Origin: Thermoflexus hugenholtzii
GTDB taxonomy: Bacteria; Chloroflexota; Anaerolineae; Thermoflexales; Thermoflexaceae
Direction: 5' to 3'
NCBI RefSeq assembly: GCF_018771565.1
Contig: NZ_CP076326.1
Location: 2,666,001 to 2,730,000, forward strand
DNA: 64,000 nt
The notes under the pieces are model-generated. The model made no database searches and was not told where the DNA came from. It worked only from the letters and a program-made list of their open reading frames with translations. A program made the position numbers and the translations under genes. This document shows positions 1 to 64,000 of the stretch, piece by piece. How positions within the stretch are numbered: the first letter of the stretch is position 1; each line of letters begins with the position of its first letter.

Positions 1-270
1 CAGACGCCCGGGGGCGTCCGGGGAGACGGGACCGATCTCCACCCCGGAATCGCCGACCCCCCAGCGGGGATCCCGGGCGAGGCGTTGCGTGATCTCCGAC
101 CGCACCTCCTCCGGAAGGGCCGGATGCAGACGGATCGGCCAGCGGGCCGGCGTCGGGGTCGGCGAGGGGACCGGGGAAGGCGCCCCCATAGGGGTAGGAT
201 CCGGCGGCGCAGCGGATTCCCCCCAGGCCCCGCACCCGGCCAGGAAGACCAGCAGCAGGATCCGCCCCAA
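1..270 (-). CDS. Secreted lipoprotein, partial (3' end lies beyond base 1)
   Basis: Function unknown. Reading the minus strand gives a short hydrophobic signal (ILLLVFLAGC) ending in a clear lipobox (LAGC), followed by a Pro/Thr/Ser-rich linker and then about 40 residues of a mixed domain that runs off the left edge. This is the pattern of a lipid-anchored extracytoplasmic protein. The only usable in-frame start I see is TTG at 270, just 13 residues before the lipobox Cys; no ATG or GTG is available upstream in frame, and two lysine codons lie immediately before the TTG, so the true start may be a rarer codon further upstream. It is the next gene downstream of the TusA/JAMM pair, 125 bases away and on the same strand. 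The signal is convincing; the exact start is not. Confidence 0.6.
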   Translation of the reverse strand, partial: MGRILLLVFLAGCGAWGESAAPPDPTPMGAPSPVPSPTPTPARWPIRLHPALPEEVRSEITQRLARDPRWGVGDSGVEIGPVSPDAPGRL

Positions 271-395
271 GCCCTTCTTAAGGGAAAGGATTCCGGAGGA
301 CGTGTCATCGCGATGCGAGGAAGATGGGGACCGGACAACCCCGCCCGCGCCGACCCGGCCCCGACGGGTTGGGATCTGCGTTCGCTTCCGGTCGC

Positions 396-833
396 TCACG
401 GCGAGACATCCTCCACCAGCCGGATGGGGACCTCCCGCACCTGGCCGTTCACGATCCGGAAGGCCCGCAGACGCCATTCCCCCTGGACCGGGGCGGCGAT
501 CAGGTAGACGGACTCCGGGTAATAGGCCTCGGCCACGTCGGTCGGAGAAGGGACTGGGGGGCCGTGGGGATGGGAATGATAGATCCCCACCAGCTCCCAG
601 CCCCGGGACTCCAGCTCCTGCACCACCCGGATGAGATCCTCGGGGTGGACGCGGTAGCGGACCGGGCTGGCCAGCTCGTTGCGGACCGGATACACCCGCA
701 GCACCCGGCGGCCCATGCCTCCGAGCAGCCCGCAGGCCTCCAGGGGCCACTCCGCCTGGACGTGGGCGAGGATGCGGCCCGCATCCGCCGGGGTCAGAAG
801 GAGGGGTTCCGTTTCCGGATCCAGATGGCCCAT
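396..833 (-). CDS. JAMM/MPN (Mov34) family metalloprotease-like protein
   Basis: A 145-residue single-domain protein of the JAB1/MPN/Mov34 family, which are zinc metalloproteases that cut isopeptide or C-terminal Gly bonds of ubiquitin-like and sulfur-carrier proteins. The JAMM zinc motif is intact: an upstream Glu in EACGLLGG, then HSHPHGPPVPSPTD, which fits H-x-H-x7-S-x2-D exactly. The start is ATG at 833, with GGGAGGG just upstream. It overlaps the end of the TusA-like gene by 40 bases, so the two are almost certainly co-translated. In bacteria such JAMM proteins often process ThiS/MoaD-like sulfur carriers, which fits a neighbour in sulfur relay. The substrate is unknown and no carrier protein gene is visible in the window. 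Confidence 0.85.
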   Translation of the reverse strand: MGHLDPETEPLLLTPADAGRILAHVQAEWPLEACGLLGGMGRRVLRVYPVRNELASPVRYRVHPEDLIRVVQELESRGWELVGIYHSHPHGPPVPSPTDVAEAYYPESVYLIAAPVQGEWRLRAFRIVNGQVREVPIRLVEDVSP

Positions 834-1063
834 GCGCCCTCCCCAATCGGCTCCACCCGGAGCACCTCGTCCCCCTGCACGGCCACGCTGCGGGGGACGT
901 TGCGGGTGGCCGGCTCGTAATCCACCAGCACCCGGAGCACCTGGCCCACCTCCAGCTCCTCCAGGGCCAGGCGCGTCTTCACGTAGGTATACGGGCATAC
1001 CTCCCCCCGGATGTCCAGCTCCCGGGTCGGGCGGAGCGCCTGGACTTCCCGTTCCTCCTGCAT
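794..1063 (-). CDS. TusA-family sulfur-carrier protein
   Basis: An 89-residue cytoplasmic protein with the TusA/SirA/YeeD fold signature: LDIRGEVCPYTYVKTR, where Cys23 is the presumed persulfide-carrying cysteine. The usual family motif is CPxP; here it is CPYT, so the second Pro is lost. The family carries sulfane sulfur between a cysteine desulfurase or sulfurtransferase and acceptors (tRNA thiolation, molybdopterin, or sulfur oxidation). Start ATG at 1063. The end of the gene overlaps the downstream JAMM protease by 40 bases, which links sulfur-carrier chemistry to a protease of the kind that processes ubiquitin-like carriers. Assignment to the family is firm; the pathway is an inference. 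Confidence 0.85.
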   Translation of the reverse strand: MQEEREVQALRPTRELDIRGEVCPYTYVKTRLALEELEVGQVLRVLVDYEPATRNVPRSVAVQGDEVLRVEPIGEGAWAIWIRKRNPSF

Positions 1064-1327
1064 CCGATGCCCCTCCGGAGATCCAGATCCCGCTCAGCCG
1101 AGGAGCCCACCTCCGGCCCTTCGCAACCGGACCCCCTCATGTTATCCTGGACAAGGGCGATTCGGGGAATCTCTCCCTTAGGATCCGGGAAGCCCGCCCC
1201 GGGCCGTTTCCGGATCACCGGCTGAGACGGTAAAACGAGTGAAGGCCGCAGGCCGGACCCGACAGGGACGGAGCGATGCGGTCCCCCTGTCAGGATGGGG
1301 ATCCTTCCTTAGGGGGTGCGCTGCCCG

Positions 1328-2002
1328 ATGCGCGACTATCGCTATCTCACACTCGATTGTTACGGAACTTTGATCGACTGGCGGACGGGGCTTGCCGAGC
1401 ATCTCGGCGGGCTCCTGCGCCGGCATGGGGTGGACCCGGCGCCGGAGGAGCTGCTTCGGGTGTATGTGGAGGAGGAGCACCGCCTGGAGTCAGGCCCTTA
1501 CCGGCGGTATCGGGAGATCCTGATGGAGAGCGCCCGGGCGACCGCCGCCCGCTTCGGGGTTTCCCTGTCCGAGGCCGAGGCAAGGCGCTTCGCCGAGAGC
1601 CTCCCGAGCTGGCCGCCCTTCCCCGACACCGTGGACGGCCTAAAGGCGTTCCGGGTGCTGGGCTTCCGCCGGGTGATCCTCTCCAACGTGGACCGGGATC
1701 TGCTGGCGGAGACGGTGCGGCGTCACGGCCTGGAGATCGATGGCGCCATCACCGCGGAGGACACCCGCACCTACAAGCCCAACCCCCAGCATTGGCTGGC
1801 CTTCTGCGCCCGCTACGGCGCCCGCCGGGAGGAGATCCTGCACATCGCTCAGAGCCTCCTCCACGATATCCGGCCGGCCCTCCAGCTGAAGATCGACTGC
1901 GTCTGGCTGAACCGCTATCGGGAGCCGGTCCCCGAGGACGTGCGGCCCACCGAGATGTTCTACGACATGGACGCCCTGGTGGGCTGGTTGCTGACGCGAT
2001 GA
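1328..2002 (+). CDS. HAD-superfamily hydrolase, haloacid dehalogenase type II-like
   Basis: A 224-residue cytosolic HAD hydrolase. Motif I is LTLDCYGTLIDW near the N terminus, with the nucleophilic Asp; motif II is the Ser/Asn of VILSNVD; motif III is the Lys of TYKPNPQHW; and the later part HIAQSLLHDIRPALQLKIDCVWLNR is typical of the L-2-haloacid dehalogenase (type II) branch. Family members hydrolyse 2-haloacids or phosphate esters; the real substrate cannot be told from sequence. I chose ATG 1328 (MRDYRYLTLD) over the ATG four codons upstream because motif I is then at the usual distance from the N terminus. It is followed 39 bases later by the epimerase gene on the same strand. Confidence 0.85.
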   Translation: MRDYRYLTLDCYGTLIDWRTGLAEHLGGLLRRHGVDPAPEELLRVYVEEEHRLESGPYRRYREILMESARATAARFGVSLSEAEARRFAESLPSWPPFPDTVDGLKAFRVLGFRRVILSNVDRDLLAETVRRHGLEIDGAITAEDTRTYKPNPQHWLAFCARYGARREEILHIAQSLLHDIRPALQLKIDCVWLNRYREPVPEDVRPTEMFYDMDALVGWLLTR

Positions 2003-2041
2003 GTCGACCCAATCCCCTCGCACGTGGATCCGGGAGGTCGC

Positions 2042-2974
2042 ATGCGCATCTTCATCACCGGAGGAGCCGGGTTCCTCGGCTCCGCCCTGGCCAACCGCCT
2101 GGTCCGCGAAGGCCACACCGTGCTGGTCCTGGACGATCTCAGCGCTGGGGATCCCCAGCGCCTGGATCCGCAGGTGGTGTTCCACCGGGGGGACGTCCGG
2201 GACGTCCCCCGGCTCTGGACCCTGCTGCAGGGGGTGGACCTGGTGTATCATCTGGCCGCGCGGGTCTCGGTGCCGGAGTCCATCCTGTATCCCCGCATCT
2301 ATCAGGACGTGAACGTGGGCGGGACGGTGGCCCTGCTGGAGGCGATGCGGGATGCGGGGGTGAGGCGGCTGGTGCTGGCCTCCTCCGGGGCCGTGTATGG
2401 GGATCAGCCGGTGCAGCCGGTCCACGAGGATCTCCTGCCCCGTCCGCGCTCGACCTACGCGGTAACCAAGCTGGCGGCGGAGCACTTCGTCCTGACCCTG
2501 GGGCGCCTGTGGGGGTTTGAGGTCGTCGTGCTGCGGATCTTCAACGCTTACGGGCCGGGCCAGCCCCTGCCCGTCGCCCATGCCCCCGTCACCACCCGCT
2601 TCCTCCAGCAGGCCATCGAGGGAGGCACCCTGGTGATCTTCGGGGACGGCCGGCAGACGCGGGATTTCGTGTATGTGGAGGATGTGGTGGAGGCCCTGGT
2701 CGCCGCCGGCCAGCGTCCGGATCTCAACGGGGAGATCCTCAACATCGGCAGCGGACGGGAGACCTCCATCAACGAGCTGGCGGAGATGGTGATGCGGGCG
2801 GTGGGCCGACGCGTCCCGGTGGTCCACAGCCCGGCCCAGGACGGGGGAGTGGCCCGGCTGTGCGCCGACCTCCGCAAAGCCGCACAGCGACTGGGATATC
2901 GCCCGAAAGTCTCCTTAGAGGAGGGCTTGCGGCGGATGCTCCGGGAGGACCCCCGCTTTCGAATCTCCGGATGA
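2042..2974 (+). CDS. NAD-dependent nucleotide-sugar epimerase/dehydratase
   Basis: A 310-residue extended short-chain dehydrogenase. It begins with the Rossmann dinucleotide loop MRIFITGGAGFLGS, has the catalytic Ser region LASSGAVYGD and the YxxxK pair in STYAVTKLAAEH. Family members (GalE and relatives) interconvert or dehydrate UDP- or dTDP-sugars, feeding cell-surface polysaccharide synthesis. The start at ATG 2042 has GGGAGG five bases upstream and puts the Gly motif at the very N terminus; the in-frame ATG at 2024 would add six unlikely residues. The gene ends just before a 26-base perfect palindrome that separates it from the convergent ABC ATPase gene. Substrate unknown. Confidence 0.88.
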   Translation: MRIFITGGAGFLGSALANRLVREGHTVLVLDDLSAGDPQRLDPQVVFHRGDVRDVPRLWTLLQGVDLVYHLAARVSVPESILYPRIYQDVNVGGTVALLEAMRDAGVRRLVLASSGAVYGDQPVQPVHEDLLPRPRSTYAVTKLAAEHFVLTLGRLWGFEVVVLRIFNAYGPGQPLPVAHAPVTTRFLQQAIEGGTLVIFGDGRQTRDFVYVEDVVEALVAAGQRPDLNGEILNIGSGRETSINELAEMVMRAVGRRVPVVHSPAQDGGVARLCADLRKAAQRLGYRPKVSLEEGLRRMLREDPRFRISG

Positions 2975-2984
2975 GGTGGGTGAG

Positions 2985-3010
2985 CGGGGCGGGCCGCGCG
3001 GCCCGCCCCG
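2985..3010. terminator. Perfect 26-base GC palindrome between convergent genes
   Basis: CGGGGCGGGCCGC followed directly by its exact reverse complement. It sits between the stop of the epimerase gene and the stop of the convergent ABC gene, so it may act as a bidirectional transcription stop. There is no T-run on either side, so an intrinsic terminator is not proven. Confidence 0.45.
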
Positions 3011-3028
3011 GGGGTTCCCTCTCGTTCC

Positions 3029-4011
<983 letters not shown>

Positions 4012-4015
<4 letters not shown>

Positions 4016-5007
4016 CGCGGCCTCCCGGTTGTGACGTCGACCCAGCAGGCGATCCGATGATGCGGGGCGACCTCTTCCAGCTGGGGGTTCTCCTCCCAGC
4101 AGCGATCGATGGCGTAGGGGCAGCGCGGCGCGAAGGGGCAGCCCCGCGGCAGCTCCAGCAGGTCCGGGGGCATCCCATCGATGGACACCAGCCGCCGGCG
4201 CTCCCGCCGGTCCAGACGGGGGAGGGAGCCCAGCAGGCCCAGGGTGTAAGGATGGCGCGGGTTGTGATACAGCTCGAGGACCGGTGCCTCCTCCACGATG
4301 TAGCCGGCATACATCACCGCCACCCGGTGGGCCAGCCCGGCCACCACCCCCAGATCGTGGGTGATCCAGATGATGGCCATCCCCAGCTCGTCCCGCAGGC
4401 GCTTCACCAGATCGATGATCTGAGCCTGGATGGTCACATCGAGGGCGGTGGTGGGCTCGTCGGCGATGAGGATCTGGGGATGGCAGGCCAGGGCCATCGC
4501 GATCATCACCCGCTGCCGCATCCCTCCGGAGAACTGGTGGGGATAGTCGTTCAGACGCTCCTCGGCGTTGGGGATCCCCACCATCCGGAGGAGCTCAATC
4601 GCCCGCCCGCGGGCCTCCCGGGGGGACATGTTGAGGTGGGTCTCCAGCACCTCGGTGATCTGGCGCCCGATGGTGAGGACGGGGTTGAGGGAGGTCATGG
4701 GGTCCTGGAAGACCATGGCGATCTTGGAGCCGCGGATGCGACGGATATCCGCCTCATCCAGCTTCAACAGGTCCACCCCCTGAAAGAGGACCTGCCCCCG
4801 GGTGATGCGGCCGGGGGGCTGGGGGATCAGGCGCAGGATCGAGAGCATCGTCACGCTCTTGCCGCTGCCCGATTCCCCAACGATCCCCAGCGTCTCCCCT
4901 TCGTTCAGCTGGAAGGAGACTCCGTTCACCGCATGCACCACGCCATCCCGCGTGAAGAAACGCACCTCCAGATCCCGAACATCCAGAAGGGGCGGCATCG
5001 GTTCCAC
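4012..5007 (-). CDS. Oligopeptide/dipeptide ABC transporter ATP-binding protein (OppD/DppD type)
   Basis: A 331-residue ABC ATPase, partner of the following OppF-type subunit. Walker A is [15 protein letters not shown], signature [15 protein letters not shown], Walker [13 protein letters not shown], and the family C-terminal region [16 protein letters not shown] is present. The longest reading starts with GTG at 5007 (M-E-P-M-P-P); an ATG at 4998, three codons in, has GAGG at a more usual distance and may be the real start. No peptide-permease or substrate-binding gene precedes it: the next gene upstream is transcribed away. Import of small peptides is the family role; actual substrate unknown. 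Confidence 0.92.
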
Positions 5008-5355
5008 GCCTCATGGCAAAGGATCTACGCTTCCCAGCCCATCCGGAGCCTCCCCGGAGTGACGCGCTTCGCTCTCCGCCTCCGCGCCGCGCCCGGCGAG
5101 GCTCCGAACCCGGGTCGCAAGGGAATGATAGAAAGGCTTGAGGGACTCGTCAAGATCTCTCAACCCGATGGATCCGGACGTTCGCCCGGGGAGAAAGCCG
5201 GGCGACAGAACCCCGAACCTCCACCCCCGACCCCAGGCCGCCCGCATCGTTGATCCGGGCTCCTTCGGTTTAAGATGCCGGATGTTGTTACAATTAGGCC
5301 GGCAAGGAGACCCCAAAAAGGCCCTGCCGAAAACCCTCTTCCCGGGGAGGTTCCC

Positions 5356-5859
5356 ATGATGGCTGTCCGATGGTGGAGCGCGGTGGCGCTGATCCTCGGC
5401 CTGCTCCTCGCCGCGTGCGCGCCTGCAGGCCCGGCCGGTCCCCAGCGCATCACATTGAAGATGGAGGAATACCGTTTCGATCCCGCCACCATCACGGTGA
5501 AGGCCGGCCAGGAGGTGCGCCTCACCCTGGTGAACCAGGGCAAGGAGACCCACGAGCTGATGATCGGCCGGGAGCTGAAGACTGAAAACGGCCGGCCCGC
5601 GGGCTTCCATCAGAACTTCTTCGAAGGGATCACTGTGAAAGCCGAGCGAGGCGGGAAAGCCATTGACGTCCGGGAGCTGATGGAAGAAGAGGAGGAAGAG
5701 CACGGCTTCATGGTCGTCCTGGAGCCCGGAAGCGAGCCGGTGACCCTCATCTTCACCGTCCCGGCGGACAAGGCCGGTGAGTGGCAGATGGGCTGCTTCG
5801 AGAACGACGGGGCCCACTGGGACCTGGGGATGCAGGGCAAGTGGATCGTCCAGCCCTGA
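5356..5859 (+). CDS. Cupredoxin-domain lipoprotein
   Basis: A 167-residue exported protein: a signal ending in LLLAAC (lipobox Cys21), then a single cupredoxin beta-barrel. Likely type 1 copper ligands are visible: His in KETHELMIG, then Cys, His and Met in MGCFENDGAHWDLGM, the order expected for blue copper proteins. Between them is an acidic, Glu-rich insert (EEEEEEHGF). It would carry electrons or copper on the outer face of the membrane. ATG 5356 is chosen because GGGGAGG lies six bases upstream and the signal peptide starts there; the longer reading from 5275 adds non-signal sequence. A TACAAT hexamer at 5289-5294 may be its -10 box, but the matching -35 is weak. Confidence 0.85.
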   Translation: MMAVRWWSAVALILGLLLAACAPAGPAGPQRITLKMEEYRFDPATITVKAGQEVRLTLVNQGKETHELMIGRELKTENGRPAGFHQNFFEGITVKAERGGKAIDVRELMEEEEEEHGFMVVLEPGSEPVTLIFTVPADKAGEWQMGCFENDGAHWDLGMQGKWIVQP

Positions 5860-5872
5860 TCCGGGCGGACGA

Positions 5873-6517
5873 TCACCCGGACACGCAGGGATGATCCCGG
5901 ATGTAGAAGCGCCAGGGCCGGGTGCGGGCCAAAACATCCCCCCGCACCCGGATGCGGGGGCTGGTGGCCACCTGTTCCTCCGGGACCGGCTCGCCGGCTT
6001 CGAGCCACAGCCGGGCGTCGGGGGCGCATAGATCGTGGCCGTTGAACCGTCGGTCGATGCCCAGCCCGGCGCACACGCGCCCCGGCCCCCGCAGCCAGTC
6101 CCGCATGGGGATCCCCCGCCGTCGACGGGCGATCCAGTCCAGCCCTTCCTCCGGCTCCAGAGCCCGGATCAGAATGGCGGCCGGGAACCCCTCCCGCTCG
6201 GTGACCACGTTGAGGCAGTAGTGCTGACCGTAGATGAAATACACGTAGGCGTAACCGGGCGGACCATACATCACGGCGTTCCGGGGGGTCCGGCCGACGG
6301 CGGCGTGGGAGGCCTGATCGTCCTCCCCGATGTAGGCCTCCACTTCCACAATGCGCCCGGAGATCCGCCGCTTCCCCACCATGCGCACCAGCCGCCGGCC
6401 CAGCAAGTCCCGCGCTACCTCCAGGGTGGGCCGCGCGAAGAACGATCGGGGCAGGCGCTGCATCGTCTCCGGCGCCGGCGCGGCGCTCTCCCGGATCTCC
6501 CATCGGCGATCCTTCAC
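5873..6517 (-). CDS. DNA-3-methyladenine glycosylase (AAG/MPG family)
   Basis: A 214-residue base-excision repair enzyme that removes alkylated purines such as 3-methyladenine from DNA. It matches the single-domain AAG/MPG family: SFFARPTLEVARDLLG, then GRIVEVEAYIGEDDQASHA with the catalytic Glu in the VEAY segment, MYGPPGYAYVYFIYG and QHYCLNVVTE forming the base-binding pocket, and GPGRVCAGLGID. GTG at 6517 is the likely start: it overlaps the stop of the upstream gene as GTGA and has AGGAGGGAAG upstream, giving translational coupling; ATG 6463 is the alternative. It is the last gene of an operon with a metallo-beta-lactamase protein and a TrpC-like protein, an unusual company for a repair enzyme. 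Confidence 0.92.
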   Translation of the reverse strand: MKDRRWEIRESAAPAPETMQRLPRSFFARPTLEVARDLLGRRLVRMVGKRRISGRIVEVEAYIGEDDQASHAAVGRTPRNAVMYGPPGYAYVYFIYGQHYCLNVVTEREGFPAAILIRALEPEEGLDWIARRRRGIPMRDWLRGPGRVCAGLGIDRRFNGHDLCAPDARLWLEAGEPVPEEQVATSPRIRVRGDVLARTRPWRFYIRDHPCVSG

Positions 6518-7371
6518 CCCGCTTCCCTCCTCCGGGACGCCTCGGGCCGGAACCCCAACCCGGCGAGCCAGGCCACGGGATCGGAGGCCCGCAGGAGCGG
6601 CTCCTCCAGGATCACCCCGTGGAACCCCAGGGCCGCGGCCTCCGCGACCTCTTGAGGCGAACGGATCCCCCCGGCGAGCAGGACGAGCGCCGACTCCGGG
6701 AGGACGGGGCGCAGCCGGGCCGGCAGCGCCGGGTCCACCGTGAAAGTGCGCCAGTCCCGCCGCTGGACAATGAGGGCCTCCACGCCCGCCGCCCGGGCCC
6801 TTTCCACCTCCTCCTCCGTGCGGACCTCGGCCAGGACCGACAGGCCGCACTCGGAAGCGGCCTCCAGGAGGGCCTGCAGGCCGGAGGGGCTCAGCATCGT
6901 CAGGCTGATCCAGATGGCGTCCGCCCCGAAGGCCCGCGCCTCCAGGACCTGGAAGGGATCCAGGAAGAAATCGTGGCGGATCACGGGGAGGTCAAGCCGC
7001 CGGCGCAGCAACGCCTGTTTGACCGCCGCCAGATGCTCCAGACGGCCCTGGTAGTAGCGAGCGTCCGTCATCACCACCAGGGCGGCGACGCCGCCGGCGG
7101 CCAGGGTGAGGGCCAGCCCTACCGGGTCATACCCGGGGCGCAGGAGCCCTTCGAAGGGCGCGGCTCGCATCAGGGCGGCCACCGGACGGGGGCTCGCAGG
7201 CCGATCCGGGAAGACGGCGCGAAGGGAGATGGGGGCGGGCCACATCCGGGCTTGCAGGCGCAACACCCCTTCGTCCAGCACCCGACGGCGCCGGGCCAGC
7301 TCCGCCCGCTTGTCCTCCAGGATCAGCTCGAGGAAGCGGCCCCGCCGTCGGGCCCGTTCCCAGACGCTCAT
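6514..7371 (-). CDS. TrpC-like (indole-3-glycerol-phosphate synthase fold) protein lacking catalytic residues
   Basis: A 285-residue protein that aligns end to end with indole-3-glycerol-phosphate synthase, the TIM-barrel enzyme of tryptophan synthesis, but with most active-site positions changed. By my alignment to the classic enzyme: the Glu and Lys of the AExKxxSPS segment are Ala66 and Met68 (AALMRAAPFEG); the second catalytic Lys (xxKDF) is His133 (VIRHDFFLD); the Asn of INxRDL is Gln203 (VQRRDW); and the Glu-Ser of the ESGI phosphate loop are Ala-Gly (LLAGGI). Only the Glu of the EVHT segment remains (Glu182 in LAEVRTEEE). It is therefore unlikely to make indole-glycerol phosphate and may bind another ligand. 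Start ATG 7371 overlaps the upstream stop (ATGA). Confidence 0.8.
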   Translation of the reverse strand: MSVWERARRRGRFLELILEDKRAELARRRRVLDEGVLRLQARMWPAPISLRAVFPDRPASPRPVAALMRAAPFEGLLRPGYDPVGLALTLAAGGVAALVVMTDARYYQGRLEHLAAVKQALLRRRLDLPVIRHDFFLDPFQVLEARAFGADAIWISLTMLSPSGLQALLEAASECGLSVLAEVRTEEEVERARAAGVEALIVQRRDWRTFTVDPALPARLRPVLPESALVLLAGGIRSPQEVAEAAALGFHGVILEEPLLRASDPVAWLAGLGFRPEASRRREAG

Positions 7372-8261
7372 GCGCTCTTCGACGAGGATCGGGCGGTGGT
7401 CTTCGCGACGCGCCCCTTGCGGGACGGGGAGGTCTCCCCGCTGAGGCGCTGGTAGAGGGCGAGCAGATTCCGCTGATGGAGCTGCGGCGCCAGGCCGTTC
7501 AGCGCGATGCGGGGGATCCCGCAGCTCTCCACATCGATCTCCCGCAACGCCTCCCGCGGCTTCTTCTGCTGGATGTGTCGTCGGACCTCCCGGACGATGG
7601 CGGTCAGGTAGTTGATGTGCCCCTGGATCACGTCCGGCGCCTCCCCCCGCAGGATGGGATCGCCGTGGCCGGGGACGATGGTCTCCACCGGCAGATCCCG
7701 GATCCGCTGGAGGGTGGCGATGGTCTGATCCACATCCCCATCCACAATGTAGGGGATGGGCATCATCACATCCCCGGTGAAGAGGATGCGGTCCTCCCGG
7801 ACGTAGACCGCCAGCCCATCCGGGGAGTGCCCGGGGGCGTGGAACAGGTGGAGGGTTTTGTTGCCCAGCCGCAGCAGGAGATCCCCTTCCTCCACCACGA
7901 CATCGGGGAGGCGCAGGGTGAGGGCGGCGAAGCTCGGATCCTGGGCCCGGGCCTGCTGGAGCGCCTGTTCCCCATGGGTTTCCAGGCGCTGCCGGCAGAG
8001 GGCGTGGGCGATCACCACCGCCTGTGGGAAGAGACAGGCGCCCAACGTGTGGTCCGTGTGGTAATGGGTGAGGATCAGGTAAACCGGGCGCCCCTCCGCC
8101 AGCGCCTTCACCAGCCGGACGATCTCCCGCGTCTCCTCCGGGAAGGGGAGGGTATCGATCACCGCCACCCCCTCGGAGGCCAGCACCACCCCCGCGTTGA
8201 CCTGGGCGTAGAAGTCGCTGGTGAAGACGTAGATGTCATCGGTGATCCGATCGCGTTGCAT
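7368..8261 (-). CDS. Metallo-beta-lactamase fold hydrolase
   Basis: A 297-residue cytoplasmic MBL-fold protein. Zinc ligands are intact: LTHYHTDHTLGA (HxHxDH), a later His in HAPGHSPDG, the Asp of LFTGDVMMP, and His in IVPGHGDP. It resembles the glyoxalase II / SoxH-like cyclase-hydrolase group; substrate unknown. The start ATG 8261 is preceded by a strong divergent promoter; a much longer in-frame reading extends over that promoter and the neighbouring gene and is rejected. The C terminus is basic and Ser-rich (SRKGRVAKTTARSSSKSA) and its stop overlaps the start of the TrpC-like gene. It heads an operon that ends with the 3-methyladenine glycosylase. Confidence 0.88.
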   Translation of the reverse strand: MQRDRITDDIYVFTSDFYAQVNAGVVLASEGVAVIDTLPFPEETREIVRLVKALAEGRPVYLILTHYHTDHTLGACLFPQAVVIAHALCRQRLETHGEQALQQARAQDPSFAALTLRLPDVVVEEGDLLLRLGNKTLHLFHAPGHSPDGLAVYVREDRILFTGDVMMPIPYIVDGDVDQTIATLQRIRDLPVETIVPGHGDPILRGEAPDVIQGHINYLTAIVREVRRHIQQKKPREALREIDVESCGIPRIALNGLAPQLHQRNLLALYQRLSGETSPSRKGRVAKTTARSSSKSA

Positions 8262-8301
8262 CGCGAAGCCACGCCCCCATCGCAGGATCCCCACGGGGGG
8301 C

Positions 8302-8330
8302 ATTTTAAAGGGGAGGCAGGAGGCCGTCAA
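8302..8330 (-). promoter_or_regulatory. Sigma70-type promoter of the MBL / TrpC-like / glycosylase operon
   Basis: On the minus strand TTGACG (8325-8330), a 17-base spacer, and TAAAAT (8302-8307). The hexamers and spacing are near consensus and lie about 40 bases before the ATG at 8261. Confidence 0.75.
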
Positions 8331-8348
8331 ACCGATGCGGACCATCTG

Positions 8349-8377
8349 TTGCCTTCCCGGGATCCGGCTCAAATAAT
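8349..8377 (+). promoter_or_regulatory. Probable promoter of the SDR gene
   Basis: TTGCCT (8349-8354), 17-base spacer, AATAAT (8372-8377), followed by the strong ribosome site AAGGAGGGGAGG and ATG at 8410. It is back to back with the minus-strand promoter at 8302-8330. Confidence 0.5.
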
Positions 8378-8409
8378 AAAGCGCAGATCTCCGTAAGGAG
8401 GGGAGGCCT

Positions 8410-9243
8410 ATGGAAGGGGGAGAGGGACGGGTGGTGCTGATCACCGGCGCGAGCAGCGGGATCGGGGCGGCCACGGCCCGCCTGCTGGCCCGCCAGGGGA
8501 TGCGCGTCGTCCTCACCGCCCGGCGCCAGGACCGCCTGGAGGCCCTGGCCCGGGAGATCGAGAGGGAGGGCGGCGCTGCCCTGGCCATCCCGGCGGACCT
8601 GAGCGATCCCTCCGCCCGCGAGGCCCTGGTGGATCAGGTGGAAGCCCGCTGGGGGCCAGTGGAGGTGCTGATCAACAACGCCGGCTTCGGCTACTATGCC
8701 ACGGTGGAGGACACCCCGTGGGAGGTCGTCCGACGGATGTTCGAGGTGAACATCCTGGCCATGATCCACCTCACCCAGCGGGTGGTGCCCGGTATGCGGC
8801 GGCTGGGGCGCGGGCACATCCTCAACATCGCCTCCGTGGCGGGCTACATCTCGACGCCGCCGCTGACCGTCTACTCCGCCACCAAGTTCGCTGTGGTGGG
8901 CTTCAGCGAGGGTCTGCGGCGGGAGCTGGAGCCCCACGGCATCCACGTCACGGTCATCAGCCCCGGCCCGGTCCGCACGGAGTTCGGACGGGCGGCCAGC
9001 GGGCTGGAGGTGGATCCGGGGGAGGTGCCGGGGGGGCTGGCCCCGGAGGTCATCGCCCGGGCCATCGCCCGCGCCCTGCGCCGGCCGGTTCCGGAGATCG
9101 TCATCCCCGCGCGCTACATCCCAGCCATCTGGATCAACCGGGCGCTGCCCCGGCTGGTGGACTGGGGGGCGGCGCGCCAGGGCCGCGCCTGGCTCCGTCA
9201 CCTGGAGGAAGCCCGCCGCTCAGGGAGCCGTTCCGCGGCTTAG
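8410..9243 (+). CDS. Short-chain dehydrogenase/reductase (SDR)
   Basis: A 277-residue classical SDR oxidoreductase. The cofactor loop TGASSGIG is at residues 13-20, NNAG follows strand 4, the catalytic Ser is in NIASVAGYIS and the YxxxK pair is YSATK; Arg residues after beta 2 (TARRQDR) suggest NADP(H) preference. The C terminus (residues about 220-260, ARYIPAIWINRALPRLVDW) looks amphipathic and is like the membrane-associated SDRs of the DltE/11-beta-HSD group. Ribosome site AAGGAGGGGAGG precedes the ATG. It is monocistronic or precedes the coiled-coil gene, which starts 68 bases later. Substrate unknown. Confidence 0.9.
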   Translation: MEGGEGRVVLITGASSGIGAATARLLARQGMRVVLTARRQDRLEALAREIEREGGAALAIPADLSDPSAREALVDQVEARWGPVEVLINNAGFGYYATVEDTPWEVVRRMFEVNILAMIHLTQRVVPGMRRLGRGHILNIASVAGYISTPPLTVYSATKFAVVGFSEGLRRELEPHGIHVTVISPGPVRTEFGRAASGLEVDPGEVPGGLAPEVIARAIARALRRPVPEIVIPARYIPAIWINRALPRLVDWGAARQGRAWLRHLEEARRSGSRSAA

Positions 9244-9311
9244 CGCAGAAACCATGAAACCTTGCTCGCTCACCTTCCCTCTCACTAAAATGGCAGGGGA
9301 GGAGGCTTCGA

Positions 9312-10487
9312 ATGGCGTGGACGGTGGAGGATCTGCGGGATCTGGCGGAGCTGTTGCGGGCGCATCCCGAGTGGCGGGAGCCCCTGTGGGCCCTGCTGGC
9401 CTCGGAGGAGGTGCGGCGGATGCCCGAGCGGATGGAGCGGAGCTTTCAGCGGGCCGCCCGCCTCATCCTGGCCCTCTACCGCGCCCAGCGGCAGCACTAC
9501 AAGGAGTTCATCGCCCATCGGGCCGAAACCGATCGCCGTTTCGCCGAGCTGGCCGAGGCAATCCGCAACCTGAGTGAATCCTTCGCCATCCACCGCGCTG
9601 AAACCGACCGCCGTTTCGCCGAACTGGCCGAAGCCCAGCGCCGGCACTACGAGGAATTCGTCACCCACCGCGCCGAAACCGACCGCCGCTTCGCCGAACT
9701 GGCCGAAGCCGTCCGCCGCCTGAGCGAATCTTTCGCCGCCCACCGCCAGGAGTTCCTTGAATACCGCGCTGAAACCGACCGCCGCTTCGCCGAACTCGCC
9801 GAAGCCCAGCGCCGCACCGAGGAATCCCTGGCCGCCCATCGCGCTGAAACCGACCGCCGTTTCGCTGAACTGGCCGAAGCCCAGCGCCGGCATTACGAGG
9901 AATTCGTCGCCCACCGCGCCGAAACCGACCGCCGCTTCGCCGAGCTCAGCGCCGAGGTCCGCGCCTTGGCCGAAGCCCAGCGCCGCACGGAGGAGATCCT
10001 CCAGCAGGTCCTTCTGCGCCAGGAACAGTTCCAGCGCACCCTGGACCACTTCGGCCAGATCATCGGCCCCATCACCGAAGAACATATGGTCCAGGCCCTC
10101 CAGGAATGGATCGCCCAGCAGGGCGGCACCCTGCTGACCCCCGTGGTCTCCATCACCCTGGACGGCCTCGGCGAGGTCGATGGCCTGGCCCGGGCCCGCC
10201 TGCCCGACGGCCGGGAGGCCTGGTTGTTAGTCTCGGCCAAAGCGAAGGTGTGGGCCCGCTCCATTACCGAGTTCGTGGAGCGGATCCTGCGGCACCCGGA
10301 AGCCCGCGAGCGCCTGCAGGCCCAGGGGGTGGGGGATCCGGTGCTGCCGGTGGTGTTCGGACGGGCCCTGGATCATCGGGCCCTGGAGGCGGCACAGCGG
10401 GCGCGGGTCGGGCTGCTCATCGGGCGGCAGGGGATGCTCGTCCCCCCCGCCCTCTGGTCCCTCTCGGAGGGCAAACCCCTGGGATAA
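9312..10487 (+). CDS. Coiled-coil repeat protein with a PD-(D/E)XK nuclease-like C terminus
   Basis: A 391-residue soluble protein. Residues 1-60 form a small helical head. Residues 60-245 are a long coiled coil containing six near-identical copies of RAETDRRFAEL, starting at about residues 70, 95, 120, 152, 177 and 202, i.e. spaced 25, 25, 32, 25 and 25. The C-terminal 140 residues contain GEVDGLARARLPDG followed by AWLLVSAKAKV: an Asp then a strand ending in S/E-x-K, which resembles the core of the restriction-endonuclease fold in the DUF3782-type coiled-coil proteins of thermophiles. Start ATG 9312 has GGAGGAGG upstream. Known relatives have no settled function; a structure-specific DNA-binding role is inference. 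Confidence 0.75.
   Translation: MAWTVEDLRDLAELLRAHPEWREPLWALLASEEVRRMPERMERSFQRAARLILALYRAQRQHYKEFIAHRAETDRRFAELAEAIRNLSESFAIHRAETDRRFAELAEAQRRHYEEFVTHRAETDRRFAELAEAVRRLSESFAAHRQEFLEYRAETDRRFAELAEAQRRTEESLAAHRAETDRRFAELAEAQRRHYEEFVAHRAETDRRFAELSAEVRALAEAQRRTEEILQQVLLRQEQFQRTLDHFGQIIGPITEEHMVQALQEWIAQQGGTLLTPVVSITLDGLGEVDGLARARLPDGREAWLLVSAKAKVWARSITEFVERILRHPEARERLQAQGVGDPVLPVVFGRALDHRALEAAQRARVGLLIGRQGMLVPPALWSLSEGKPLG
9519..9947 (+). repeat. In-gene minisatellite encoding the RAETDRRFAEL heptad repeat
   Basis: Six copies of a sequence close to gctgaaaccgaccgccgttt, mostly 75 bases apart with one 96-base interval. The nucleotide sequence itself is conserved between copies beyond what the protein needs, so the number of units could change by slippage or recombination. 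Confidence 0.85.
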
Positions 10488-10550
10488 GGAGAGGATCTCC
10501 CGATCGGGCAGGCGGGGATCGGAATCCGCCGTTCACGGGCTTTAGGGTTC

Positions 10551-10572
10551 GGGTCGAAATGAATTTCGACCC
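10551..10572. repeat. Hairpin GGGTCGAAAT-GA-ATTTCGACCC
   Basis: Perfect 10-base arms around a GA loop, lying between two convergent genes. Its core CGAAATGAATTTCG recurs in the REP-like tract at 27271-27288 (GCCGAAAT-GA-ATTTCGGC), so it may belong to the same dispersed repeat family rather than being a simple terminator. Confidence 0.6.
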
Positions 10573-10587
10573 ACGCGGGGGATGCCC

Positions 10588-11271
10588 TCAGCGGAGCCGC
10601 GGGCGCTCCTCCCGATCCCCGTTCCGCTCCTGCACCAGGCGGAGGATCACCGGCTCAATCCCCAGGATGTTGGGGACGTGGAAGTCCACCCCATCCGTCG
10701 CGTCCCCATCCACCAGGATGGTGATCATCCCCAGCGCCCGCGCCGGCCGGAGGTTGCGGGGGGAGTCGTCCACGAAGACGCACTCGGGGCCTTGGGCCCG
10801 CAGGTGTTGCAGGATCCGCCGATAGGCCTCCGGGTCAGGCTTGTTGCAGTAGTCCAGGCGGCGCACATCCAGGATGATCGGGAAATGATGGGCGACCCTC
10901 AGGCGTTCGAGCACCCGGCGGGCGTGCTCCTCGCTGGCGTTGGTGAAGATCACCTTGGTCAGCGGGATGCGCGCCAGCATGGCGTCCAGAGCCGGGTCGG
11001 GCTGGAGGTAATCCTCCAGCGGGACATCGTGCACATACGCCAGATAATCCTCAGGGTCGATGTGGTATTCCTCCATCAGCCCGCGCAGGGTGGTGCCGTA
11101 TTGGGCGTAGTAACGCTGCCGCAAGGCCTCCGCCTGCTCCGGGGGAAAGCCCAGGCGCTCCACCATATAACGACCGATCCGCTCGCTGATGAGATCCATC
11201 AGCCCGGAGCGCCGGGGGTAGAGGGTATCGTCCAGATCCAGGATCAAATACCGCAACCGGGGGCCGCCCAT
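10588..11271 (-). CDS. HAD-family pyrimidine 5'-nucleotidase-like phosphatase
   Basis: A 227-residue HAD phosphatase. Motif I is LILDLDDTLYP, motif II VIFTNASEEHARR, motif III the Lys of DYCNKPDPEAYRR, motif IV CVFVDDSPRNLRPA. The DDTLYP form and the FTNA segment match the SDT1/YjjG-like pyrimidine 5'-nucleotidase branch, which dephosphorylates UMP/CMP and damaged nucleotides. ATG at 11271 lies near the motif I; no other gene is co-oriented within 100 bases downstream. It converges with the coiled-coil protein gene. Substrate is a family-level inference. Confidence 0.85.
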   Translation of the reverse strand: MGGPRLRYLILDLDDTLYPRRSGLMDLISERIGRYMVERLGFPPEQAEALRQRYYAQYGTTLRGLMEEYHIDPEDYLAYVHDVPLEDYLQPDPALDAMLARIPLTKVIFTNASEEHARRVLERLRVAHHFPIILDVRRLDYCNKPDPEAYRRILQHLRAQGPECVFVDDSPRNLRPARALGMITILVDGDATDGVDFHVPNILGIEPVILRLVQERNGDREERPRLR

Positions 11272-11373
11272 CGCCCTTCCCTCCGCCCAGCTTCCCCCTT
11301 GAAGGGATGTTCAGTTTAATGCGGGAAGGACACGGCGGCAAAAACTTCGCACCTGAGCGGCCGCGGGGCGCGT

Positions 11374-12774
11374 TTACCGGGACGGCTCCCGCGTGGCCCT
11401 CGGGGGCCGGGAAGAGCCGTCTGGGGAGGAGATGGAGTTGACGACGACCCCGATCAGGTCATAGGTCATAGCCCCGGTGATGCGGACGGGGAGGAACTGC
11501 CCGACGGGCCACTCCCCCTCCACCAGCACCAGCCCGTCGATCTCCGGCGCGTCCCGATACGTTCGCCCCACGCTCAGGCCGTCCCCCACGCCTTCGATCA
11601 GCACCTCCAGGGTCTTCCCCACCAGCGCCTGGTTCTTGCGCAGGGAGATCGGCTGCTGGGCGGCCATCAGGCGCTCGTAACGCTCCTGTTTGACCTCCTC
11701 GGGCAGATGGCCCGGCTGGCGGGCGGAGGGGGTCTCCGGCTCATAGGAGTAAGTGAAGCAGCCCATGCGGTCGAACTCCAGATCCCGGACGAAACGGAGC
11801 AGCGCCTCGAACTCCTCCTCCGTCTCGCCGGGATAGCCGACGATGAAGGTAGTGCGGAGGGCGATGTCCGGCATGGCGCGGCGGAGCTTCTCGACGGTGC
11901 GATACACCCACTCGATGTTCGCCGGGCGCCGCATCCGGCGCAGCACAGCGGGATGGCCATGCTGCAGGGGGATGTCCAGATAGTGGGCGACCTGAGGGTA
12001 GCGGGCCATCACCTCGATCAGGCGATCGGAGACCGCGCCCGGGTAAGCATACATGATGCGGATCCACTTCACCTCGGGGACACGCTGCACCAGCCCTTCG
12101 ATCAGGGTGGGCAGCCCATCCCGCATGCCCAAATCATGGCCGTAATCTGTGGTGTCCTGGGCGATGAGGATGAGCTCCCGCACCCCCTGGTCCACCAGCC
12201 GGCGGGCCTCCGCCCAGATGGCCTCCGGCGGCCGGCTGACCGCGGGGCCTTTGATCAGGGGAATGGCGCAGAACGCGCAGGGGCGGCGGCACCCGTCCGC
12301 GATCTTCAGGTAGGCGCTCGCCCCCTGCACCGCGGCCCGCAGCACCCCCCGCTCCTCCCGGCGGATCGGCCCTTCGTCCGGGATGTGGAAAAGGGGCTCC
12401 GGGGCGGAGCGCCCGCGCAGGGCCTCGATGAACTCCAGGATGTCCATCCAGCGACGGGTGCCGATCACGCCGTCGATCCCCGGCACCTCCTCCACCAGAC
12501 GGGCCCCCCACCGCTGGGCCAAGCATCCGGCGGCGATGAGCAGCTGGCCCTTCTTCTTCCGGGCCGCGAGCTCCCGCAACACCCGCAGGGATTCCTGGCG
12601 GGCCGCCTCGATGAAGCCGCAGGTGTTCACGATGAGGACATCGGCCCGGCCGGGGCGCTCGGTCGCCTCATAGCCGGCCCCCTCCAGGAGCTGGGCCATG
12701 CTGGCCGAGTCAACGGCGTTCTTGGCGCAGCCCAGGGTGATCAGATGATAACGCCTCCCGGCGCGACGAGACAT
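11374..12774 (-). CDS. rimO: Ribosomal protein S12 methylthiotransferase
   Basis: A 466-residue radical-SAM enzyme that adds a methylthio group to the conserved Asp of ribosomal protein S12. The N-terminal UPF0004 domain has its three cluster cysteines (Cys16 in TLGCAKNAVDS, Cys52 in VNTCGF, Cys84 in AAGCLAQR). The radical-SAM motif is C-x3-C-x2-C at residues 162-169 (DGCRRPCAFC), and a TRAM RNA-binding domain follows near residue 380 onward. GCAKNAVDS distinguishes RimO from the tRNA enzyme MiaB. It ends in an unusual Ser/Arg-rich tail. The RodZ-like gene lies 15 bases upstream, so they are probably co-transcribed with rplI. Confidence 0.95.
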   Translation of the reverse strand: MSRRAGRRYHLITLGCAKNAVDSASMAQLLEGAGYEATERPGRADVLIVNTCGFIEAARQESLRVLRELAARKKKGQLLIAAGCLAQRWGARLVEEVPGIDGVIGTRRWMDILEFIEALRGRSAPEPLFHIPDEGPIRREERGVLRAAVQGASAYLKIADGCRRPCAFCAIPLIKGPAVSRPPEAIWAEARRLVDQGVRELILIAQDTTDYGHDLGMRDGLPTLIEGLVQRVPEVKWIRIMYAYPGAVSDRLIEVMARYPQVAHYLDIPLQHGHPAVLRRMRRPANIEWVYRTVEKLRRAMPDIALRTTFIVGYPGETEEEFEALLRFVRDLEFDRMGCFTYSYEPETPSARQPGHLPEEVKQERYERLMAAQQPISLRKNQALVGKTLEVLIEGVGDGLSVGRTYRDAPEIDGLVLVEGEWPVGQFLPVRITGAMTYDLIGVVVNSISSPDGSSRPPRATREPSR

Positions 12775-12789
12775 TCCTCTCCCCCCACG

Positions 12790-13509
12790 TTACGGCGAGC
12801 GGGACCAGGTTTTGCGGACGATCTCCCCGCGCCCGCCCAGGGGAGCCTCCGGCCGGCCGTTCAGGCTCACCTGAAGGGCAGCGGCGTTTCCGGTCTCTAA
12901 GCCGATGGTGGAGCGGGCCTCCCAGGTTCGGGTCTCCCCGGGCCGCAGCAGGCCCTGATAGACCACCTGCCCGTCGGCGAGGATCCGGACCCAGACGTGC
13001 TCGGCGGCGGTCACCTCCAGCCGGAGAAGGGGCGCGCCGGCTGCCGGCAGCGGCGTGCCGGTTGGGCGCGCCACGGCGCCCGGGGCGATGCCGGTCGGCG
13101 AGGGCGGGAGGGCGCCGGGGCGAGGCAGCCAGCGGGTTCGAACGACCCCGAAGAGCCCGGCGAGGATCAGGAGCGCGATCCCCAGGGCGGCCAGGCGACG
13201 CCAGGGGACCGCCGGGCGGGCGGGGATCGGGGCGAGCTCGAACATCGAGGGCATCGCAGACGGCCGAGCCGGCGGGAGGGCCCCCGGGACGCCGTCCCAT
13301 TCCGCGAGGAGGGCCTCCGCGTCCAGCCCCAGCCAGCGGGCGTAGCGGCGCAGGAACCCGCGGGCGTGGGCCGGGCTGGGCAGGAGGGAGAAGGCCTCGC
13401 GCTCCAGGGCCTCCAGATAGGCCCGCTTGATGCGGGTTTGCGCCGCGGCCTCCTCCAGAGAAAACCCCCGGGCCTCCCGGGCGGCGCGCAAGCGATCCCC
13501 GATGCCCAC
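12790..13509 (-). CDS. RodZ-like helix-turn-helix membrane protein
   Basis: A 239-residue single-pass membrane protein. Residues 1-70 are a cytoplasmic HTH_25 domain (LRAAREARGFSLEEAAAQTRIKRAYL); a membrane helix follows at about residues 125-148 (LAALGIALLILAGLFGVV); after a Pro/Ala/Thr-rich linker the last 85 residues form a DUF4115 beta domain outside the cell. This is the RodZ architecture, which links MreB to the envelope and influences cell shape; shorter than E. coli RodZ but typical for non-proteobacteria. It lies directly between rplI (2-base gap) and rimO (15-base gap), so the three are likely one transcript. Confidence 0.85.
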   Translation of the reverse strand: MGIGDRLRAAREARGFSLEEAAAQTRIKRAYLEALEREAFSLLPSPAHARGFLRRYARWLGLDAEALLAEWDGVPGALPPARPSAMPSMFELAPIPARPAVPWRRLAALGIALLILAGLFGVVRTRWLPRPGALPPSPTGIAPGAVARPTGTPLPAAGAPLLRLEVTAAEHVWVRILADGQVVYQGLLRPGETRTWEARSTIGLETGNAAALQVSLNGRPEAPLGGRGEIVRKTWSRSP

Positions 13510-13510
13510 C

Positions 13511-13960
13511 TTATCCCTCCCGTTCCACCACCACCTGCACCTGCGCGGTGATCTCAGGCCCCAGCCGCACCGTCACCGGGTGCGTCCCCAGGGTGCGGAT
13601 CGGCTGATCCAGCTCGATCCGGCGGCGGTCCACCTCCACGCCCAGCTGCTGGGCGATGGCCTCCGCGATCTGCTGCGAGGTGACGGAGCCGTAGAGCCGA
13701 TCCCCCTGGCCGGCCCGGGCCCGGATCGTGACCGTCGCCCCCTGGAGACGGGCGGCCGTCTCCCGAGCGGAGCTCAGCTGGCGGATCCGCCGCTGTTCCA
13801 TCGCCTGACGGGTTTCCGCGGCATGGCGGATCAGCCCTTCGGTGGCCGGGACGGCCAGGCCCTTCGGGATGAGATAGTTGCGCGCGTAGCCGTCCGCCAC
13901 CTCCTTCACTTCGCCGGACCGCCCCAGGTGCGGCACATCCCGCAGCAGGACCACTTTCAT
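13511..13960 (-). CDS. rplI: 50S ribosomal protein L9
   Basis: A 149-residue ribosomal protein. The N-terminal domain has the L9 signature ([20 protein letters not shown] then [20 protein letters not shown]), followed by the long connecting helix and a C-terminal domain ([33 protein letters not shown]). ATG 13960 is chosen over the upstream in-frame ATG because AGGAGG lies nine bases before it and the L9 N terminus is normally MKVILL-like. First gene of an rplI - RodZ-like - rimO operon. Confidence 0.95.
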
Positions 13961-14145
13961 CCCCGGATCCTCCTGACAGAGATCCACCCACGGGCCTCCC
14001 GGGCGCGCTGCTCAGGGGCCCGCTTCCGAGAAGGGTATCTTAGCAGGGAAGCGATGGCCGGACAACCGGCCTTCGGCGCTGAAGGTTCGCTCCGCAGCCT
14101 GGATCCGCATCTTCCCCTCTGGCTGGCGGAGATCCAGAGATCGAA

Positions 14146-14174
14146 GGCGCTCCACGAATCATCCGTGTGGCACC
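14146..14174 (-). repeat. 29-base palindromic element, copy 1 (upstream of the LexA-like gene)
   Basis: On the minus strand this is GGTGCCACACGGATGATTC followed by GTGGAGCGCC. It matches copy 2 at 14931-14959 in 27 of 29 positions but in the opposite orientation, so the pair brackets the LexA-like gene and its promoter. Confidence 0.75.
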
Positions 14175-14215
14175 CGAATTCGCGTCGCAGGGCTTCGTCA
14201 GGGCGGCCGCCCCCC

Positions 14216-14244
14216 TTGACAAAACGCGGGAAACCCTTTATGCT
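14216..14244 (+). promoter_or_regulatory. Consensus promoter of the LexA-like gene
   Basis: TTGACA (14216-14221), 17-base spacer, TATGCT (14239-14244). The predicted transcription start falls inside the palindromic operator that follows. Confidence 0.85.
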
Positions 14245-14246
14245 GG

Positions 14247-14268
14247 GATTAGAACATTTGTTCTAATC
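14247..14268 (+). promoter_or_regulatory. LexA-type operator (22-base palindrome)
   Basis: GATTAGAACA-TT-TGTTCTAATC: ten-base perfect arms. The core GAACATTTGTTC fits the Gram-positive/Chloroflexota LexA box GAAC-N4-GTTC. It overlaps the predicted start point of the LexA-like gene, so binding would block its own transcription. The box is seen directly; autoregulation is inferred. Confidence 0.8.
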
Positions 14269-14278
14269 GGAGGCGGCG

Positions 14279-14920
14279 ATGGCCCTTCGGGATCGGCTGC
14301 TCACGTTCCTGGAGGCTTACTGGGAGACCCACGGTTACGGCCCCACCCTGGAGGAGATCCGGCGCCACGTGGGGCTCTCCTCCCGCTCCCATGTCCTCTA
14401 TCACCTGCGGGCCCTGGCCCAGGAAGGCCGGGTCCAGCAGGAGCCCGGCAAGCATCGCACGTGGCGCCCGACCGATCGCTCCGCCTCCCGCATCTCGATC
14501 CCCCTGAAAGGCGTGGTCCCCGCCTCCCATCCGGATCAGGTGGATGAGGTGGTGCCGCAGGAGCTCGGGGATCTATGGCTCCCCACCGCATGGGTCCCTC
14601 CGCGCTGTCGGTTCGCCCTCTGGGTGCGGGGGGACTCCATGATCGGCCTCGGGATCCGTCCTTTCGACATCGTCCTGGTCGAGCCGGTCTCCCCGGAGGA
14701 AGTCCGTTCCGGGGATCTGGTGGTGGCGCGGGTGAAGGGCCGCAACCAGATGACCCTGAAGCAGCTGGTTCAGGATCCGGAGACCCGGACGTGGTGGCTG
14801 CGGCCCGCCCATCCGGAGCTGGCGCCCGTGCGGATGGACTGGCAGACGTGGACCCTGGAGGGCCGCGTGGCTTTCCGGTTCGGGCCGGTGCGGGATCTGG
14901 GGAGCATCACGGCGGCCTAA
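14279..14920 (+). CDS. LexA-like repressor with S24 peptidase domain
   Basis: A 213-residue two-domain regulator. Residues 1-60 form a LexA-type winged helix (LLTFLEAYWETHGYGPTLEEI); residues about 70-210 are an S24 self-cleavage domain with the Ser of WVRGDSMIG (Ser120) and the Lys of MTLKQL (Lys161), the catalytic dyad. The usual Ala-Gly cleavage site seems to be replaced: the aligned segment reads KGVVPASHP, offering Ala-Ser, so self-cleavage may be slow or absent. Ribosome site GGAGG precedes ATG 14279. Promoter and a GAAC-N4-GTTC palindrome sit just upstream, indicating autoregulation. It may be the host SOS repressor or the regulator of the small module that follows (FtsK-like ATPase, membrane protein). 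Confidence 0.85.
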   Translation: MALRDRLLTFLEAYWETHGYGPTLEEIRRHVGLSSRSHVLYHLRALAQEGRVQQEPGKHRTWRPTDRSASRISIPLKGVVPASHPDQVDEVVPQELGDLWLPTAWVPPRCRFALWVRGDSMIGLGIRPFDIVLVEPVSPEEVRSGDLVVARVKGRNQMTLKQLVQDPETRTWWLRPAHPELAPVRMDWQTWTLEGRVAFRFGPVRDLGSITAA

Positions 14921-14930
14921 CTGGATAAAA

Positions 14931-14959
14931 GGTGCCACACGAATGATTCGTGGAGCACC
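14931..14959 (+). repeat. 29-base palindromic element, copy 2 (downstream of the LexA-like gene)
   Basis: GGTGCCACACGAATGATTC followed by GTGGAGCACC; with flanking bases it folds into a hairpin with 16-base arms containing two mismatched pairs. Partial copies are seen near 47230-47242 and, more degenerate, near 32831-32858. Confidence 0.75.
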
Positions 14960-15009
14960 TTAAGGCGGCGCCGCGCTCCCTTCCTCGCAGGCGGAGAGGA
15001 GGCGTCCGG

Positions 15010-16038
15010 ATGAAGCGGCGGTGGCTGGAGGCCCAGGCGGATCTGGTGGAGCAGGTGCTCTGGCAGCATCGATCGCCCGGGCGGGTGACGGGCGGCCGGC
15101 TCACGCCGACGACCATCTTTTTTCAGATCGTCCCCGCCCCCGGCGTCCGCTGGTCGCGCCTGAAGGGGCTGGCGGAGGAGCTGGCTCTGGCCCTCGGGGT
15201 GCCCAGCGTGCGGATCCAGCGGGAGGGGCCGGTGGTGCAGCTGGAGATCCCCCGGCCCGATCCCCAGACGGTGCGCTTCCTCCCGCTGATGGAACAGGTC
15301 CGCCGGACGCTGGCCCGCTACCCGCTCTACACCGCCCTCCTCGGGCTGGCCGCGGACGGCGCGCCGCTGCTGATCCGCCTGACCAGCCCGCAGGTCGCCC
15401 ACATCCTGATCGCCGGGACCACGGGGTCGGGCAAGACGTCGCTGGCCCGGACGATGCTGGCCAGCCTGGTGTTGACCCATCGGCCCGCTCAGCTCGCCTT
15501 GATGCTCCTGGATCCCAAGGGGACGGCCTTCGCGGCCTTCCGCGAGCTCCCCCACGTGCAGGCCTTCGTCCCGGGGGATCCCTCGGAGGCGGCCGCATGC
15601 CTGGAGGAGGCGGTCCGGCGGATGGAGCGTCGCGCGCAGGAGGGGATCTCGACCCCTCGCCTGCTGATCGTCATCGATGAGCTGGGGGATCTGGTGCAGC
15701 AGGGAGGACGGGAGGTGGGCGCGCTGCTGGCCCGGCTGGCCCAGCGGGGCCGGGAGGCGGGGATTCATCTCCTGGCCTGCACCCAGAAGCCGTCGGCGGC
15801 GTTGCTGGGCGGGCAGCTGACCGCCAACTTCCCCGCCCGCCTGGTCGGACGGGTGGTCTCGGCGGAGGACGCGCGGGTGGCGGCGGGGATCGGCGGGACC
15901 GGTGCGGAGCGTCTGCAGGGGAAGGGGGATTTCCTGGCGGTGGTGGGCGGAACGGTCACCCGTTTCCAGGCGGCGTATCTGGCGCCCGAGGAGCTCCGCG
16001 CCGTGCTCCGGCAGAGAACGGCGAATGAGAGGGGATGA
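15010..16038 (+). CDS. FtsK/HerA-superfamily ATPase
   Basis: A 342-residue ATPase of the FtsK/SpoIIIE type without membrane helices. Walker A is GTTGSGKT (residues 136-143), Walker B LLIVIDELGD (about 219-228), followed by LLARLAQRGREAGIHLLACTQ, the typical FtsK sensor region. The N-terminal 120 residues resemble the FtsK alpha domain (ALALGVPSVRI, PNP-like). There is no C-terminal gamma/winged helix. ATG 15010 has GGAGAGGAGG upstream. Lacking membrane anchor and gamma domain, it resembles plasmid or integrative-element translocases more than chromosomal FtsK. It follows the LexA-like regulator, and a small membrane protein follows it, so the three may be the core of an integrated or degenerate element. 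Confidence 0.88.
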   Translation: MKRRWLEAQADLVEQVLWQHRSPGRVTGGRLTPTTIFFQIVPAPGVRWSRLKGLAEELALALGVPSVRIQREGPVVQLEIPRPDPQTVRFLPLMEQVRRTLARYPLYTALLGLAADGAPLLIRLTSPQVAHILIAGTTGSGKTSLARTMLASLVLTHRPAQLALMLLDPKGTAFAAFRELPHVQAFVPGDPSEAAACLEEAVRRMERRAQEGISTPRLLIVIDELGDLVQQGGREVGALLARLAQRGREAGIHLLACTQKPSAALLGGQLTANFPARLVGRVVSAEDARVAAGIGGTGAERLQGKGDFLAVVGGTVTRFQAAYLAPEELRAVLRQRTANERG

Positions 16039-16089
16039 ACAACGCTCGCATGCGGCTTGCGGTTCGCGATCTCGAACAGGAGGTCACAG

Positions 16090-16542
16090 ATGCGGACGGC
16101 GTGGCTGGGATTGTTCGGGATGCTCTGCGCGGTCGCCTTCGGGATCACGGGGGCGATCTGGGTGGGGCTTCATCTCGGCGGGTGGGGGCTGGCGGTGATC
16201 ACCGGGCTCGCCCTGGGGATCCCGGTGGCCGTTCTGCTGCTCTCCGCACGGCCCCGGCCGGCCGTCTGGGTCGGGGAACCGGTGACGGCACCCTGGGTGG
16301 AACGCGATCCCGCGCCCGGGATCACCAGCGGAGCGCCCTGGGCCGCCCCGGCGAACGGCTGGGGGATGGCCCCCCCAGGCCGGGGGCCCTTCGGGCTTCC
16401 CTTCCCAACGATCCCCTGGATCTCCTGGATCGCCTGGATGCCCGGGCCGCCCGCGCCGGAGCCCCACCGCGGGGGATGGCCCCTTCTGCCCCCTCCGGCG
16501 CCCCGGACCTTCACGGTGATCGGGGAGGATGGGGAGGAGTGA
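16090..16542 (+). CDS. Small membrane protein with Pro-rich tail
   Basis: 150 residues, function unknown. Two membrane helices (about residues 4-26 and 31-55: WLGLFGMLCAVAFGITGAIW and GLAVITGLALGIPVAVLLL) are followed by a 90-residue tail very rich in Pro, Trp and Gly that ends FTVIGEDGEE. ATG 16090 has AGGAGG at the right distance. It lies 51 bases after the FtsK-like ATPase and on the same strand, so it is probably its membrane partner or simply co-transcribed. Confidence 0.7.
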   Translation: MRTAWLGLFGMLCAVAFGITGAIWVGLHLGGWGLAVITGLALGIPVAVLLLSARPRPAVWVGEPVTAPWVERDPAPGITSGAPWAAPANGWGMAPPGRGPFGLPFPTIPWISWIAWMPGPPAPEPHRGGWPLLPPPAPRTFTVIGEDGEE

Positions 16543-16791
16543 AGCCGCTGGGGAGGCCACCGGAAGGGCCTCCCCAGCGCTTCAGTTCTCCTGGAAGATG
16601 TGCTACGCTCAGGCGCGCGAGGCGCAAATGGAGAGAGGCGTCGCGTCAGGCCAAGAGGCGGTGGGGCATACTCCGGCGCAGGTCCCGGGCAACGGTCGCT
16701 GGAGGATGTCTCCTCCGACGCGATCTTCTGCTCTTTCCTCCCACCTCGTCTTGCGAGTGACAAGGATCATCGCCTTGTAGGAGCCTCACCC

Positions 16792-18015
16792 GTGACCCGA
16801 TTCCTGGGCGGAGCGCGTTACCCCCCAGCGTTCTGGCTGCTGTTCTGGGGGACATGGATCAGCGCGACGGGCGGGAGCATGGTCTGGCCTTTCCTGACGC
16901 TGTATCTCCGGCAGCGTCTGGCCACCCCATTGACGCAGATCACCATGCTGCTCACCCTGAACGCAGTAACGGGTCTGGTGACCACCGCCATCGCGGGTCT
17001 GGTGGTGGATCGTTTCGGCCGGAAGGGGGCGATGGTCATCGGCCTGCTGGGCTCCGGCCTGGCCATGCTGGGGATGATCCCGGCCGCCTCCCTGGCGGCG
17101 TGGGCGGCGCTGATGGCCCTCATGGGAGGGTTCGGCCCGGTTTATCGGGTGGGAGGCGATGCCATGGTCGCCGACTTGATCGAGCCCTCTCAACGGGCCT
17201 CCGCCTACGCCCTGTTGCGCATGATCGCCAATCTGGGGGTGGCCGTCGGCCCGGCCATCGGGGGCTTCATCGTCTCCGCCTCTTACACCCTGGCCTTCAT
17301 CCTGGGTGGCCTTGCCCAGATCCTTTTCGCGGCGCTGGTGCTCCTGCGGGTGCGGGAGACCCGCCCGTCCACCCCCGAAGGTCCTCGTCCGCTCCGCCGA
17401 GGGGAAGGGTATGAGATCGTCCTGCGGGATCGGCTGTTCCTGGCCTTCTGCGGGCTTTACACCCTGGCCGGGATGGCCTATGCGCTGATGATGGTGCTGC
17501 TGCCGGTCTACGTGAAGGAGAACTACGGGGTGCCGGAGCGGCTGTATGGGTTCATCATGACCACCAACGCGGCCATGGTGGTGGGATTGCAATACGGGAT
17601 CACCCGGCTGGCGGGCCGTTTCCCTGCGCTGTCGGTGCTGGCCGTGGGCGCTCTGTTTTACGCCCTGGGGGTGGGGAGCGTGGCCCTGGGGCGGAGCTTC
17701 CCGGCCTTTCTGTTCAGCATGGTCCTGCTCACCATCGGGGAGATGCTGATGATCCCCACGGCCACCACCCTGACGGCGAACCTGGCCCCTCCGGCCGCGC
17801 GGGGCCGGTATATGAGCGTGTATGGGCTCACGTGGGGGCTGGGATTCGGGGTGGGGCCGGTGATCGGAGGGCTGTTGCACGATCAGGTCGGGCCCATGGC
17901 CATCTGGTGGGGCGGGGCCGGGATGGCCCTCCTGGCCGCGCTGGGATTCCTCTGGCTCGCGCGCCGATCCCCACCGGCTTGGGCCCCGGGAGGGGCGCGC
18001 CCGTCTCCTGAGTGA
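16792..18015 (+). CDS. Major facilitator superfamily transporter
   Basis: A 407-residue polytopic membrane protein with about 12 predicted helices. The MFS loop 2-3 motif is visible as GLVVDRFGRKGAMVIGLLGSG and a second, weaker copy sits after helix 8. The second half contains PTATTLTANLAPPAARGRYMSVYG, typical of drug:proton antiporters of the DHA1 group. Likely exports small hydrophobic compounds; substrate unknown. The GTG at 16792 is taken as start (TAGGAG upstream and the first helix begins ten residues later); a longer reading from 16600 adds a low-complexity Arg/Gly segment and is unlikely. Convergent with the EVE-domain gene, 39 bases apart. Confidence 0.88.
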   Translation: MTRFLGGARYPPAFWLLFWGTWISATGGSMVWPFLTLYLRQRLATPLTQITMLLTLNAVTGLVTTAIAGLVVDRFGRKGAMVIGLLGSGLAMLGMIPAASLAAWAALMALMGGFGPVYRVGGDAMVADLIEPSQRASAYALLRMIANLGVAVGPAIGGFIVSASYTLAFILGGLAQILFAALVLLRVRETRPSTPEGPRPLRRGEGYEIVLRDRLFLAFCGLYTLAGMAYALMMVLLPVYVKENYGVPERLYGFIMTTNAAMVVGLQYGITRLAGRFPALSVLAVGALFYALGVGSVALGRSFPAFLFSMVLLTIGEMLMIPTATTLTANLAPPAARGRYMSVYGLTWGLGFGVGPVIGGLLHDQVGPMAIWWGGAGMALLAALGFLWLARRSPPAWAPGGARPSPE

Positions 18016-18054
18016 GCCCTCTTCTCCCGGCGCCTCCACCCTCGCGCGCACGCT

Positions 18055-18474
18055 TTACAGATGAGAGAGAACGTATTTCCAGAACTCCATGGCGAACTGC
18101 GGAGGCACACAGATGTGGGCCCGAGGCTGGCGCCAGTAAGCCCAATTCGGGAATCGCTGACGGATCTCCTGCACAGGGATCGGACGCGAGAGCAGCTGAA
18201 CATCGGCGATATCGGCGATGTATCGGCCATACCATCCTTCGAAGGGATCGTCCTGAAGCCTGGGAGGGCTGATCACCGTTCCGATCGCGACAAGGCAAGA
18301 AACAGGACGCCTGATATAAAAGACCACACGATCTCCGGGACGAGCCTGTGCGTCAATAGTCCACCAGTTTCCACCGGGAACCTTCTCTGCAGGAATCCCT
18401 GCGGCGAGCATAGCAAGCGGACCAAGATGCTCTTCACTGCCGTGTATGATGTGAAACTGTTGAGCTTTGGACAT
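18055..18474 (-). CDS. EVE/PUA-like domain protein
   Basis: A 139-residue single-domain protein of the EVE (YTH/PUA-like) group. Recognisable segments are the substrate-pocket region GGNWWTIDAQARPGDRVVFYI and SCLVAIGTVIS, followed by DPFEGWYGRYIADIADVQLL. EVE domains bind modified bases (for example 5-methyl or 5-hydroxymethylcytosine) and are common in modification-dependent restriction. It is the last of five genes on the minus strand whose spacings are 5, 26, 72 and 31 bases, so it is almost certainly part of the DruA-NurA-HerA-NERD transcript. Role as the modified-DNA sensor is inference from the family. Confidence 0.75.
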   Translation of the reverse strand: MSKAQQFHIIHGSEEHLGPLAMLAAGIPAEKVPGGNWWTIDAQARPGDRVVFYIRRPVSCLVAIGTVISPPRLQDDPFEGWYGRYIADIADVQLLSRPIPVQEIRQRFPNWAYWRQPRAHICVPPQFAMEFWKYVLSHL

Positions 18475-18505
18475 GGCCCCCTCCTGGCTTTTGAAGGTTT
18501 TTTCC

Positions 18506-19546
18506 TCAATCCTTAGGCTTTCCCTTCAATGCCTGCCGGATACGCTCTCGTGCCTCCCAGAGGGCGGGATCTCCCCGACCGGGCCTCTGCAAGGTTTGCC
18601 TCAGGTAACGAATGTTCTGCACCCGGACGCCGCGGACGACCAGATCCGCGAGCACGAAAGCGCGGGAGAAGACCACCACCCCCTCGATCCATGGCTCGCG
18701 CCCGATCAGCTCTCGGAGCCGCCCTTTGAGCCACAGGATGTTCCGCAGAATCTGCTGAATGGGATCCTTCTCGATCGGGCGTCCATTTCGCAACAGGCGA
18801 TCCCCATCGGCTGTGATCCGTCCGGGATGGGACTTGGTTTCCAGGAGGAACATACGGCCTTCACGGGTGATCACCAGGTGATCGATGTTCCCGTAAGGGC
18901 TTTCGAGGTCATGGATGACGAAGAAGCCATCGCCCAGTTCTTCCAGGATGCGGCCTACCTGCTCCTCCGCATAGGCCCCTCTCTCGGCCCGACGGACGGC
19001 GCGCTCGCCTCGCCGCGCGATCCGATCCAGGAGGTCAGATCCCAGGCGGATCATCAAGGCCAGGGCGAGCAATCCGGCCCCTCCGATGCCCAGCGCGCGG
19101 CTCTCGCCGAGGAGGAGGGCCGCAGCGATCAGGAGCAGGCCGCCACCCAGGGTGACCGCCATCAGGATCCGCTTTCGCCGCATCGCCATCGCCCGGGTCG
19201 ATGCGCCCGCCTCTCCAGCCCCCGGGTTCCTGGGGATCAGCCCAAAAGCGAGGAGGCTGATCCCCAGGATGAGGATCCACAGCAGAATCAAAGCCCCTAT
19301 GGGAAGGCCGAGCAGATCCGGAACCGAAGCCCCCAGGATCCCCCCCAGGAGCCCGAGGGATCCGAGCGCCAGCCCCTGGATCAGCATGCCCCGAACCCTT
19401 CCCCAACGCCGATCCCTGGGATCCATACCGGCCATACGGCCGGCGAGCGTCATCGCCAGCGCCCCGAGCACGAATAATGTTCCGGCAAGCATCAAAAGAC
19501 CTCGTAGAAGGCCGAAAACCATCACCAGCACTTCTCCCGTGCTCAT
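18506..19546 (-). CDS. Membrane-anchored NERD-domain nuclease-like protein
   Basis: 346 residues. Residues 1-175 hold four predicted membrane helices (for example MVFGLLRGLLMLAGTLFVLG and ALILLWILILGISLLAFGL). A basic linker (DRIARRGERAVRRAERG) leads to a NERD domain at about residues 185-290: GAYAEEQVGRILEEL, then GNIDHLVITREGRMFLLETKSHPG. The D...E-x-K residues of the restriction-like fold are intact, so DNA cleavage is plausible. ATG 19546 has AGGAGGAGG upstream; the longer reading is not needed. It lies between herA and the EVE gene in the same operon. Tethering a nuclease domain to the membrane is reminiscent of abortive or entry-exclusion defence, but that is inference. Confidence 0.85.
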   Translation of the reverse strand: MSTGEVLVMVFGLLRGLLMLAGTLFVLGALAMTLAGRMAGMDPRDRRWGRVRGMLIQGLALGSLGLLGGILGASVPDLLGLPIGALILLWILILGISLLAFGLIPRNPGAGEAGASTRAMAMRRKRILMAVTLGGGLLLIAAALLLGESRALGIGGAGLLALALMIRLGSDLLDRIARRGERAVRRAERGAYAEEQVGRILEELGDGFFVIHDLESPYGNIDHLVITREGRMFLLETKSHPGRITADGDRLLRNGRPIEKDPIQQILRNILWLKGRLRELIGREPWIEGVVVFSRAFVLADLVVRGVRVQNIRYLRQTLQRPGRGDPALWEARERIRQALKGKPKD

Positions 19547-19618
19547 CCTCTGCCTCCTCCTTGCGGGATCACAGCGAGAGCCTTCCACCTCCTAATCCGT
19601 CAGGACACTGTGAGCCCG

Positions 19619-21442
19619 TCACGATGGGTGGATGTCCGCCCATCCGTTGGCCTCCAGGAACTCTTCGACGCGGTTGAAGGCGTTGAAGAAGAGGGGGGTT
19701 CCGGCGAAGGAGAGAGGGGAGACAGGGCCTGTGGTCATAAACGAATACTCCCGGGAGGCGGCATCGAAGGCGGAGTGGGGATCCCGGAACAGCTGATAGA
19801 GATCCAGCGCCCGGCTCCGTCCCCCGACCAGCTCCGAGAGGGCGCGGAACTCCTGACCCATCCCGAGCCCGAAACCAAAGAAGAAGATACGCAGCTGATC
19901 CACGATCCCCCGATGCAGGCTGGATAGCGTCTGGCTGATGAACATCCACCCTACACCGTATTTGCGGGTCGTGCGGACCGCGTCGATCAGCAGGTCACGA
20001 ACCGCCTTCTTCTCCGAATCATCGGGGTCTTCGCGCGGCGCCAGCCGGTGGGCTTCGTCCATCAGGACCAGGGTGTTCAGGCTGCGGCTCTCCCGATAAG
20101 CCGACTCCGCCGCCCGCAGGATCCCCTCGAGGATCCGCTTGATGACCAGAGCCTGAACGGTCTCCGTCCAGAAGATCGCAGACGATTCAGCGGGCGCGTT
20201 CGCGCTTCGGAACAGGGGCAGGGAGGAGGGATCCGGGCCTTCTGTTTTGGCACGCTCCTCCGACAGGTCAATGACCACCAGAGGCCGACTCCCGCCTTCT
20301 CGCTTGAAAAGCGGATACAGCAAGGCGTCCACCTTTTGGGCCCCCCGTCGGTCCTCACGGAACAAACTTGCCACCGGGAGCCAGTAACGCGTGTAGAACT
20401 CGTTGGCATCCGCGCTCTGATGCATGGATCGAAATCGCTCTCGTGCGTCGCGTGACGGGTAGATCACATTCTGAACCGACTCTTTTCCCAGAAGCGTCCA
20501 GGCCGCTTGGAAAGCCTCGCGCGTATACAGGTCAGCTAAGCGAACACGTTGACGCTCCAGCCGGTCGGCCAGGGTCTTGCACGCGCGCTCCCGGTTTTCG
20601 CCCGTTGGGATGCTGAGCTGTTCAAAGAAGGGGCTCTCATACAGGATGCGTGCGAAAAGCTCCCAGCGATCCAGCACCAGATCCCGAACACCAACCACCT
20701 GAAAGGGTTTGCCCAGCCGATTCAGGATTTGCTTCATAGGAAGCCTGAATTCTCCGGTGGGCTCCCCCCGCAGGTCCTTGGCGAACTCACCCTGAGGGTC
20801 CAGGACCAGCAAGGCCATTTGGGGATAGCGGGCATAGGCCAGGAGGATCATCTTGGCCAGCACCGACTTGCCGGAGCCCGTCTTCCCGAAGATCCCCAGA
20901 TGATAAGCCTCGCCCGCACCGTCCGGGCCGCTGTCGAAGTGCTTAAACCAAAGGGGGAGCTTCGGTGTGGAGCCGTAGACCCGCCCCAGGTAGAACAGCT
21001 GACGCTGATAGGGAGCCAGCAAGGCCTCCAGAATCGGATCGTCCACCCGATAGACGGGTGTGCCGGTAGCGGGGACGGTGCCCAGGATGCTGGGGCGGTA
21101 GGTGTTCCCATCACGACAGAAGACCGCGCTGACCACCATCTCTCCCTGATGGGTGTCCTGTCGCTCGCTCACCGCATCCACCCGGCCGCGCTGTCGGATC
21201 AGGCTTCGCATGGTGGGGTCCTCATGCCAGACGTTCCGCAGCCTTATCTCGGTGATCTGTCCGAGCGCATAGTGGCTTTTGCCATCCTGCTGGAATCGAA
21301 AGAGGGCGAATTCGCCCACCAGTTTGCGGTTCACCGCGCTGGCCAGGATGTCCAGCGCCAGCTCGGAGGTAGACGACGGTGAGCCCACCACGCCGATGCG
21401 CTCCGCCTGATCGATCTGCTGATCCAGGGAATGGTTCGCCAT
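19619..21442 (-). CDS. herA: HerA-type hexameric DNA translocase
   Basis: 607 residues, an FtsK/HerA ATPase. A HAS-barrel N-terminal domain (to about residue 135) is followed by Walker A GIFGKTGSGKS (residues 183-193), the HerA-specific DPQGEF strand (215-220), Walker B LVLMDEAHRLAP (458-469) and the sensor SQTLSSLHRGI. HerA forms a ring that pumps DNA, and its classical partner is the nuclease NurA; here the NurA gene lies 26 bases upstream, so they should act as a complex. In archaea the pair resects DNA ends for repair; in bacteria HerA is found with varied nucleases in anti-phage systems. Start ATG 21442 has GGAAAGGAGG upstream. Confidence 0.93.
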   Translation of the reverse strand: MANHSLDQQIDQAERIGVVGSPSSTSELALDILASAVNRKLVGEFALFRFQQDGKSHYALGQITEIRLRNVWHEDPTMRSLIRQRGRVDAVSERQDTHQGEMVVSAVFCRDGNTYRPSILGTVPATGTPVYRVDDPILEALLAPYQRQLFYLGRVYGSTPKLPLWFKHFDSGPDGAGEAYHLGIFGKTGSGKSVLAKMILLAYARYPQMALLVLDPQGEFAKDLRGEPTGEFRLPMKQILNRLGKPFQVVGVRDLVLDRWELFARILYESPFFEQLSIPTGENRERACKTLADRLERQRVRLADLYTREAFQAAWTLLGKESVQNVIYPSRDARERFRSMHQSADANEFYTRYWLPVASLFREDRRGAQKVDALLYPLFKREGGSRPLVVIDLSEERAKTEGPDPSSLPLFRSANAPAESSAIFWTETVQALVIKRILEGILRAAESAYRESRSLNTLVLMDEAHRLAPREDPDDSEKKAVRDLLIDAVRTTRKYGVGWMFISQTLSSLHRGIVDQLRIFFFGFGLGMGQEFRALSELVGGRSRALDLYQLFRDPHSAFDAASREYSFMTTGPVSPLSFAGTPLFFNAFNRVEEFLEANGWADIHPS

Positions 21443-21468
21443 CGTGCGGCCTCCTTTCCCGGAGAGCT

Positions 21469-22620
21469 TTATCGACCGCCCTCCGTGCGGTATCCGTGCA
21501 GATTCAGGAAGATGTCATCCACATCGCCGGCCCAGGTTTCGGCCAGCTGCTGGCTCATCACCTGGCGCAGGGCAGGGATCGCTCGACTCAGATGCTTCAC
21601 CATCCGATCGGCCAGATAAAGGGGGTAGGGCTCCAGCATCCCGGGGGCGCTACACTGAGCGCGAAGGGCCTGGATGACGGAGGCCAGCCGGGCCATGTTC
21701 CCTGCAATGGAGCGGCTCATCTCCAGCCGGACCGCCGGCAGCCAGGCGCGGGGACGGTAATAAGCGACTTGAATCTCGTTGAGCAGGCTGAGGATTTCAT
21801 CCCGCAGCTTCTCGGCACCCGGCCGGATGCGACCGGGCAGCAGCTCCAGCTGAAGATGCCAGGGTTGCCGGGGAGGCTCTAAGGGACGTGGGGCGGTAAA
21901 CTCCCCAGGCTCCAGCAATCCGGTCAGCAGCGCCCGGTCATCCAGGCGCTCCGGCCATCCGAGCTGCCTCCCGATCTCCCGCCGCACCGAGTATTTGGGC
22001 ACGCCGATCCATGCCCGATCGGTTCGCTGCGCCTTCAGGACATCCCGATAGGCAAGCAGGTAACCCTCCATATGCTTCACCAGGAACTCGGTCAAGCGAA
22101 GATCCGGCGCCTCCCGGGCCCGATTCATTGCCTGGTTGAAGTAGATCAGGGGAGTGGTGAGGGAGCCATCCAGGAAGACCACATCGTGAGGGGCCTGAAC
22201 GGCCAGCTCCAGCTCCATGCCGATCATCACCGCGCGGGCCAGCGTGCCGGTTTCCTCCTCATGTCGTTCCGTCTGCATGTAGGCCCGATGCCGGGGCTCC
22301 GGCCAGTGCCGTGTCTCTGAGGGAGGTGTCAGGCCTTCCACCGCCACCGCCACCGCTGCGACCAGGTCCGTGGCGATGAGCCGCTCCACCGCGTATGCTC
22401 CATCCACCCCGCAGGTGGTAGGGACGGGAACCGCCGGCAGGTCGCCCTCTCGTTGCAGGAGACCGCTTTCCCTGAGCGCCTGCCGGCGCTCCTGGCGTGC
22501 AGCCCGGAGGGCCCGGAGCTCTTCCCCTACGCGATGGCTGAGCGTGCCGGATTGCTCGAGGAGCTCCTCCACCAGGCCCGCCGGGAGCTCTGCGAAAGGC
22601 CGCTCCGCCTCCGGGATCAT
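21469..22620 (-). CDS. nurA: NurA-domain nuclease
   Basis: A 383-residue NurA-family 5' to 3' exonuclease/endonuclease with an RNase H-like fold. Conserved acidic motifs are present: GVDGAYAVERL (Asp73), VVFLDGSLTTPL (Asp151), and a C-terminal PYPLYLADRMVKHLSR with the expected Asp. ATG 22620 is preceded by AAGGAGG; the in-frame longer reading from 22686 is a spurious Ala/Gly-rich extension. It starts 5 bases after the DruA-like stop and stops 26 bases before herA, so it is translated in the same operon. NurA usually sits inside the HerA ring and degrades DNA pumped through it. Confidence 0.9.
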   Translation of the reverse strand: MIPEAERPFAELPAGLVEELLEQSGTLSHRVGEELRALRAARQERRQALRESGLLQREGDLPAVPVPTTCGVDGAYAVERLIATDLVAAVAVAVEGLTPPSETRHWPEPRHRAYMQTERHEEETGTLARAVMIGMELELAVQAPHDVVFLDGSLTTPLIYFNQAMNRAREAPDLRLTEFLVKHMEGYLLAYRDVLKAQRTDRAWIGVPKYSVRREIGRQLGWPERLDDRALLTGLLEPGEFTAPRPLEPPRQPWHLQLELLPGRIRPGAEKLRDEILSLLNEIQVAYYRPRAWLPAVRLEMSRSIAGNMARLASVIQALRAQCSAPGMLEPYPLYLADRMVKHLSRAIPALRQVMSQQLAETWAGDVDDIFLNLHGYRTEGGR

Positions 22621-22625
22621 CGTCT

Positions 22626-23786
22626 TTATCCTCCTTCGTCCACGATCAGGAGATCCAGCAGGCGCTCCGGCTCCCACGCATGCCATCCGTTCACCCGACC
22701 CGCCCGGGGCAACAGCCAGCGCTCCCGCCAGTAAGCGGCCAGATCCTCAAAGGGGAGATCTCGATACAGGGGCTCCGCCGCCCGCCCCTCCATGTAGTCC
22801 TCCAGGTTGTGGATCAGCGGGAAAAGAAAGGCCTCCCGACGGAGCGCATGCCGAAGGAGAGAGCGGGGAAGCCCCAGCCGCTCCAGCGCCCGCACGCAGG
22901 TCTGCCACTTGATCCGCGGCCCCACCCCATAGCCGCCTTTCGTGGAAACCCCCTGAGCCTCCAGAAACTCTCGAAAGAGCGGATACAGGACCTCCAGATG
23001 AAAGGTCCCGTAGCCTTCGGTGTAACCCAGGGAAATCGCGATCGGCTCGCCGCGATATTGAAGGCGGTTATACAGGCTGGACCGTCCGAAGGCGCTGGTC
23101 GTCGTCAGCGCCACCAGATGCGCAGGCAGGATCCGTCCCTCGATCTCCGTCCGACGGCCGCCGTATTTCCTCTGATAGGCCCGGCGCACCTCGTTCGAGG
23201 CCGCAGCCAGGGCGACCAGCTTTCCGCCCAGGAGATCGCTATACGGCGGCACCGCCCCCAGGGTCTGGATGTCCATGGTCTGATTGACCAGCTCCACCTT
23301 GCGCCCGGGCGGATACCGGAAACGCCGATCGCGGGGAGGGAAGGAAAGGGGAGGAGACTGGAGCGCCAGGATGCCGATGAGGAAAGGATGTCCGGACGGC
23401 GCACGGTTTCCCGCATCCAGGATCAGGAAGCGCAATCTTCTGCCATAGCCTTTGGAATAGGGAAGAGACCAGGTGAGGCGGGCCAGGCGGAAGAGATCCG
23501 CCTGCCACGGTTCGACCACTTCCACCAGAACCGGCCGGATCCGTTCGGGGATGATCTGCTCTCCCCGGGCGAAGTAGGGGGAGAGCCTCGGCCAGGCCCA
23601 GCGGATCCATTCCTGATGCCCGCGGAGGATGAAGCGGCGCGCTTCCGCATGCAGCCGGCGCAGGGCATCTTTCCCTTCCGGCGCCCGCAGCGTGAGGAGG
23701 CCCCGACTCCCGGCATCCACCTCAAACCCCAGGGACCGGAGATGCTCCAGCACCCGGGCCCGCAAGCGCGCTCGCGAAACGCTCAT
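22626..23786 (-). CDS. DruA-like (DUF4338) protein
   Basis: A 386-residue protein with the hallmarks of DUF4338, the DruA component of the Druantia anti-phage systems: ERIRPVLVEV, LFRLARLTWSLPYSKGYGRRLRF, LGAVPPYSDLLGGKL (residues 176-190) and LTTTSAFGRSSLYNRLQY (227-244). The biochemical role of DruA is not well established. Here it heads a five-gene operon and its stop is 5 bases before nurA. None of the other Druantia components (the DruE helicase with DUF1998, DruB-D, DruM, DruF-H) is present, so either DruA acts with HerA-NurA or it is an unrelated use of the domain. ATG 23786 begins a good N terminus; a clear promoter was not found upstream. Confidence 0.82.
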   Translation of the reverse strand: MSVSRARLRARVLEHLRSLGFEVDAGSRGLLTLRAPEGKDALRRLHAEARRFILRGHQEWIRWAWPRLSPYFARGEQIIPERIRPVLVEVVEPWQADLFRLARLTWSLPYSKGYGRRLRFLILDAGNRAPSGHPFLIGILALQSPPLSFPPRDRRFRYPPGRKVELVNQTMDIQTLGAVPPYSDLLGGKLVALAAASNEVRRAYQRKYGGRRTEIEGRILPAHLVALTTTSAFGRSSLYNRLQYRGEPIAISLGYTEGYGTFHLEVLYPLFREFLEAQGVSTKGGYGVGPRIKWQTCVRALERLGLPRSLLRHALRREAFLFPLIHNLEDYMEGRAAEPLYRDLPFEDLAAYWRERWLLPRAGRVNGWHAWEPERLLDLLIVDEGG

Positions 23787-23882
23787 CGCCCGCTCCGCCG
23801 GTTCCGCCCCTGCCGATCAGATCCCTCAAACCCAATGATATCACAAAGATGCATGCGTCCGCCGATCCCGGGCTGTCCGGAC

Positions 23883-23933
23883 GGCCCGGGAACGCGGGAG
23901 GGGGAGCGCCCAGGTGCTTCGCCGCTCACCCGC
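23883..23933. repeat. Direct repeat, left copy: decayed 3' end of an ABC permease gene
   Basis: Matches 24891-24942 in direct orientation over about 51 bases with a single one-base gap; weaker similarity continues for 20 more bases. The right copy is the genuine end of the ABC-2 permease gene. In the left copy the minus-strand frame (ERKDQRVSGE then a frameshift) is broken, so it is a pseudogene scrap. Confidence 0.8.
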
Positions 23934-23968
23934 TGGTCTTTCCGTTCGGACCACTCGATGCACCGACA

Positions 23969-23996
23969 TTGACACGGACGGATTTTCAGATACCCT
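23969..23996 (+). promoter_or_regulatory. Promoter of the AbrB/PIN toxin-antitoxin pair
   Basis: TTGACA (23969-23974), 16-base spacer, TACCCT (23991-23996), about 35 bases before the ATG of the antitoxin. Confidence 0.65.
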
Positions 23997-24031
23997 GCGA
24001 TGCAGGAATCCCATCAGCGGAGGGGTGGGCG

Positions 24032-24289
24032 ATGAGGAGCTATCCGGTACGGGTGACCAAGCGGGGCGTCATCACCCTGCCCGCACCGGTGCGCCGCAGC
24101 CTGAAGATCCGGGAGGGCAGCATCCTGACCCTCCTGGACCTGGATGGCGCACTGGTCCTGGTCCCCCAGATTCTGGAGACAGACCGCCTGGCGGACCAGC
24201 TGGCCGCGCAGTGGCGCGCCCAGGGCATCGACCTGGAGACTATGTTGAACACCCTGCGCGAGATCCGGAGTGAATCCGCCGTTCGCTAA
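24032..24289 (+). CDS. AbrB/SpoVT-family antitoxin-like DNA-binding protein
   Basis: An 85-residue swapped-hairpin AbrB DNA-binding domain (VRVTKRGVITLPAPVRRSLKIREGSILTLLDLDGALVL) plus a helical C-terminal tail (ETDRLADQLAAQWRAQG). This is the layout of VapB-type antitoxins, whose tail covers a PIN toxin. ATG 24032 follows GGAGGGG. The PIN toxin reading frame starts inside its last 20 bases. Antitoxins of this kind normally repress their own promoter. Confidence 0.85.
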   Translation: MRSYPVRVTKRGVITLPAPVRRSLKIREGSILTLLDLDGALVLVPQILETDRLADQLAAQWRAQGIDLETMLNTLREIRSESAVR

Positions 24290-24724
24290 GGTCTTCCTGG
24301 ATACCAGCGTGATTTTCGCCGCCGTCCTCTCACCCCAGGGAGGCGCGCGGATGGCCCTGCGCCTGGGCGAAATCGGTTACCTGCGCCTGATGGTAGGCCC
24401 CAGGTCTTGCGGGAATGCGAAGAGGTCGTGCGCCGCAAAGCTCCCGGTTCTCTCTCCGACCTGGCCCTCCTGCTAAACGCAGCCCACGTGGAGATGACCC
24501 CAGAGGCCAGCCCGAAAGCCCCGGAGCAGGCCCTCCAGTGGATCTCTGATCCACCTGACGCGGGGATCCTGGCAGAGGCGTTGGAGGCCAGGGCAGACTG
24601 GCTGGTGACTCACGATGCGCGCCACTTCCTGACCCTCCCGCCCGATGCGCTTCCTTTACGGGTGGGCACTCCCGGCGACCTGCTGGGATGGCTTCGTCAG
24701 CTTCTTATCCAGCAGGCCGGATGA
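24270..24724 (+). pseudogene. PIN-domain (VapC-like) toxin gene with a frameshift
   Basis: The start overlaps the antitoxin stop. The first reading frame gives the N terminus of a PIN ribonuclease (KVFLDTSVIFAAVLSP, the first catalytic Asp) up to residue ~44; the rest (LRECEEVVRRKAPG to WLVTHDARHFLTL, the last catalytic Asp) continues in another frame from about 24407. Adding one C to the run of four C at 24398-24401 joins them perfectly through VGPQVLRECEEVV. So the toxin has lost one base in a homopolymer: a real inactivating mutation, phase-variation-like slippage, or a sequencing error. PIN toxins cut tRNA or rRNA. Confidence 0.85.
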
Positions 24725-24881
24725 GCGCTGGTTCGAGGAAGTCGAGAGATGCGGAATTCTTCACTCCCGCTGCAGTCCCGCCGAACCCCAGGGGCGGTAG
24801 CGGCGGAAGCGATCGTTCCAGTCGGCAGGGCAGCTTCCCCAAGGATGATTTCCAAATGAAACCGCAGCAGCTCCTTTCACC

Positions 24882-25723
24882 TCACGCCAAGGCCCGGGAA
24901 CGCGGGAGGGGGAGCGCCCAGGTGCCTTCGCCGCTCACCCGCAGGTCCTTGCGCTGGAACCACCACCCCGCCAGCAGGAGGAAGACCAGCGAGGCGATCA
25001 GCAGCCCCACGAGCCAGTCCACCCGCAGGGAACGGACAGCCTCTCCCCCCTGATAGTATGTGAAAGGCGAAAGGCGGGCCACGGGCTCCAGCCGCTCATC
25101 CAGCCGGGCCAGCGCGGTCAGGAAGAACCCCGCAACAAGCAACGTCCCCGCTACCGCCGCCGCGACCCGCCGGGAGGGCAGCGCCAGGCTGAGCCACAAG
25201 GACAAGCTCCCGAACAGCCACAGCAGCGCGAACATCGAGAGGAAAGGCGTGAGCATCTCCCATGGCCCCAGACCCAGATGCCGGGAGAGCGGCCGCGCGA
25301 GGATCAGGCCCAAATACGAGAGCCCCAGGATCCCCACAGTGGCCACCAGGAAGGCCAGGACGCGGGCGGCGAAGAACGCCCACCGGCTCACCGGCTGCCC
25401 GAGGAGCAGATCCAGCTGTCCTCCCTCCTCCAGCCCGGCGATCAGGGCGCTGCCGGCGAGGATGGCGAAAAACCCCAGGATGAGCGGCAGCCAGGAGAAG
25501 AACTCCGCGTGCAGATACGTCGCCGGATCCGCGATGTCCTGGATCTCCCCGAAGAAGACGAGCAGCTCCCGGGGATAGGCGCGCAGCAGCTCCTCCCACT
25601 GGGCCCGCTGCTCGAAGATCGTGTCATAGAAGGGGATGAGATAGCCCCCCAGCAACCCCAGCCCCAGCCCCCAGCCCACCATCGCCCAGCGGAATCCGGA
25701 CAGCGTGTAACGAAAGACCGCTT

Positions 25724-25727
<4 letters not shown>
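24882..25727 (-). CDS. ABC-2 type transporter permease
   Basis: 281 residues with six predicted membrane helices (for example FFSWLPLILGFFAILAGSALI, FLVATVGILGLSYLGLIL, LLIASLVFLLLAGWWF), the ABC-2 topology of exporters; the EE-G-x-L segment GLEEGGQLDLLLGQPVSR before helix 3 is typical. It follows its ATPase gene with an ATGA overlap at 25724-25727. Substrate unknown (antibiotic, lipid or polysaccharide). Its C-terminal coding end is duplicated as a decayed scrap at 23883-23933. Confidence 0.87.
24891..24942. repeat. Direct repeat, right copy (3' end of the permease gene)
   Basis: Intact counterpart of the scrap at 23883-23933. The AbrB/PIN pair lies between the two copies. Confidence 0.8.
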
Positions 25728-26647
<920 letters not shown>

Positions 26648-27597
26648 CTTTCACGCTCCTTCGCGGAGAGTTCGATCCTCTGCCGCCGCGACCATCCCGC
26701 CCGAGCCTCCTCACAGAGCCAGGCCATCATCCTCCGCCCAGGCGCCCACCCTCCGGGCCCGCGGACAACGGACCGGGCGGCGCGCAGCACCTCTCCGCGC
26801 CGCCGCCGCGGGTTGAGCCCTTTCTTAGTGTAGTCTTCTGGAAGCTTCGAGGAAAGCCTGCCAGGCTCATGTCCTTGAATGATCGGAGAGGGACAGAGAC
26901 CACCCCCCCTCTCGTTGCGCCATGGGGTTCAAGCAGGGCAACTGCCCGCAGTTGCCTTCCACCCCATCTCCGATCCTCCGAGAGGAAGAGCCGCGATCTT
27001 CCGTCCCGAACCTCCGCCTTCGATGGTGCAAGGGTTGCGGTGAAGATTGCTTCGGCAACCCCGAGATCCCGGTTCTCGATGGCGCAAGGGTCGCGGCTAA
27101 AGCCGCTCCTACAAAAAGACGGTTTTTGTAGGAGGGGCTTTCGCCCCGAACCTCCGCCTTCGATGACGCAGGGGTCGCAGTGAAACCCGCTCCGATAAAC
27201 TCCGAACCCCTGGTTCTCGATGACGCAAAGGGTCGCGGCTAAAGCCGCTCCTACCAACAAACATAAGGATGCCGAAATGAATTTCGGCTTACAACCGGAA
27301 GGGCTCCGGCCCTGAACCCTCCGTCTTCGAGGCGGCCGGGGATCGTGGGGGAAGCCGCGCCGCCCGCATCGATCTTTCTCTCCCCTTGTTGGGTCATCGG
27401 TTCACGAGGGCCACTGCAGGCTGCTGACCGGCGTCCGGATCTCCGATCACTGGAGGGGAGGAGCCGCCCGCCATCCCCATGCTCGCCCAGGCGCGAGCTC
27501 CCTCACTGCCACATCTCCCAGGAAAACGGAGGGGGAGGCCGGCAACGGCCTCCCCCTCCGGAGCGCTCCGGGAAAACCGACCGCTCCTCGGAGCGGC
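26648..27597. other. Gene-free stretch carrying REP-like repeats
   Basis: About 950 bases without a convincing coding region. The left 220 bases look like plain intergenic DNA; 26990-27320 is a repeat tract (see that entry); the last 280 bases have nothing I can name. Several short reading frames here are made of repeats only. Confidence 0.7.
26990..27320. repeat. Imperfect tandem repeat (about 141 bases) of REP-like palindromes
   Basis: Two sequence units recur about 141 bases apart: cccgaacctccgccttcgat at 27005 and 27145, and ggttctcgatgRcgcaa followed by a gtcgcggctaaagccgctcc palindrome at 27071 and 27212. The palindrome (GCGGCTaaAGCCGC) and a second one, GTAGGAGGGGCTTTCGCCCC, are of the REP type that often lies between genes and depends on RAYT-type transposases. 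The tract ends with the hairpin GCCGAAAT-GA-ATTTCGGC at 27271-27288. Confidence 0.75.
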
Positions 27598-29007
27598 TTA
27601 CGGCACCGTCACGCACTGCCGATTGTTCTTCAGGTTCCCGTCCGCGTTCTGCGGCACCACCCCGCCGGCGCAATTGGTCGCCGGCTTCTGGTTCACGGTC
27701 GCCGTGAACTGGATCTGGATGAAGTATCCCGGCGGCAGCGGGTTGACGGCGGCGCACGAGGCGCCGCTGCAGGACCAATCGGCCGCCGCCGCCGACGGGT
27801 TGAAGACCAGGGGTCCGCTGAAGCTCATGGAGCCGGAAGGGTTGGCGGTGTCGGAGATCTGGGTGCCGACGGGGCACGGCCCCGATCCGGCGTTGCTGAC
27901 CGTCACGACGACCGTGAAGACCGCCGGGTTGCTCGTCGGCTGCATGAGCTTATCGACGACGAGGTCGCACATCCCGGCCGGCGTCGAGGTGGCCGTCGGG
28001 GAGGGCGTCAGCGAAGGGGTCGGGGTTTGAGTGGCCGTGGCCATCGGGGTGCGCGTGGGCGTCTTCGTCACAGTGGGCGTCGGTGTGGGGATCAGCTTGC
28101 ATTTGCCCGCTGGACCGGCGTTATAGATGGACTGGATCTCACCCTGCGTGAGCGCCCGGTTGAAGATCTCCACCTCGTCGATGACGCCGTTGAACGTGCG
28201 CGGATAGCCGACGGCACGAATCGGAGCCGCCGTCGATCCGATGGTCCAGGGAATGGCGGGACTGTATAGGATGGTCTTGACCAGCGCCATCTGCGCTTCA
28301 AGCGCGCCGTTGACGTAGAGCTTGAAGGTGCTGCTGTCATAGGTCGCCGCTACGTGGTAGAACGTCCCTGCCGGGAAAGTTGAGCTTGAAACGATCCGCT
28401 CTGTGGTCATGACGCCGAACGTAAAGACGAACTTCTGTTGTTGCGCGCTCCACGCAAGCGAGATCGGGACGTTCGTGTATCCGGTCGACGGCGGCAATCC
28501 TTTCTGCACGATGACGGCACCCCAGAAGTCGTTGTTCGATGCCGGCCCCAGGGGCGCGCCGTTCGGCTTGACCCACGCGTCGATGGTGAACTGCTGATTG
28601 GCCAGCGCCGGTGAGTGTGGGATCTCAATGTAGCCACCCGTGCCAAACGTCACGCCTAGACCGACCATACCCGGAACGAAGGTGATCGCGCTGGTCGCCG
28701 ATGGATTATGGGAGGCCCAGAGATCGAGGGGATTTCCATCCATCGGCCACCAGGCCACCAGGCCCGGAGGAGGCGGGACGCACGGCGGCGTCGGCGTAGG
28801 GGATGGGGTGGCCGTGGACTGGCCGTCCAGCGGCGGGGTGGGGTTGCCGACCGCCACCGCCGTCGCCGGGATGGTCGGCTTGGGAGTGGGAGTAGCGACC
28901 GGCACAAGGGTGAGCCCGGGGGGCGGGATCGGCGGAGCCTTGCACGCGCCGAGGACCCCCAGAAACACCAGCCACACTCCGAAACGAAGCGCACGCGCGA
29001 TAGACAT
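27598..29007 (-). CDS. Lipoprotein with LamG-like and CARDB/DUF11-like domains
   Basis: 469 residues, exported and lipid-anchored: signal RFGVWLVFLGVLGAC with lipobox Cys22. A Pro/Thr linker leads to a concanavalin/LamG-like jelly roll at about residues 80-300 (GLVAWWPMDGNPLDLW, IDAWVKPNG, YHVAATYDSSTFKLYVNG, VIDEVEIFNRALTQGEI), then a second Thr/Pro linker and an Ig-like adhesive domain of the DUF11/CARDB kind (CDLVVDKLMQPTSNPAVFTVVVTV) to the end, with several Cys. Likely a cell-surface carbohydrate-binding or adhesive protein. Signal and linker are nearly identical to the 365-residue paralogue at 29774-30871, so one arose by recent duplication. Confidence 0.82.
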   Translation of the reverse strand: MSIARALRFGVWLVFLGVLGACKAPPIPPPGLTLVPVATPTPKPTIPATAVAVGNPTPPLDGQSTATPSPTPTPPCVPPPPGLVAWWPMDGNPLDLWASHNPSATSAITFVPGMVGLGVTFGTGGYIEIPHSPALANQQFTIDAWVKPNGAPLGPASNNDFWGAVIVQKGLPPSTGYTNVPISLAWSAQQQKFVFTFGVMTTERIVSSSTFPAGTFYHVAATYDSSTFKLYVNGALEAQMALVKTILYSPAIPWTIGSTAAPIRAVGYPRTFNGVIDEVEIFNRALTQGEIQSIYNAGPAGKCKLIPTPTPTVTKTPTRTPMATATQTPTPSLTPSPTATSTPAGMCDLVVDKLMQPTSNPAVFTVVVTVSNAGSGPCPVGTQISDTANPSGSMSFSGPLVFNPSAAAADWSCSGASCAAVNPLPPGYFIQIQFTATVNQKPATNCAGGVVPQNADGNLKNNRQCVTVP

Positions 29008-29076
29008 CGGGCCCCTCCTTTCAGGATTCTCGGGCTTATCTCCTCATCCGCGCCAAACGGCCGCCGCCCTCGAACC

Positions 29077-29739
29077 TCACGGCAGCGTCTGGCAAAACGT
29101 GTCGTTCGCCGCGTTCCCATCCGCGCTGTTCGAGACGGTGGCGCACAGCTGCGCCGACCCCGAGGAGAGGGTCGCCACCGTCTGGAAACCGGCCGCATAA
29201 AAGCCCGGCGGGCTGGCCGGTATGTTGCCGGCCGCCACACAGGTCGTCCCGCTGCAGCTCCAGCCGGCGCTGCCGTTGTATTCGTAGGCCGGAGAGGCGG
29301 CCGTGAACGACATGGCGCCGCTCGGCACGCTCAGGCTGAGCGTGGTCGGGGCCGGGCAGTCCGTCCCCCCCACGCTCTGGATCCCAAAGGTCACCACATA
29401 TTTCCCCGGCGTGGGCGCCTCCAGAAGGCCGAAGTTGGCGGCAAGATCGCACCCGGGGATCGTCGGCAGCGGCGGCGCCTCACCCCCCGACGATCCCGAG
29501 GGAGAGGACATCGGGGCCGGCGGCGTGGGGGTTTTCGTCGCGGTCGGCGCGGGAGTCGGGGTGGACGTGGCCGTGGCCGTTGGGGACGGCGTCGGCGTCA
29601 TCGTCGCCGTCGGCGACGGGGTCGAGGTGGGCACGGCCGTCGGAGACGGCGACGGCGTCCCGGGGGTCAGGGGCGACGGCAGACACGCCGCCAGAGCCCC
29701 GAGGATCAGAATCCACCCTCCGATCCGAAAACGTCCCAT
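29077..29739 (-). CDS. Surface lipoprotein with Thr/Pro repeat linker and DUF11-like domain
   Basis: 220 residues. Signal WILILGALAACLPSP with lipobox Cys, then a low-complexity linker of TPTPSPTAT-type repeats (about residues 28-78), then one DUF11/CARDB-like beta domain (GCDLAANFGLLEAPTPGKYVVTFGIQSVGG) with paired Cys. Same architecture as its two neighbours but shorter and with a different signal peptide. Its linker DNA repeats the linker of the 29774-30871 gene almost base for base over about 90 bases. Ribosome site GGAGGTG is upstream of the ATG. Confidence 0.8.
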   Translation of the reverse strand: MGRFRIGGWILILGALAACLPSPLTPGTPSPSPTAVPTSTPSPTATMTPTPSPTATATSTPTPAPTATKTPTPPAPMSSPSGSSGGEAPPLPTIPGCDLAANFGLLEAPTPGKYVVTFGIQSVGGTDCPAPTTLSLSVPSGAMSFTAASPAYEYNGSAGWSCSGTTCVAAGNIPASPPGFYAAGFQTVATLSSGSAQLCATVSNSADGNAANDTFCQTLP

Positions 29740-29773
29740 CGGGCACCTCCTGAAGCGGATGTTCCACTCCGGG

Positions 29774-30871
29774 TTACGGCGTGACCGGGATGCAGGCCTG
29801 ATCGTTGGCCGGGTTGCTGTCCCCAGGCAGGCTGGCGCAGTTCTGGAAGGTCTGGCTGTATCCGCCGGGGCCGAAGTAGACGTCGAAGGTGAAGGTGTAA
29901 ACCCCGCCGGGGCTCAGGGTGACCGAGGGCGCGGAGCAGGTCAATACGCTCGCCGTGCTGCTGATCTGGGAGCAGAGCGGGCCTCCGGCGTAGCCCCCGG
30001 AGGCAAGAAGCGTGGACCAGGACGGGTTGGGCTGGTCGGTGACGGTGAGGGGACCGCTATAGGTCCCGGGACCGTTATTGCGGATGACCAGCGTGAATTT
30101 GCAGAGGTAGTGGGGGCTGGGGCACTGGACCGTCTTCTGAACGGCCAGATCAAAGGCGCCGCCGGCCGCTGGGGAGGGCGTGGGCGTCGGCGTGGCGGTC
30201 GGAGGGGATGCCGGCATCACCGTAAAGGGAATGCAAGCCTGGTTGTTGGCAGGATTGAGATCCTGCAGCAGTAGGCCCACGCAGTTCTGGAACGTCCCCA
30301 CCGCCCCGATCTGCATCACTACGGTTAGATAGGCGATCCCCCCGGGCGGCATAGTGACCGGGTAATGGGGAGAGCAGTTCACGATCGACCCGCTGGTATA
30401 GCAGATAGGGTTGCCGCTGCCCCCGAATCCTGTAAGCGTGAAAGGGACCGTTGGGCTGATGCTATCCCAGACGGGCACACCCCCTGTGTATGAGCCGGGG
30501 CCGTTGTTCACCACAGTGATGCTGAAGGTGCAGGTGCCGGTGGACGGATTGCACTGGGCCGTCTTCTGAACGGCCATATCAAAGGCGCCGCTGGCCGTGG
30601 CCGTTGGGGAGGGCGTGGGGGTCTTCGTCGCGGTGGGAGATGGCGTCGGCGTCCAGGTGGCCGTGGCCATCGGGGAGGGCGTCGGCGTCATCGTCGCCGT
30701 CGGCGACGGGGTCGAGGTGGGCACGGCCGTCGGAGACGGCGACGGCGTCCAGGTGGCCGTGAGGGGCACAAGGGTGAGCCCGGGAGGCGTGATCGGCGGA
30801 GCCTTGCACGCGCCGAGGACCCCCAGAAACACCAGCCACACTCCGAAACGAAGCGCACGCGCGATGGACAT
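29774..30871 (-). CDS. Surface lipoprotein with two DUF11-like domains
   Basis: 365 residues. The signal and lipobox (VFLGVLGACKAPPI) are the same as in the LamG protein; a SPTPSPTATKTPTPS-type linker leads to two repeats of a DUF11/CARDB-like domain that both begin FDxAVQKTxQC (about residues 137 and 250) and have paired Cys. Ribosome site AAAGGAGGGG precedes ATG. Such repeats often decorate the surface of Chloroflexota and other Gram-positive-like cells. The gene is 202 bases downstream of the fused sigma/anti-sigma gene, on the same strand, so it may belong to its regulon. Confidence 0.82.
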   Translation of the reverse strand: MSIARALRFGVWLVFLGVLGACKAPPITPPGLTLVPLTATWTPSPSPTAVPTSTPSPTATMTPTPSPMATATWTPTPSPTATKTPTPSPTATASGAFDMAVQKTAQCNPSTGTCTFSITVVNNGPGSYTGGVPVWDSISPTVPFTLTGFGGSGNPICYTSGSIVNCSPHYPVTMPPGGIAYLTVVMQIGAVGTFQNCVGLLLQDLNPANNQACIPFTVMPASPPTATPTPTPSPAAGGAFDLAVQKTVQCPSPHYLCKFTLVIRNNGPGTYSGPLTVTDQPNPSWSTLLASGGYAGGPLCSQISSTASVLTCSAPSVTLSPGGVYTFTFDVYFGPGGYSQTFQNCASLPGDSNPANDQACIPVTP

Positions 30872-31072
30872 CGGACCCCTCCTTTCAGCTGGACTTTAGA
30901 CAAAAATCCTCCTAACCCGGTGACAGGGATCACTCCCACGACTGAAGGAACGCTTGGGTTCGTTCCCGACCCCACCTGATCTGGAAGACGGCCACCAGGA
31001 CATCCGCCGCTGCGGCCCTGCGGTCAAGGCGCTCTACTCATGAGACGCCCGAAGCCCGGGGGATCTTACAAG

Positions 31073-32380
31073 CTACCGGCAGCGCACCCGGAGGATGTGC
31101 CGCTCCCCCGGGCGCAGCGAGATGGCATGGGGTCCGGAGGGCAGATCGGCCCCATCCCATTCGGCTGCCGTCAAGCCTTCGATGGGGAGATCGAAGCCCA
31201 TCCCATAGGCCGCCACCCGGATCCCCTCCCCCCGGCGCTGGAGGGTGAGGGTGGCCGGAGGTATGCGGGCGATCTCTGTCGCGCCCGTTTCGATCCGAAC
31301 GGGCACCTCCACGTTGGGCAGGATCCGGAGCAGGCGGACGGCGGGCGAGGGACCCACCAGCGGGGGGCAATTCCGGTTCTCCACACGCACTTCAGCGGAT
31401 CCGGACCCCGTGATCCAGAGCCCGAGGGCGGCGGCGGCCAGGCCCAGTATCACCGCGCCCGTCAGGAGCGCGATCCCCAGACCCTTCAGGACGCCCAACC
31501 CGGCCGCGCCTGCCGCCCCCACGGCGACCCCTCCCGCTGTCAGGGCCCGCGCCGCCTGGCTCAGGCGCTCCCGGGCCCGCCGGGCGCCCTCCGGCGAAGG
31601 GGAAAGCATGGTGAGCCCGCCCAGCCATTCCGCCGCCGAAAGATACCGCCGGCGCGTCTCCTGGCACGCCGCGCAACCCTCCAGATGCCGTCGGAGAGCC
31701 CGGCGCAGGTCCGGGGTGAGGGCCGGGGGCGGCTCTTCCGGCCCTCCTGTGATCGCCGTTAGGGTGGGGCATGCCCGCCGGCCCACGCGAAGGAGGATCC
31801 AGGCAGCCATCGCCTCCTCGAGATGATCGCGGGCCCGGCTCAGGCGGGTGTGGATGGCCCCGCTGGAGCGGCCGAAGACCACGGCCAGCTCCGCGGGGGT
31901 CAGCCCGTGGCGGAGATGCAGATCCAGCAGCATGGCTTCCTCCTCCGGGAGCGCCTGCAAGGCCTCCCGGAGGAACGCCATCCGCTCCCTCTGGAGGATT
32001 TCCCTTTCCGCCCCTTCATCCGGCGCTCGGGGTTCTGCCTCCTCGGCTTCCTCCTGCTCCCCCTCCGCCCATCGAACGTGGCGGCGGGATCTTCGGAGAA
32101 CGTCGTAAATCTCCCGGCGGGCGATGGCGTAGAGGTAAGCCCGGAAATGGCGGGGAGGCTGGCGAGGACGGCCTTCCAGGAACTTGAGGAAGGTCTCCTG
32201 AGCCACATCCATTGCCTCATCCGGATCCCCCAGCATGCGGCAGGCCAGATCATAGAGGCGGGGGAAATACTGCTCGTAAAGCCAGGAGAAGGCCTCCGGA
32301 TCGCCCTGGAGCATCCGGGCCGCGATGGCCTCCTCTGAAGCCTCGAAAGCGGTTGGGGAAAGGCCGGTCGGATTTCCCAT
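31073..32380 (-). CDS. ECF-type sigma factor fused to a ZAS anti-sigma motif and membrane anchor
   Basis: 435 residues. Sigma region 2 spans about 15-100 (LYEQYFPRLYDLACRMLGDPDEAMDVAQETFLKFL), region 4 about 135-195 (ALQALPEEEAMLLDLHLRHGLTPAELA). After a linker comes RRHLEGCAACQETRRR, which fits the zinc anti-sigma motif H-x3-C-x2-C (His232, Cys236, Cys239). A hydrophobic stretch at about 284-323 follows and then a 110-residue outside domain. So a sigma factor, its anti-sigma motif and a sensor are in one chain. Free ECF sigma factors recruit RNA polymerase to stress genes; here release would need cleavage or a conformational switch. Three surface lipoprotein genes follow directly. Confidence 0.82.
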   Translation of the reverse strand: MGNPTGLSPTAFEASEEAIAARMLQGDPEAFSWLYEQYFPRLYDLACRMLGDPDEAMDVAQETFLKFLEGRPRQPPRHFRAYLYAIARREIYDVLRRSRRHVRWAEGEQEEAEEAEPRAPDEGAEREILQRERMAFLREALQALPEEEAMLLDLHLRHGLTPAELAVVFGRSSGAIHTRLSRARDHLEEAMAAWILLRVGRRACPTLTAITGGPEEPPPALTPDLRRALRRHLEGCAACQETRRRYLSAAEWLGGLTMLSPSPEGARRARERLSQAARALTAGGVAVGAAGAAGLGVLKGLGIALLTGAVILGLAAAALGLWITGSGSAEVRVENRNCPPLVGPSPAVRLLRILPNVEVPVRIETGATEIARIPPATLTLQRRGEGIRVAAYGMGFDLPIEGLTAAEWDGADLPSGPHAISLRPGERHILRVRCR

Positions 32381-32975
32381 CGCGCTCCTTTTTCACGGAA
32401 TCGATGAGGCCCGAGCTGCCGCTCTGGATCGCTCGCATCCGTCGTCAACGGGCGAATTCGCGGCGGAGCGCTGGGCGCCAGGGGAACCACAGCGCCTCCC
32501 TATGGGGAGCGCTTCGGGTTGCCGGCTGCCTCGTGGTTGTCGAGCGCAGCGACCTCCGCCGGGGTGAACACCCGGTTCCGGAGCTCCCATTCATCGCGCG
32601 GGGGGATCCCCGGAAAGCGGAGATGCCCATGGGGGGAAAGATCGAGGAAAGCGCCTTGCGCCCTGAGCCCGGCCCCTCCGACCGGCAGGCCATCCGCACC
32701 GCAGGCGGGACGGGAACACCGATCCGCCTCAACCGGCGGACCTCTCCCGGATCCTCGCCCTCACGGGATCTCCGGCGATTTCGCCAGATTATACCGCATC
32801 CCCGGGAAGGAAAGTTACGAAGGAGCTCGATCTCCACGCATTCCGGGTGGTACTCCACAGGGACTTAGAGGGCGGCATAATAAACCCGATGAATCTCCCC
32901 GAGGGCCATCTGCCGCCCGTTCTCACCACATCGGGTTGGCCCTTCCGCTTGCGAGAGGGAACACAGGGCGGGAGT
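32381..32975. other. 595 bases without a convincing gene; decayed zinc-ribbon frame inside
   Basis: No intact gene. On the minus strand from about 32765 to the stop at 32500 a frame reads CSRPACG...GAFLDLSPHGHLRFPG then DEWELRNRVFTPAEVAALDN, which looks protein-like and starts with a possible Cys-x4-Cys knuckle, but it has no in-frame start codon and a stop just upstream. A consensus-like TATAAT (32788-32793, minus) precedes it. It may be the remnant of a small gene. Near 32831-32858 there is a degenerate copy of the 29-base palindromic element. Confidence 0.35.
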
Positions 32976-33446
32976 TTAACTCTCCATCGCCTTCGGCTCC
33001 TCGAATCCCTGGGGCCTTTCCGCCTCTTTTTCAGATTTCGGAGGAGAGGAGAACACGGGTTGCTCTAACGCTCGTCGTTCTCGAAGACGTTGATACAGCT
33101 CCTCCTCAATTTGGGCCTTCGAGGGCCGCCCTTTGCCAGGGATTGGAATGTGATGCGCCTGCATGAAAGCAAGCAGAAAGCGCAAGGTGTGCCTCTCCGC
33201 AAAGCCCTGCACCGCTTCCCGCCCCCTTTCCTGAAAATCTTTCAACAGCTCCTCCAGCGCCTGTCGCCAGAAGGCTGGATCCTCAGGGATCTCCTCTCGC
33301 TTCCGCCCTCGTCGGGCGGACTGCGTTCCTGAATCCCTTTCCACCTCTGCCCTTGCCTCCAGCCGCTCCAGCAGGGCCCGAAGAGCCCGCGCATCTTGCT
33401 CAATCCGATCCAGCAGCCGACGCGCCCGCTCGATCTCCTCGCGCAT
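32976..33446 (-). CDS. Coiled-coil protein co-transcribed with a ParA-type ATPase
   Basis: 156 residues, no recognised family. Residues 1-45 form a coiled coil (RARRLLDRIEQDARALRALLERLEAR), a charged linker follows, residues 60-100 are helical, and GKGRPSKAQIEEELYQRLRERR near residue 115 looks like a basic DNA- or partner-binding segment. The C terminus is low-complexity. It begins 3 bases after the ParA stop, so the two form a unit. By position it could play the ParB or adapter role for the ParA ATPase, but no ParB fold is visible. Confidence 0.7.
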   Translation of the reverse strand: MREEIERARRLLDRIEQDARALRALLERLEARAEVERDSGTQSARRGRKREEIPEDPAFWRQALEELLKDFQERGREAVQGFAERHTLRFLLAFMQAHHIPIPGKGRPSKAQIEEELYQRLRERRALEQPVFSSPPKSEKEAERPQGFEEPKAMES

Positions 33447-33449
33447 CCC

Positions 33450-34319
33450 TCATCCTCCCAGGAATTCTCGAATCTCCTGCCATAGCTTGCGGAGCTCCTG
33501 ACGAAGATCCTCCGGAACCCTTCCACCCTTTGGAATGCTCTTGCGAACATCCGCCCGCTCCGGCAGAAAGGTCCGCAGCGGGCGAATGGGGATTCCCTTC
33601 TCGAGCCACTTGCGGCAGATCGCCCCTACCTGCTCCCAGTAATAGCGGGTCTCCCGCGTGAATCCCCCACGATACAGGCGGGCCCGGTTCATAAAGACCG
33701 CCACTTTGGGGAAGGGATGCGGTTGCAGCTGGAGCTCCAAACCCTCCAGCAGGATATTCAGCCCTCGATCCGCAAACACATCCGGATTAACCGGCACGAG
33801 AATTAAATCGCAGTTGGTTAGGATGGAATACGAGAGGACCGTGAAAGAGGGCGGACAGTCGAAGAACACATAACGAAAACCGGCGCCGGCCCTCGCGAAT
33901 TTGAGAACCAGGGCATGAGCGAAGCCTTGCATTTGATCACGGTCGAAGACTTCCAGCGTGAGCCAGTAAAGATCGCTGGTGGCCGGGATCAACCAGAGGC
34001 GCTCATGGACTCGGAAAGCCACCCGTCCATCGATAGGGAAATCGAAGTATCCTCCTCCTCGGGTGAACTGGTCAATGGCATCAAAGAGGGTTCGCCTGGC
34101 TTCTTGATGGGCTCGAAACCAGCGCTCGAAATCCTCGGGGAACCTCCCGGTTTCTTCGGAAAGCTCCACGGCTGTGGTCAGGCTCATCTGAGCGTCGGCA
34201 TCGATCACCAGGACCGGGTCCTCCTCGGAGGCGACACGAGCCAGCAGCCAGGTGGCGGTGGTTTTCCCCACTCCCCCCTTGAAGTTCACCGTAGCGATCA
34301 CCTTCGGCAGACCGCCCAT
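33450..34319 (-). CDS. ParA/MinD-family ATPase
   Basis: 289 residues. The deviant Walker A is NFKGGVGKTTATWLL near residue 11 and Walker A' DADAQMSLT near 40; Walker B FFDCPPSFTVLS follows. The family moves DNA, plasmids or protein clusters by ATP-driven patterning on the nucleoid or membrane. ATG 34319 has AAGGAGGAAG upstream; the longer reading from 34379 overlaps non-coding sequence. It lies 163 bases after the helicase stop and 3 bases before the small coiled-coil gene. Being placed in an operon with a methyltransferase and a PLD-SNF2 helicase, rather than with parB, is unusual. Confidence 0.9.
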   Translation of the reverse strand: MGGLPKVIATVNFKGGVGKTTATWLLARVASEEDPVLVIDADAQMSLTTAVELSEETGRFPEDFERWFRAHQEARRTLFDAIDQFTRGGGYFDFPIDGRVAFRVHERLWLIPATSDLYWLTLEVFDRDQMQGFAHALVLKFARAGAGFRYVFFDCPPSFTVLSYSILTNCDLILVPVNPDVFADRGLNILLEGLELQLQPHPFPKVAVFMNRARLYRGGFTRETRYYWEQVGAICRKWLEKGIPIRPLRTFLPERADVRKSIPKGGRVPEDLRQELRKLWQEIREFLGG

Positions 34320-34482
34320 GGCTTCCTCCTTTCCCAACGCCATGCCGGAGAAAACGGCCTTCGTTCTTGCCCCGGCCATCGAAGCCCTCCCTCAAGAGGA
34401 GCGATTCAATCTCCTCTCTCCGGAGCGCTTCTCGACCCTTCTCCGGGATCTCCCGGATCCTTTGCGGCGAGCGATCCGGATC

Positions 34483-37400
34483 TCACAAGACCCGCATCCA
34501 GACGATGCACTCGAGATCCTCCTCGCGCTCCGGAGCGGAGTCGCCTGGGGCTTCCCCGGGCGCGGACGGAGGATGGGGATGGCTTTCCATGAAGTCCACC
34601 AGGCGCTTCAGCCATTCCTCCGGCGGCTGCGTCGAGCGCTCCCGCCAGAGGCGCCGCAAGGCCTGGAGGTCCGGCCCCGAGAGGGGGCGGGCCTCGAAGT
34701 AGGCCAGCAGGCGGTTGCGCTCCGCCGAGGGCGGGAGGGCGCGCAGCCAGTTCACGATCTGGCGCTGGGGAGCGGGGAGCTCGATGGCTTCCAGGGCGGC
34801 CCTCCGGATGCGGTTCCACAGATGCCGGCGCAGCTTTTCGATGAAGGGCCGGGGGTCGAACTCTTCCGGCAGGGGAGCGGGGGGCTCCGAGGGCTCGCAC
34901 CGGATGGGCCGGATGGCCTCCAGGCGCCGCTCCAGGATGCGGTCGCGCTCCTCATCGTAGAAGAGCCAGTGGTGCTGGCTGGTCCGAGGGTTGCGGAAGG
35001 CGGCGAAGAACCCCCGGGGCCCCTCCCGGCGCCGCCGGGCCGTCCCGACGCCCAGGGGGATCCGCCGCAGCCGCTCCTCCCCCGCCGCCTTCAGGAAGCG
35101 GAGCAGGTCCTGCTTGAGGAACTCCCCGACGGTCAGCTCGCTCTCCTCCTCCAGCTCCTGGAGGGCCTCCGGATCCTCCCGCTCCAGCCGGCGCAGGATG
35201 TTGAAGTCCATCGGGTTGGGGGTCTCCCCCAGGATGGAGGCGTCCAGCCCCACGGTGCGATTGATGGCGTCCAGCTTCTCGCGCAGGCGCCGCAGCAGCC
35301 CGAGCAGCTCCTCCAGCTCCTCCTCCGGGAAGAAGTTGTAGACGTGGATGACGGCGTGGGGCGAGCCCAGGCGGTCCAGCCGGCCCACCCGCTGGACCAT
35401 GCGCACCGGGTTCCAGTGGAGGTCGTAGTGGATGGCGACGTCGGCGTCCTGCAGGTTCTGCCCCTCGGAGAGCACGTCGGTGCTGATGAGGATGTCGATC
35501 TGCTCCTCCGGGGGGAGATCCGGCCTTCCGTTGGCCCGGGGCGCGAAGCGCCGGATCCGCTCCGTCCGCTCCTCGGACCGGACGTCGCTGTCGACGATGG
35601 CGAGGCGCCGGCCCGCCAGGGCGGGATCCCCGCTCAGGCGCCGGTGAAGGTAGCGCGCCGTGTCCTTGAAATACGAGAACACGACGATCTTCCGCCCCCG
35701 CAGCTCCCGGGAGGCCAGCAGCCGCTTCAGAGCCTCCAGCTTGTCGTCGGGGCGGTCCCGCTCCAGCTCCCGCAGGATCCCCTCAAGGGACCGGAGGTCG
35801 GCCTGCACGGCGGCGCGGAGGCTCGCGAGGTCGTAGCGGTCCGCCGGAAGCGCGGGCAGGGAGGCCAGGAGCGCCTCCCAGCCCCCTTCCTCCTCCAGGC
35901 CCTCCTCGTCGGCGCCCTCCATCCGGAGCCACCGCCGGTAGTCCTCGGCCTTCAGCAGCCGCCCCGCCTCCAGGGCCTGAAGGAAGCGCTCCAGGAAGCG
36001 CTGCAGGCGGCGCAGGGAGATCCGCAGGGCCTCCGCCGAGGATTCCAGGCGCTTGAGATACAGCACCCGCAGGATGTGGGCCAGGGCCGTCTGGCGGCCC
36101 ACGGCCATCAGGAAGCCCCGGGCCTCTTCCGGCGACCACCCCAGCGCCTCCTGCAGGCGCCGCGTCATGCCCTCCTCGCCTTCGTCCGGGGCCTCGAAGA
36201 GCGGGATGGGCCTGGCCCGGCGGCGCGCCTCGACCAGCGCCTTGCGGTAGAGCTCCACCTGATAGGGGGCGAGGAGGAGGCCTTCGATCGTGGAGGCGAT
36301 CCTCCGGTAAAGATCCGGCCCGTAGGTGTCCTTCAGGCTGTAGCGGACGGTGTGGAGTTTCCGCTCGGGGAAGCGGATCCGCTGGCCGTCGATCTCCGCC
36401 TCCGGGTAGTTCTGGCGGATGAAGGGCCGGCTGCGGCGGACGGCCAGGGCCTCCAGGACCTCGTAGAGGGCCTCCTTGTTCTCCTCGGCCTGGCGGAAGT
36501 AATCCCAGAGATCGGGGATGCCCGCGGCCCGCAGGAAGCCGCGGTCGTCCCGGGTGATCAGGCGCAGCTGATGGTAGAGATCGAAGACCGTGTTGTTGAC
36601 CGGCGTGGCCGTCAGCAGGATGACCTTCTTGTCCGGATCGCCCCGGGCGATGACCCGGAACAGGTTCTCCCAGCGGTTGGCGCCCGGGTTGCGGAAGTTG
36701 TGGCTCTCGTCCACCACGATGACCCGAAACCGCCGGGCGTATTCGTCGACGGGGAAGTCGCGGCGGCTGACCTCTTCCATGGAGACCAGCTCATAGGGGA
36801 TGGAAAACCGCTGCAGCAGCGGCCGCCAGACGGTCTCCCGGATCGCCGCTGGGCAGACGATGAGGGCCGTCTGCCGCTCCCCGTAGGCGTAGTCGTCCAG
36901 GAGCCGCAGGGCCAGGTAGGTCTTGCCCAGGCCCACCGAGTCGGCGATGAGGACGCCGCCGTAGCTCTCCAGGATCTCCCGGGCCGCCAGATACCCGTCG
37001 CGCTGGAAGTCCGTCAGGGCGATGGGGGAGGGCCTGGCATCCCGCTCCCCCAGCTCCTGGTCCAGCCGGTCCCGCAGGGCCTCATAGATCGCCTTGATGT
37101 AGATCTCATAGGGGGTGTAGGTCCGGGTGAAGCGCTCCAGGAGCTCCAGGAGCTCGGCCTTGTAGTCCTCGGCCTCCTGCCAGAGGGCCTCGAACCAGCT
37201 CTGGAGCTCCCGAACGGCCGATGCCTGCTTGAGGACGGCGTTGAGCTCCCGGTTGATGGTCAGCCCGGCGCCGGTGAAGTTGGAGGAGCCCACGATGCCC
37301 ACGGCGCCCAGGACGGGGAGGCCATCGACGATGTAGGCCTTGCCGTGGAGGAAGGCCTTCCGGTAGCGCCGCACGGCCACGGAATCCCGGGCCAGGAAGT

Positions 37401-37689
37401 CGCGCCAGCGCCGGATCTCGCGGGCGATGATCTCCCCCCGGGCGGCGGCATCCTCCAGCTCGGCCAGCAGCCGCTCCCCGAGGACGAAGGCCTGCTCCTG
37501 TTCCTGGCCCAGGAGCAGGCGGAGTGCCCGGAGCCGCTCGATCTCCGGCTCCAGGGCCTCCAGCCCCCGCAGGTTGAAGAAGGCGGTGGCCACATCCAGA
37601 CGGAGGTCCGGGCTGTTGGCCAGCAGGCCCTTCAGCACGTCCCCCAGCCGGTGCCGCTCGTTGTCGATGAGGTCCGGGATCTGATCCAC
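34483..37689 (-). CDS. PLD-domain plus SNF2-family helicase
   Basis: 1068 residues. The N-terminal 200 residues hold a phospholipase D-type nuclease motif HGKAYIVDG then GSSNFTG (His115, Lys117, Asp122, Ser135, Asn137). A superfamily 2 (SNF2/Rad54-type) helicase core follows: Walker A ADSVGLGKTYLA (249-260), DESH box (327-330), and a C-terminal helicase domain with VVFSYFKDTARYL, ISTDVLSEGQNLQ and the arginine finger region QRVGRLDRLG. Such PLD-SNF2 proteins are DNA-translocating effectors of restriction-type systems (as in DISARM and relatives). It starts 13 bases after the methyltransferase stop, so the two are co-translated and probably act as restriction and modification partners. Confidence 0.9.
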   Translation of the reverse strand: MDQIPDLIDNERHRLGDVLKGLLANSPDLRLDVATAFFNLRGLEALEPEIERLRALRLLLGQEQEQAFVLGERLLAELEDAAARGEIIAREIRRWRDFLARDSVAVRRYRKAFLHGKAYIVDGLPVLGAVGIVGSSNFTGAGLTINRELNAVLKQASAVRELQSWFEALWQEAEDYKAELLELLERFTRTYTPYEIYIKAIYEALRDRLDQELGERDARPSPIALTDFQRDGYLAAREILESYGGVLIADSVGLGKTYLALRLLDDYAYGERQTALIVCPAAIRETVWRPLLQRFSIPYELVSMEEVSRRDFPVDEYARRFRVIVVDESHNFRNPGANRWENLFRVIARGDPDKKVILLTATPVNNTVFDLYHQLRLITRDDRGFLRAAGIPDLWDYFRQAEENKEALYEVLEALAVRRSRPFIRQNYPEAEIDGQRIRFPERKLHTVRYSLKDTYGPDLYRRIASTIEGLLLAPYQVELYRKALVEARRRARPIPLFEAPDEGEEGMTRRLQEALGWSPEEARGFLMAVGRQTALAHILRVLYLKRLESSAEALRISLRRLQRFLERFLQALEAGRLLKAEDYRRWLRMEGADEEGLEEEGGWEALLASLPALPADRYDLASLRAAVQADLRSLEGILRELERDRPDDKLEALKRLLASRELRGRKIVVFSYFKDTARYLHRRLSGDPALAGRRLAIVDSDVRSEERTERIRRFAPRANGRPDLPPEEQIDILISTDVLSEGQNLQDADVAIHYDLHWNPVRMVQRVGRLDRLGSPHAVIHVYNFFPEEELEELLGLLRRLREKLDAINRTVGLDASILGETPNPMDFNILRRLEREDPEALQELEEESELTVGEFLKQDLLRFLKAAGEERLRRIPLGVGTARRRREGPRGFFAAFRNPRTSQHHWLFYDEERDRILERRLEAIRPIRCEPSEPPAPLPEEFDPRPFIEKLRRHLWNRIRRAALEAIELPAPQRQIVNWLRALPPSAERNRLLAYFEARPLSGPDLQALRRLWRERSTQPPEEWLKRLVDFMESHPHPPSAPGEAPGDSAPEREEDLECIVWMRVL

Positions 37690-37702
37690 GGCCGCCCTCC
37701 GC

Positions 37703-40700
37703 TTACACGCTCCTCGCTTTGACCAGGCGGTCCTTTACCAGTTGCGCCACGGCCCGGTAGACCTCCACGCGCTCCTCGTCCGTGAGCCCCAGCGCGTCGA
37801 AGACCACCCGGTCCAGTTCGAACCGGTCCGGCGAGGCCGCCCGCACCTGCTCCAGGGTGAGGGCCTCCGGCCGCACATGCTCATACGGGTGCTCGGGGTG
37901 GCCGCACTTGCGCTCCCGACACAGAGGAAAGCCAAGCTCCTCGAAGATGCTGCGAATGGGACGCTGAGAAAGATGGTTGAATGCGTTTAGAAGAGCCCAG
38001 GCTTGAGGTTGGTCTATTGTGGGAGGATGAATAGTCAATAGTCGCACAATATCTACGCCTTCTGTCTTAAGAGCTCCTTCACCGAGACTTGATCTTCCAA
38101 ATAATTCTCGAATAATGACCTGTTGGCTTGAGACCATCACAGCAGCCAAAAGGACTTGTCCCTCTCCAGCAATCTCAAACAAGTTGTGATCGACCTGAAT
38201 TCGATGATCATGGACGCCAACGATCGCCCGATCATTATGAATCATTGGCCATATGAAATTTGCAGGCTCTCGCTTTCCCAAATCCCACCACCATGCCCGG
38301 CTCGCACAGGTGGGTCGCGTGGGGTATCCCTGCCTCTCCCCCCAGCGGATGTAGGCGGCGGCTTTCGGGTAGCGGGAGAGGGGAGGCTGGCGGCCCTGGT
38401 CGATGGCTTTCCGGATGTCCTCCGGGGGCATGAAGACCAGGTAGCGCAGGTCCTCCAGGCGCACCCGCAGGGTCCGGATCTCCCGCGGCGACTTGATCAC
38501 CGGCCGCAGCCAGGCGGCCTCGATCTCCCCCTCCCAGCCGGCGCCGTTGCGCACCCGAACGGGGGCCCGCGGGGCTTTCTCCCGCAGCGCCGCCGCCTCC
38601 TTCACCGTCCGCCCCACCGGCTCCAGATAGAAGAACTCGTTGGCGCCGGTCTTGATCCCGAAGCGCACCTCGGCGATGTCGCCCAGGCGGACCAGCTGGT
38701 CCTTCCCCTTCTCCAGGATGGTGAAGAAGATGTCGGGGGCCCGCAGATACTTGCCGCCCCATTTGGCGCCGGCGTAGGGGCGAAGGGCCATGCCGCCCAG
38801 GGCCGGCGCGCCCTTCCCCCGCCGGCGGGCCTTCCCCCCGGAGGGGGCCGCCTCGTCCTCCTCCGGCTCGGCCAGCCCCTCTTGATAGAGCGACCACTGG
38901 TCGGTGAGGATGGCGCGGAACTCGGGGCGGCGCAGGACCCGGAAGCCCGCCAGGGGCTGATAGAGGCGCTCGTCCTCGATCTCCGAGAAGACCACGGGGC
39001 TGATGGCCTCCTCGAAAGGCACACGGAAGGCGACGAAGCGGACGGGGCGGCGCTTCATCTCCTCCTCGGTCAGCGGGCGCCGGCGCTCGGGCGGGCCGGC
39101 CAGGACGATGACGGTGTTCACGTCGGCCTGGGCGAAGCTGCGCTTGGCCCGGTTGTCGATGACCATCCTGAGATGCCCGAAGCGCAGGAAGAACTCCTGC
39201 AGGTCCTTGCCGAAGTCCACGTCCAGCCAGGAGTTGGAGGTGATGAAGCAGAAGGCGCCCCCGTCGGCCAGGAGGGAGAGGGCGTGGAGGTAGAAATACA
39301 CGTAGTAGTCGGCCCGCCCGCTGATCCGGCGGCTCTTCCCCAAGAAGGCCGGGTAGATGGCCCGCAGGCTCTCGTTGAGGCGCCGGAGGTATTCCTCCCG
39401 GTCGAACCGCTCCATGTAGTCCCGGATCTTCTCCTGGCGCACGTAGGGCGGGTTGCCGATGACGATGTCGAAGCCGGGGTTCTCGTCCTCGAAGATCTCC
39501 ACGAAGGCCATGTCCCAGACGAAGGGCGGCGGGCGGTCGGGGGCGAGGGCCTTCCGGGCCTCCCGGAGGCGCTCCAGCTCCTCCTCCCGCTTCCGGAGCT
39601 CCTCCTCCAGCTCCTGGCGCTGACGCTCCGCCTCCTCCGGCGGCCGCGCCGTCATCCCGGGCAGCGTCCGATGGGCCTGGGCGCTGCGCAGGCGCTCCCG
39701 GTCGGCCTTGATCCGGTTCTCCAGCTCATGGATCCGGTGCGCCAGGATGTCCCGGAAGAGATCCCGCTCCTCCTTGCGCAGCATCTCCTCGGTGAGCCCG
39801 GGCGCTTCGCCCTGGAAGAAGCGGCGCTTTCGGCCCAGAAGCTGGGTCAGGCGGCCCTTCAGGTGCGCCGGGATGCTCAGCTCGCCCCGGCGGAAGGGGC
39901 TGAGGTCCAGATCCCCCAGGGTCTGCAGCAGGCTGTCCCCGTGCCGGATCTTGAGGTTGAGGTTGGGCAGGAGGGGACGGGCTTTCACCTCCCACCATCG
40001 CAGCTCCGTCTCCACCACCAGCTGCAGCCAGAGGCGGAGCTCCGCCACCCGGACGGCCCACTCCATCACGTCCACGCCGTAGAGCTGGTCCTGCAGGATG
40101 CGCTTGCGCCGCTCGTAGGGCGTGTCGGCGCGGCCCAGCGTCCGATCGCAGCGGGCCTGCAGGTCGTCCAGGACCAGGAGCATCCCCACCAGGAAGGAGC
40201 CGGAGCCGCAGGCGGGATCGCACACCCGGACCCGGCGGACCAGCTCGTCCAATGAGTTCCAAAGGTCCTGCCGGGTGATGGCTTCATCGGCTTCCTGCTT
40301 CTCCTCTTCCGAAAAGGCGAAGACCCATTGGTAGAGAAGGGATTTAGCGCCTGTTGGGAGCCGGTTCCCCAGCCAGTCCACCAGGGCCAGCCGGCACATC
40401 AGGTCGATCTCCGTGCGGGGCGTGTAGAAGATGCCGGCGGCGCCCCGGAGGTCCTCGCCCTCGCCCTCGAAGGTCACGTTGACCAGCCGCTCGTAGACCG
40501 TGCCCAGCATCTCGGGGTCCACGGCCACCTCTTCATCGAAGCGGCCGCTCTCCACCACCGTGAAGTTGTAGCGCTCGAAGAAGCCCGGCGGGGCGCCGTC
40601 GGTCCACTTTTCGAAAAGGAGGGCGAAGATCTCGTCGGGGAGCCAGCGCTCCAGGCGGTCGTCCAGGCCGGGACGCCGGGTGTAGAGGCCGCCGTTGAGG

Positions 40701-41593
40701 AAGGGGGCCTGGGAGAGGGACCGCCTCAGCCATTCCGGGAAGCGGCTCTGGTATTCCGCCCGGTTCTGCCAGCGGTTGTTGAAAGCCTCGAAGAAGAGGA
40801 CGTCCAGCCAGTCCCGATGGAAGGCGTCCCTGGCGCCTGTCCCCCGGTAGGCTTCCCAGAAATGGCGCATGAAGTCGCGGTCCGGTTCGCCGTCCGGACC
40901 CTGGAGCCAGCCCTTGCGGGCGATGAAGTAGAGAAACATGATGCGGTTGAGGAGCTGGTGGGCGTAGTCGCGGGCCCACAGCCGGCCGTTCCCCCGATGG
41001 GTCCGGGCCAGACGGTTCTGGATCTCGGCGAAGATCTCCTGGTAGTCGCGGAAGAACTCCTCGGTAACCCGCTGGACGCTGAAGGCGTCCTGATGGCGCC
41101 TCCAGATCTCGGAGGGATCCCGGACGCCGTCCGCGCGGATCCGGCTCAGGACCTCCAGGTCCGTGCGGTAGGGCGCCTCCCTGCGGACCTGGAGGATGCG
41201 AAGCCAGAGGCGGACCTTATGTGGGTCCCGGGGATCCAGCAGCCGCAGCGGCGAGACGAAGGCCAGCTCGTCCGCCGATCCGGACGGGGCGAAAACGAAG
41301 AGGTTTTCCCCGGTCGGGTTATGGCGGTAATAGGACTCCAGGAAGCGCCGGATGTCGGTGCGCCGGAGGCCGCCGCGCAGCTCGACGTGGAAGATCCGGA
41401 AGGGGAAGCCATCCTTGAGGTGGACGATCCGATGGACGGACGAGATCGCCTCCCGGGCGCCCTGGGGGATCTTTTCCAGATCCTCGGGGAGGGGATCGAT
41501 GGTCGGATAGCCGAGGCCTTCGAAGAACGCTCTGGCGCCTTTGAGGGCGGCATAGCCGGCGAGCAGCCTCCGCACGCTTTCCAGGTCCCGCAT
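37703..41593 (-). CDS. Eco57I/PglX-class adenine methyltransferase (type IIG-like restriction component)
   Basis: 1296 residues. The N-terminal 370 residues are a helical region of the type found in large restriction-modification proteins. The N6-adenine methyltransferase core has motif I DPACGSGSFL (residues 459-468) and motif IV NPPYV (about 715). A coiled-coil insert (ERQRQELEEELRKREEEL) lies between them. The C-terminal half is the target-recognition domain, with RFGIKTGANEFFYL typical of the TaqI-like specificity domain. Family members modify a specific adenine; the PLD-SNF2 helicase downstream would supply restriction. Part of the specificity domain (38000-38290) is distinctly A/T-richer than the rest of the gene, suggesting exchange of that segment. 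Confidence 0.88.
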   Translation of the reverse strand: MRDLESVRRLLAGYAALKGARAFFEGLGYPTIDPLPEDLEKIPQGAREAISSVHRIVHLKDGFPFRIFHVELRGGLRRTDIRRFLESYYRHNPTGENLFVFAPSGSADELAFVSPLRLLDPRDPHKVRLWLRILQVRREAPYRTDLEVLSRIRADGVRDPSEIWRRHQDAFSVQRVTEEFFRDYQEIFAEIQNRLARTHRGNGRLWARDYAHQLLNRIMFLYFIARKGWLQGPDGEPDRDFMRHFWEAYRGTGARDAFHRDWLDVLFFEAFNNRWQNRAEYQSRFPEWLRRSLSQAPFLNGGLYTRRPGLDDRLERWLPDEIFALLFEKWTDGAPPGFFERYNFTVVESGRFDEEVAVDPEMLGTVYERLVNVTFEGEGEDLRGAAGIFYTPRTEIDLMCRLALVDWLGNRLPTGAKSLLYQWVFAFSEEEKQEADEAITRQDLWNSLDELVRRVRVCDPACGSGSFLVGMLLVLDDLQARCDRTLGRADTPYERRKRILQDQLYGVDVMEWAVRVAELRLWLQLVVETELRWWEVKARPLLPNLNLKIRHGDSLLQTLGDLDLSPFRRGELSIPAHLKGRLTQLLGRKRRFFQGEAPGLTEEMLRKEERDLFRDILAHRIHELENRIKADRERLRSAQAHRTLPGMTARPPEEAERQRQELEEELRKREEELERLREARKALAPDRPPPFVWDMAFVEIFEDENPGFDIVIGNPPYVRQEKIRDYMERFDREEYLRRLNESLRAIYPAFLGKSRRISGRADYYVYFYLHALSLLADGGAFCFITSNSWLDVDFGKDLQEFFLRFGHLRMVIDNRAKRSFAQADVNTVIVLAGPPERRRPLTEEEMKRRPVRFVAFRVPFEEAISPVVFSEIEDERLYQPLAGFRVLRRPEFRAILTDQWSLYQEGLAEPEEDEAAPSGGKARRRGKGAPALGGMALRPYAGAKWGGKYLRAPDIFFTILEKGKDQLVRLGDIAEVRFGIKTGANEFFYLEPVGRTVKEAAALREKAPRAPVRVRNGAGWEGEIEAAWLRPVIKSPREIRTLRVRLEDLRYLVFMPPEDIRKAIDQGRQPPLSRYPKAAAYIRWGERQGYPTRPTCASRAWWWDLGKREPANFIWPMIHNDRAIVGVHDHRIQVDHNLFEIAGEGQVLLAAVMVSSQQVIIRELFGRSSLGEGALKTEGVDIVRLLTIHPPTIDQPQAWALLNAFNHLSQRPIRSIFEELGFPLCRERKCGHPEHPYEHVRPEALTLEQVRAASPDRFELDRVVFDALGLTDEERVEVYRAVAQLVKDRLVKARSV

Positions 41594-41711
41594 CGCCGCT
41601 CACCTCCGAAGATCCCTGCAGCAGGAGTTCGCCCCGGAAGGCTCCGGGGCAAGGACTTCCTCTGTTTGGCTCATCGTCTGCTCTCACAAACCAAACGCCC
41701 GCCGGGGCTGC

Positions 41712-41813
41712 TTGCCCGCGGCGGGCGCTTCGTGCTACACTTCTTCCCGCCGGGGCGCCCGGACGCCCCGCGCCGTCGCCTCGCCGGTCCGGCCACCGGG
41801 CGAGGCGCTTTTT
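41712..41813 (+). ncRNA. Candidate small RNA: promoter plus intrinsic terminator in an intergenic gap
   Basis: On the plus strand TTGCCC (41712-41717), 18-base spacer, TACACT (41736-41741) would start a transcript near 41748. It would run through hairpin GGGGCGCCCGGACGCCCC and end at a strong terminator: CGCCTCGCC (41777-41785) pairing with GGCGAGGCG (41799-41807) followed by CTTTTT. No plus-strand gene is near, and both flanking genes are on the minus strand, so the transcript would be about 65 nt and non-coding. No known RNA family recognised. Confidence 0.4.
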
Positions 41814-41833
41814 GTTTGGAAGCTATGATAAAT

Positions 41834-42769
41834 TCAGCGAGCCGGGGAGGCAAGGTCCCCCGGCTGCTGCCCGGATCCGCATCGGCCCTCCCACACGATC
41901 TCCCCCAGCCGCTCCGGCGGATCGAGAAGAATCACCGCCTTCTCCCAAAGATGGCGCGCGGATTTCCTCCGGCTCGCCAGATATCCGGAAATCGCCCGCG
42001 CCGGATCCTCATCCGGAGAAATTTTCAGCGAGCGCCCCAGCACGTCCACCCGCCGCCCAAGACCCCAAAACCCCGGCGTCCGGCCAAACCGCGAGGGACC
42101 ATAGTCATACCGGGAATGCCAGCGATAAGGAAAAGGCTGACCGGGGATCTCCGAGAAGAAAAGCCAGACGTCGAAGTCCTTCACCCCCGTCCGCCCATCC
42201 AGGTAGTGGCAGGCCGCCCCCTGACACAGCGCGATGGCCGCCAGGCGCTCCCGATATGGCGCCCACCGCGGGTGGCGCCGAATGAAATCCTCCAGGGCCC
42301 CCCGGGCGATCTCCGCCAGGCGCGCCAGATCCTCCCGGCGGATCGGCTCGAAAGAGCGCTCCGCCTCCGGCAGCCCCTTCAGGAAATCCCGGATGGACAT
42401 CACCCGGCCCCTCCGACGGCACGGATACACCTCAGCCGGGATGCGCTCCTCTCCCCGATAGACCAGAAGAGCCGGCGCCTCCCGGCCGAAATGGGGGCCG
42501 TATCCGCGCCGGCGGGAGCCGAAGATCTTGTGGATCCCACAATGGCTCCTCACCGCCGCGGCAGCAGCCTGCTCATAGAGCGCCCTCCGCTTCTCCTCGT
42601 CCTGCTTCGAGAGATCCACCTCCTCCACATCGATCCCCTGCCGGCGCGCCTCCTCCAGCAGGCCCGGAACCTCCTCCAGGCCCGCGTTCGCCTCTTCCTG
42701 GGAGGGGGAAATCCCCGAGGAGAAGCAGTAAACCAGCCGGCGGATCGGATCCGGACTCTTCGCGCCCAT
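41834..42769 (-). CDS. Uncharacterised protein, possible nucleotidyltransferase fold
   Basis: 311 residues; I do not recognise a named family. The N terminus (about 1-100) has a conserved-looking SGIHKIFGSRRRGYGPHFG-type segment in place of a typical domain. In the second half, LCQGAACHYLDGRTGVKDFDVWLFF is like the strand-loop of nucleotidyltransferases with a D-x-D pair (KDFDVW), followed by SRYDYGPSRFGRTPGFWGLGRRVDVLGRSL. The gene begins 20 bases after the thermonuclease stop with AAGGAGGAGG, so it is in that operon. A role in toxin-antitoxin or RNA modification is possible but only suggested by the fold hint. Confidence 0.5.
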   Translation of the reverse strand: MGAKSPDPIRRLVYCFSSGISPSQEEANAGLEEVPGLLEEARRQGIDVEEVDLSKQDEEKRRALYEQAAAAAVRSHCGIHKIFGSRRRGYGPHFGREAPALLVYRGEERIPAEVYPCRRRGRVMSIRDFLKGLPEAERSFEPIRREDLARLAEIARGALEDFIRRHPRWAPYRERLAAIALCQGAACHYLDGRTGVKDFDVWLFFSEIPGQPFPYRWHSRYDYGPSRFGRTPGFWGLGRRVDVLGRSLKISPDEDPARAISGYLASRRKSARHLWEKAVILLDPPERLGEIVWEGRCGSGQQPGDLASPAR

Positions 42770-42789
42770 CTCCTCCTCCTTTCTTCATC

Positions 42790-43749
42790 TCATCGCTCGC
42801 ACCCGATCCCATCCTGATCCCCATCGAAGCGATGGGGATCCCCGTAGCGGCGGTCCACCGGGAAGTTGCGATAGGGGATGTCCCCGCAGTCCAGATCCGG
42901 CGGCGGCGGCGGGATGCACACCGTGGGATAGGCCGGATGACAGTTCCCCGCCGGCGCCGGCGTCGGCGCCCGCGTCGGAGCCGGCGTCCGGGTCGGCCCG
43001 ATGCGAGGGGCCGTCGGCGTCGGGGCGGGCGCCGGCAGACCCCACAGCCCCCGACCGGCCGAGCGGGCCTCCCGCTCCGCCGCCCGGAAAGCCTCCGCGC
43101 AGGAAACATCCGGCGGCACGGTCATTGCCTGGGCGTAGCCTCCCTCCACCAGAGCGCGATTGACGAAGACCTCCCCCGCGAAGACGTAGCGCAGAAGCCT
43201 CCCATAGCGGTCCGTCTCCGAGACGTCCCGCACGAGCCGCAGGGGCCTGCCCTCCACCAGGGAGCGGTTGGCGGCCGTGGCCTCAGCGTAGAAGGGCTGG
43301 CCCCGTTCCGGGGTGTTGACTCCGATGTAGCGCACCCGGTAAGTCCGGCCTTCGATCTCCACCTCGATGGTGTCCCCGTCGAGGACCCGGACCAGCCGGG
43401 CTTGCTGCACGGGGCGGCCGGGCGGGACGCAGTCCGCCCCCGGCAGGGCCCGCAGGGCCTCGGAGTCCGCGGCGGGCGCCGGCGTCGGCATAGGGAGAGG
43501 CGTGTCCGTCGGGACCGGCGTGGGGGAAGCGGGCGGCGCCGGAGTGGGCGCCGGCGCGGAGGGGAAGGTCGGCGCGGGCGCCGGCGTCGGGGCCGGGCTC
43601 AGGAGGGCCGCCGGGACGCTGCACAGCAGGCAGAGCCCGAACAGCACCGCTCCGGCAAGGAGCGCCCGACTCATCCGCCCCTGCCGCCTGCGGATCCGGC
43701 GGCCTGAGCGCTTTCTCATCGGTCGCACCGAACGGAAAAGACCCGCCAT
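42790..43749 (-). CDS. Secreted thermonuclease (SNase-like) with Excalibur calcium-binding domain
   Basis: 319 residues from the chosen ATG. A basic N terminus and one membrane helix (LLAGAVLFGLCLLCSVPAALL) anchor or export the protein; a long Pro/Ala/Thr linker follows. The staphylococcal-nuclease domain is intact: LVRVLDGDTIEVEIEGRTYRVRYIGVNTPERG (Asp, Arg), then SETDRYGRLLRYV with the second Arg. The C terminus is an Excalibur motif (DGDQDGIGCE) that binds calcium. It degrades extracellular DNA or RNA. The start is uncertain: ATG 43719 or 43809 are alternatives, none with a good ribosome site. Confidence 0.85.
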   Translation of the reverse strand: MAGLFRSVRPMRKRSGRRIRRRQGRMSRALLAGAVLFGLCLLCSVPAALLSPAPTPAPAPTFPSAPAPTPAPPASPTPVPTDTPLPMPTPAPAADSEALRALPGADCVPPGRPVQQARLVRVLDGDTIEVEIEGRTYRVRYIGVNTPERGQPFYAEATAANRSLVEGRPLRLVRDVSETDRYGRLLRYVFAGEVFVNRALVEGGYAQAMTVPPDVSCAEAFRAAEREARSAGRGLWGLPAPAPTPTAPRIGPTRTPAPTRAPTPAPAGNCHPAYPTVCIPPPPPDLDCGDIPYRNFPVDRRYGDPHRFDGDQDGIGCER

Positions 43750-43913
43750 CTTCAGAAGACCAGCCCGAGGCAGGACACGCGGACCTCGCCATGCCGCGAT
43801 CCACCACACCCTACGAATTCGCCCGCGCGATTCCGTCCGAAGCGGGAGCCCCTCCCCCGGTCAACGATCCCGCATCCCGCACAGGCTGCAGGCGCAATCA
43901 GGCCACGTCCCGA

Positions 43914-45491
43914 TCAAAGAAGGATCCGGATCTTTTCCCCGCGCAGGAGCTCCATCCACCGCTCCGGACGCTGGGTGTGCACCGGGAGCAGATGGCGGGG
44001 CCGGAGACGGCGGACCAGCCTCGCCAGATCCTCCTCCGGAGCGTGGCCCGAAGTGTGATAGGGATTGTCCACCTCCATAGGATCCGCCGGAAGAGCCCGG
44101 AGGCTCTCCGGAAGAAGGCGGAAGTTCAGCTCGGAAAGCCACCGCATCAGGATCCGGAGGTCCAGGATCTGCTCGTCGTCCGCCCAGTAGCTGTTGCTGA
44201 AAATGTAAAGGCCCTCCGGCTCCAGGCCGGCGTGCAGCCGCAGGTCCAGGAGACGGTTGATCTCATAGAAGCCGAAGGCCAGAAGGAAGCTTCCCGGGTC
44301 CTTCGCCACCTCCTCGATGGTCACGCCCCGCAGATCGCCCCGTTCCCAGAGCCGCTCCTCCCACCCCTGCGTCTGCGCCCGGGTCTCCCGAAGGACCCGA
44401 ACCCCTCTCCGCGCCGCCTCGTAACGGGGATCCACGTCGGACAGCGCCCACAGCAGATAGGCGTCCTTCGGCGTCACCACCAGCTCCCGGCCCAGATCCC
44501 GGGCCACCTCCAGACAGGACTCCAGGCGCTCCACGTTGCGAGGGGCGAAGTCCACCGCCACCGGAGCCCCCGGATGTTTCCGGATCGCCGCATGCAGGGC
44601 CTCCTTCACTTCCTCCTCGGTGCGGGCGCCCCCGGGCCGCCCCAGGCGGGTCCCCTCCACGATCAGGAGGAAGACCGGCTCTCCCTCCAGCGCTTGCAGG
44701 AACGCCTCCGTGCGCCCGCCCTCCCGGCCGTGGAACCGCAGATCCCCGGTGTAGACCACCAGGCCCTCCTCCGTCTCCACGGCGAAGGCCGCCGCCCCCG
44801 GCACGGAGTGATCCACCGGGAAAGCCCGCGCCCGAAAGCCTCCCACCCGGAACGGGAGATCCACCGCCTCCCAGGGATGACCTTCCAGGCCCTTGGTTTT
44901 GGCCGGGGAGAGCTGGTGGAACCCCTGCGGCAGCCCTCTCAAGCAGCAATACGGCCGTCGGAGGTAGGAAGCCCGAGGGTCCGCCTTCAGGACGCCCTCT
45001 TCGTTGGTCCGTCGCCGGCTGAGGTAGGCGCTTTCTCCATCCAGCCCCGCCGAGGCGGTGTCCTGCATCGCCTTCAGGATGACGGCGGTCTCCGGCGTGG
45101 CGTAGATGGGAAGGTCGGCCCGCAGGTACGCGATGGCCCCCGAGTGATCCAGGTGGGCATGGGAGAGCAGAAGCCCCCGGATATGCCCGGCGTCCGGCGC
45201 GCCGTCCAGCAGCCTCCGCTCCAGGGCCGTGGGGAACAGGGTGTCGTCCGGGCCGTCCCGATAGAGCCCTCTCAGGCGGGGGAGGAGCCCCAGGGCCAGC
45301 AGGTCCCGCAGGCCGAGGGCGCTGCGGGGGGCCAGGAACTCGGTGAAGTATTGATTCCAGCGGCCGAAGGAACGCCCGAAATCCAGGAGGATGGCCTCGC
45401 CGCCGGCCTCCAGGAGCAGCTGGTTGCCGCCGATCTCCCCCCAGCCGCCGAAGACATGAACGCGAAGCCCGCCCACCGCAAAGGATCTCAT
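43914..45491 (-). CDS. RNase J-like beta-CASP ribonuclease/hydrolase
   Basis: 525 residues of the metallo-beta-lactamase/beta-CASP family. N-terminal GGWGEIGGNQLLLEAGG, zinc motif LLSHAHLDHSGAI, Asp of VYTGDLRFHG, the beta-CASP insert with IVEGTRLGRPGG, and a C-terminal segment with DNPYHTSGHAPEEDL and HLLPVHTQRPE. RNase J processes and degrades RNA from the 5' end; this one is divergent (longer loops, no RNase J C-terminal dimer domain visible), so a related nuclease is possible. ATG 45491 has GGGGAGGCG upstream. It follows the RmuC gene by 65 bases on the same strand. Confidence 0.82.
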   Translation of the reverse strand: MRSFAVGGLRVHVFGGWGEIGGNQLLLEAGGEAILLDFGRSFGRWNQYFTEFLAPRSALGLRDLLALGLLPRLRGLYRDGPDDTLFPTALERRLLDGAPDAGHIRGLLLSHAHLDHSGAIAYLRADLPIYATPETAVILKAMQDTASAGLDGESAYLSRRRTNEEGVLKADPRASYLRRPYCCLRGLPQGFHQLSPAKTKGLEGHPWEAVDLPFRVGGFRARAFPVDHSVPGAAAFAVETEEGLVVYTGDLRFHGREGGRTEAFLQALEGEPVFLLIVEGTRLGRPGGARTEEEVKEALHAAIRKHPGAPVAVDFAPRNVERLESCLEVARDLGRELVVTPKDAYLLWALSDVDPRYEAARRGVRVLRETRAQTQGWEERLWERGDLRGVTIEEVAKDPGSFLLAFGFYEINRLLDLRLHAGLEPEGLYIFSNSYWADDEQILDLRILMRWLSELNFRLLPESLRALPADPMEVDNPYHTSGHAPEEDLARLVRRLRPRHLLPVHTQRPERWMELLRGEKIRILL

Positions 45492-45556
45492 CGGGCGCCT
45501 CCCCGGATCCGGGCATGCCTTCCTATCCAGTCCCTCCCCTAAACCGCGGGGCTTTA

Positions 45557-46618
45557 TCACGCCTTGTCCCCAACTTCAGGAGGCCCATCGCCTATAAGAG
45601 CGTTAAGAGCTCTCTCCGCGTTTCGCAGCGCATCCAGAGCTCGCTCCCGCTGTCCCCTCACCGTGTTGATTTCCTTTTCCATATTCTCCAAAAGCACTCG
45701 AGCCTGGCGTAGCGCATCGCGGGTGCTTCCGATGAGCTGCGGAGTGTCGGTTGAACGGACCGAAATCCCCAGACGCTGGGCGATCAGATAGAGGCTGAGG
45801 ACGAAAGGAACCAGCAGGCTGTAAGGCACTACGACAACTTGATGTTCACTGGCCACTTCCCGGATCGCGGATCGGCACATGGCATAGACGGAGTCCGGGA
45901 CCGCCGCAATCCCGAACCCCGGAACTTTCGGATCGCTCAGGTATTTAACGATCTTCTTTGCCTGCTCTCTGATGTTCTTCTGGATCTTTTGAAAATTCTT
46001 CTGGTCCGCTTCATGGTCCTGCTCAGCCAGAATCTCGGCGCCGACGAACTTGCTGTCCAGGGGGACGCGATAGTCACCCGGCAACACCACGGCGAATTCC
46101 ACCACCCCGTCCCCCAGAGGGACGTTCCGCTGCACCCATCCCTCCGGGAACACGCTGAGGAGCTCATCCACAATGCGCTCCGCCGCAGCGCCCCCTCGGC
46201 GTCCCAGGAGGATGGCGCTGATCCGACCGATCTCCTCTTCAAGGCGGGCGATTTGATCATCCGAAGTGGATCGCAGCTTCTCCTCCAGGCGGGTGAGGGT
46301 TTTCAGGGTCTCCTCAATCTGCCGGGTGACCTGCTGATGCACCGTGTCCGACAGGAAGCCATGCACGCTCTTTAGGTTCTCGCTCAGCCGCGTAAGCTCA
46401 TCCCGGGCCTGGTCCAGGCGGGCGCGAAGCTCAGGGAAATTGGCCAGGCTTTCTGTCTTCTGGCGGACCTCTTCCACGCGCTCCTTCAAGCCCTGAAGCT
46501 CACGGAGCAGGTTTTGGTTGGAGCGCGTGGCCAGCATCGCGGCCACAACCATCCCTCCGACAAAGCCCAGGGGCACAGCGAGGATCAGAACCATCAGCAA
46601 CTCGGCCGGGACATTCAT
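45557..46618 (-). CDS. rmuC: RmuC-family DNA recombination protein
   Basis: 353 residues. A single membrane helix at the N terminus (LLMVLILAVPLGFVGGMVVAAML), a coiled coil at about 30-125, then the RmuC nuclease-like core: VQRNVPLGDGVVEFAVVLPG, VPLDSKFVGAEI and ISVRSTDTPQLIG. RmuC limits inversion of short repeats and is thought to act at DNA ends as a restriction-fold nuclease. Membrane tethering is normal for the family. First gene of a minus-strand run that continues with the RNase J-like, thermonuclease and nucleotidyltransferase-like genes. tRNA genes lie upstream. Confidence 0.88.
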   Translation of the reverse strand: MNVPAELLMVLILAVPLGFVGGMVVAAMLATRSNQNLLRELQGLKERVEEVRQKTESLANFPELRARLDQARDELTRLSENLKSVHGFLSDTVHQQVTRQIEETLKTLTRLEEKLRSTSDDQIARLEEEIGRISAILLGRRGGAAAERIVDELLSVFPEGWVQRNVPLGDGVVEFAVVLPGDYRVPLDSKFVGAEILAEQDHEADQKNFQKIQKNIREQAKKIVKYLSDPKVPGFGIAAVPDSVYAMCRSAIREVASEHQVVVVPYSLLVPFVLSLYLIAQRLGISVRSTDTPQLIGSTRDALRQARVLLENMEKEINTVRGQRERALDALRNAERALNALIGDGPPEVGDKA

Positions 46619-46874
46619 GGGGACCTCCCAGACAGGCAGGCTGAAGCGAGTCCAGGTCATCAGAGAATGAAACCTGAGGGAATCAAAAAGGGGACGCCGC
46701 CATGTGGGGAACCCGCCTCATGTGGAGGCTGTGAGGGAAGCGCGCTGGGGCATCCTCCCCGAATCGGGGGGTTCGATCTTCTTACGCACCCTTCCGGTCT
46801 CCCACCGGTCATGCTCGTTCCCTCCATCCGAAAGCCTCGCAGGAGACCGCGAGGCTCCAGCCAGGGGGCGGAAG
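46619..46874. other. Spacer with a hairpin after the tRNA-Gly gene
   Basis: No gene seen. On the minus strand, downstream of tRNA-Gly, AGCCTCGC and GCGAGGCT (46833-46856) form a hairpin followed by TTT, a weak candidate terminator for the tRNA transcript. Confidence 0.45.
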
Positions 46875-46947
46875 AGCGGGCGACGGGACTCGAACCCGCG
46901 GCCTCCTCCATGGCAGGGAGGCGCTCTACCGTCTGAGCTACGCCCGC
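46875..46947 (-). tRNA. tRNA-Gly (GCC)
   Basis: On the minus strand a standard cloverleaf: acceptor GCGGGCG pairing with CGCCCGC, D arm GCTCAGACGGTAGAGC, anticodon stem CCTCC/GGAGG with loop CTGCCAT (anticodon GCC) and a T arm GCGGGTTCGAGTCCCGT. Discriminator T; CCA is not encoded. It lies 45 bases downstream of tRNA-Ser on the same strand, so they are likely one transcript. Confidence 0.92.
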
Positions 46948-46992
46948 GCTTCGGGGTCCCCGTCCGGTCGAAGACCGGATGGGGGACCTGAG

Positions 46993-47083
46993 CGGAGGGG
47001 GCGGGATTCGAACCCGCGGTGAGCCTTCAAGGGCCCACAGGTGATTTCGAGTCACCCGCCTTCGTCCACTCGGCCACCCCTCC
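46993..47083 (-). tRNA. tRNA-Ser (CGA)
   Basis: Class II tRNA on the minus strand with a long variable arm (TGTGGGCCCTTGAAGGCTCACC region). Acceptor GGAGGGG/CCCCTCC, anticodon stem GGTGA/TCACC with loop CTCGAAA (anticodon CGA), T arm GCGGGTTCGAATCCCGC, discriminator G. CCA is not encoded. A TATAAT box lies 8 bases upstream of the 5' end (47091-47096, minus). Confidence 0.93.
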
Positions 47084-47272
47084 GTCCTCTATTATAGCGC
47101 AGGCCCCTCCACGCGCGCCCCTCCACACAAACCCCCGGAGGGCCCTTCCCGCTCCTTCCGCTTCGATCCGCTTTCCCCCCGGCACGGCCTGTGCTACAAC
47201 AGAACCGCACGAAGCGGACAACTCAACGATTCGTGGCGCACCTCCAGGCCATCCGATCCGGGAGGGGAAGCG

Positions 47273-47734
47273 ATGATCGCCGGCGTGGAGCTGAAGGAGC
47301 TCATCACCCACGTCGATGACCGCGGGTTCTTCCGGGAGATCCTGCGGGTCACCGACCCCATCTTCGCCGAAGGGTTCGCCCAGTGGAGCCACTCCCTGAT
47401 GTATCCCGGCGTCATCAAGGCCTGGCACATCCACTGGAAGCAGACGGACTGGTGGTATGTGGCCTCCGGCACCCTCAAGGTCGCCCTCCACGACCTGCGG
47501 CCGGATTCCCCCACCTACCGCCGGACGATGGAGCTCTACCTGGGCGATCACGCCCCCCCGCGGGTGCTGAAGATCCCCCCCGGGGTGGCCCACGGCTGCA
47601 AGGTGGTCAGCCCCACCCCCGTCCACCTGTTCTACATCACCTCCCGCACCTACGATCCTTCCGATGAGGGCCGCATCCCCCACGACGACCCCACCATCGG
47701 CTACGACTGGCTGGCCCCGCCGCCCATCCGCTGA
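47273..47734 (+). CDS. RmlC-like cupin, dTDP-4-dehydrorhamnose 3,5-epimerase family
   Basis: 153 residues in the dTDP-sugar 3,5-epimerase/isomerase cupin family: ELKELITHVDDRGFFREILRV, the strand SLMYPGVIKAWHIHWKQTDWWYV with the catalytic His region, KIPPGVAHGCKVVS and HLFYITSRTYDPSDEGRIPHDDPTIGYDW. Family members isomerise dTDP-4-keto sugars for surface glycans. It is shorter than RmlC (about 180), as in the WbnF/QdtA-type relatives, so the exact sugar is unknown. Ribosome site GGGAGGGGAAG lies before the ATG. First of a plus-strand run with shikimate kinase and an ABC exporter. Confidence 0.85.
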   Translation: MIAGVELKELITHVDDRGFFREILRVTDPIFAEGFAQWSHSLMYPGVIKAWHIHWKQTDWWYVASGTLKVALHDLRPDSPTYRRTMELYLGDHAPPRVLKIPPGVAHGCKVVSPTPVHLFYITSRTYDPSDEGRIPHDDPTIGYDWLAPPPIR

Positions 47735-47763
47735 AGGCCCGCCGGAGATCGGGGAGCGCCCCC

Positions 47764-48333
47764 ATGCCCCTCCGCAACCTGGTGATCACCGGCTTCGTAG
47801 GAACCGGAAAGACCACCGTGGCCCGGATCCTGGCCCGGCGCCTGGGACGCCCCTTCCTGGATTTCGATGAGGAGATCGCCCGCCGCGCCGGACGCTCCAT
47901 CTCCGAGATCTTCGATCGGGACGGCGAGGCCGCCTTCCGGGCCATGGAGGCCGCCCTCTGCCGGGAATGGTCCATCCCCCGGGGATGGGTCCTGGCCACC
48001 GGCGGGGGGACCTGTCTCTACCCCGCCAACCGGGCTGCCCTGGCCGCCGGAGGCCATCTCTTCTTCCTGTATGCGGACCTCAACGAAGTCGCCCGGCGGC
48101 TGGCCGACGCCACCGATCGCCCCCTCCTCCGGCTCCGGCCCGGGGAAACCCTCCTCGAGCGCCTGCAGGCCCTCTGGAACGCCCGGGAGGCCGCCTACCG
48201 GGCCATCCCCCACTGGGTGGATACCACCGGCCGCTCCCCCGAAGCGGTGGCCGAGGAGATCCTCCGGCGTCTGCAGGAGCTCGAAAGGACCGAGGACGAT
48301 GATCCGCACCGAGGACCTGACCCGACGCTATGA
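47764..48333 (+). CDS. aroK: Shikimate kinase
   Basis: 189 residues. P-loop GFVGTGKTTVARIL (residues 10-23), shikimate-binding DFDEEIARRAG (33-43, Asp), Arg in FRAMEAALC, and TGGGTCLYP (79-87). It phosphorylates shikimate in the chorismate pathway. Its stop lies 35 bases inside the following ABC ATPase gene, so these are translationally linked even though the functions differ. Chorismate synthase lies about 1.8 kb downstream on the other strand, so the aromatic pathway is only loosely clustered here. Confidence 0.9.
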   Translation: MPLRNLVITGFVGTGKTTVARILARRLGRPFLDFDEEIARRAGRSISEIFDRDGEAAFRAMEAALCREWSIPRGWVLATGGGTCLYPANRAALAAGGHLFFLYADLNEVARRLADATDRPLLRLRPGETLLERLQALWNAREAAYRAIPHWVDTTGRSPEAVAEEILRRLQELERTEDDDPHRGPDPTL

Positions 48334-49228
48334 CGGCACCCTCGCCCTGGACCGGCTCACCATGGAGGTCCGGGAAGGGGAGCTCCTGGCCCTCCTGGGC
48401 CCCAACGGCGCCGGCAAAACCACCACCCTCCGCCTGCTCCTCGGTTTGATTTCTCCAACATCCGGGCGCGTCTGGATCGCCGGGGAGCCGATGACCCCAG
48501 CCCGACACGACCTGCGTCGACGGATCGGCTACCTCCCGGAGACCCCCGGGTTCTGGGAGCGGCTCTCCGCCCTCCAGAACCTGGAGATCTATGCCCGGCT
48601 CTACGGCGTCCCGGATCCCCGGCGTCGGGCCATGGCCCTGCTGGAGACGTTCGGCCTGGCGGAGCGGGCCCGGGAGGCTGTGGCCACCTTCTCAAAGGGG
48701 ATGCGCCAGCGTCTGGCCCTCGCCCGCGCCCTGCTCCCGGATCCGCCCATCCTCCTCCTCGATGAACCCACCGCCGGCCTGGACCCCGAGGCCGCCCGGG
48801 AGGTTCGGGAGCTCCTGCAACGCTTGAAAGGCGAGGGGCGCACCATCCTCCTCTGCACCCACGACCTGGAGGAGGCGGAGCGCCTGGGGGACCGGGTGGC
48901 CATCCTGCGCACCCGCCTGCTGGCCCTCGACACCCCCGCCCGGCTCCGGGCCCGGTGGTCCGGCGCGGCGGTGGCCATCGAGGTGGCCGACGACCCCGCC
49001 CGCTACCTCCCCGTGGTCCGGGATCAGCCCGGCGTGCAGGCGGTGGGGCTCCGGGGTGCCCAGATCGAGGTCCGCGTCACCGACCTCCGGGCCGTCACCC
49101 CCCATCTGGTCCGACGGCTGGTGGAGGCGGGGGCCCCCATCCTGCGCGTGGCCCCGGTGGAGGCTTCCCTGGAGGAGATCTACCTGCGGATTGTGCGCGG
49201 GGAGCCCGAGCTCCCCGACACGCCTTGA
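48299..49228 (+). CDS. ABC transporter ATP-binding protein (exporter, CcmA type)
   Basis: 309 residues. Walker A LLGPNGAGKTTTLR, signature FSKGMRQRLALARALL, Walker B LLLDEPTAGLDPEAAR, H-loop LCTHDLEEAERLG. A C-terminal accessory domain (about residues 215-300) resembles the exporter branch that works with ABC-2 permeases; the permease gene follows 13 bases later. ATG 48299 is inside the end of aroK. Substrate unknown. Confidence 0.9.
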   Translation: MIRTEDLTRRYDGTLALDRLTMEVREGELLALLGPNGAGKTTTLRLLLGLISPTSGRVWIAGEPMTPARHDLRRRIGYLPETPGFWERLSALQNLEIYARLYGVPDPRRRAMALLETFGLAERAREAVATFSKGMRQRLALARALLPDPPILLLDEPTAGLDPEAAREVRELLQRLKGEGRTILLCTHDLEEAERLGDRVAILRTRLLALDTPARLRARWSGAAVAIEVADDPARYLPVVRDQPGVQAVGLRGAQIEVRVTDLRAVTPHLVRRLVEAGAPILRVAPVEASLEEIYLRIVRGEPELPDTP

Positions 49229-49241
49229 AAGGAGGCCCTCG

Positions 49242-50042
49242 ATGGCGTGGTCCCGGATCGCGGCGATCGCCGAGAAAGAGGTGCATGAAGCCCTGCGCAA
49301 CCGCTATGTGCTGATGCTGCTCATCACCCTGCCGATCGCCTTCGCCGCCCTCCCGGTCGTGAGCCTGCTCAGCATCCGAGGGCTCCCGGCTTCGCCGCCC
49401 TCCGAGACCTCCCGCGGGCTGCCCCCGGCCCTGGCCCGACGGCTGGCCGGCCTCTCCCCCCGGGAGCAACTGGAGGTCTTCCTGACCTCCCAGTTCATGC
49501 TCATCCTCTGGATCGCCCCCCTCGCCCTCCCGATGACCATCGCCACCTACAGCGTGGTCGGGGAGAAGCGGGAGAAAGCCCTGGAGCCCCTGCTGGCGAC
49601 CCCGGTGACCACCGCGGAGCTGCTCGCCGGCAAGGCCCTCGCCGCCGCCGCCCCGGGGATCGCCCTCAGCGGGCTGACCTATCTGCTCATGGTGGGAGCC
49701 GCCGGGATCATCGGCCTCTCCGCCCCTGCCTTCCGGGTCCTTTGGGGTCCCACCGCCTGGCTCCAGGTCCTCGGGATCAGCCCGCTGCTCACCCTGCTGG
49801 CCACCCTGCTGGGGCTGAGCGTCTCCTCCCGGGTCAACGACCCCCGCCTGGCCGAGCAGATCGGCATGATCGTGGTCCTCCCCCTCCTGGGACTGATCAT
49901 CGCCCAGAGCATGGGGGTGCTGTGGCTGAGCGGGACCCTGCTCCTGGGGGTGGCCCTCTTCCTGCTAACGGCCGATGGGCTCCTCCTCGCCCTGGCGGTG
50001 GCTCTCTTTGAGCGGGAGACCATCCTCACCCGATGGCGCTGA
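49242..50042 (+). CDS. ABC-2 type transporter permease
   Basis: 266 residues with six predicted membrane helices (YVLMLLITLPIAFAALPVVSLL, FMLILWIAPLALPMTIA, GIALSGLTYLLMVGAAGIIG, LLTLLATLLGLSVSS, IVVLPLLGLIIAQSMGVLWL, LLLGVALFLLTADGLLLALAVALF). The signature IATYSVVGEKREKALEPLLATPVTTAELLAGKAL is typical of ABC-2 exporters of the NatB/YhhJ group. It starts 13 bases after the ATPase stop, with AAGGAGG upstream. Exports an unknown substrate. Confidence 0.87.
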   Translation: MAWSRIAAIAEKEVHEALRNRYVLMLLITLPIAFAALPVVSLLSIRGLPASPPSETSRGLPPALARRLAGLSPREQLEVFLTSQFMLILWIAPLALPMTIATYSVVGEKREKALEPLLATPVTTAELLAGKALAAAAPGIALSGLTYLLMVGAAGIIGLSAPAFRVLWGPTAWLQVLGISPLLTLLATLLGLSVSSRVNDPRLAEQIGMIVVLPLLGLIIAQSMGVLWLSGTLLLGVALFLLTADGLLLALAVALFERETILTRWR

Positions 50043-50096
50043 GGACCCAGGGCCTTCCACGAGGGATCCGGCAGGGCCGGTGTTTCACGTGAAACA

Positions 50097-51269
50097 TCAC
50101 GGCCAGAACACGTGGGGCGACCCATCGATCGGGAGATCCCCCAGGCGGGCCTGGCGGAGGGCCTCGAAGCGAGCCTGACACTCCTCCAGGGTGTCGCCCC
50201 CCAGCTTCTCCAGCAGGGCATCGGCCAGGACGAAGGCCATCATCGCCTCCACGATGGGGCAGGCGCGAGGGACCGGGCAGAAGTCGGATCGCTCGTAGCG
50301 GGTCTCCGTCGGCTGGCCGGTGGAAAGGTCCACGGAGGGCTGGGGCGTGAGGGTGGTGGCGATGGGCTTGATGGCCACACGGGCCACAATCGGCGCCCCG
50401 TTGGAGATCCCCCCTTCGATCCCCCCGGCGCGGTTGGTGCGGCGGACCAAGCGGTCCCCTTCCCGGAAGATTGGATCCTGGGCCTCCGTGCCCCGACGGG
50501 CTGCCAGGGCGAACCCCTCCCCGATCTCCACCCCCTTGACCGCCGGGATGCTCCCCAGGGCCATCATCAATCGGGCGCTCAGCCGGCGGTCCCAGTGCAC
50601 GTGGGAGCCCAGCCCCGGCGGCACCCCGAGGGCCACCCCCTCGATGACCCCGCCCAGGGTGTCCCGCTCCTGCATGGCTGTCTCGACCGCCGCCCGCATG
50701 CGGGCCGAAGCCTCCGGATCGGGGCAGCGCATCGGGTCCGCCTCCGCCCGCTCGAACCGGGCTTCATAGGGAAGATCCTCCGAGAGGGCCGCCCGGACCG
50801 GCCCAATCTGGACCACGTAGCTGCCGACCGTGATCCCGAAGGTCTTCAGGAATTGCTTGCACAGGGCCCCCACCGCCACCCGGGCGGCCGTCTCCCGGGC
50901 AGAGGCCCGCTCGAGGCCCGGACGGAGATCCCGGTAGCCATACTTGATCGCCGCCGCCAGGTCCACATGGCCCGGCCGGGGGATCGTCATCGGCGCCACC
51001 GCCCGCCCCCGCCATTTGGCGTGATCCCGGTTCTCGATCTGAAGGGCGATGGGCGCCCCCGTGGTCCTCCCTTCCAGGACCCCGCTCAGGAGGACCGCTC
51101 GATCTTCCTCGATCTTCATTCGGGGCCCCGCCCCCAGGCCGCGCTGCCGTCGGGCCAGCTCCCGGTTCACCGCCTCCACATCCACCGGAAGGCCGGCCGG
51201 GAGGCCCTCCAAGATGGCCACCAGGGCCGGCCCATGGGATTCCCCAGCCGTGAGAAACCGCAAGGGCAT
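50097..51269 (-). CDS. aroC: Chorismate synthase
   Basis: 390 residues. N-terminal LTAGESHGPALVAILEG, GLGAGPRMKIEEDRAVLLSGVLEGRTTGAPI, TIPRPGHVDLAAAIKY and the catalytic-loop [16 protein letters not shown] are diagnostic, and the FMN-binding C-terminal regions (RTNRAGGIEGGISNGAPI, DFCPVPRACPIVEAMMAFVLADALLEKLGGD) are intact. It makes chorismate from EPSP with reduced FMN. The ileS gene is upstream on the same strand, 109 bases away, with a palindromic terminator between, so aroC probably has its own start of transcription. Confidence 0.94.
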   Translation of the reverse strand: MPLRFLTAGESHGPALVAILEGLPAGLPVDVEAVNRELARRQRGLGAGPRMKIEEDRAVLLSGVLEGRTTGAPIALQIENRDHAKWRGRAVAPMTIPRPGHVDLAAAIKYGYRDLRPGLERASARETAARVAVGALCKQFLKTFGITVGSYVVQIGPVRAALSEDLPYEARFERAEADPMRCPDPEASARMRAAVETAMQERDTLGGVIEGVALGVPPGLGSHVHWDRRLSARLMMALGSIPAVKGVEIGEGFALAARRGTEAQDPIFREGDRLVRRTNRAGGIEGGISNGAPIVARVAIKPIATTLTPQPSVDLSTGQPTETRYERSDFCPVPRACPIVEAMMAFVLADALLEKLGGDTLEECQARFEALRQARLGDLPIDGSPHVFWP

Positions 51270-51295
51270 GCCCGTTCACCTCCCCGCCCGAGAAT

Positions 51296-51339
51296 AAAAA
51301 CCGATACGATTCGGGGGACGCCCGCGGGCGTCCCCCGAA
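51296..51339 (-). terminator. Probable terminator after ileS
   Basis: Minus strand: the 30-base perfect palindrome TTCGGGGGACGCCCG / CGGGCGTCCCCCGAA (51310-51339) is followed after 9 bases by TTTTT (51296-51300). The gap before the T-run is longer than usual. Confidence 0.5.
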
Positions 51340-51378
51340 CCCGATGTCGCATCCCGCTTCCTCCCCCGACCGGGCCTT

Positions 51379-54558
<3,180 letters not shown>

Positions 54559-54632
54559 GATCACCTCCCGAATTCGATCTTCTGATTTCAGAAAGTCGCG
54601 CGCCTTTCACCCTGCGGCGGTCGGCGGGATCC

Positions 54633-55352
54633 TTATGGGCTGGGATCGAGGGCGATCTCGATGCGCTTGTTGATCCGCCCTTTGCTTTTGTAATCCACGA
54701 TGCGGATCCGGCCGACCTCCCGGGTGTTGGCCACATGGGTTCCGCCATCCGCCTGGATATCCAGCCCCTCGATCTCCACGATCCGCACGGTCCGGATCTC
54801 TGGGGGCAGGAGATTGGCCTTCGTGCGGATCAGGTCGGGGTGGCGGTCGACCTCCTCCCGGGGCATGAAGAAGACCCGCACCGGGCGGGCAGCGGCCACC
54901 TCCGCGTTCACCTTCTCCTCGATCTCCCGGACCAGCTCCCCACGCAGGGTTTCGAACTCGAAATCCATGCGGCCGCGCAGGGGCTCCATGTTCCCACCGG
55001 TGACCTTGGCCCCGTAGTCCCGCCAGACCACGCCGCACAGGATGTGAAGGGCCGTGTGGGTGCGCATCAGGGCATAGCGGCGCTCCCAGTCGATCTCCCC
55101 GCGCACCGTCTCCCCGACAGGCGGGGGCGCTCCCTCCACTTCGTGCCAGACCAGGGAGCCCTGACGGCGGACGGCGGTCACGCGCCAGGTGCGGACGCCA
55201 TCGGTCAGCCATCCCACATCGTGGGGCTGGCCGCCGCCTCCCGGATAGAAAGCCGTGGCGTCCAGCGCCACCGCCGTTCCCTCCGCTGCCACCACCGTCG
55301 CCTCGAAGGTCCGCTGATAGGCGTCCGTGAGGTAGAGCAATCGGGTCTCCAT
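54633..55352 (-). CDS. AlaX-type trans-editing protein
   Basis: 239 residues, homologous to the AlaX trans-editing family and to the editing domain of alanyl-tRNA synthetase, which hydrolyse mischarged aminoacyl-tRNA (usually Ser-tRNA-Ala). Zinc-binding HTALH (about residue 97) and GLDIQADGGTHVANTREVG, where the usual Cys of CGGTHV is Asp, plus ATAFYPGGGGQPHD at the N terminus. ATG 55352 has GGAGGGATCC upstream; the longer reading covers the T-box leader and is rejected. It is 74 bases before ileS, so both are under the same T-box; pairing it with ileS suggests it may clear mischarged tRNA-Ile or another tRNA, which is inference. Confidence 0.9.
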   Translation of the reverse strand: METRLLYLTDAYQRTFEATVVAAEGTAVALDATAFYPGGGGQPHDVGWLTDGVRTWRVTAVRRQGSLVWHEVEGAPPPVGETVRGEIDWERRYALMRTHTALHILCGVVWRDYGAKVTGGNMEPLRGRMDFEFETLRGELVREIEEKVNAEVAAARPVRVFFMPREEVDRHPDLIRTKANLLPPEIRTVRIVEIEGLDIQADGGTHVANTREVGRIRIVDYKSKGRINKRIEIALDPSP

Positions 55353-55374
55353 CGGAGGATCCCTCCTCTCATGA

Positions 55375-55709
55375 AACAAAATCGGCCCTCGCCCCGGAGG
55401 GACGAGAGCCGACGGCTCCCGCGGTACCACCCTGCTTCCCGGCTGCGCCGGGCCGCTCCTGACGGGGACAGGCCGGATCCGCCGTCCAATCCCCGCGCCC
55501 TGGATAACGGGAGGCGAACCCCGGGTGAGCCTACTGACCCGCCGGATCGCGGGCGTTCGGTCACCGGCTCGGGAGGGATCTTCAGCCCGGCGTCGGCATC
55601 CGGCTCCCACCGCCCCGGACTCGCTGGGCCCGACGGCCCGGGCCTACTCGTCTCCGTCATCGCCGTTGCCCGGATTCGGTTGTTCGAAGTCCGCCGATCT
55701 GAGCGTTTC
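55375..55709 (-). promoter_or_regulatory. T-box riboswitch (probably tRNA-Ile specific)
   Basis: Minus-strand leader of the alaX-ileS operon. The T-box sequence AGGGTGGTACCGCG is present at 55420-55433, followed by a terminator hairpin (55384-55410, arms CTCGTCCC/GGGCGAG-type) and GATTTTGTTT. Stem I is recognisable from GACGAGTA, AGCGAGTCCGGGGCGGTG and, in the specifier loop, CTGAAGATCCCTCCCGAG, where ATC (Ile) at 55577-55579 is the likely specifier codon. Uncharged tRNA would stabilise the antiterminator and turn on transcription. The Ile specificity is inferred from this codon and the ileS gene downstream. Confidence 0.88.
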
Positions 55710-55715
55710 GAAAAC

Positions 55716-55744
55716 ACTATAGCGGGATCGGAAGGAGTTGTCAA
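55716..55744 (-). promoter_or_regulatory. Consensus promoter of the T-box operon
   Basis: Minus strand TTGACA (55739-55744), 17-base spacer, TATAGT (55716-55721). Near perfect sigma70 sequence just before the T-box stem I. Confidence 0.88.
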
Positions 55745-56057
55745 CCGCGTATGGCCGCCGAGCCGGATCCCAAGGAGGAAGCACGGATCGCCGAGCACCG
55801 CTCGGAACCCGGGAGGCCGTGGCCCGCGCGGATCCCGTATCGAACGGTTGGTCTGGAGGTTGCGGAGCTCCGCCGCCGGGGATGGCCATGCGGCTGCGGA
55901 TCGACATCGCAGATCGCGCCGCCCATGCGACCACAGGGAGTTGCCCCTCCGGCGGGTTCCGGGGTAAGGTGGAGTGAACATCCGTGGATCACCCGCGGGT
56001 GGGGCCTCTGCCTTCCATAGGCCGGTTGGCCCATCCCGCACCGGAGGAGAGCCAGCG
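55745..56057. other. 313-base spacer before transketolase, no gene seen
   Basis: Lies between the divergent T-box promoter and the transketolase start. Reading frames here are Arg/Pro-rich shadows with no ribosome site. I see no further named element. Confidence 0.6.
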
Positions 56058-58103
56058 ATGATCCCAGCGGGACCTGAAACCTCCCTTCGCCTGAACACGG
56101 AGATCGATGCGTTGTGCGTGCATGCCATCCGGGCGCTGGTAATGGATGCGGTGGAGCAGGCCCGCTCGGGCCATCCCGGCATGCCGATGGGGATGGCCGA
56201 CGCCGCGTATGTGCTGTGGCGCTACGTCATGCGCCACAACCCCCGCAACCCGCTCTGGCCCAACCGGGATCGCCTGGTCCTCTCCGCGGGGCATGGCTCG
56301 ATGCTGCTGTATGCCCTGCTCCACCTTTCCGGCTACGACATGCCGATGGAGGAGATCCGCCGCTTCCGCCAGTGGGGGAGCATCACCCCGGGCCATCCGG
56401 AATACGATCCCCACCGGGGCGTCGAGACCACCACCGGCCCCCTCGGCCAGGGGTTCGCCAACGCGGTGGGGATGGCCCTGGCCGCCCGCATGCTCGCCGA
56501 GCGCTTCAACCGGCCGGGCTACCCCATTGTGGACCACTTCGTTTACGTCATCGCCTCGGACGGCGATCTGATGGAGGGAATCTCCCATGAGGCCGCCTCC
56601 CTGGCCGGCCACTGGGGGCTCGGGAACCTCATCGTCCTCTACGACGACAACGAGGTCTCCATCGACGGTCCCACGGACCTGGCGTTCACCGAGGACGTGG
56701 CGATGCGCTTCCGGGCCTACGGATGGCACGTGCTGGACCTCGACGGCCACGACCGGGAGGCAGTGGCCCAGGCCCTGGCTGAGGCCCGACAGGTGAGCGA
56801 TCGCCCCTCCCTGCTGATCTGCCACACCCACCTCGCTTACGGCAGCCCCAATAAACAGGACCGGGCGGAGGCGCACGGGGCGCCCCTGGGGGCCGAGGAG
56901 GTGCGACGGACCAAGGAGCGGATGGGCTGGCCCGTTGAACCTCCCTTCTACGTCCCGGAGGCGGTCTACGCCCATATGCGCAGGCTGATCGAAGAAGGCG
57001 CCCGCTGGGAGGCGGAGTGGCGCGCCCGCTTCGAGGCGTATGCTGCGGCTTATCCAGACCTCGCGGCGGAGTGGGCGCGCTGGTGGCAAGGGGAGCTCCC
57101 GGAGGGCTGGGAGGAGGCGGTCCCCACCTTCCCACCTTCGGCGGACGGGATGGCCACGCGCGCCGCCTCCGGCAAAGTGCTCAACGCCCTGGCCCGGGTC
57201 ATCCCGAACCTGGTGGGAGGCAGCGCGGACCTGATGGAATCCACCCAGACGTATCTTCACGGCTTCCCGGCGGTCGCCCGCGGCCGCTTCGAGGGGCGGA
57301 ACATCCACTTCGGCGTGCGGGAGCACGCCATGGGGGGCATCCTCAACGGCATGAGCCTGTATGGCCCCTTCCGGGTCTACGGAGGCACCTTCCTGGTGTT
57401 CAGCGACTACATGCGGCCCGCCATCCGGTTGGCGGCGATGATGCGCCGGCCGGTGATCTACGTGTTCACCCACGACAGCATCGCTGTGGGCGAGGACGGG
57501 CCCACCCACCAGCCGGTGGAGCACCTCACCGCCCTGCGGGCCATCCCGAACCTGTGGGTGATCCGGCCGGCGGATGCCAACGAGGTGGCCGAGGCCTGGA
57601 AAGTGGCCCTGCGGCGGCGCGACGGGCCGGTGGCCCTGATCCTCACCCGCCAGAAGGTGCCGGTGCTGGACCGGAGCGTCCTGGCCCCCGCCTCCGAGCT
57701 GGCCCGGGGAGGCTACGTCCTGGCCGAGGCCGGAGGCGGGAAGCCTGACCTGATCCTCATCGCCACCGGCTCGGAGGTCGCCCTGGCCCTGGCCGCCCGG
57801 GAGCAGCTGGAGGCCCAGGGGATCCCCACCCGGGTGGTGAGCATGCCGTGCGTGGAGCTCTTCGAGGCCCAGCCGGAGGCCTATCGGCAGGCCGTGCTGC
57901 CGCCGGGGATCCCCCGCCTGGCCATCGAGGCCGGGATCCCATGGGGATGGTATCGTTACGCCCAGGCCGTCGTCGGGCTGGAGCGTTTCGGCGCCTCCGC
58001 CCCTTACCCCGAGGTCTACCAGCGCCTGGGCTTCACCGTCGAGCGGGTGGTGGAGGAAGCCCTGCGGCTGCTCGGGCGTGGAGGGGCGCCCGGCTCCGGA
58101 TAG
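56058..58103 (+). CDS. tkt: Transketolase
   Basis: 681 residues, thiamine-diphosphate enzyme of the pentose phosphate or Calvin cycle, acting on xylulose-5-phosphate and an aldose. N-terminal [42 protein letters not shown], the diphosphate-binding motif [33 protein letters not shown], and in the second half [41 protein letters not shown] and the C-terminal domain ([16 protein letters not shown]). The start ATG 56058 has GGAGGAGAG upstream; the longer reading from 55974 adds unlikely residues. Convergent with the ABC ATPase gene 99 bases away. Confidence 0.95.
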
Positions 58104-58202
58104 GATGGGCTTCAGCTCCGAACTTTGCTCTCCTTCGCGCTGAACCGGAGCGCCGGAGTTGCAACGGAAGATGGGCCTCCGGATGGGGGACGGAAGGGGC
58201 TC

Positions 58203-59504
58203 TTAATCCATCGCCGGGGCCGGGACCTCCTCCAGGAAGAGCTCATCCGCGTCCTCATCGTAGGCGAAGAGCTCGGCGTAACGGCCCCAGTGGATGGCGA
58301 TGTCCAGCTGGCGCTCCGCCTCCTCCGGAGTGAAGTCCAGCTGGAGCTGCTCCCGGAAGTAGTCCGCGCTGACCCGTCCGTCGTCGTCGGCGTGAAGGGT
58401 CTCGTAAATCCAGCGGATGATGGGCAGGCGCAGGAGGCGGCCGGCAACGATCTCTTTGCGGGCCAGGATGCTGGCCTCGGCGAAGGCCTCCCCCAGGGGG
58501 GTGAGGGTGATGTCCCCCTCCGCCACCTTCACGAATCCCAGCAGCTCCGCCGCCTCCACGATGGTCAGCATGTCGTCCAGCTCGTAGCGCAGCTCCTCCG
58601 CTAGGCGATAGAGGTCCGCCCAGCCCCCTTCCTCCAGCAGCTTCTCCGTCAAGCCGGCCACCGCGTTGATGCGGGCCTCGGGCATCCGGTAGGCCCGGCC
58701 CGGCTCCCCCGGCCGCTTCCCGGGTACCTGCTCCTCCGTCCGCCCGGCGATGGTGGCGTAGACCCGATCCACCATGGCCTGGAAATACGCATCCTTGCGG
58801 CGGCGGGGATGGGGCAGCCGGACCTCCAGCTCGGCGATGACCCGGCCCGGGTCCTTGTCCATCAGGATCAGGCGATCGGCCATCCACACTGCCTCTTCGA
58901 TGTTATGGGTGACCAACAGGATGGCCTGGATGGGCAGGCGCTTGGAAAGCCACAGCTCCATCAGCTCGCCCCGCAGCGCCTCCGCCGACAGCACGTCCAG
59001 GGCCGAGAAGGGCTCATCCATGCACAGGAGCTCCGGCTCCGCCGCCAGAGCCCGGGCGAACCCGACCTTCTGGCGCATCCCGCCCGAGAGCTCCCGAGGG
59101 TAGGCGTGCTCGAAGCCGTCCAGACCGACCAGATCGATCAGCTGCAGGGCCCGCTCCCGGCGCTGCGCGGGGGGAACCCCCCGGGCCTTCAAGGCCAGCT
59201 CCACGTTGCCCAGCACGGTGAGCCAGGGGTAGAGGGCAAAAGTCTGGAAGACGATGGTGGCGTAGGGGTTGATGCCCCGCAGGGGCTGGCCCCGGTAGCG
59301 GATCTCCCCCTCGCTGGGCTGGGCCAGGCCGGTGATCATCCGCAACAGCGTGGATTTGCCGCAGCCGGAGGGACCCAGGAGGGCCACGAACTCCCCAGGG
59401 CGGATCTCAAAAGAGACCCGCTCCACCGCCACCACCTGACGGGGCGGCCGCCCATAGATCTTGGAGACGTTCCGCACCTCTACCAGCGGTCCGATCCCCC
59501 CCAT
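58203..59504 (-). CDS. Nitrate/sulfonate/taurine-type ABC ATPase with AAA-associated C-terminal domain
   Basis: 433 residues. The first 260 residues are an ABC ATPase: Walker A LLGPSGCGKSTLLRM, signature LSGGMRQKVGFARALA, Walker B LLCMDEPFSALD, and THNIEEAVWMADR. The last 160 residues are a separate winged-helix-like 'AAA-associated' domain (LEEGGWADLYRLAEELRYELDDMLTIVEAAELLG, ILARKEIVAGRLL) found on some nitrate/sulfonate-family ATPases. No permease or binding protein is next to it, so it may act with a distant transporter or as a soluble regulator. Start ATG 59504; the convergent transketolase end is 99 bases away. Confidence 0.9.
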   Translation of the reverse strand: MGGIGPLVEVRNVSKIYGRPPRQVVAVERVSFEIRPGEFVALLGPSGCGKSTLLRMITGLAQPSEGEIRYRGQPLRGINPYATIVFQTFALYPWLTVLGNVELALKARGVPPAQRRERALQLIDLVGLDGFEHAYPRELSGGMRQKVGFARALAAEPELLCMDEPFSALDVLSAEALRGELMELWLSKRLPIQAILLVTHNIEEAVWMADRLILMDKDPGRVIAELEVRLPHPRRRKDAYFQAMVDRVYATIAGRTEEQVPGKRPGEPGRAYRMPEARINAVAGLTEKLLEEGGWADLYRLAEELRYELDDMLTIVEAAELLGFVKVAEGDITLTPLGEAFAEASILARKEIVAGRLLRLPIIRWIYETLHADDDGRVSADYFREQLQLDFTPEEAERQLDIAIHWGRYAELFAYDEDADELFLEEVPAPAMD

Positions 59505-59630
59505 CGCGCCCTCCGGAGGACGAAGTCAACGGCCTGCGCCCATTATAGCGCAGCGAAGGCGGCTTCCCCGGATTTCCCATTTGAGTGGAGCGGAGAAAAC
59601 CGGAGAGATCCGGATCGCTTCGCCCGGACC

Positions 59631-59659
59631 TTGCCAGGGGGAAAGGATGGGGATATAAT
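59631..59659 (+). promoter_or_regulatory. Promoter of tRNA-Pro
   Basis: TTGCCA (59631-59636), 17-base spacer, perfect TATAAT (59654-59659), 15 bases before the tRNA gene. Confidence 0.88.
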
Positions 59660-59674
59660 CCGTTGGTGGAACGA

Positions 59675-59749
59675 CGGGGCGTGGCGCAGCCAGGTTAGCG
59701 CGCGTGGATCGGGACCACGAGGTCGGCGGTTCAAATCCGCCCGCCCCGA
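59675..59749 (+). tRNA. tRNA-Pro (CGG)
   Basis: Acceptor CGGGGCG/CGCCCCG, anticodon stem CGTGG/CCACG with loop ATCGGGA (anticodon CGG), T arm GGCGGTTCAAATCCGCC, discriminator A. CCA is not encoded. Monocistronic: promoter and terminator both flank it closely. Confidence 0.95.
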
Positions 59750-59750
59750 C

Positions 59751-59786
59751 AAGGCCGGCGGAAGAGGCTCCTTCCGCCGGCCTTTT
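59751..59786 (+). terminator. Intrinsic terminator of tRNA-Pro
   Basis: AAGGCCGGCGGAAG (59751-59764) and its exact complement CTTCCGCCGGCCTT (59771-59784), followed by TT. Perfect 14-pair stem starting one base after the tRNA end. Confidence 0.85.
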
Positions 59787-59789
59787 GAA

Positions 59790-60050
59790 TTACCTCGGGG
59801 ATCCCCGAGAGCGCTCCAGGGCCCGCAGGGCCAGCCAGGCTCCGATCAGGACCCCCAGGGCCAGATACAGCCAGGGGCTCTCCAGGAAGCGGGTCCATGA
59901 CACCGTCGCGGCGGCCGGGGAAGGGGAAGGAGCCCCCACCGCCGGGATGAACACGTGATAGGGGGAAGGCGGGGGCGTGGGGGATAACCCCGTGGATCCC
60001 GCGATGCCACCGCTCAGGAGATCGCTCAGCAGATGCGCCAGGACGGACAA
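59790..60050 (-). CDS. Small membrane protein
   Basis: 86 residues, unknown. The N terminus (HLLSDLLSGG) is short and helical, the middle is a Pro/Ser/Thr linker, and a membrane helix lies near the C terminus (WLYLALGVLIGAWLALRALE). It follows the PRC-barrel gene by 10 bases on the same strand, so they are co-transcribed. Role unknown; perhaps a membrane partner of the PRC-barrel protein. Confidence 0.6.
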   Translation of the reverse strand: MSVLAHLLSDLLSGGIAGSTGLSPTPPPSPYHVFIPAVGAPSPSPAAATVSWTRFLESPWLYLALGVLIGAWLALRALERSRGSPR

Positions 60051-60060
60051 GGGTCCTCCC

Positions 60061-60312
60061 TCAACGCCACACGAAGCGCGGCAGTCGCTCGATATCCTCC
60101 CGACGGACCCGCAAGCGGATCCCCTCGCCGTCCACCTGCTCCACGTAGGCGATCGGGATGCTGATCTCCTGATAAAGGATCACCGGCTCCCGCCAGACCA
60201 GATGAGTGGGACGCCCGGACACCGGGTCGACCAGCACCTCGGCCACCGTCCCCAGCACGCCGTCCGCACAGATCAGGGATTTCCCGGCGAGATCCTGCGG
60301 AGAGACCGTCAT
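60061..60312 (-). CDS. PRC-barrel domain protein
   Basis: 83 residues forming one PRC barrel: DLAGKSLICADGVLGTVAEVLVDPVSGRPTHLVWREP, then IPIAYVEQVDGEGIRLRV. PRC barrels occur in photosynthetic reaction centre H subunits and in RNA-processing proteins such as RimM; stand-alone ones have no settled role. ATG 60312 has GGGAGG upstream. Confidence 0.8.
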   Translation of the reverse strand: MTVSPQDLAGKSLICADGVLGTVAEVLVDPVSGRPTHLVWREPVILYQEISIPIAYVEQVDGEGIRLRVRREDIERLPRFVWR

Positions 60313-60574
60313 GGCGTTCAACCTCCCAGCTCCGACGCGCCCCCTGCGGCAGGGGGCGCGCCCCGGCTTTCCAGAGGCGCCAAGGCCATGGTAACACCGC
60401 CCCCGGCTTCCCTCCGTGGCCGTTCGGTGAAGGTCCCGTGAGGCTTCCGTGAACATCACCCTCCCGCCCTCCCCCATATCTGGCGGGTCCGACCAGGTCT
60501 TCCCGAAGATCTGGGAAGGCGGGCCCGCAAGCCTCCCCTTCCCCCTCTCGTTCAGGCCAGGCAGGCCTCCGGGG

Positions 60575-61597
60575 TCAATAACCCCGGGCCTTATCGACCC
60601 GGTTGAGCAGAGGCTCGCCGCGCATATAGCGGGCGAGGTTCTCCTCGAAGATCTGCGCGGCCCGGGCGTCGTAGTGGGGGGTGAAGCCGGCCACGTGCGG
60701 GCTGATCAGCACGTTGGGCAACCGCCAGAGGGGATGCTCCGGCGGCAGCGGCTCCTGCTCGAAGACATCGAGGGCCGCCCCGCCGATCCACCCCTCCTGC
60801 AACGCCCGGATCAGCGCGGGCTCCTCGCACACGGATCCGCGGGCGATGTTGATCAGGAAGGCGTCTCGCTTCATCGCCCGGAAGGCCGCCTCGTTGAACA
60901 TCCCGCGCGTCTCCGGCGTCAGCGGGACGGCGATGACCACGATGTCGCTTTCGGCGAGCATCTCGTGCAGCTGCGCCGGCGTGTAGAAACGATCCGGCAG
61001 CGTCCCCTCCGGGTCCCCTGTGCCGGGGAAGACGAAGCCGTGATCCCGATGATCCTCCCCACGCTGCATGGCCAGCACCCGCATCCCGAAGGCCTTGGCC
61101 AGGCGGGCGACCTGCCGGCCGATGCTGCCGTAGCCCACGATGCCGATGGTCTTCCCCCACAGCTCCTCCGGCACGAAGAGCGCCCATCGCTCCCGATCCG
61201 GTGGCCACTGGCCCCGGGCTTGCCACTCCAGCATGCGAGGGAGACGGTGGAACCATGCCAGGGCCATCGCGAACACGTATTCCGCGATGTTGATCGCGTG
61301 CACGCCGCTGGCCGTGGTGAACTCCACCGGGCTGCGAAACAGGGGATGCTCCAGCACATGATCGGCCCCGGCGGAGTGCAGCTGCACCCAGCGCAGGCGT
61401 GGCACCCACTCGGGAGGCGGCAGGGTGTTGAAGGTGTAAAGGATCTCGACCTCCCGCCATACCTCCAGCGGGATCTTCTCCGCATGGCGTGTGGGGTGAA
61501 GCTCGAAGCGCAACGCCGGCCAGCGGGCCTGCCAGCGGGCCACCCACTCCGGATCGAACCGAGCGGTGATCAGCACCCGTCGGGTCTCGTTGCTCAT
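60575..61597 (-). CDS. D-2-hydroxyacid dehydrogenase family protein
   Basis: 340 residues. The NAD-binding Rossmann region GIVGYGSIGRQVARLAKAFGMRV (about residue 145), followed by VIAVPLTPETRGMFNEAAF, NIARGSVCEEPAL and the catalytic region ALDVFEQEPLPPEHPLWRLPNVLISPHVAG with the Glu and His. It reduces or oxidises a 2-ketoacid; substrate unknown (glyoxylate/hydroxypyruvate or phosphoglycerate-type). ATG 61597 is preceded by GGAGGGAGAG; the longer reading enters the repeat-rich spacer. The spacer on its upstream side holds the DnaA-box-like cluster. Confidence 0.88.
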   Translation of the reverse strand: MSNETRRVLITARFDPEWVARWQARWPALRFELHPTRHAEKIPLEVWREVEILYTFNTLPPPEWVPRLRWVQLHSAGADHVLEHPLFRSPVEFTTASGVHAINIAEYVFAMALAWFHRLPRMLEWQARGQWPPDRERWALFVPEELWGKTIGIVGYGSIGRQVARLAKAFGMRVLAMQRGEDHRDHGFVFPGTGDPEGTLPDRFYTPAQLHEMLAESDIVVIAVPLTPETRGMFNEAAFRAMKRDAFLINIARGSVCEEPALIRALQEGWIGGAALDVFEQEPLPPEHPLWRLPNVLISPHVAGFTPHYDARAAQIFEENLARYMRGEPLLNRVDKARGY

Positions 61598-61718
61598 CCG
61601 TCTCTCCCTCCATGCGGAAAGATCCACCTGCACGAGCATGATGCCCCCGGCCTGCCCTGGCCGGAAATTCACAACCCAATTCCTCATATTATGAAGATCC
61701 CGTCGCCGTCGTAGAGGC

Positions 61719-62146
61719 TGTGGATTGTGGAGATCTCGAGGGCTCCCGTTCGAGCCCTCGTATATCTGCGGGGGAGGGTCCCTCTCCCAACCAGATCTGG
61801 GAGAACCCGCCCTCTGGGGCATGAAGAGGGGGTGTGGAAAACCCTTTAATAAAGGCGCGTGTGGAAAACTCATGGAAATTGTGGAAAACCGAACAGCCCC
61901 CATATATGGGGGATCCTCCGATGCGGATCGCCAGCGCGCTGTGGATGTTGGGGAAAAAGGATGGCTTCTGGGGAGAAGTTATCCCCAGCATGACCTTCTT
62001 TTCCACAGGTTTCACGCCGGTTTTCCCCAGCCGCCGCCTTCCTTGGCCCCATCGGCCGCCCCGAGATCCTGGGGTTTCGGAAAGGCCTCCTCCCATATCT
62101 GGGGGATGGGCCGGGAGTTTTCCACAATCCGTGGAAAACTCCCGGC
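61719..62146. other. Cluster of DnaA-box-like sequences and palindromes: oriC-like or DnaA-titration tract
   Basis: In a 570-base gap between 61597 and 62169 I count at least seven nonamers within one mismatch of DnaA box TTATCCACA or its complement: TGTGGAAAA at 61833-61841, 61860-61868 and 61880-61888; TTTTCCACA at 61999-62007 and 62118-62126; TTATCCCCA at 61979-61987; plus weaker ones at 61719-61727 and 61940-61948. There is also a perfect 16-base palindrome CCCCCATATATGGGGG (61897-61912) and a 16-bp stem with GTTTTCCAC / GTGGAAAAC arms at 62110-62146. No coding region here. Such clusters mark replication origins or DnaA-titrating sites; dnaA itself is not in the window and both flanking genes face the same way, so origin status is open. 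Confidence 0.6.
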
Positions 62147-62168
62147 TGCGGTTTCACGCGCCTCGGGT

Positions 62169-63539
62169 TCAGGCGGGGACCCGGGGGAGGTCGGCGAGGG
62201 CTCGGAGGACCTCCTCGGCCGGGTATTCGTAATCCGGCAGCTCCCCGCGCAGGTATTGATCGTAGGCGGCCAGGTCGAAGTGGCCGTGGCCGCTGAGGTT
62301 GAACAGGATCACCCGCGGGCGTCCTTCCTCCTTGGCGCGCAGCGCCTCGTCGATGGCCGCGCGGATGGCGTGGGCCGACTCCGGGGCCGGGAGGATCCCC
62401 TCGGCCTGGGCGAACCGGACAGCGGCCTCGAAGACTTTCGTTTGCGGGTAGGCGACGGCCTCCAGGTAGCCCTTCTCGTAGAGGGCGCACAGGATGGGCG
62501 CCATCCCGTGGTAGCGCAGCCCGCCGGCGTGGATGGGAGCGGGGGTGAAGGTGTGGCCCAGGGTATACATCTTGAGGAGCGGGGTGGTCCGCACCGTGTC
62601 CCCGTAGTCGTAGGCGTAAACCCCTTTGGTGAAGCTGGGGGCGGCGGTGGGCTCCACCGCAACGAAGCGAATCGGCCGCCCCTCGACGATCCGATCTCGC
62701 ATGAAGGGCAGCGCCAGCCCGGCGAAGTTGCTGCCTCCGCCCACGCAGCCGATGACCACGTCGGGGTATTCCCCGGCCATCTCCATTTGCTTTTTCGCCT
62801 CCAGGCCGATCACGGTCTGGTGGAGCAGCACATGGTTGAGGACGCTCCCCAGGCTGTATTTCAGGCGCCCGCCGCTGGTGGCCGCCGCCTCCACCGCCTC
62901 GCTGATGGCGATCCCCAGGGAGCCCGGGGAGTCCGGGTTCTCCGCCAGCACCTTGCGTCCTGCAGCGGTCTCCGGGCTGGGGCTGGGGATCACCCGCGCC
63001 CCGAAGGTCTCCATCAGGATGCGCCGGTAGGGCTTCTGGTGGTAGCTGACTTTGACCATGAAGACGGTGCACTCCAGGTCGAAGAACCGGCAGGCCATGG
63101 CCAGGGCGCTGCCCCACTGCCCTGCTCCGGTTTCCGTGGTCAGCCCCCGCACCCCTTCTTGCTTGTTGTAGAAAGCCTGGGCCAGGGCGGTGTTGAGCTT
63201 GTGGCTGCCCGCCGGGCTCACCCCCTCGTATTTGTAGTAGATGTGCGCGGGGGTATCCAGCATCCGCTCCAGCCGGCGGGCGCGGATCAGCGGGGTGGGC
63301 CGGTAGAGACGGTAGATCTCCCGCACCGGCTCCGGGATCTCAATCTCCCGCTCCCGGCTGACCTCCTGCTGGATCAGCGCCATGGGGAAAAGAGGAGCCA
63401 GATCCTCCGGGCCGATGGGGCGGCCGGTGGCGGGATGCAACACCGGCGGCAGCTCGAAGGGAAGATCCGCCAGGATGTTGTAATACGCCCGAGGGATGTC
63501 CTCTTCGGAGAGCAGGAAACGCGTTCGCTCGCTCTTCAT
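62169..63539 (-). CDS. trpB2: Tryptophan synthase beta subunit, TrpB2 type
   Basis: 456 residues, the PLP-dependent beta chain in its TrpB2 form. PLP-Lys in [45 protein letters not shown] and [14 protein letters not shown]-type C-terminal. TrpB2 makes tryptophan from indole and Ser and often works without TrpA or with an alternative partner. The start ATG 63539 follows directly after the trpS end (60 bases), so it is in the trpS operon or close to it. No trpA, and only the degenerate TrpC-like gene (6514) elsewhere in the window. Confidence 0.92.
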
Positions 63540-63599
63540 GGGGCACCTCCGCCATGGTTTTCGGAAAGAGGGGCGGGGCCGAGCCCCACCCCTTGCGGT

Positions 63600-64000
63600 T
63601 TACGGCAGCCGGGCTTTCAGCTCGGCCAAGCGACGGGCGCTCAGGCCCATCGCCTCCCGGGCCTCCGCCAGAGTGGCCTGGGAGATGGGGCGGACCTTCG
63701 CCGCGCCGGCGGCCAGGATCTCGTCGATCAGCTGAGGTCGCGCGGCATAATACGCCCGCCGCTCGCGGATGGGCGCGAGGAACCGTTCAAGGGCGGCGAT
63801 CAGCCGGCGCTTGACCTCCACATCGCCCACCTTCCCCTGGCGATAGCGCGCCTTGAGCTCCTCCACCTCGGCTTTGTCGTCGTTGAAGGCCTCGTGGTAA
63901 CGGAACACCACGTTGTGCGGTGCATCGGGGTCCGCCGGGATATCCGGCCGGATGCGGGTCGGGTCGGTGAACATCTGCATGACCTTGCGGGCGACCTCCT
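63600..64000 (-). CDS. trpS: Tryptophanyl-tRNA synthetase, C-terminal part (gene continues past base 64000)
   Basis: The last about 133 residues of TrpS, class I synthetase for tryptophan. EVARKVMQMFTDPTRIRPDIP follows the KMSKS loop position in the family; VVFRYHEAFNDDKAEVEELK and VKRRLIAALERFLAPIRERRA form the C-terminal helical bundle. The catalytic KMSKS and the N-terminal Rossmann domain lie beyond the window. It precedes trpB2 on the same strand, so aminoacylation and synthesis of Trp are adjacent. Confidence 0.92.
   Translation of the reverse strand, partial: EVARKVMQMFTDPTRIRPDIPADPDAPHNVVFRYHEAFNDDKAEVEELKARYRQGKVGDVEVKRRLIAALERFLAPIRERRAYYAARPQLIDEILAAGAAKVRPISQATLAEAREAMGLSARRLAELKARLP

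Follow-up and report, generated by a model that had tools for sequence, protein, structure and literature searches.

Druantia systems of all types carry the YprA-type helicase DruE; type I comprises DruABCDE, and Druantia IV, as defined in PADLOC, consists of DruE–DruF–DruL (PMC8565338). Another group of anti-phage systems, represented by HerA–Sir2 and HerA–DUF4297, joins a HerA hexamer-type ATPase to a partner enzyme. HerA also pairs with the nuclease NurA in archaea and Deinococcus-Thermus, where the two are discussed as repair machines: HerA–NurA of archaea and Deinococcus is credited with the resection of DNA ends, and in T. kodakarensis it performs ATP-dependent degradation of both strands of double-stranded DNA, for which an antiviral role was suggested by the authors (PMC12977600). 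Last, DndFGH and 'HerA/FtsK capture' systems combine a HerA/FtsK ATPase with a nuclease, and the DUF4338 GNAT and NERD domains are optional parts of DndF in DndFGH-type systems (PMC10853773).

Here we analysed an operon that brings together members of these families in the hot-spring bacterium Thermoflexus hugenholtzii. It lies in a 64,000-nucleotide stretch of DNA (hereafter the window) spanning positions 2666001–2730000 of the 3.32-Mb single-contig genome, and its features, in window coordinates, are as follows.

22626–23786, minus strand: DruA, 386 aa (PF14236), gene 1 of the core cassette
21469–22620, minus strand: NurA nuclease, 383 aa (PF09376), gene 2 of the core
19619–21442, minus strand: HerA/FtsK-type ATPase, 607 aa (DUF87), gene 3 of the core
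18506–19546, minus strand: membrane NERD nuclease-domain protein, 346 aa (PF08378), accessory
18055–18474, minus strand: EVE-domain protein, 139 aa (PF01878), accessory
16690–18015, plus strand: MFS-like transporter, within the gained or lost block and broken in genome G001
16584–23884, no strand: 7.3-kb block without counterpart in Thermoflexus genome G004, from empty-site comparison
24059–24724, plus strand: AbrB/PIN toxin–antitoxin pair, outside the block and present in the cassette-free genome

The five minus-strand open reading frames are separated by 5, 26, 72 and 31 bases, as originally described, and the domain identities first proposed for them agreed with a Pfam check in which the matches of all five proteins exceeded the curated cut-offs (E = 1e-74 for DruA, 2.5e-9 for NurA, 1.8e-10 for HerA, 3.4e-18 for NERD and 7.2e-6 for EVE). 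The NERD protein, which had been read as a four-helix membrane protein, indeed has about four hydrophobic segments along with a D-ExK motif, and its ATG start codon at 19546 is conserved in G001, a genome of another Thermoflexus species.

Comparison with the described systems revealed shared parts in a different arrangement. DruA matched the PADLOC DruA1 model (E = 1.4e-87), which links the operon to Druantia type I, and it belongs to the same family as the DruA genes that lie beside DruE-type helicases; however, no operon protein matched DruE, nor did any match type I DruB, DruC or DruD in PADLOC, and the loci hold NurA–HerA instead. HerA distantly matched a solved HerA of the HerA–nuclease anti-phage kind and has intact Walker motifs, but it is divergent (best PADLOC HerA match E = 4e-15, far below the NCBIfam cut-offs), and in place of Sir2 or DUF4297 it is accompanied by NurA and by DruA as a third component. 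The same two enzyme families, adjacent here, make up the archaeal and Deinococcus-Thermus pairs, which are discussed without DruA. DndF, DndG and DndH proteins are absent, with only a marginal match to the DndH ATPase domain (E = 0.005), and neither NurA nor a stand-alone DruA is described for DndFGH or 'HerA/FtsK capture' systems (PMC10853773). The original prediction knew of no described system with this gene set, and for DruA with HerA–NurA we found none either in the literature searched, which covered few subscription papers or preprints.

To follow the association across genomes, we searched 60 relatives, of which 10 proved to have DruA and 9 to have NurA; the genomes coincide, the tenth DruA being located at a contig end, and in the relatives carrying the pair DruA and NurA are adjacent with HerA next. 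In a survey of 400 Chloroflexota genomes, DruA was found in 23 and a strong NurA match in 20, and both occurred together in 14 genomes against 1.15 expected (hypergeometric P of about 1e-15, kinship of the genomes being ignored), with the two genes adjacent in all 14. Six NurA genomes had no close DruA. Two of them (L181 and L182) encode a divergent PF14236 protein, differing in its N-terminal part, directly upstream of NurA–HerA. The other four belong to one genus, and the three examined (L183, L184 and L185) have no DruA; their NurA–HerA pair, which belongs to this clade, follows a conserved gene that encodes approximately 432 aa. For more distant homologues of NurA in Chloroflexales, no DruA or HerA was recognised among the adjoining genes, indicating that the DruA association is specific to the NurA–HerA pair.

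A scan of GTDB genomes with a DruA profile yielded 79 loci, most of which carry DruA–NurA–HerA, in phyla that include Chloroflexota, Bacillota, Pseudomonadota, Acidobacteriota, Nitrospirota, Gemmatimonadota, Zixibacteria, Verrucomicrobiota and others; some of these hosts are metagenome-assembled genomes, in which binning may be wrong. All 51 distinct complete loci, three of them IMG/VR viral contigs, are co-directional, 49 in the order DruA–NurA–HerA and 2 in the order NurA–HerA–DruA. Solitary DruA genes were found at L059, L093 and L126 and on the viral contigs L236 and L240, where DruA lies among phage-type genes without NurA–HerA. Clustering of the cassette neighbours revealed neither a recurrent fourth gene nor a recurrent adjoining transposase. 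The linkage of DruA, NurA and HerA is far beyond chance, and the conserved unit is these three genes. DruA and HerA–NurA thus do co-occur elsewhere, the 51 loci being spread over many phyla, and the proposal that they belong together holds for a recurrent three-gene unit, not for the five-gene unit first proposed, given that about 50 cassettes have no NERD or EVE gene nearby. We also observed that NurA or HerA is interrupted by a stop or frameshift at L062, L056 and G241:C85, which represents cassette decay in some hosts, and that a C-terminal extension of HerA at L067:6144-8405 matches DnaX_C (PF20964, E = 7e-8).

Comparison of Thermoflexus genomes revealed the local history of the block. In G004, the sequences matching window positions 10588–16583 and 23885–26858 are only 32 bases apart, so that the 7.3 kb containing the transporter, EVE, NERD, HerA, NurA and DruA genes are missing. 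The GC content of the block is 0.644, as against 0.68–0.70 in its surroundings, and no target duplication, inverted repeats or other repeats were seen at its junction. NERD and EVE accompany the cassette only in the window species and in G001, which has the gene order of the window with an intact NERD and a frameshifted EVE; in G006, a near-identical relative, the first 20 aa of NERD are present at a contig end. In G003 the left chromosomal flank directly follows HerA, without NERD, EVE or the transporter, and in G008 the right flank directly abuts DruA, without the toxin–antitoxin pair. These junctions and the frameshifted EVE in G001 identify NERD and EVE as lineage-specific riders. The MFS-like transporter is probably a passenger, and the AbrB/PIN pair is ruled out as a member of the system, since G004 has retained it beside the empty site. 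The data support a patchy and horizontally spread three-gene unit.

Next, we turned to the proteins. The catalytic-type residues of NurA and HerA are intact: NurA D73, E136, D151, E330, D338 and K342 are essentially invariant across the 51 loci, as is HerA R490, and the HerA Walker A K192, Walker B D462/E463 and Q504 are invariant in 51 of 51. The essentially invariant polar DruA residues at the same loci include R116, D124, R152, Y182, GK188-189, Y208, S231, R235, S236, Y239, R241, H313 and R317, a polar conservation that would suit an enzyme more than a fast-evolving recogniser. Profile searches of the PDB returned no solved structure for NurA and nothing of use for DruA. A high-confidence structure model of DruA, built with an alignment (pLDDT 91), gave weak Foldseek matches to the PDB (best E = 8.5e-4, TM of about 0.2); all 50 of the 50 PDB matches listed were p300/CBP acetyltransferase domains, with low scores, and annotated GNATs recur, also with low scores, among its matches to viral structures. 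A GNAT-type acyltransferase fold is tentatively predicted for DruA. An independent study, reportedly by Burroughs and colleagues, made the same assignment. In that work, DUF4338 was called a GNAT domain and PF14236 was found fused to DndF (PMC10853773). That DruA might recognise foreign DNA, as first suggested, remains a conjecture, its predicted fold being acyltransferase-like, and no experimentally assigned function for DruA was found in the literature searched.

DruA also diverges less in step with its partners than they do with each other, with pairwise distance correlations of 0.90 for NurA–HerA, 0.63 for DruA–NurA and 0.47 for DruA–HerA. On the DruA tree, the NurA–HerA label must change 7 times, and well supported branches force no fewer than 4 of these changes, showing that DruA and NurA–HerA have come together or parted more than once; the history of DruA is one of swapping and then re-pairing with NurA–HerA. 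Outside the cassette, DruA lies beside a DruE-type helicase and a PD-(D/E)XK nuclease in Druantia-like loci, and with such varied partners DruA resembles a control component fitted to several kinds of machinery. In Gammaproteobacteria and Burkholderiaceae (L107, L108, L116, L121, L127 and L132), DruA is found beside a CARF-like gene and a kinase–ORC/CDC6-like ATPase, possibly a separate DruA-containing defence context. At a further seven loci (L069, L072, L149, L125, L130, L134 and L142) it adjoins highly divergent NurA-like and HerA-like genes, with a Rad50/SbcC-like AAA ATPase also nearby at L125.

The cassette also occurs on viral sequences. It is complete on three IMG/VR contigs (L231, L232 and L238), and one of these copies adjoins DUF669 and RusA recombination genes; on L238, an Eco57I/N6-type methylase gene follows the cassette. 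By contrast, a search of 50,697 GenBank phage records gave no NurA or DruA match, searches of plasmids and GenBank phages found no DruA–NurA–HerA cassette, and the DruA copies on plasmids lie near transposases. PADLOC families were not in excess around 32 cassettes relative to random regions (148 versus 148 proteins), a rough comparison because the random regions were drawn from a small number of Chloroflexota genomes. The defence-island setting first suggested for the locus was not borne out by these flanks, and the toxin–antitoxin pair cited for it lies outside the gained or lost block. The window does contain a second restriction-type operon (33450–41593, minus strand), which encodes a ParA-like ATPase, a PLD and SNF2 helicase protein (1068 aa) and an Eco57I or type IIG-like methylase (1296 aa), and in and near 30500–30900 a predicted open reading frame holds tandem VAVGEGVGV-type repeats that recur in L233.

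Since the flanks show no enrichment, the case for defence draws on how the cassette is distributed, on its mobility and presence on viral contigs, and on the other contexts in which DruA is found. On these grounds we consider DruA–NurA–HerA to be, with reasonable probability, a compact, horizontally spread anti-invader module in which HerA–NurA degrades DNA under the control of DruA. The hexameric DNA translocase HerA and the dimeric nuclease NurA would make up a machine that uses ATP to thread double-stranded DNA and break it down, in the way demonstrated for archaeal relatives. DruA, a putative GNAT-fold enzyme shared with Druantia, would control this machine by marking, sensing or licensing the target, such that phage or plasmid DNA is destroyed and the host chromosome is spared; NERD and EVE would be local add-ons. 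We infer the immunity, the complex and the controlling role of DruA from directly observed gene identity, strict linkage, repeated pairing, gain and loss, viral carriage and intact motifs. The helicase–nuclease, CARF/kinase–ATPase and DndF-fusion contexts of DruA are likewise defence-like. Against an anti-invader module stand the PADLOC-neutral flanks, the NurA–HerA pairs without DruA in L183–L185, the solitary DruA genes, the weakness of the Foldseek matches behind the GNAT assignment and the lack of a GenBank phage match.

A DNA-repair or recombination module, in which HerA–NurA resects or degrades broken ends under DruA regulation and spreads by helping heat- or radiation-stressed cells, is rather unlikely. 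The end-resection role assigned to archaeal and Deinococcus HerA–NurA (PMC12977600), the many thermophiles among cassette carriers and the viral copy beside DUF669 and RusA would fit such a function, but a repair module accords poorly with the patchy distribution (DruA in 23 of 400 Chloroflexota), the clean empty site in the congener G004, non-thermophilic carriers such as Silanimonas and Sedimenticola, and the defence contexts of DruA elsewhere.

Somewhat more doubtfully, DruA could be a DNA-modifying GNAT-fold acyltransferase and the cassette a restriction-modification-like system, in which a non-methyl base mark protects and HerA–NurA degrades unmodified DNA. The Mom protein of phage Mu offers the comparison for such an enzyme. 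On this reading, the solitary DruA of viral contigs would serve to counter restriction, and the role of DruA in Druantia would be recast too.

It is improbable that the cassette is cargo that serves phages or mobile elements, either as a weapon degrading host or competitor DNA or by helping them to replicate, with the chromosomal copies as remnants: three IMG/VR contigs do carry it in full, one in a replication-gene context, yet most copies reside on bacterial contigs with motifs intact over wide divergence, no transposase recurs beside them and GenBank phages gave no match. Still less probable is a genuine five-gene system requiring NERD and EVE, as the original prediction had it. The short gaps in the window and the same order in G001 speak for it, but the two genes are confined to two Thermoflexus species, and the roughly 50 cassettes without them, the G003 flank directly after HerA and the frameshifted EVE of G001 weigh heavily against it. 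Chance adjacency, or a transposon-borne stray DruA, as the solitary genes and the plasmid copies near transposases might suggest, is contradicted by 51 of 51 co-directional loci in two orders and several DruA lineages and can practically be dismissed.

If DruA–NurA–HerA is indeed an anti-invader module, bacterial HerA–NurA, usually treated as a repair pair, would enter immunity. Cultured bacteria with the minimal three-gene cassette, namely Thermanaerothrix daxensis, Caldanaerobacter subterraneus, Pyrinomonas methylaliphatogenes and Methylococcus capsulatus Texas, make the function of DruA open to direct testing. DruA itself would be a portable controller that works with no fewer than two effectors of unrelated kinds, the Druantia helicase and the HerA–NurA degradase.
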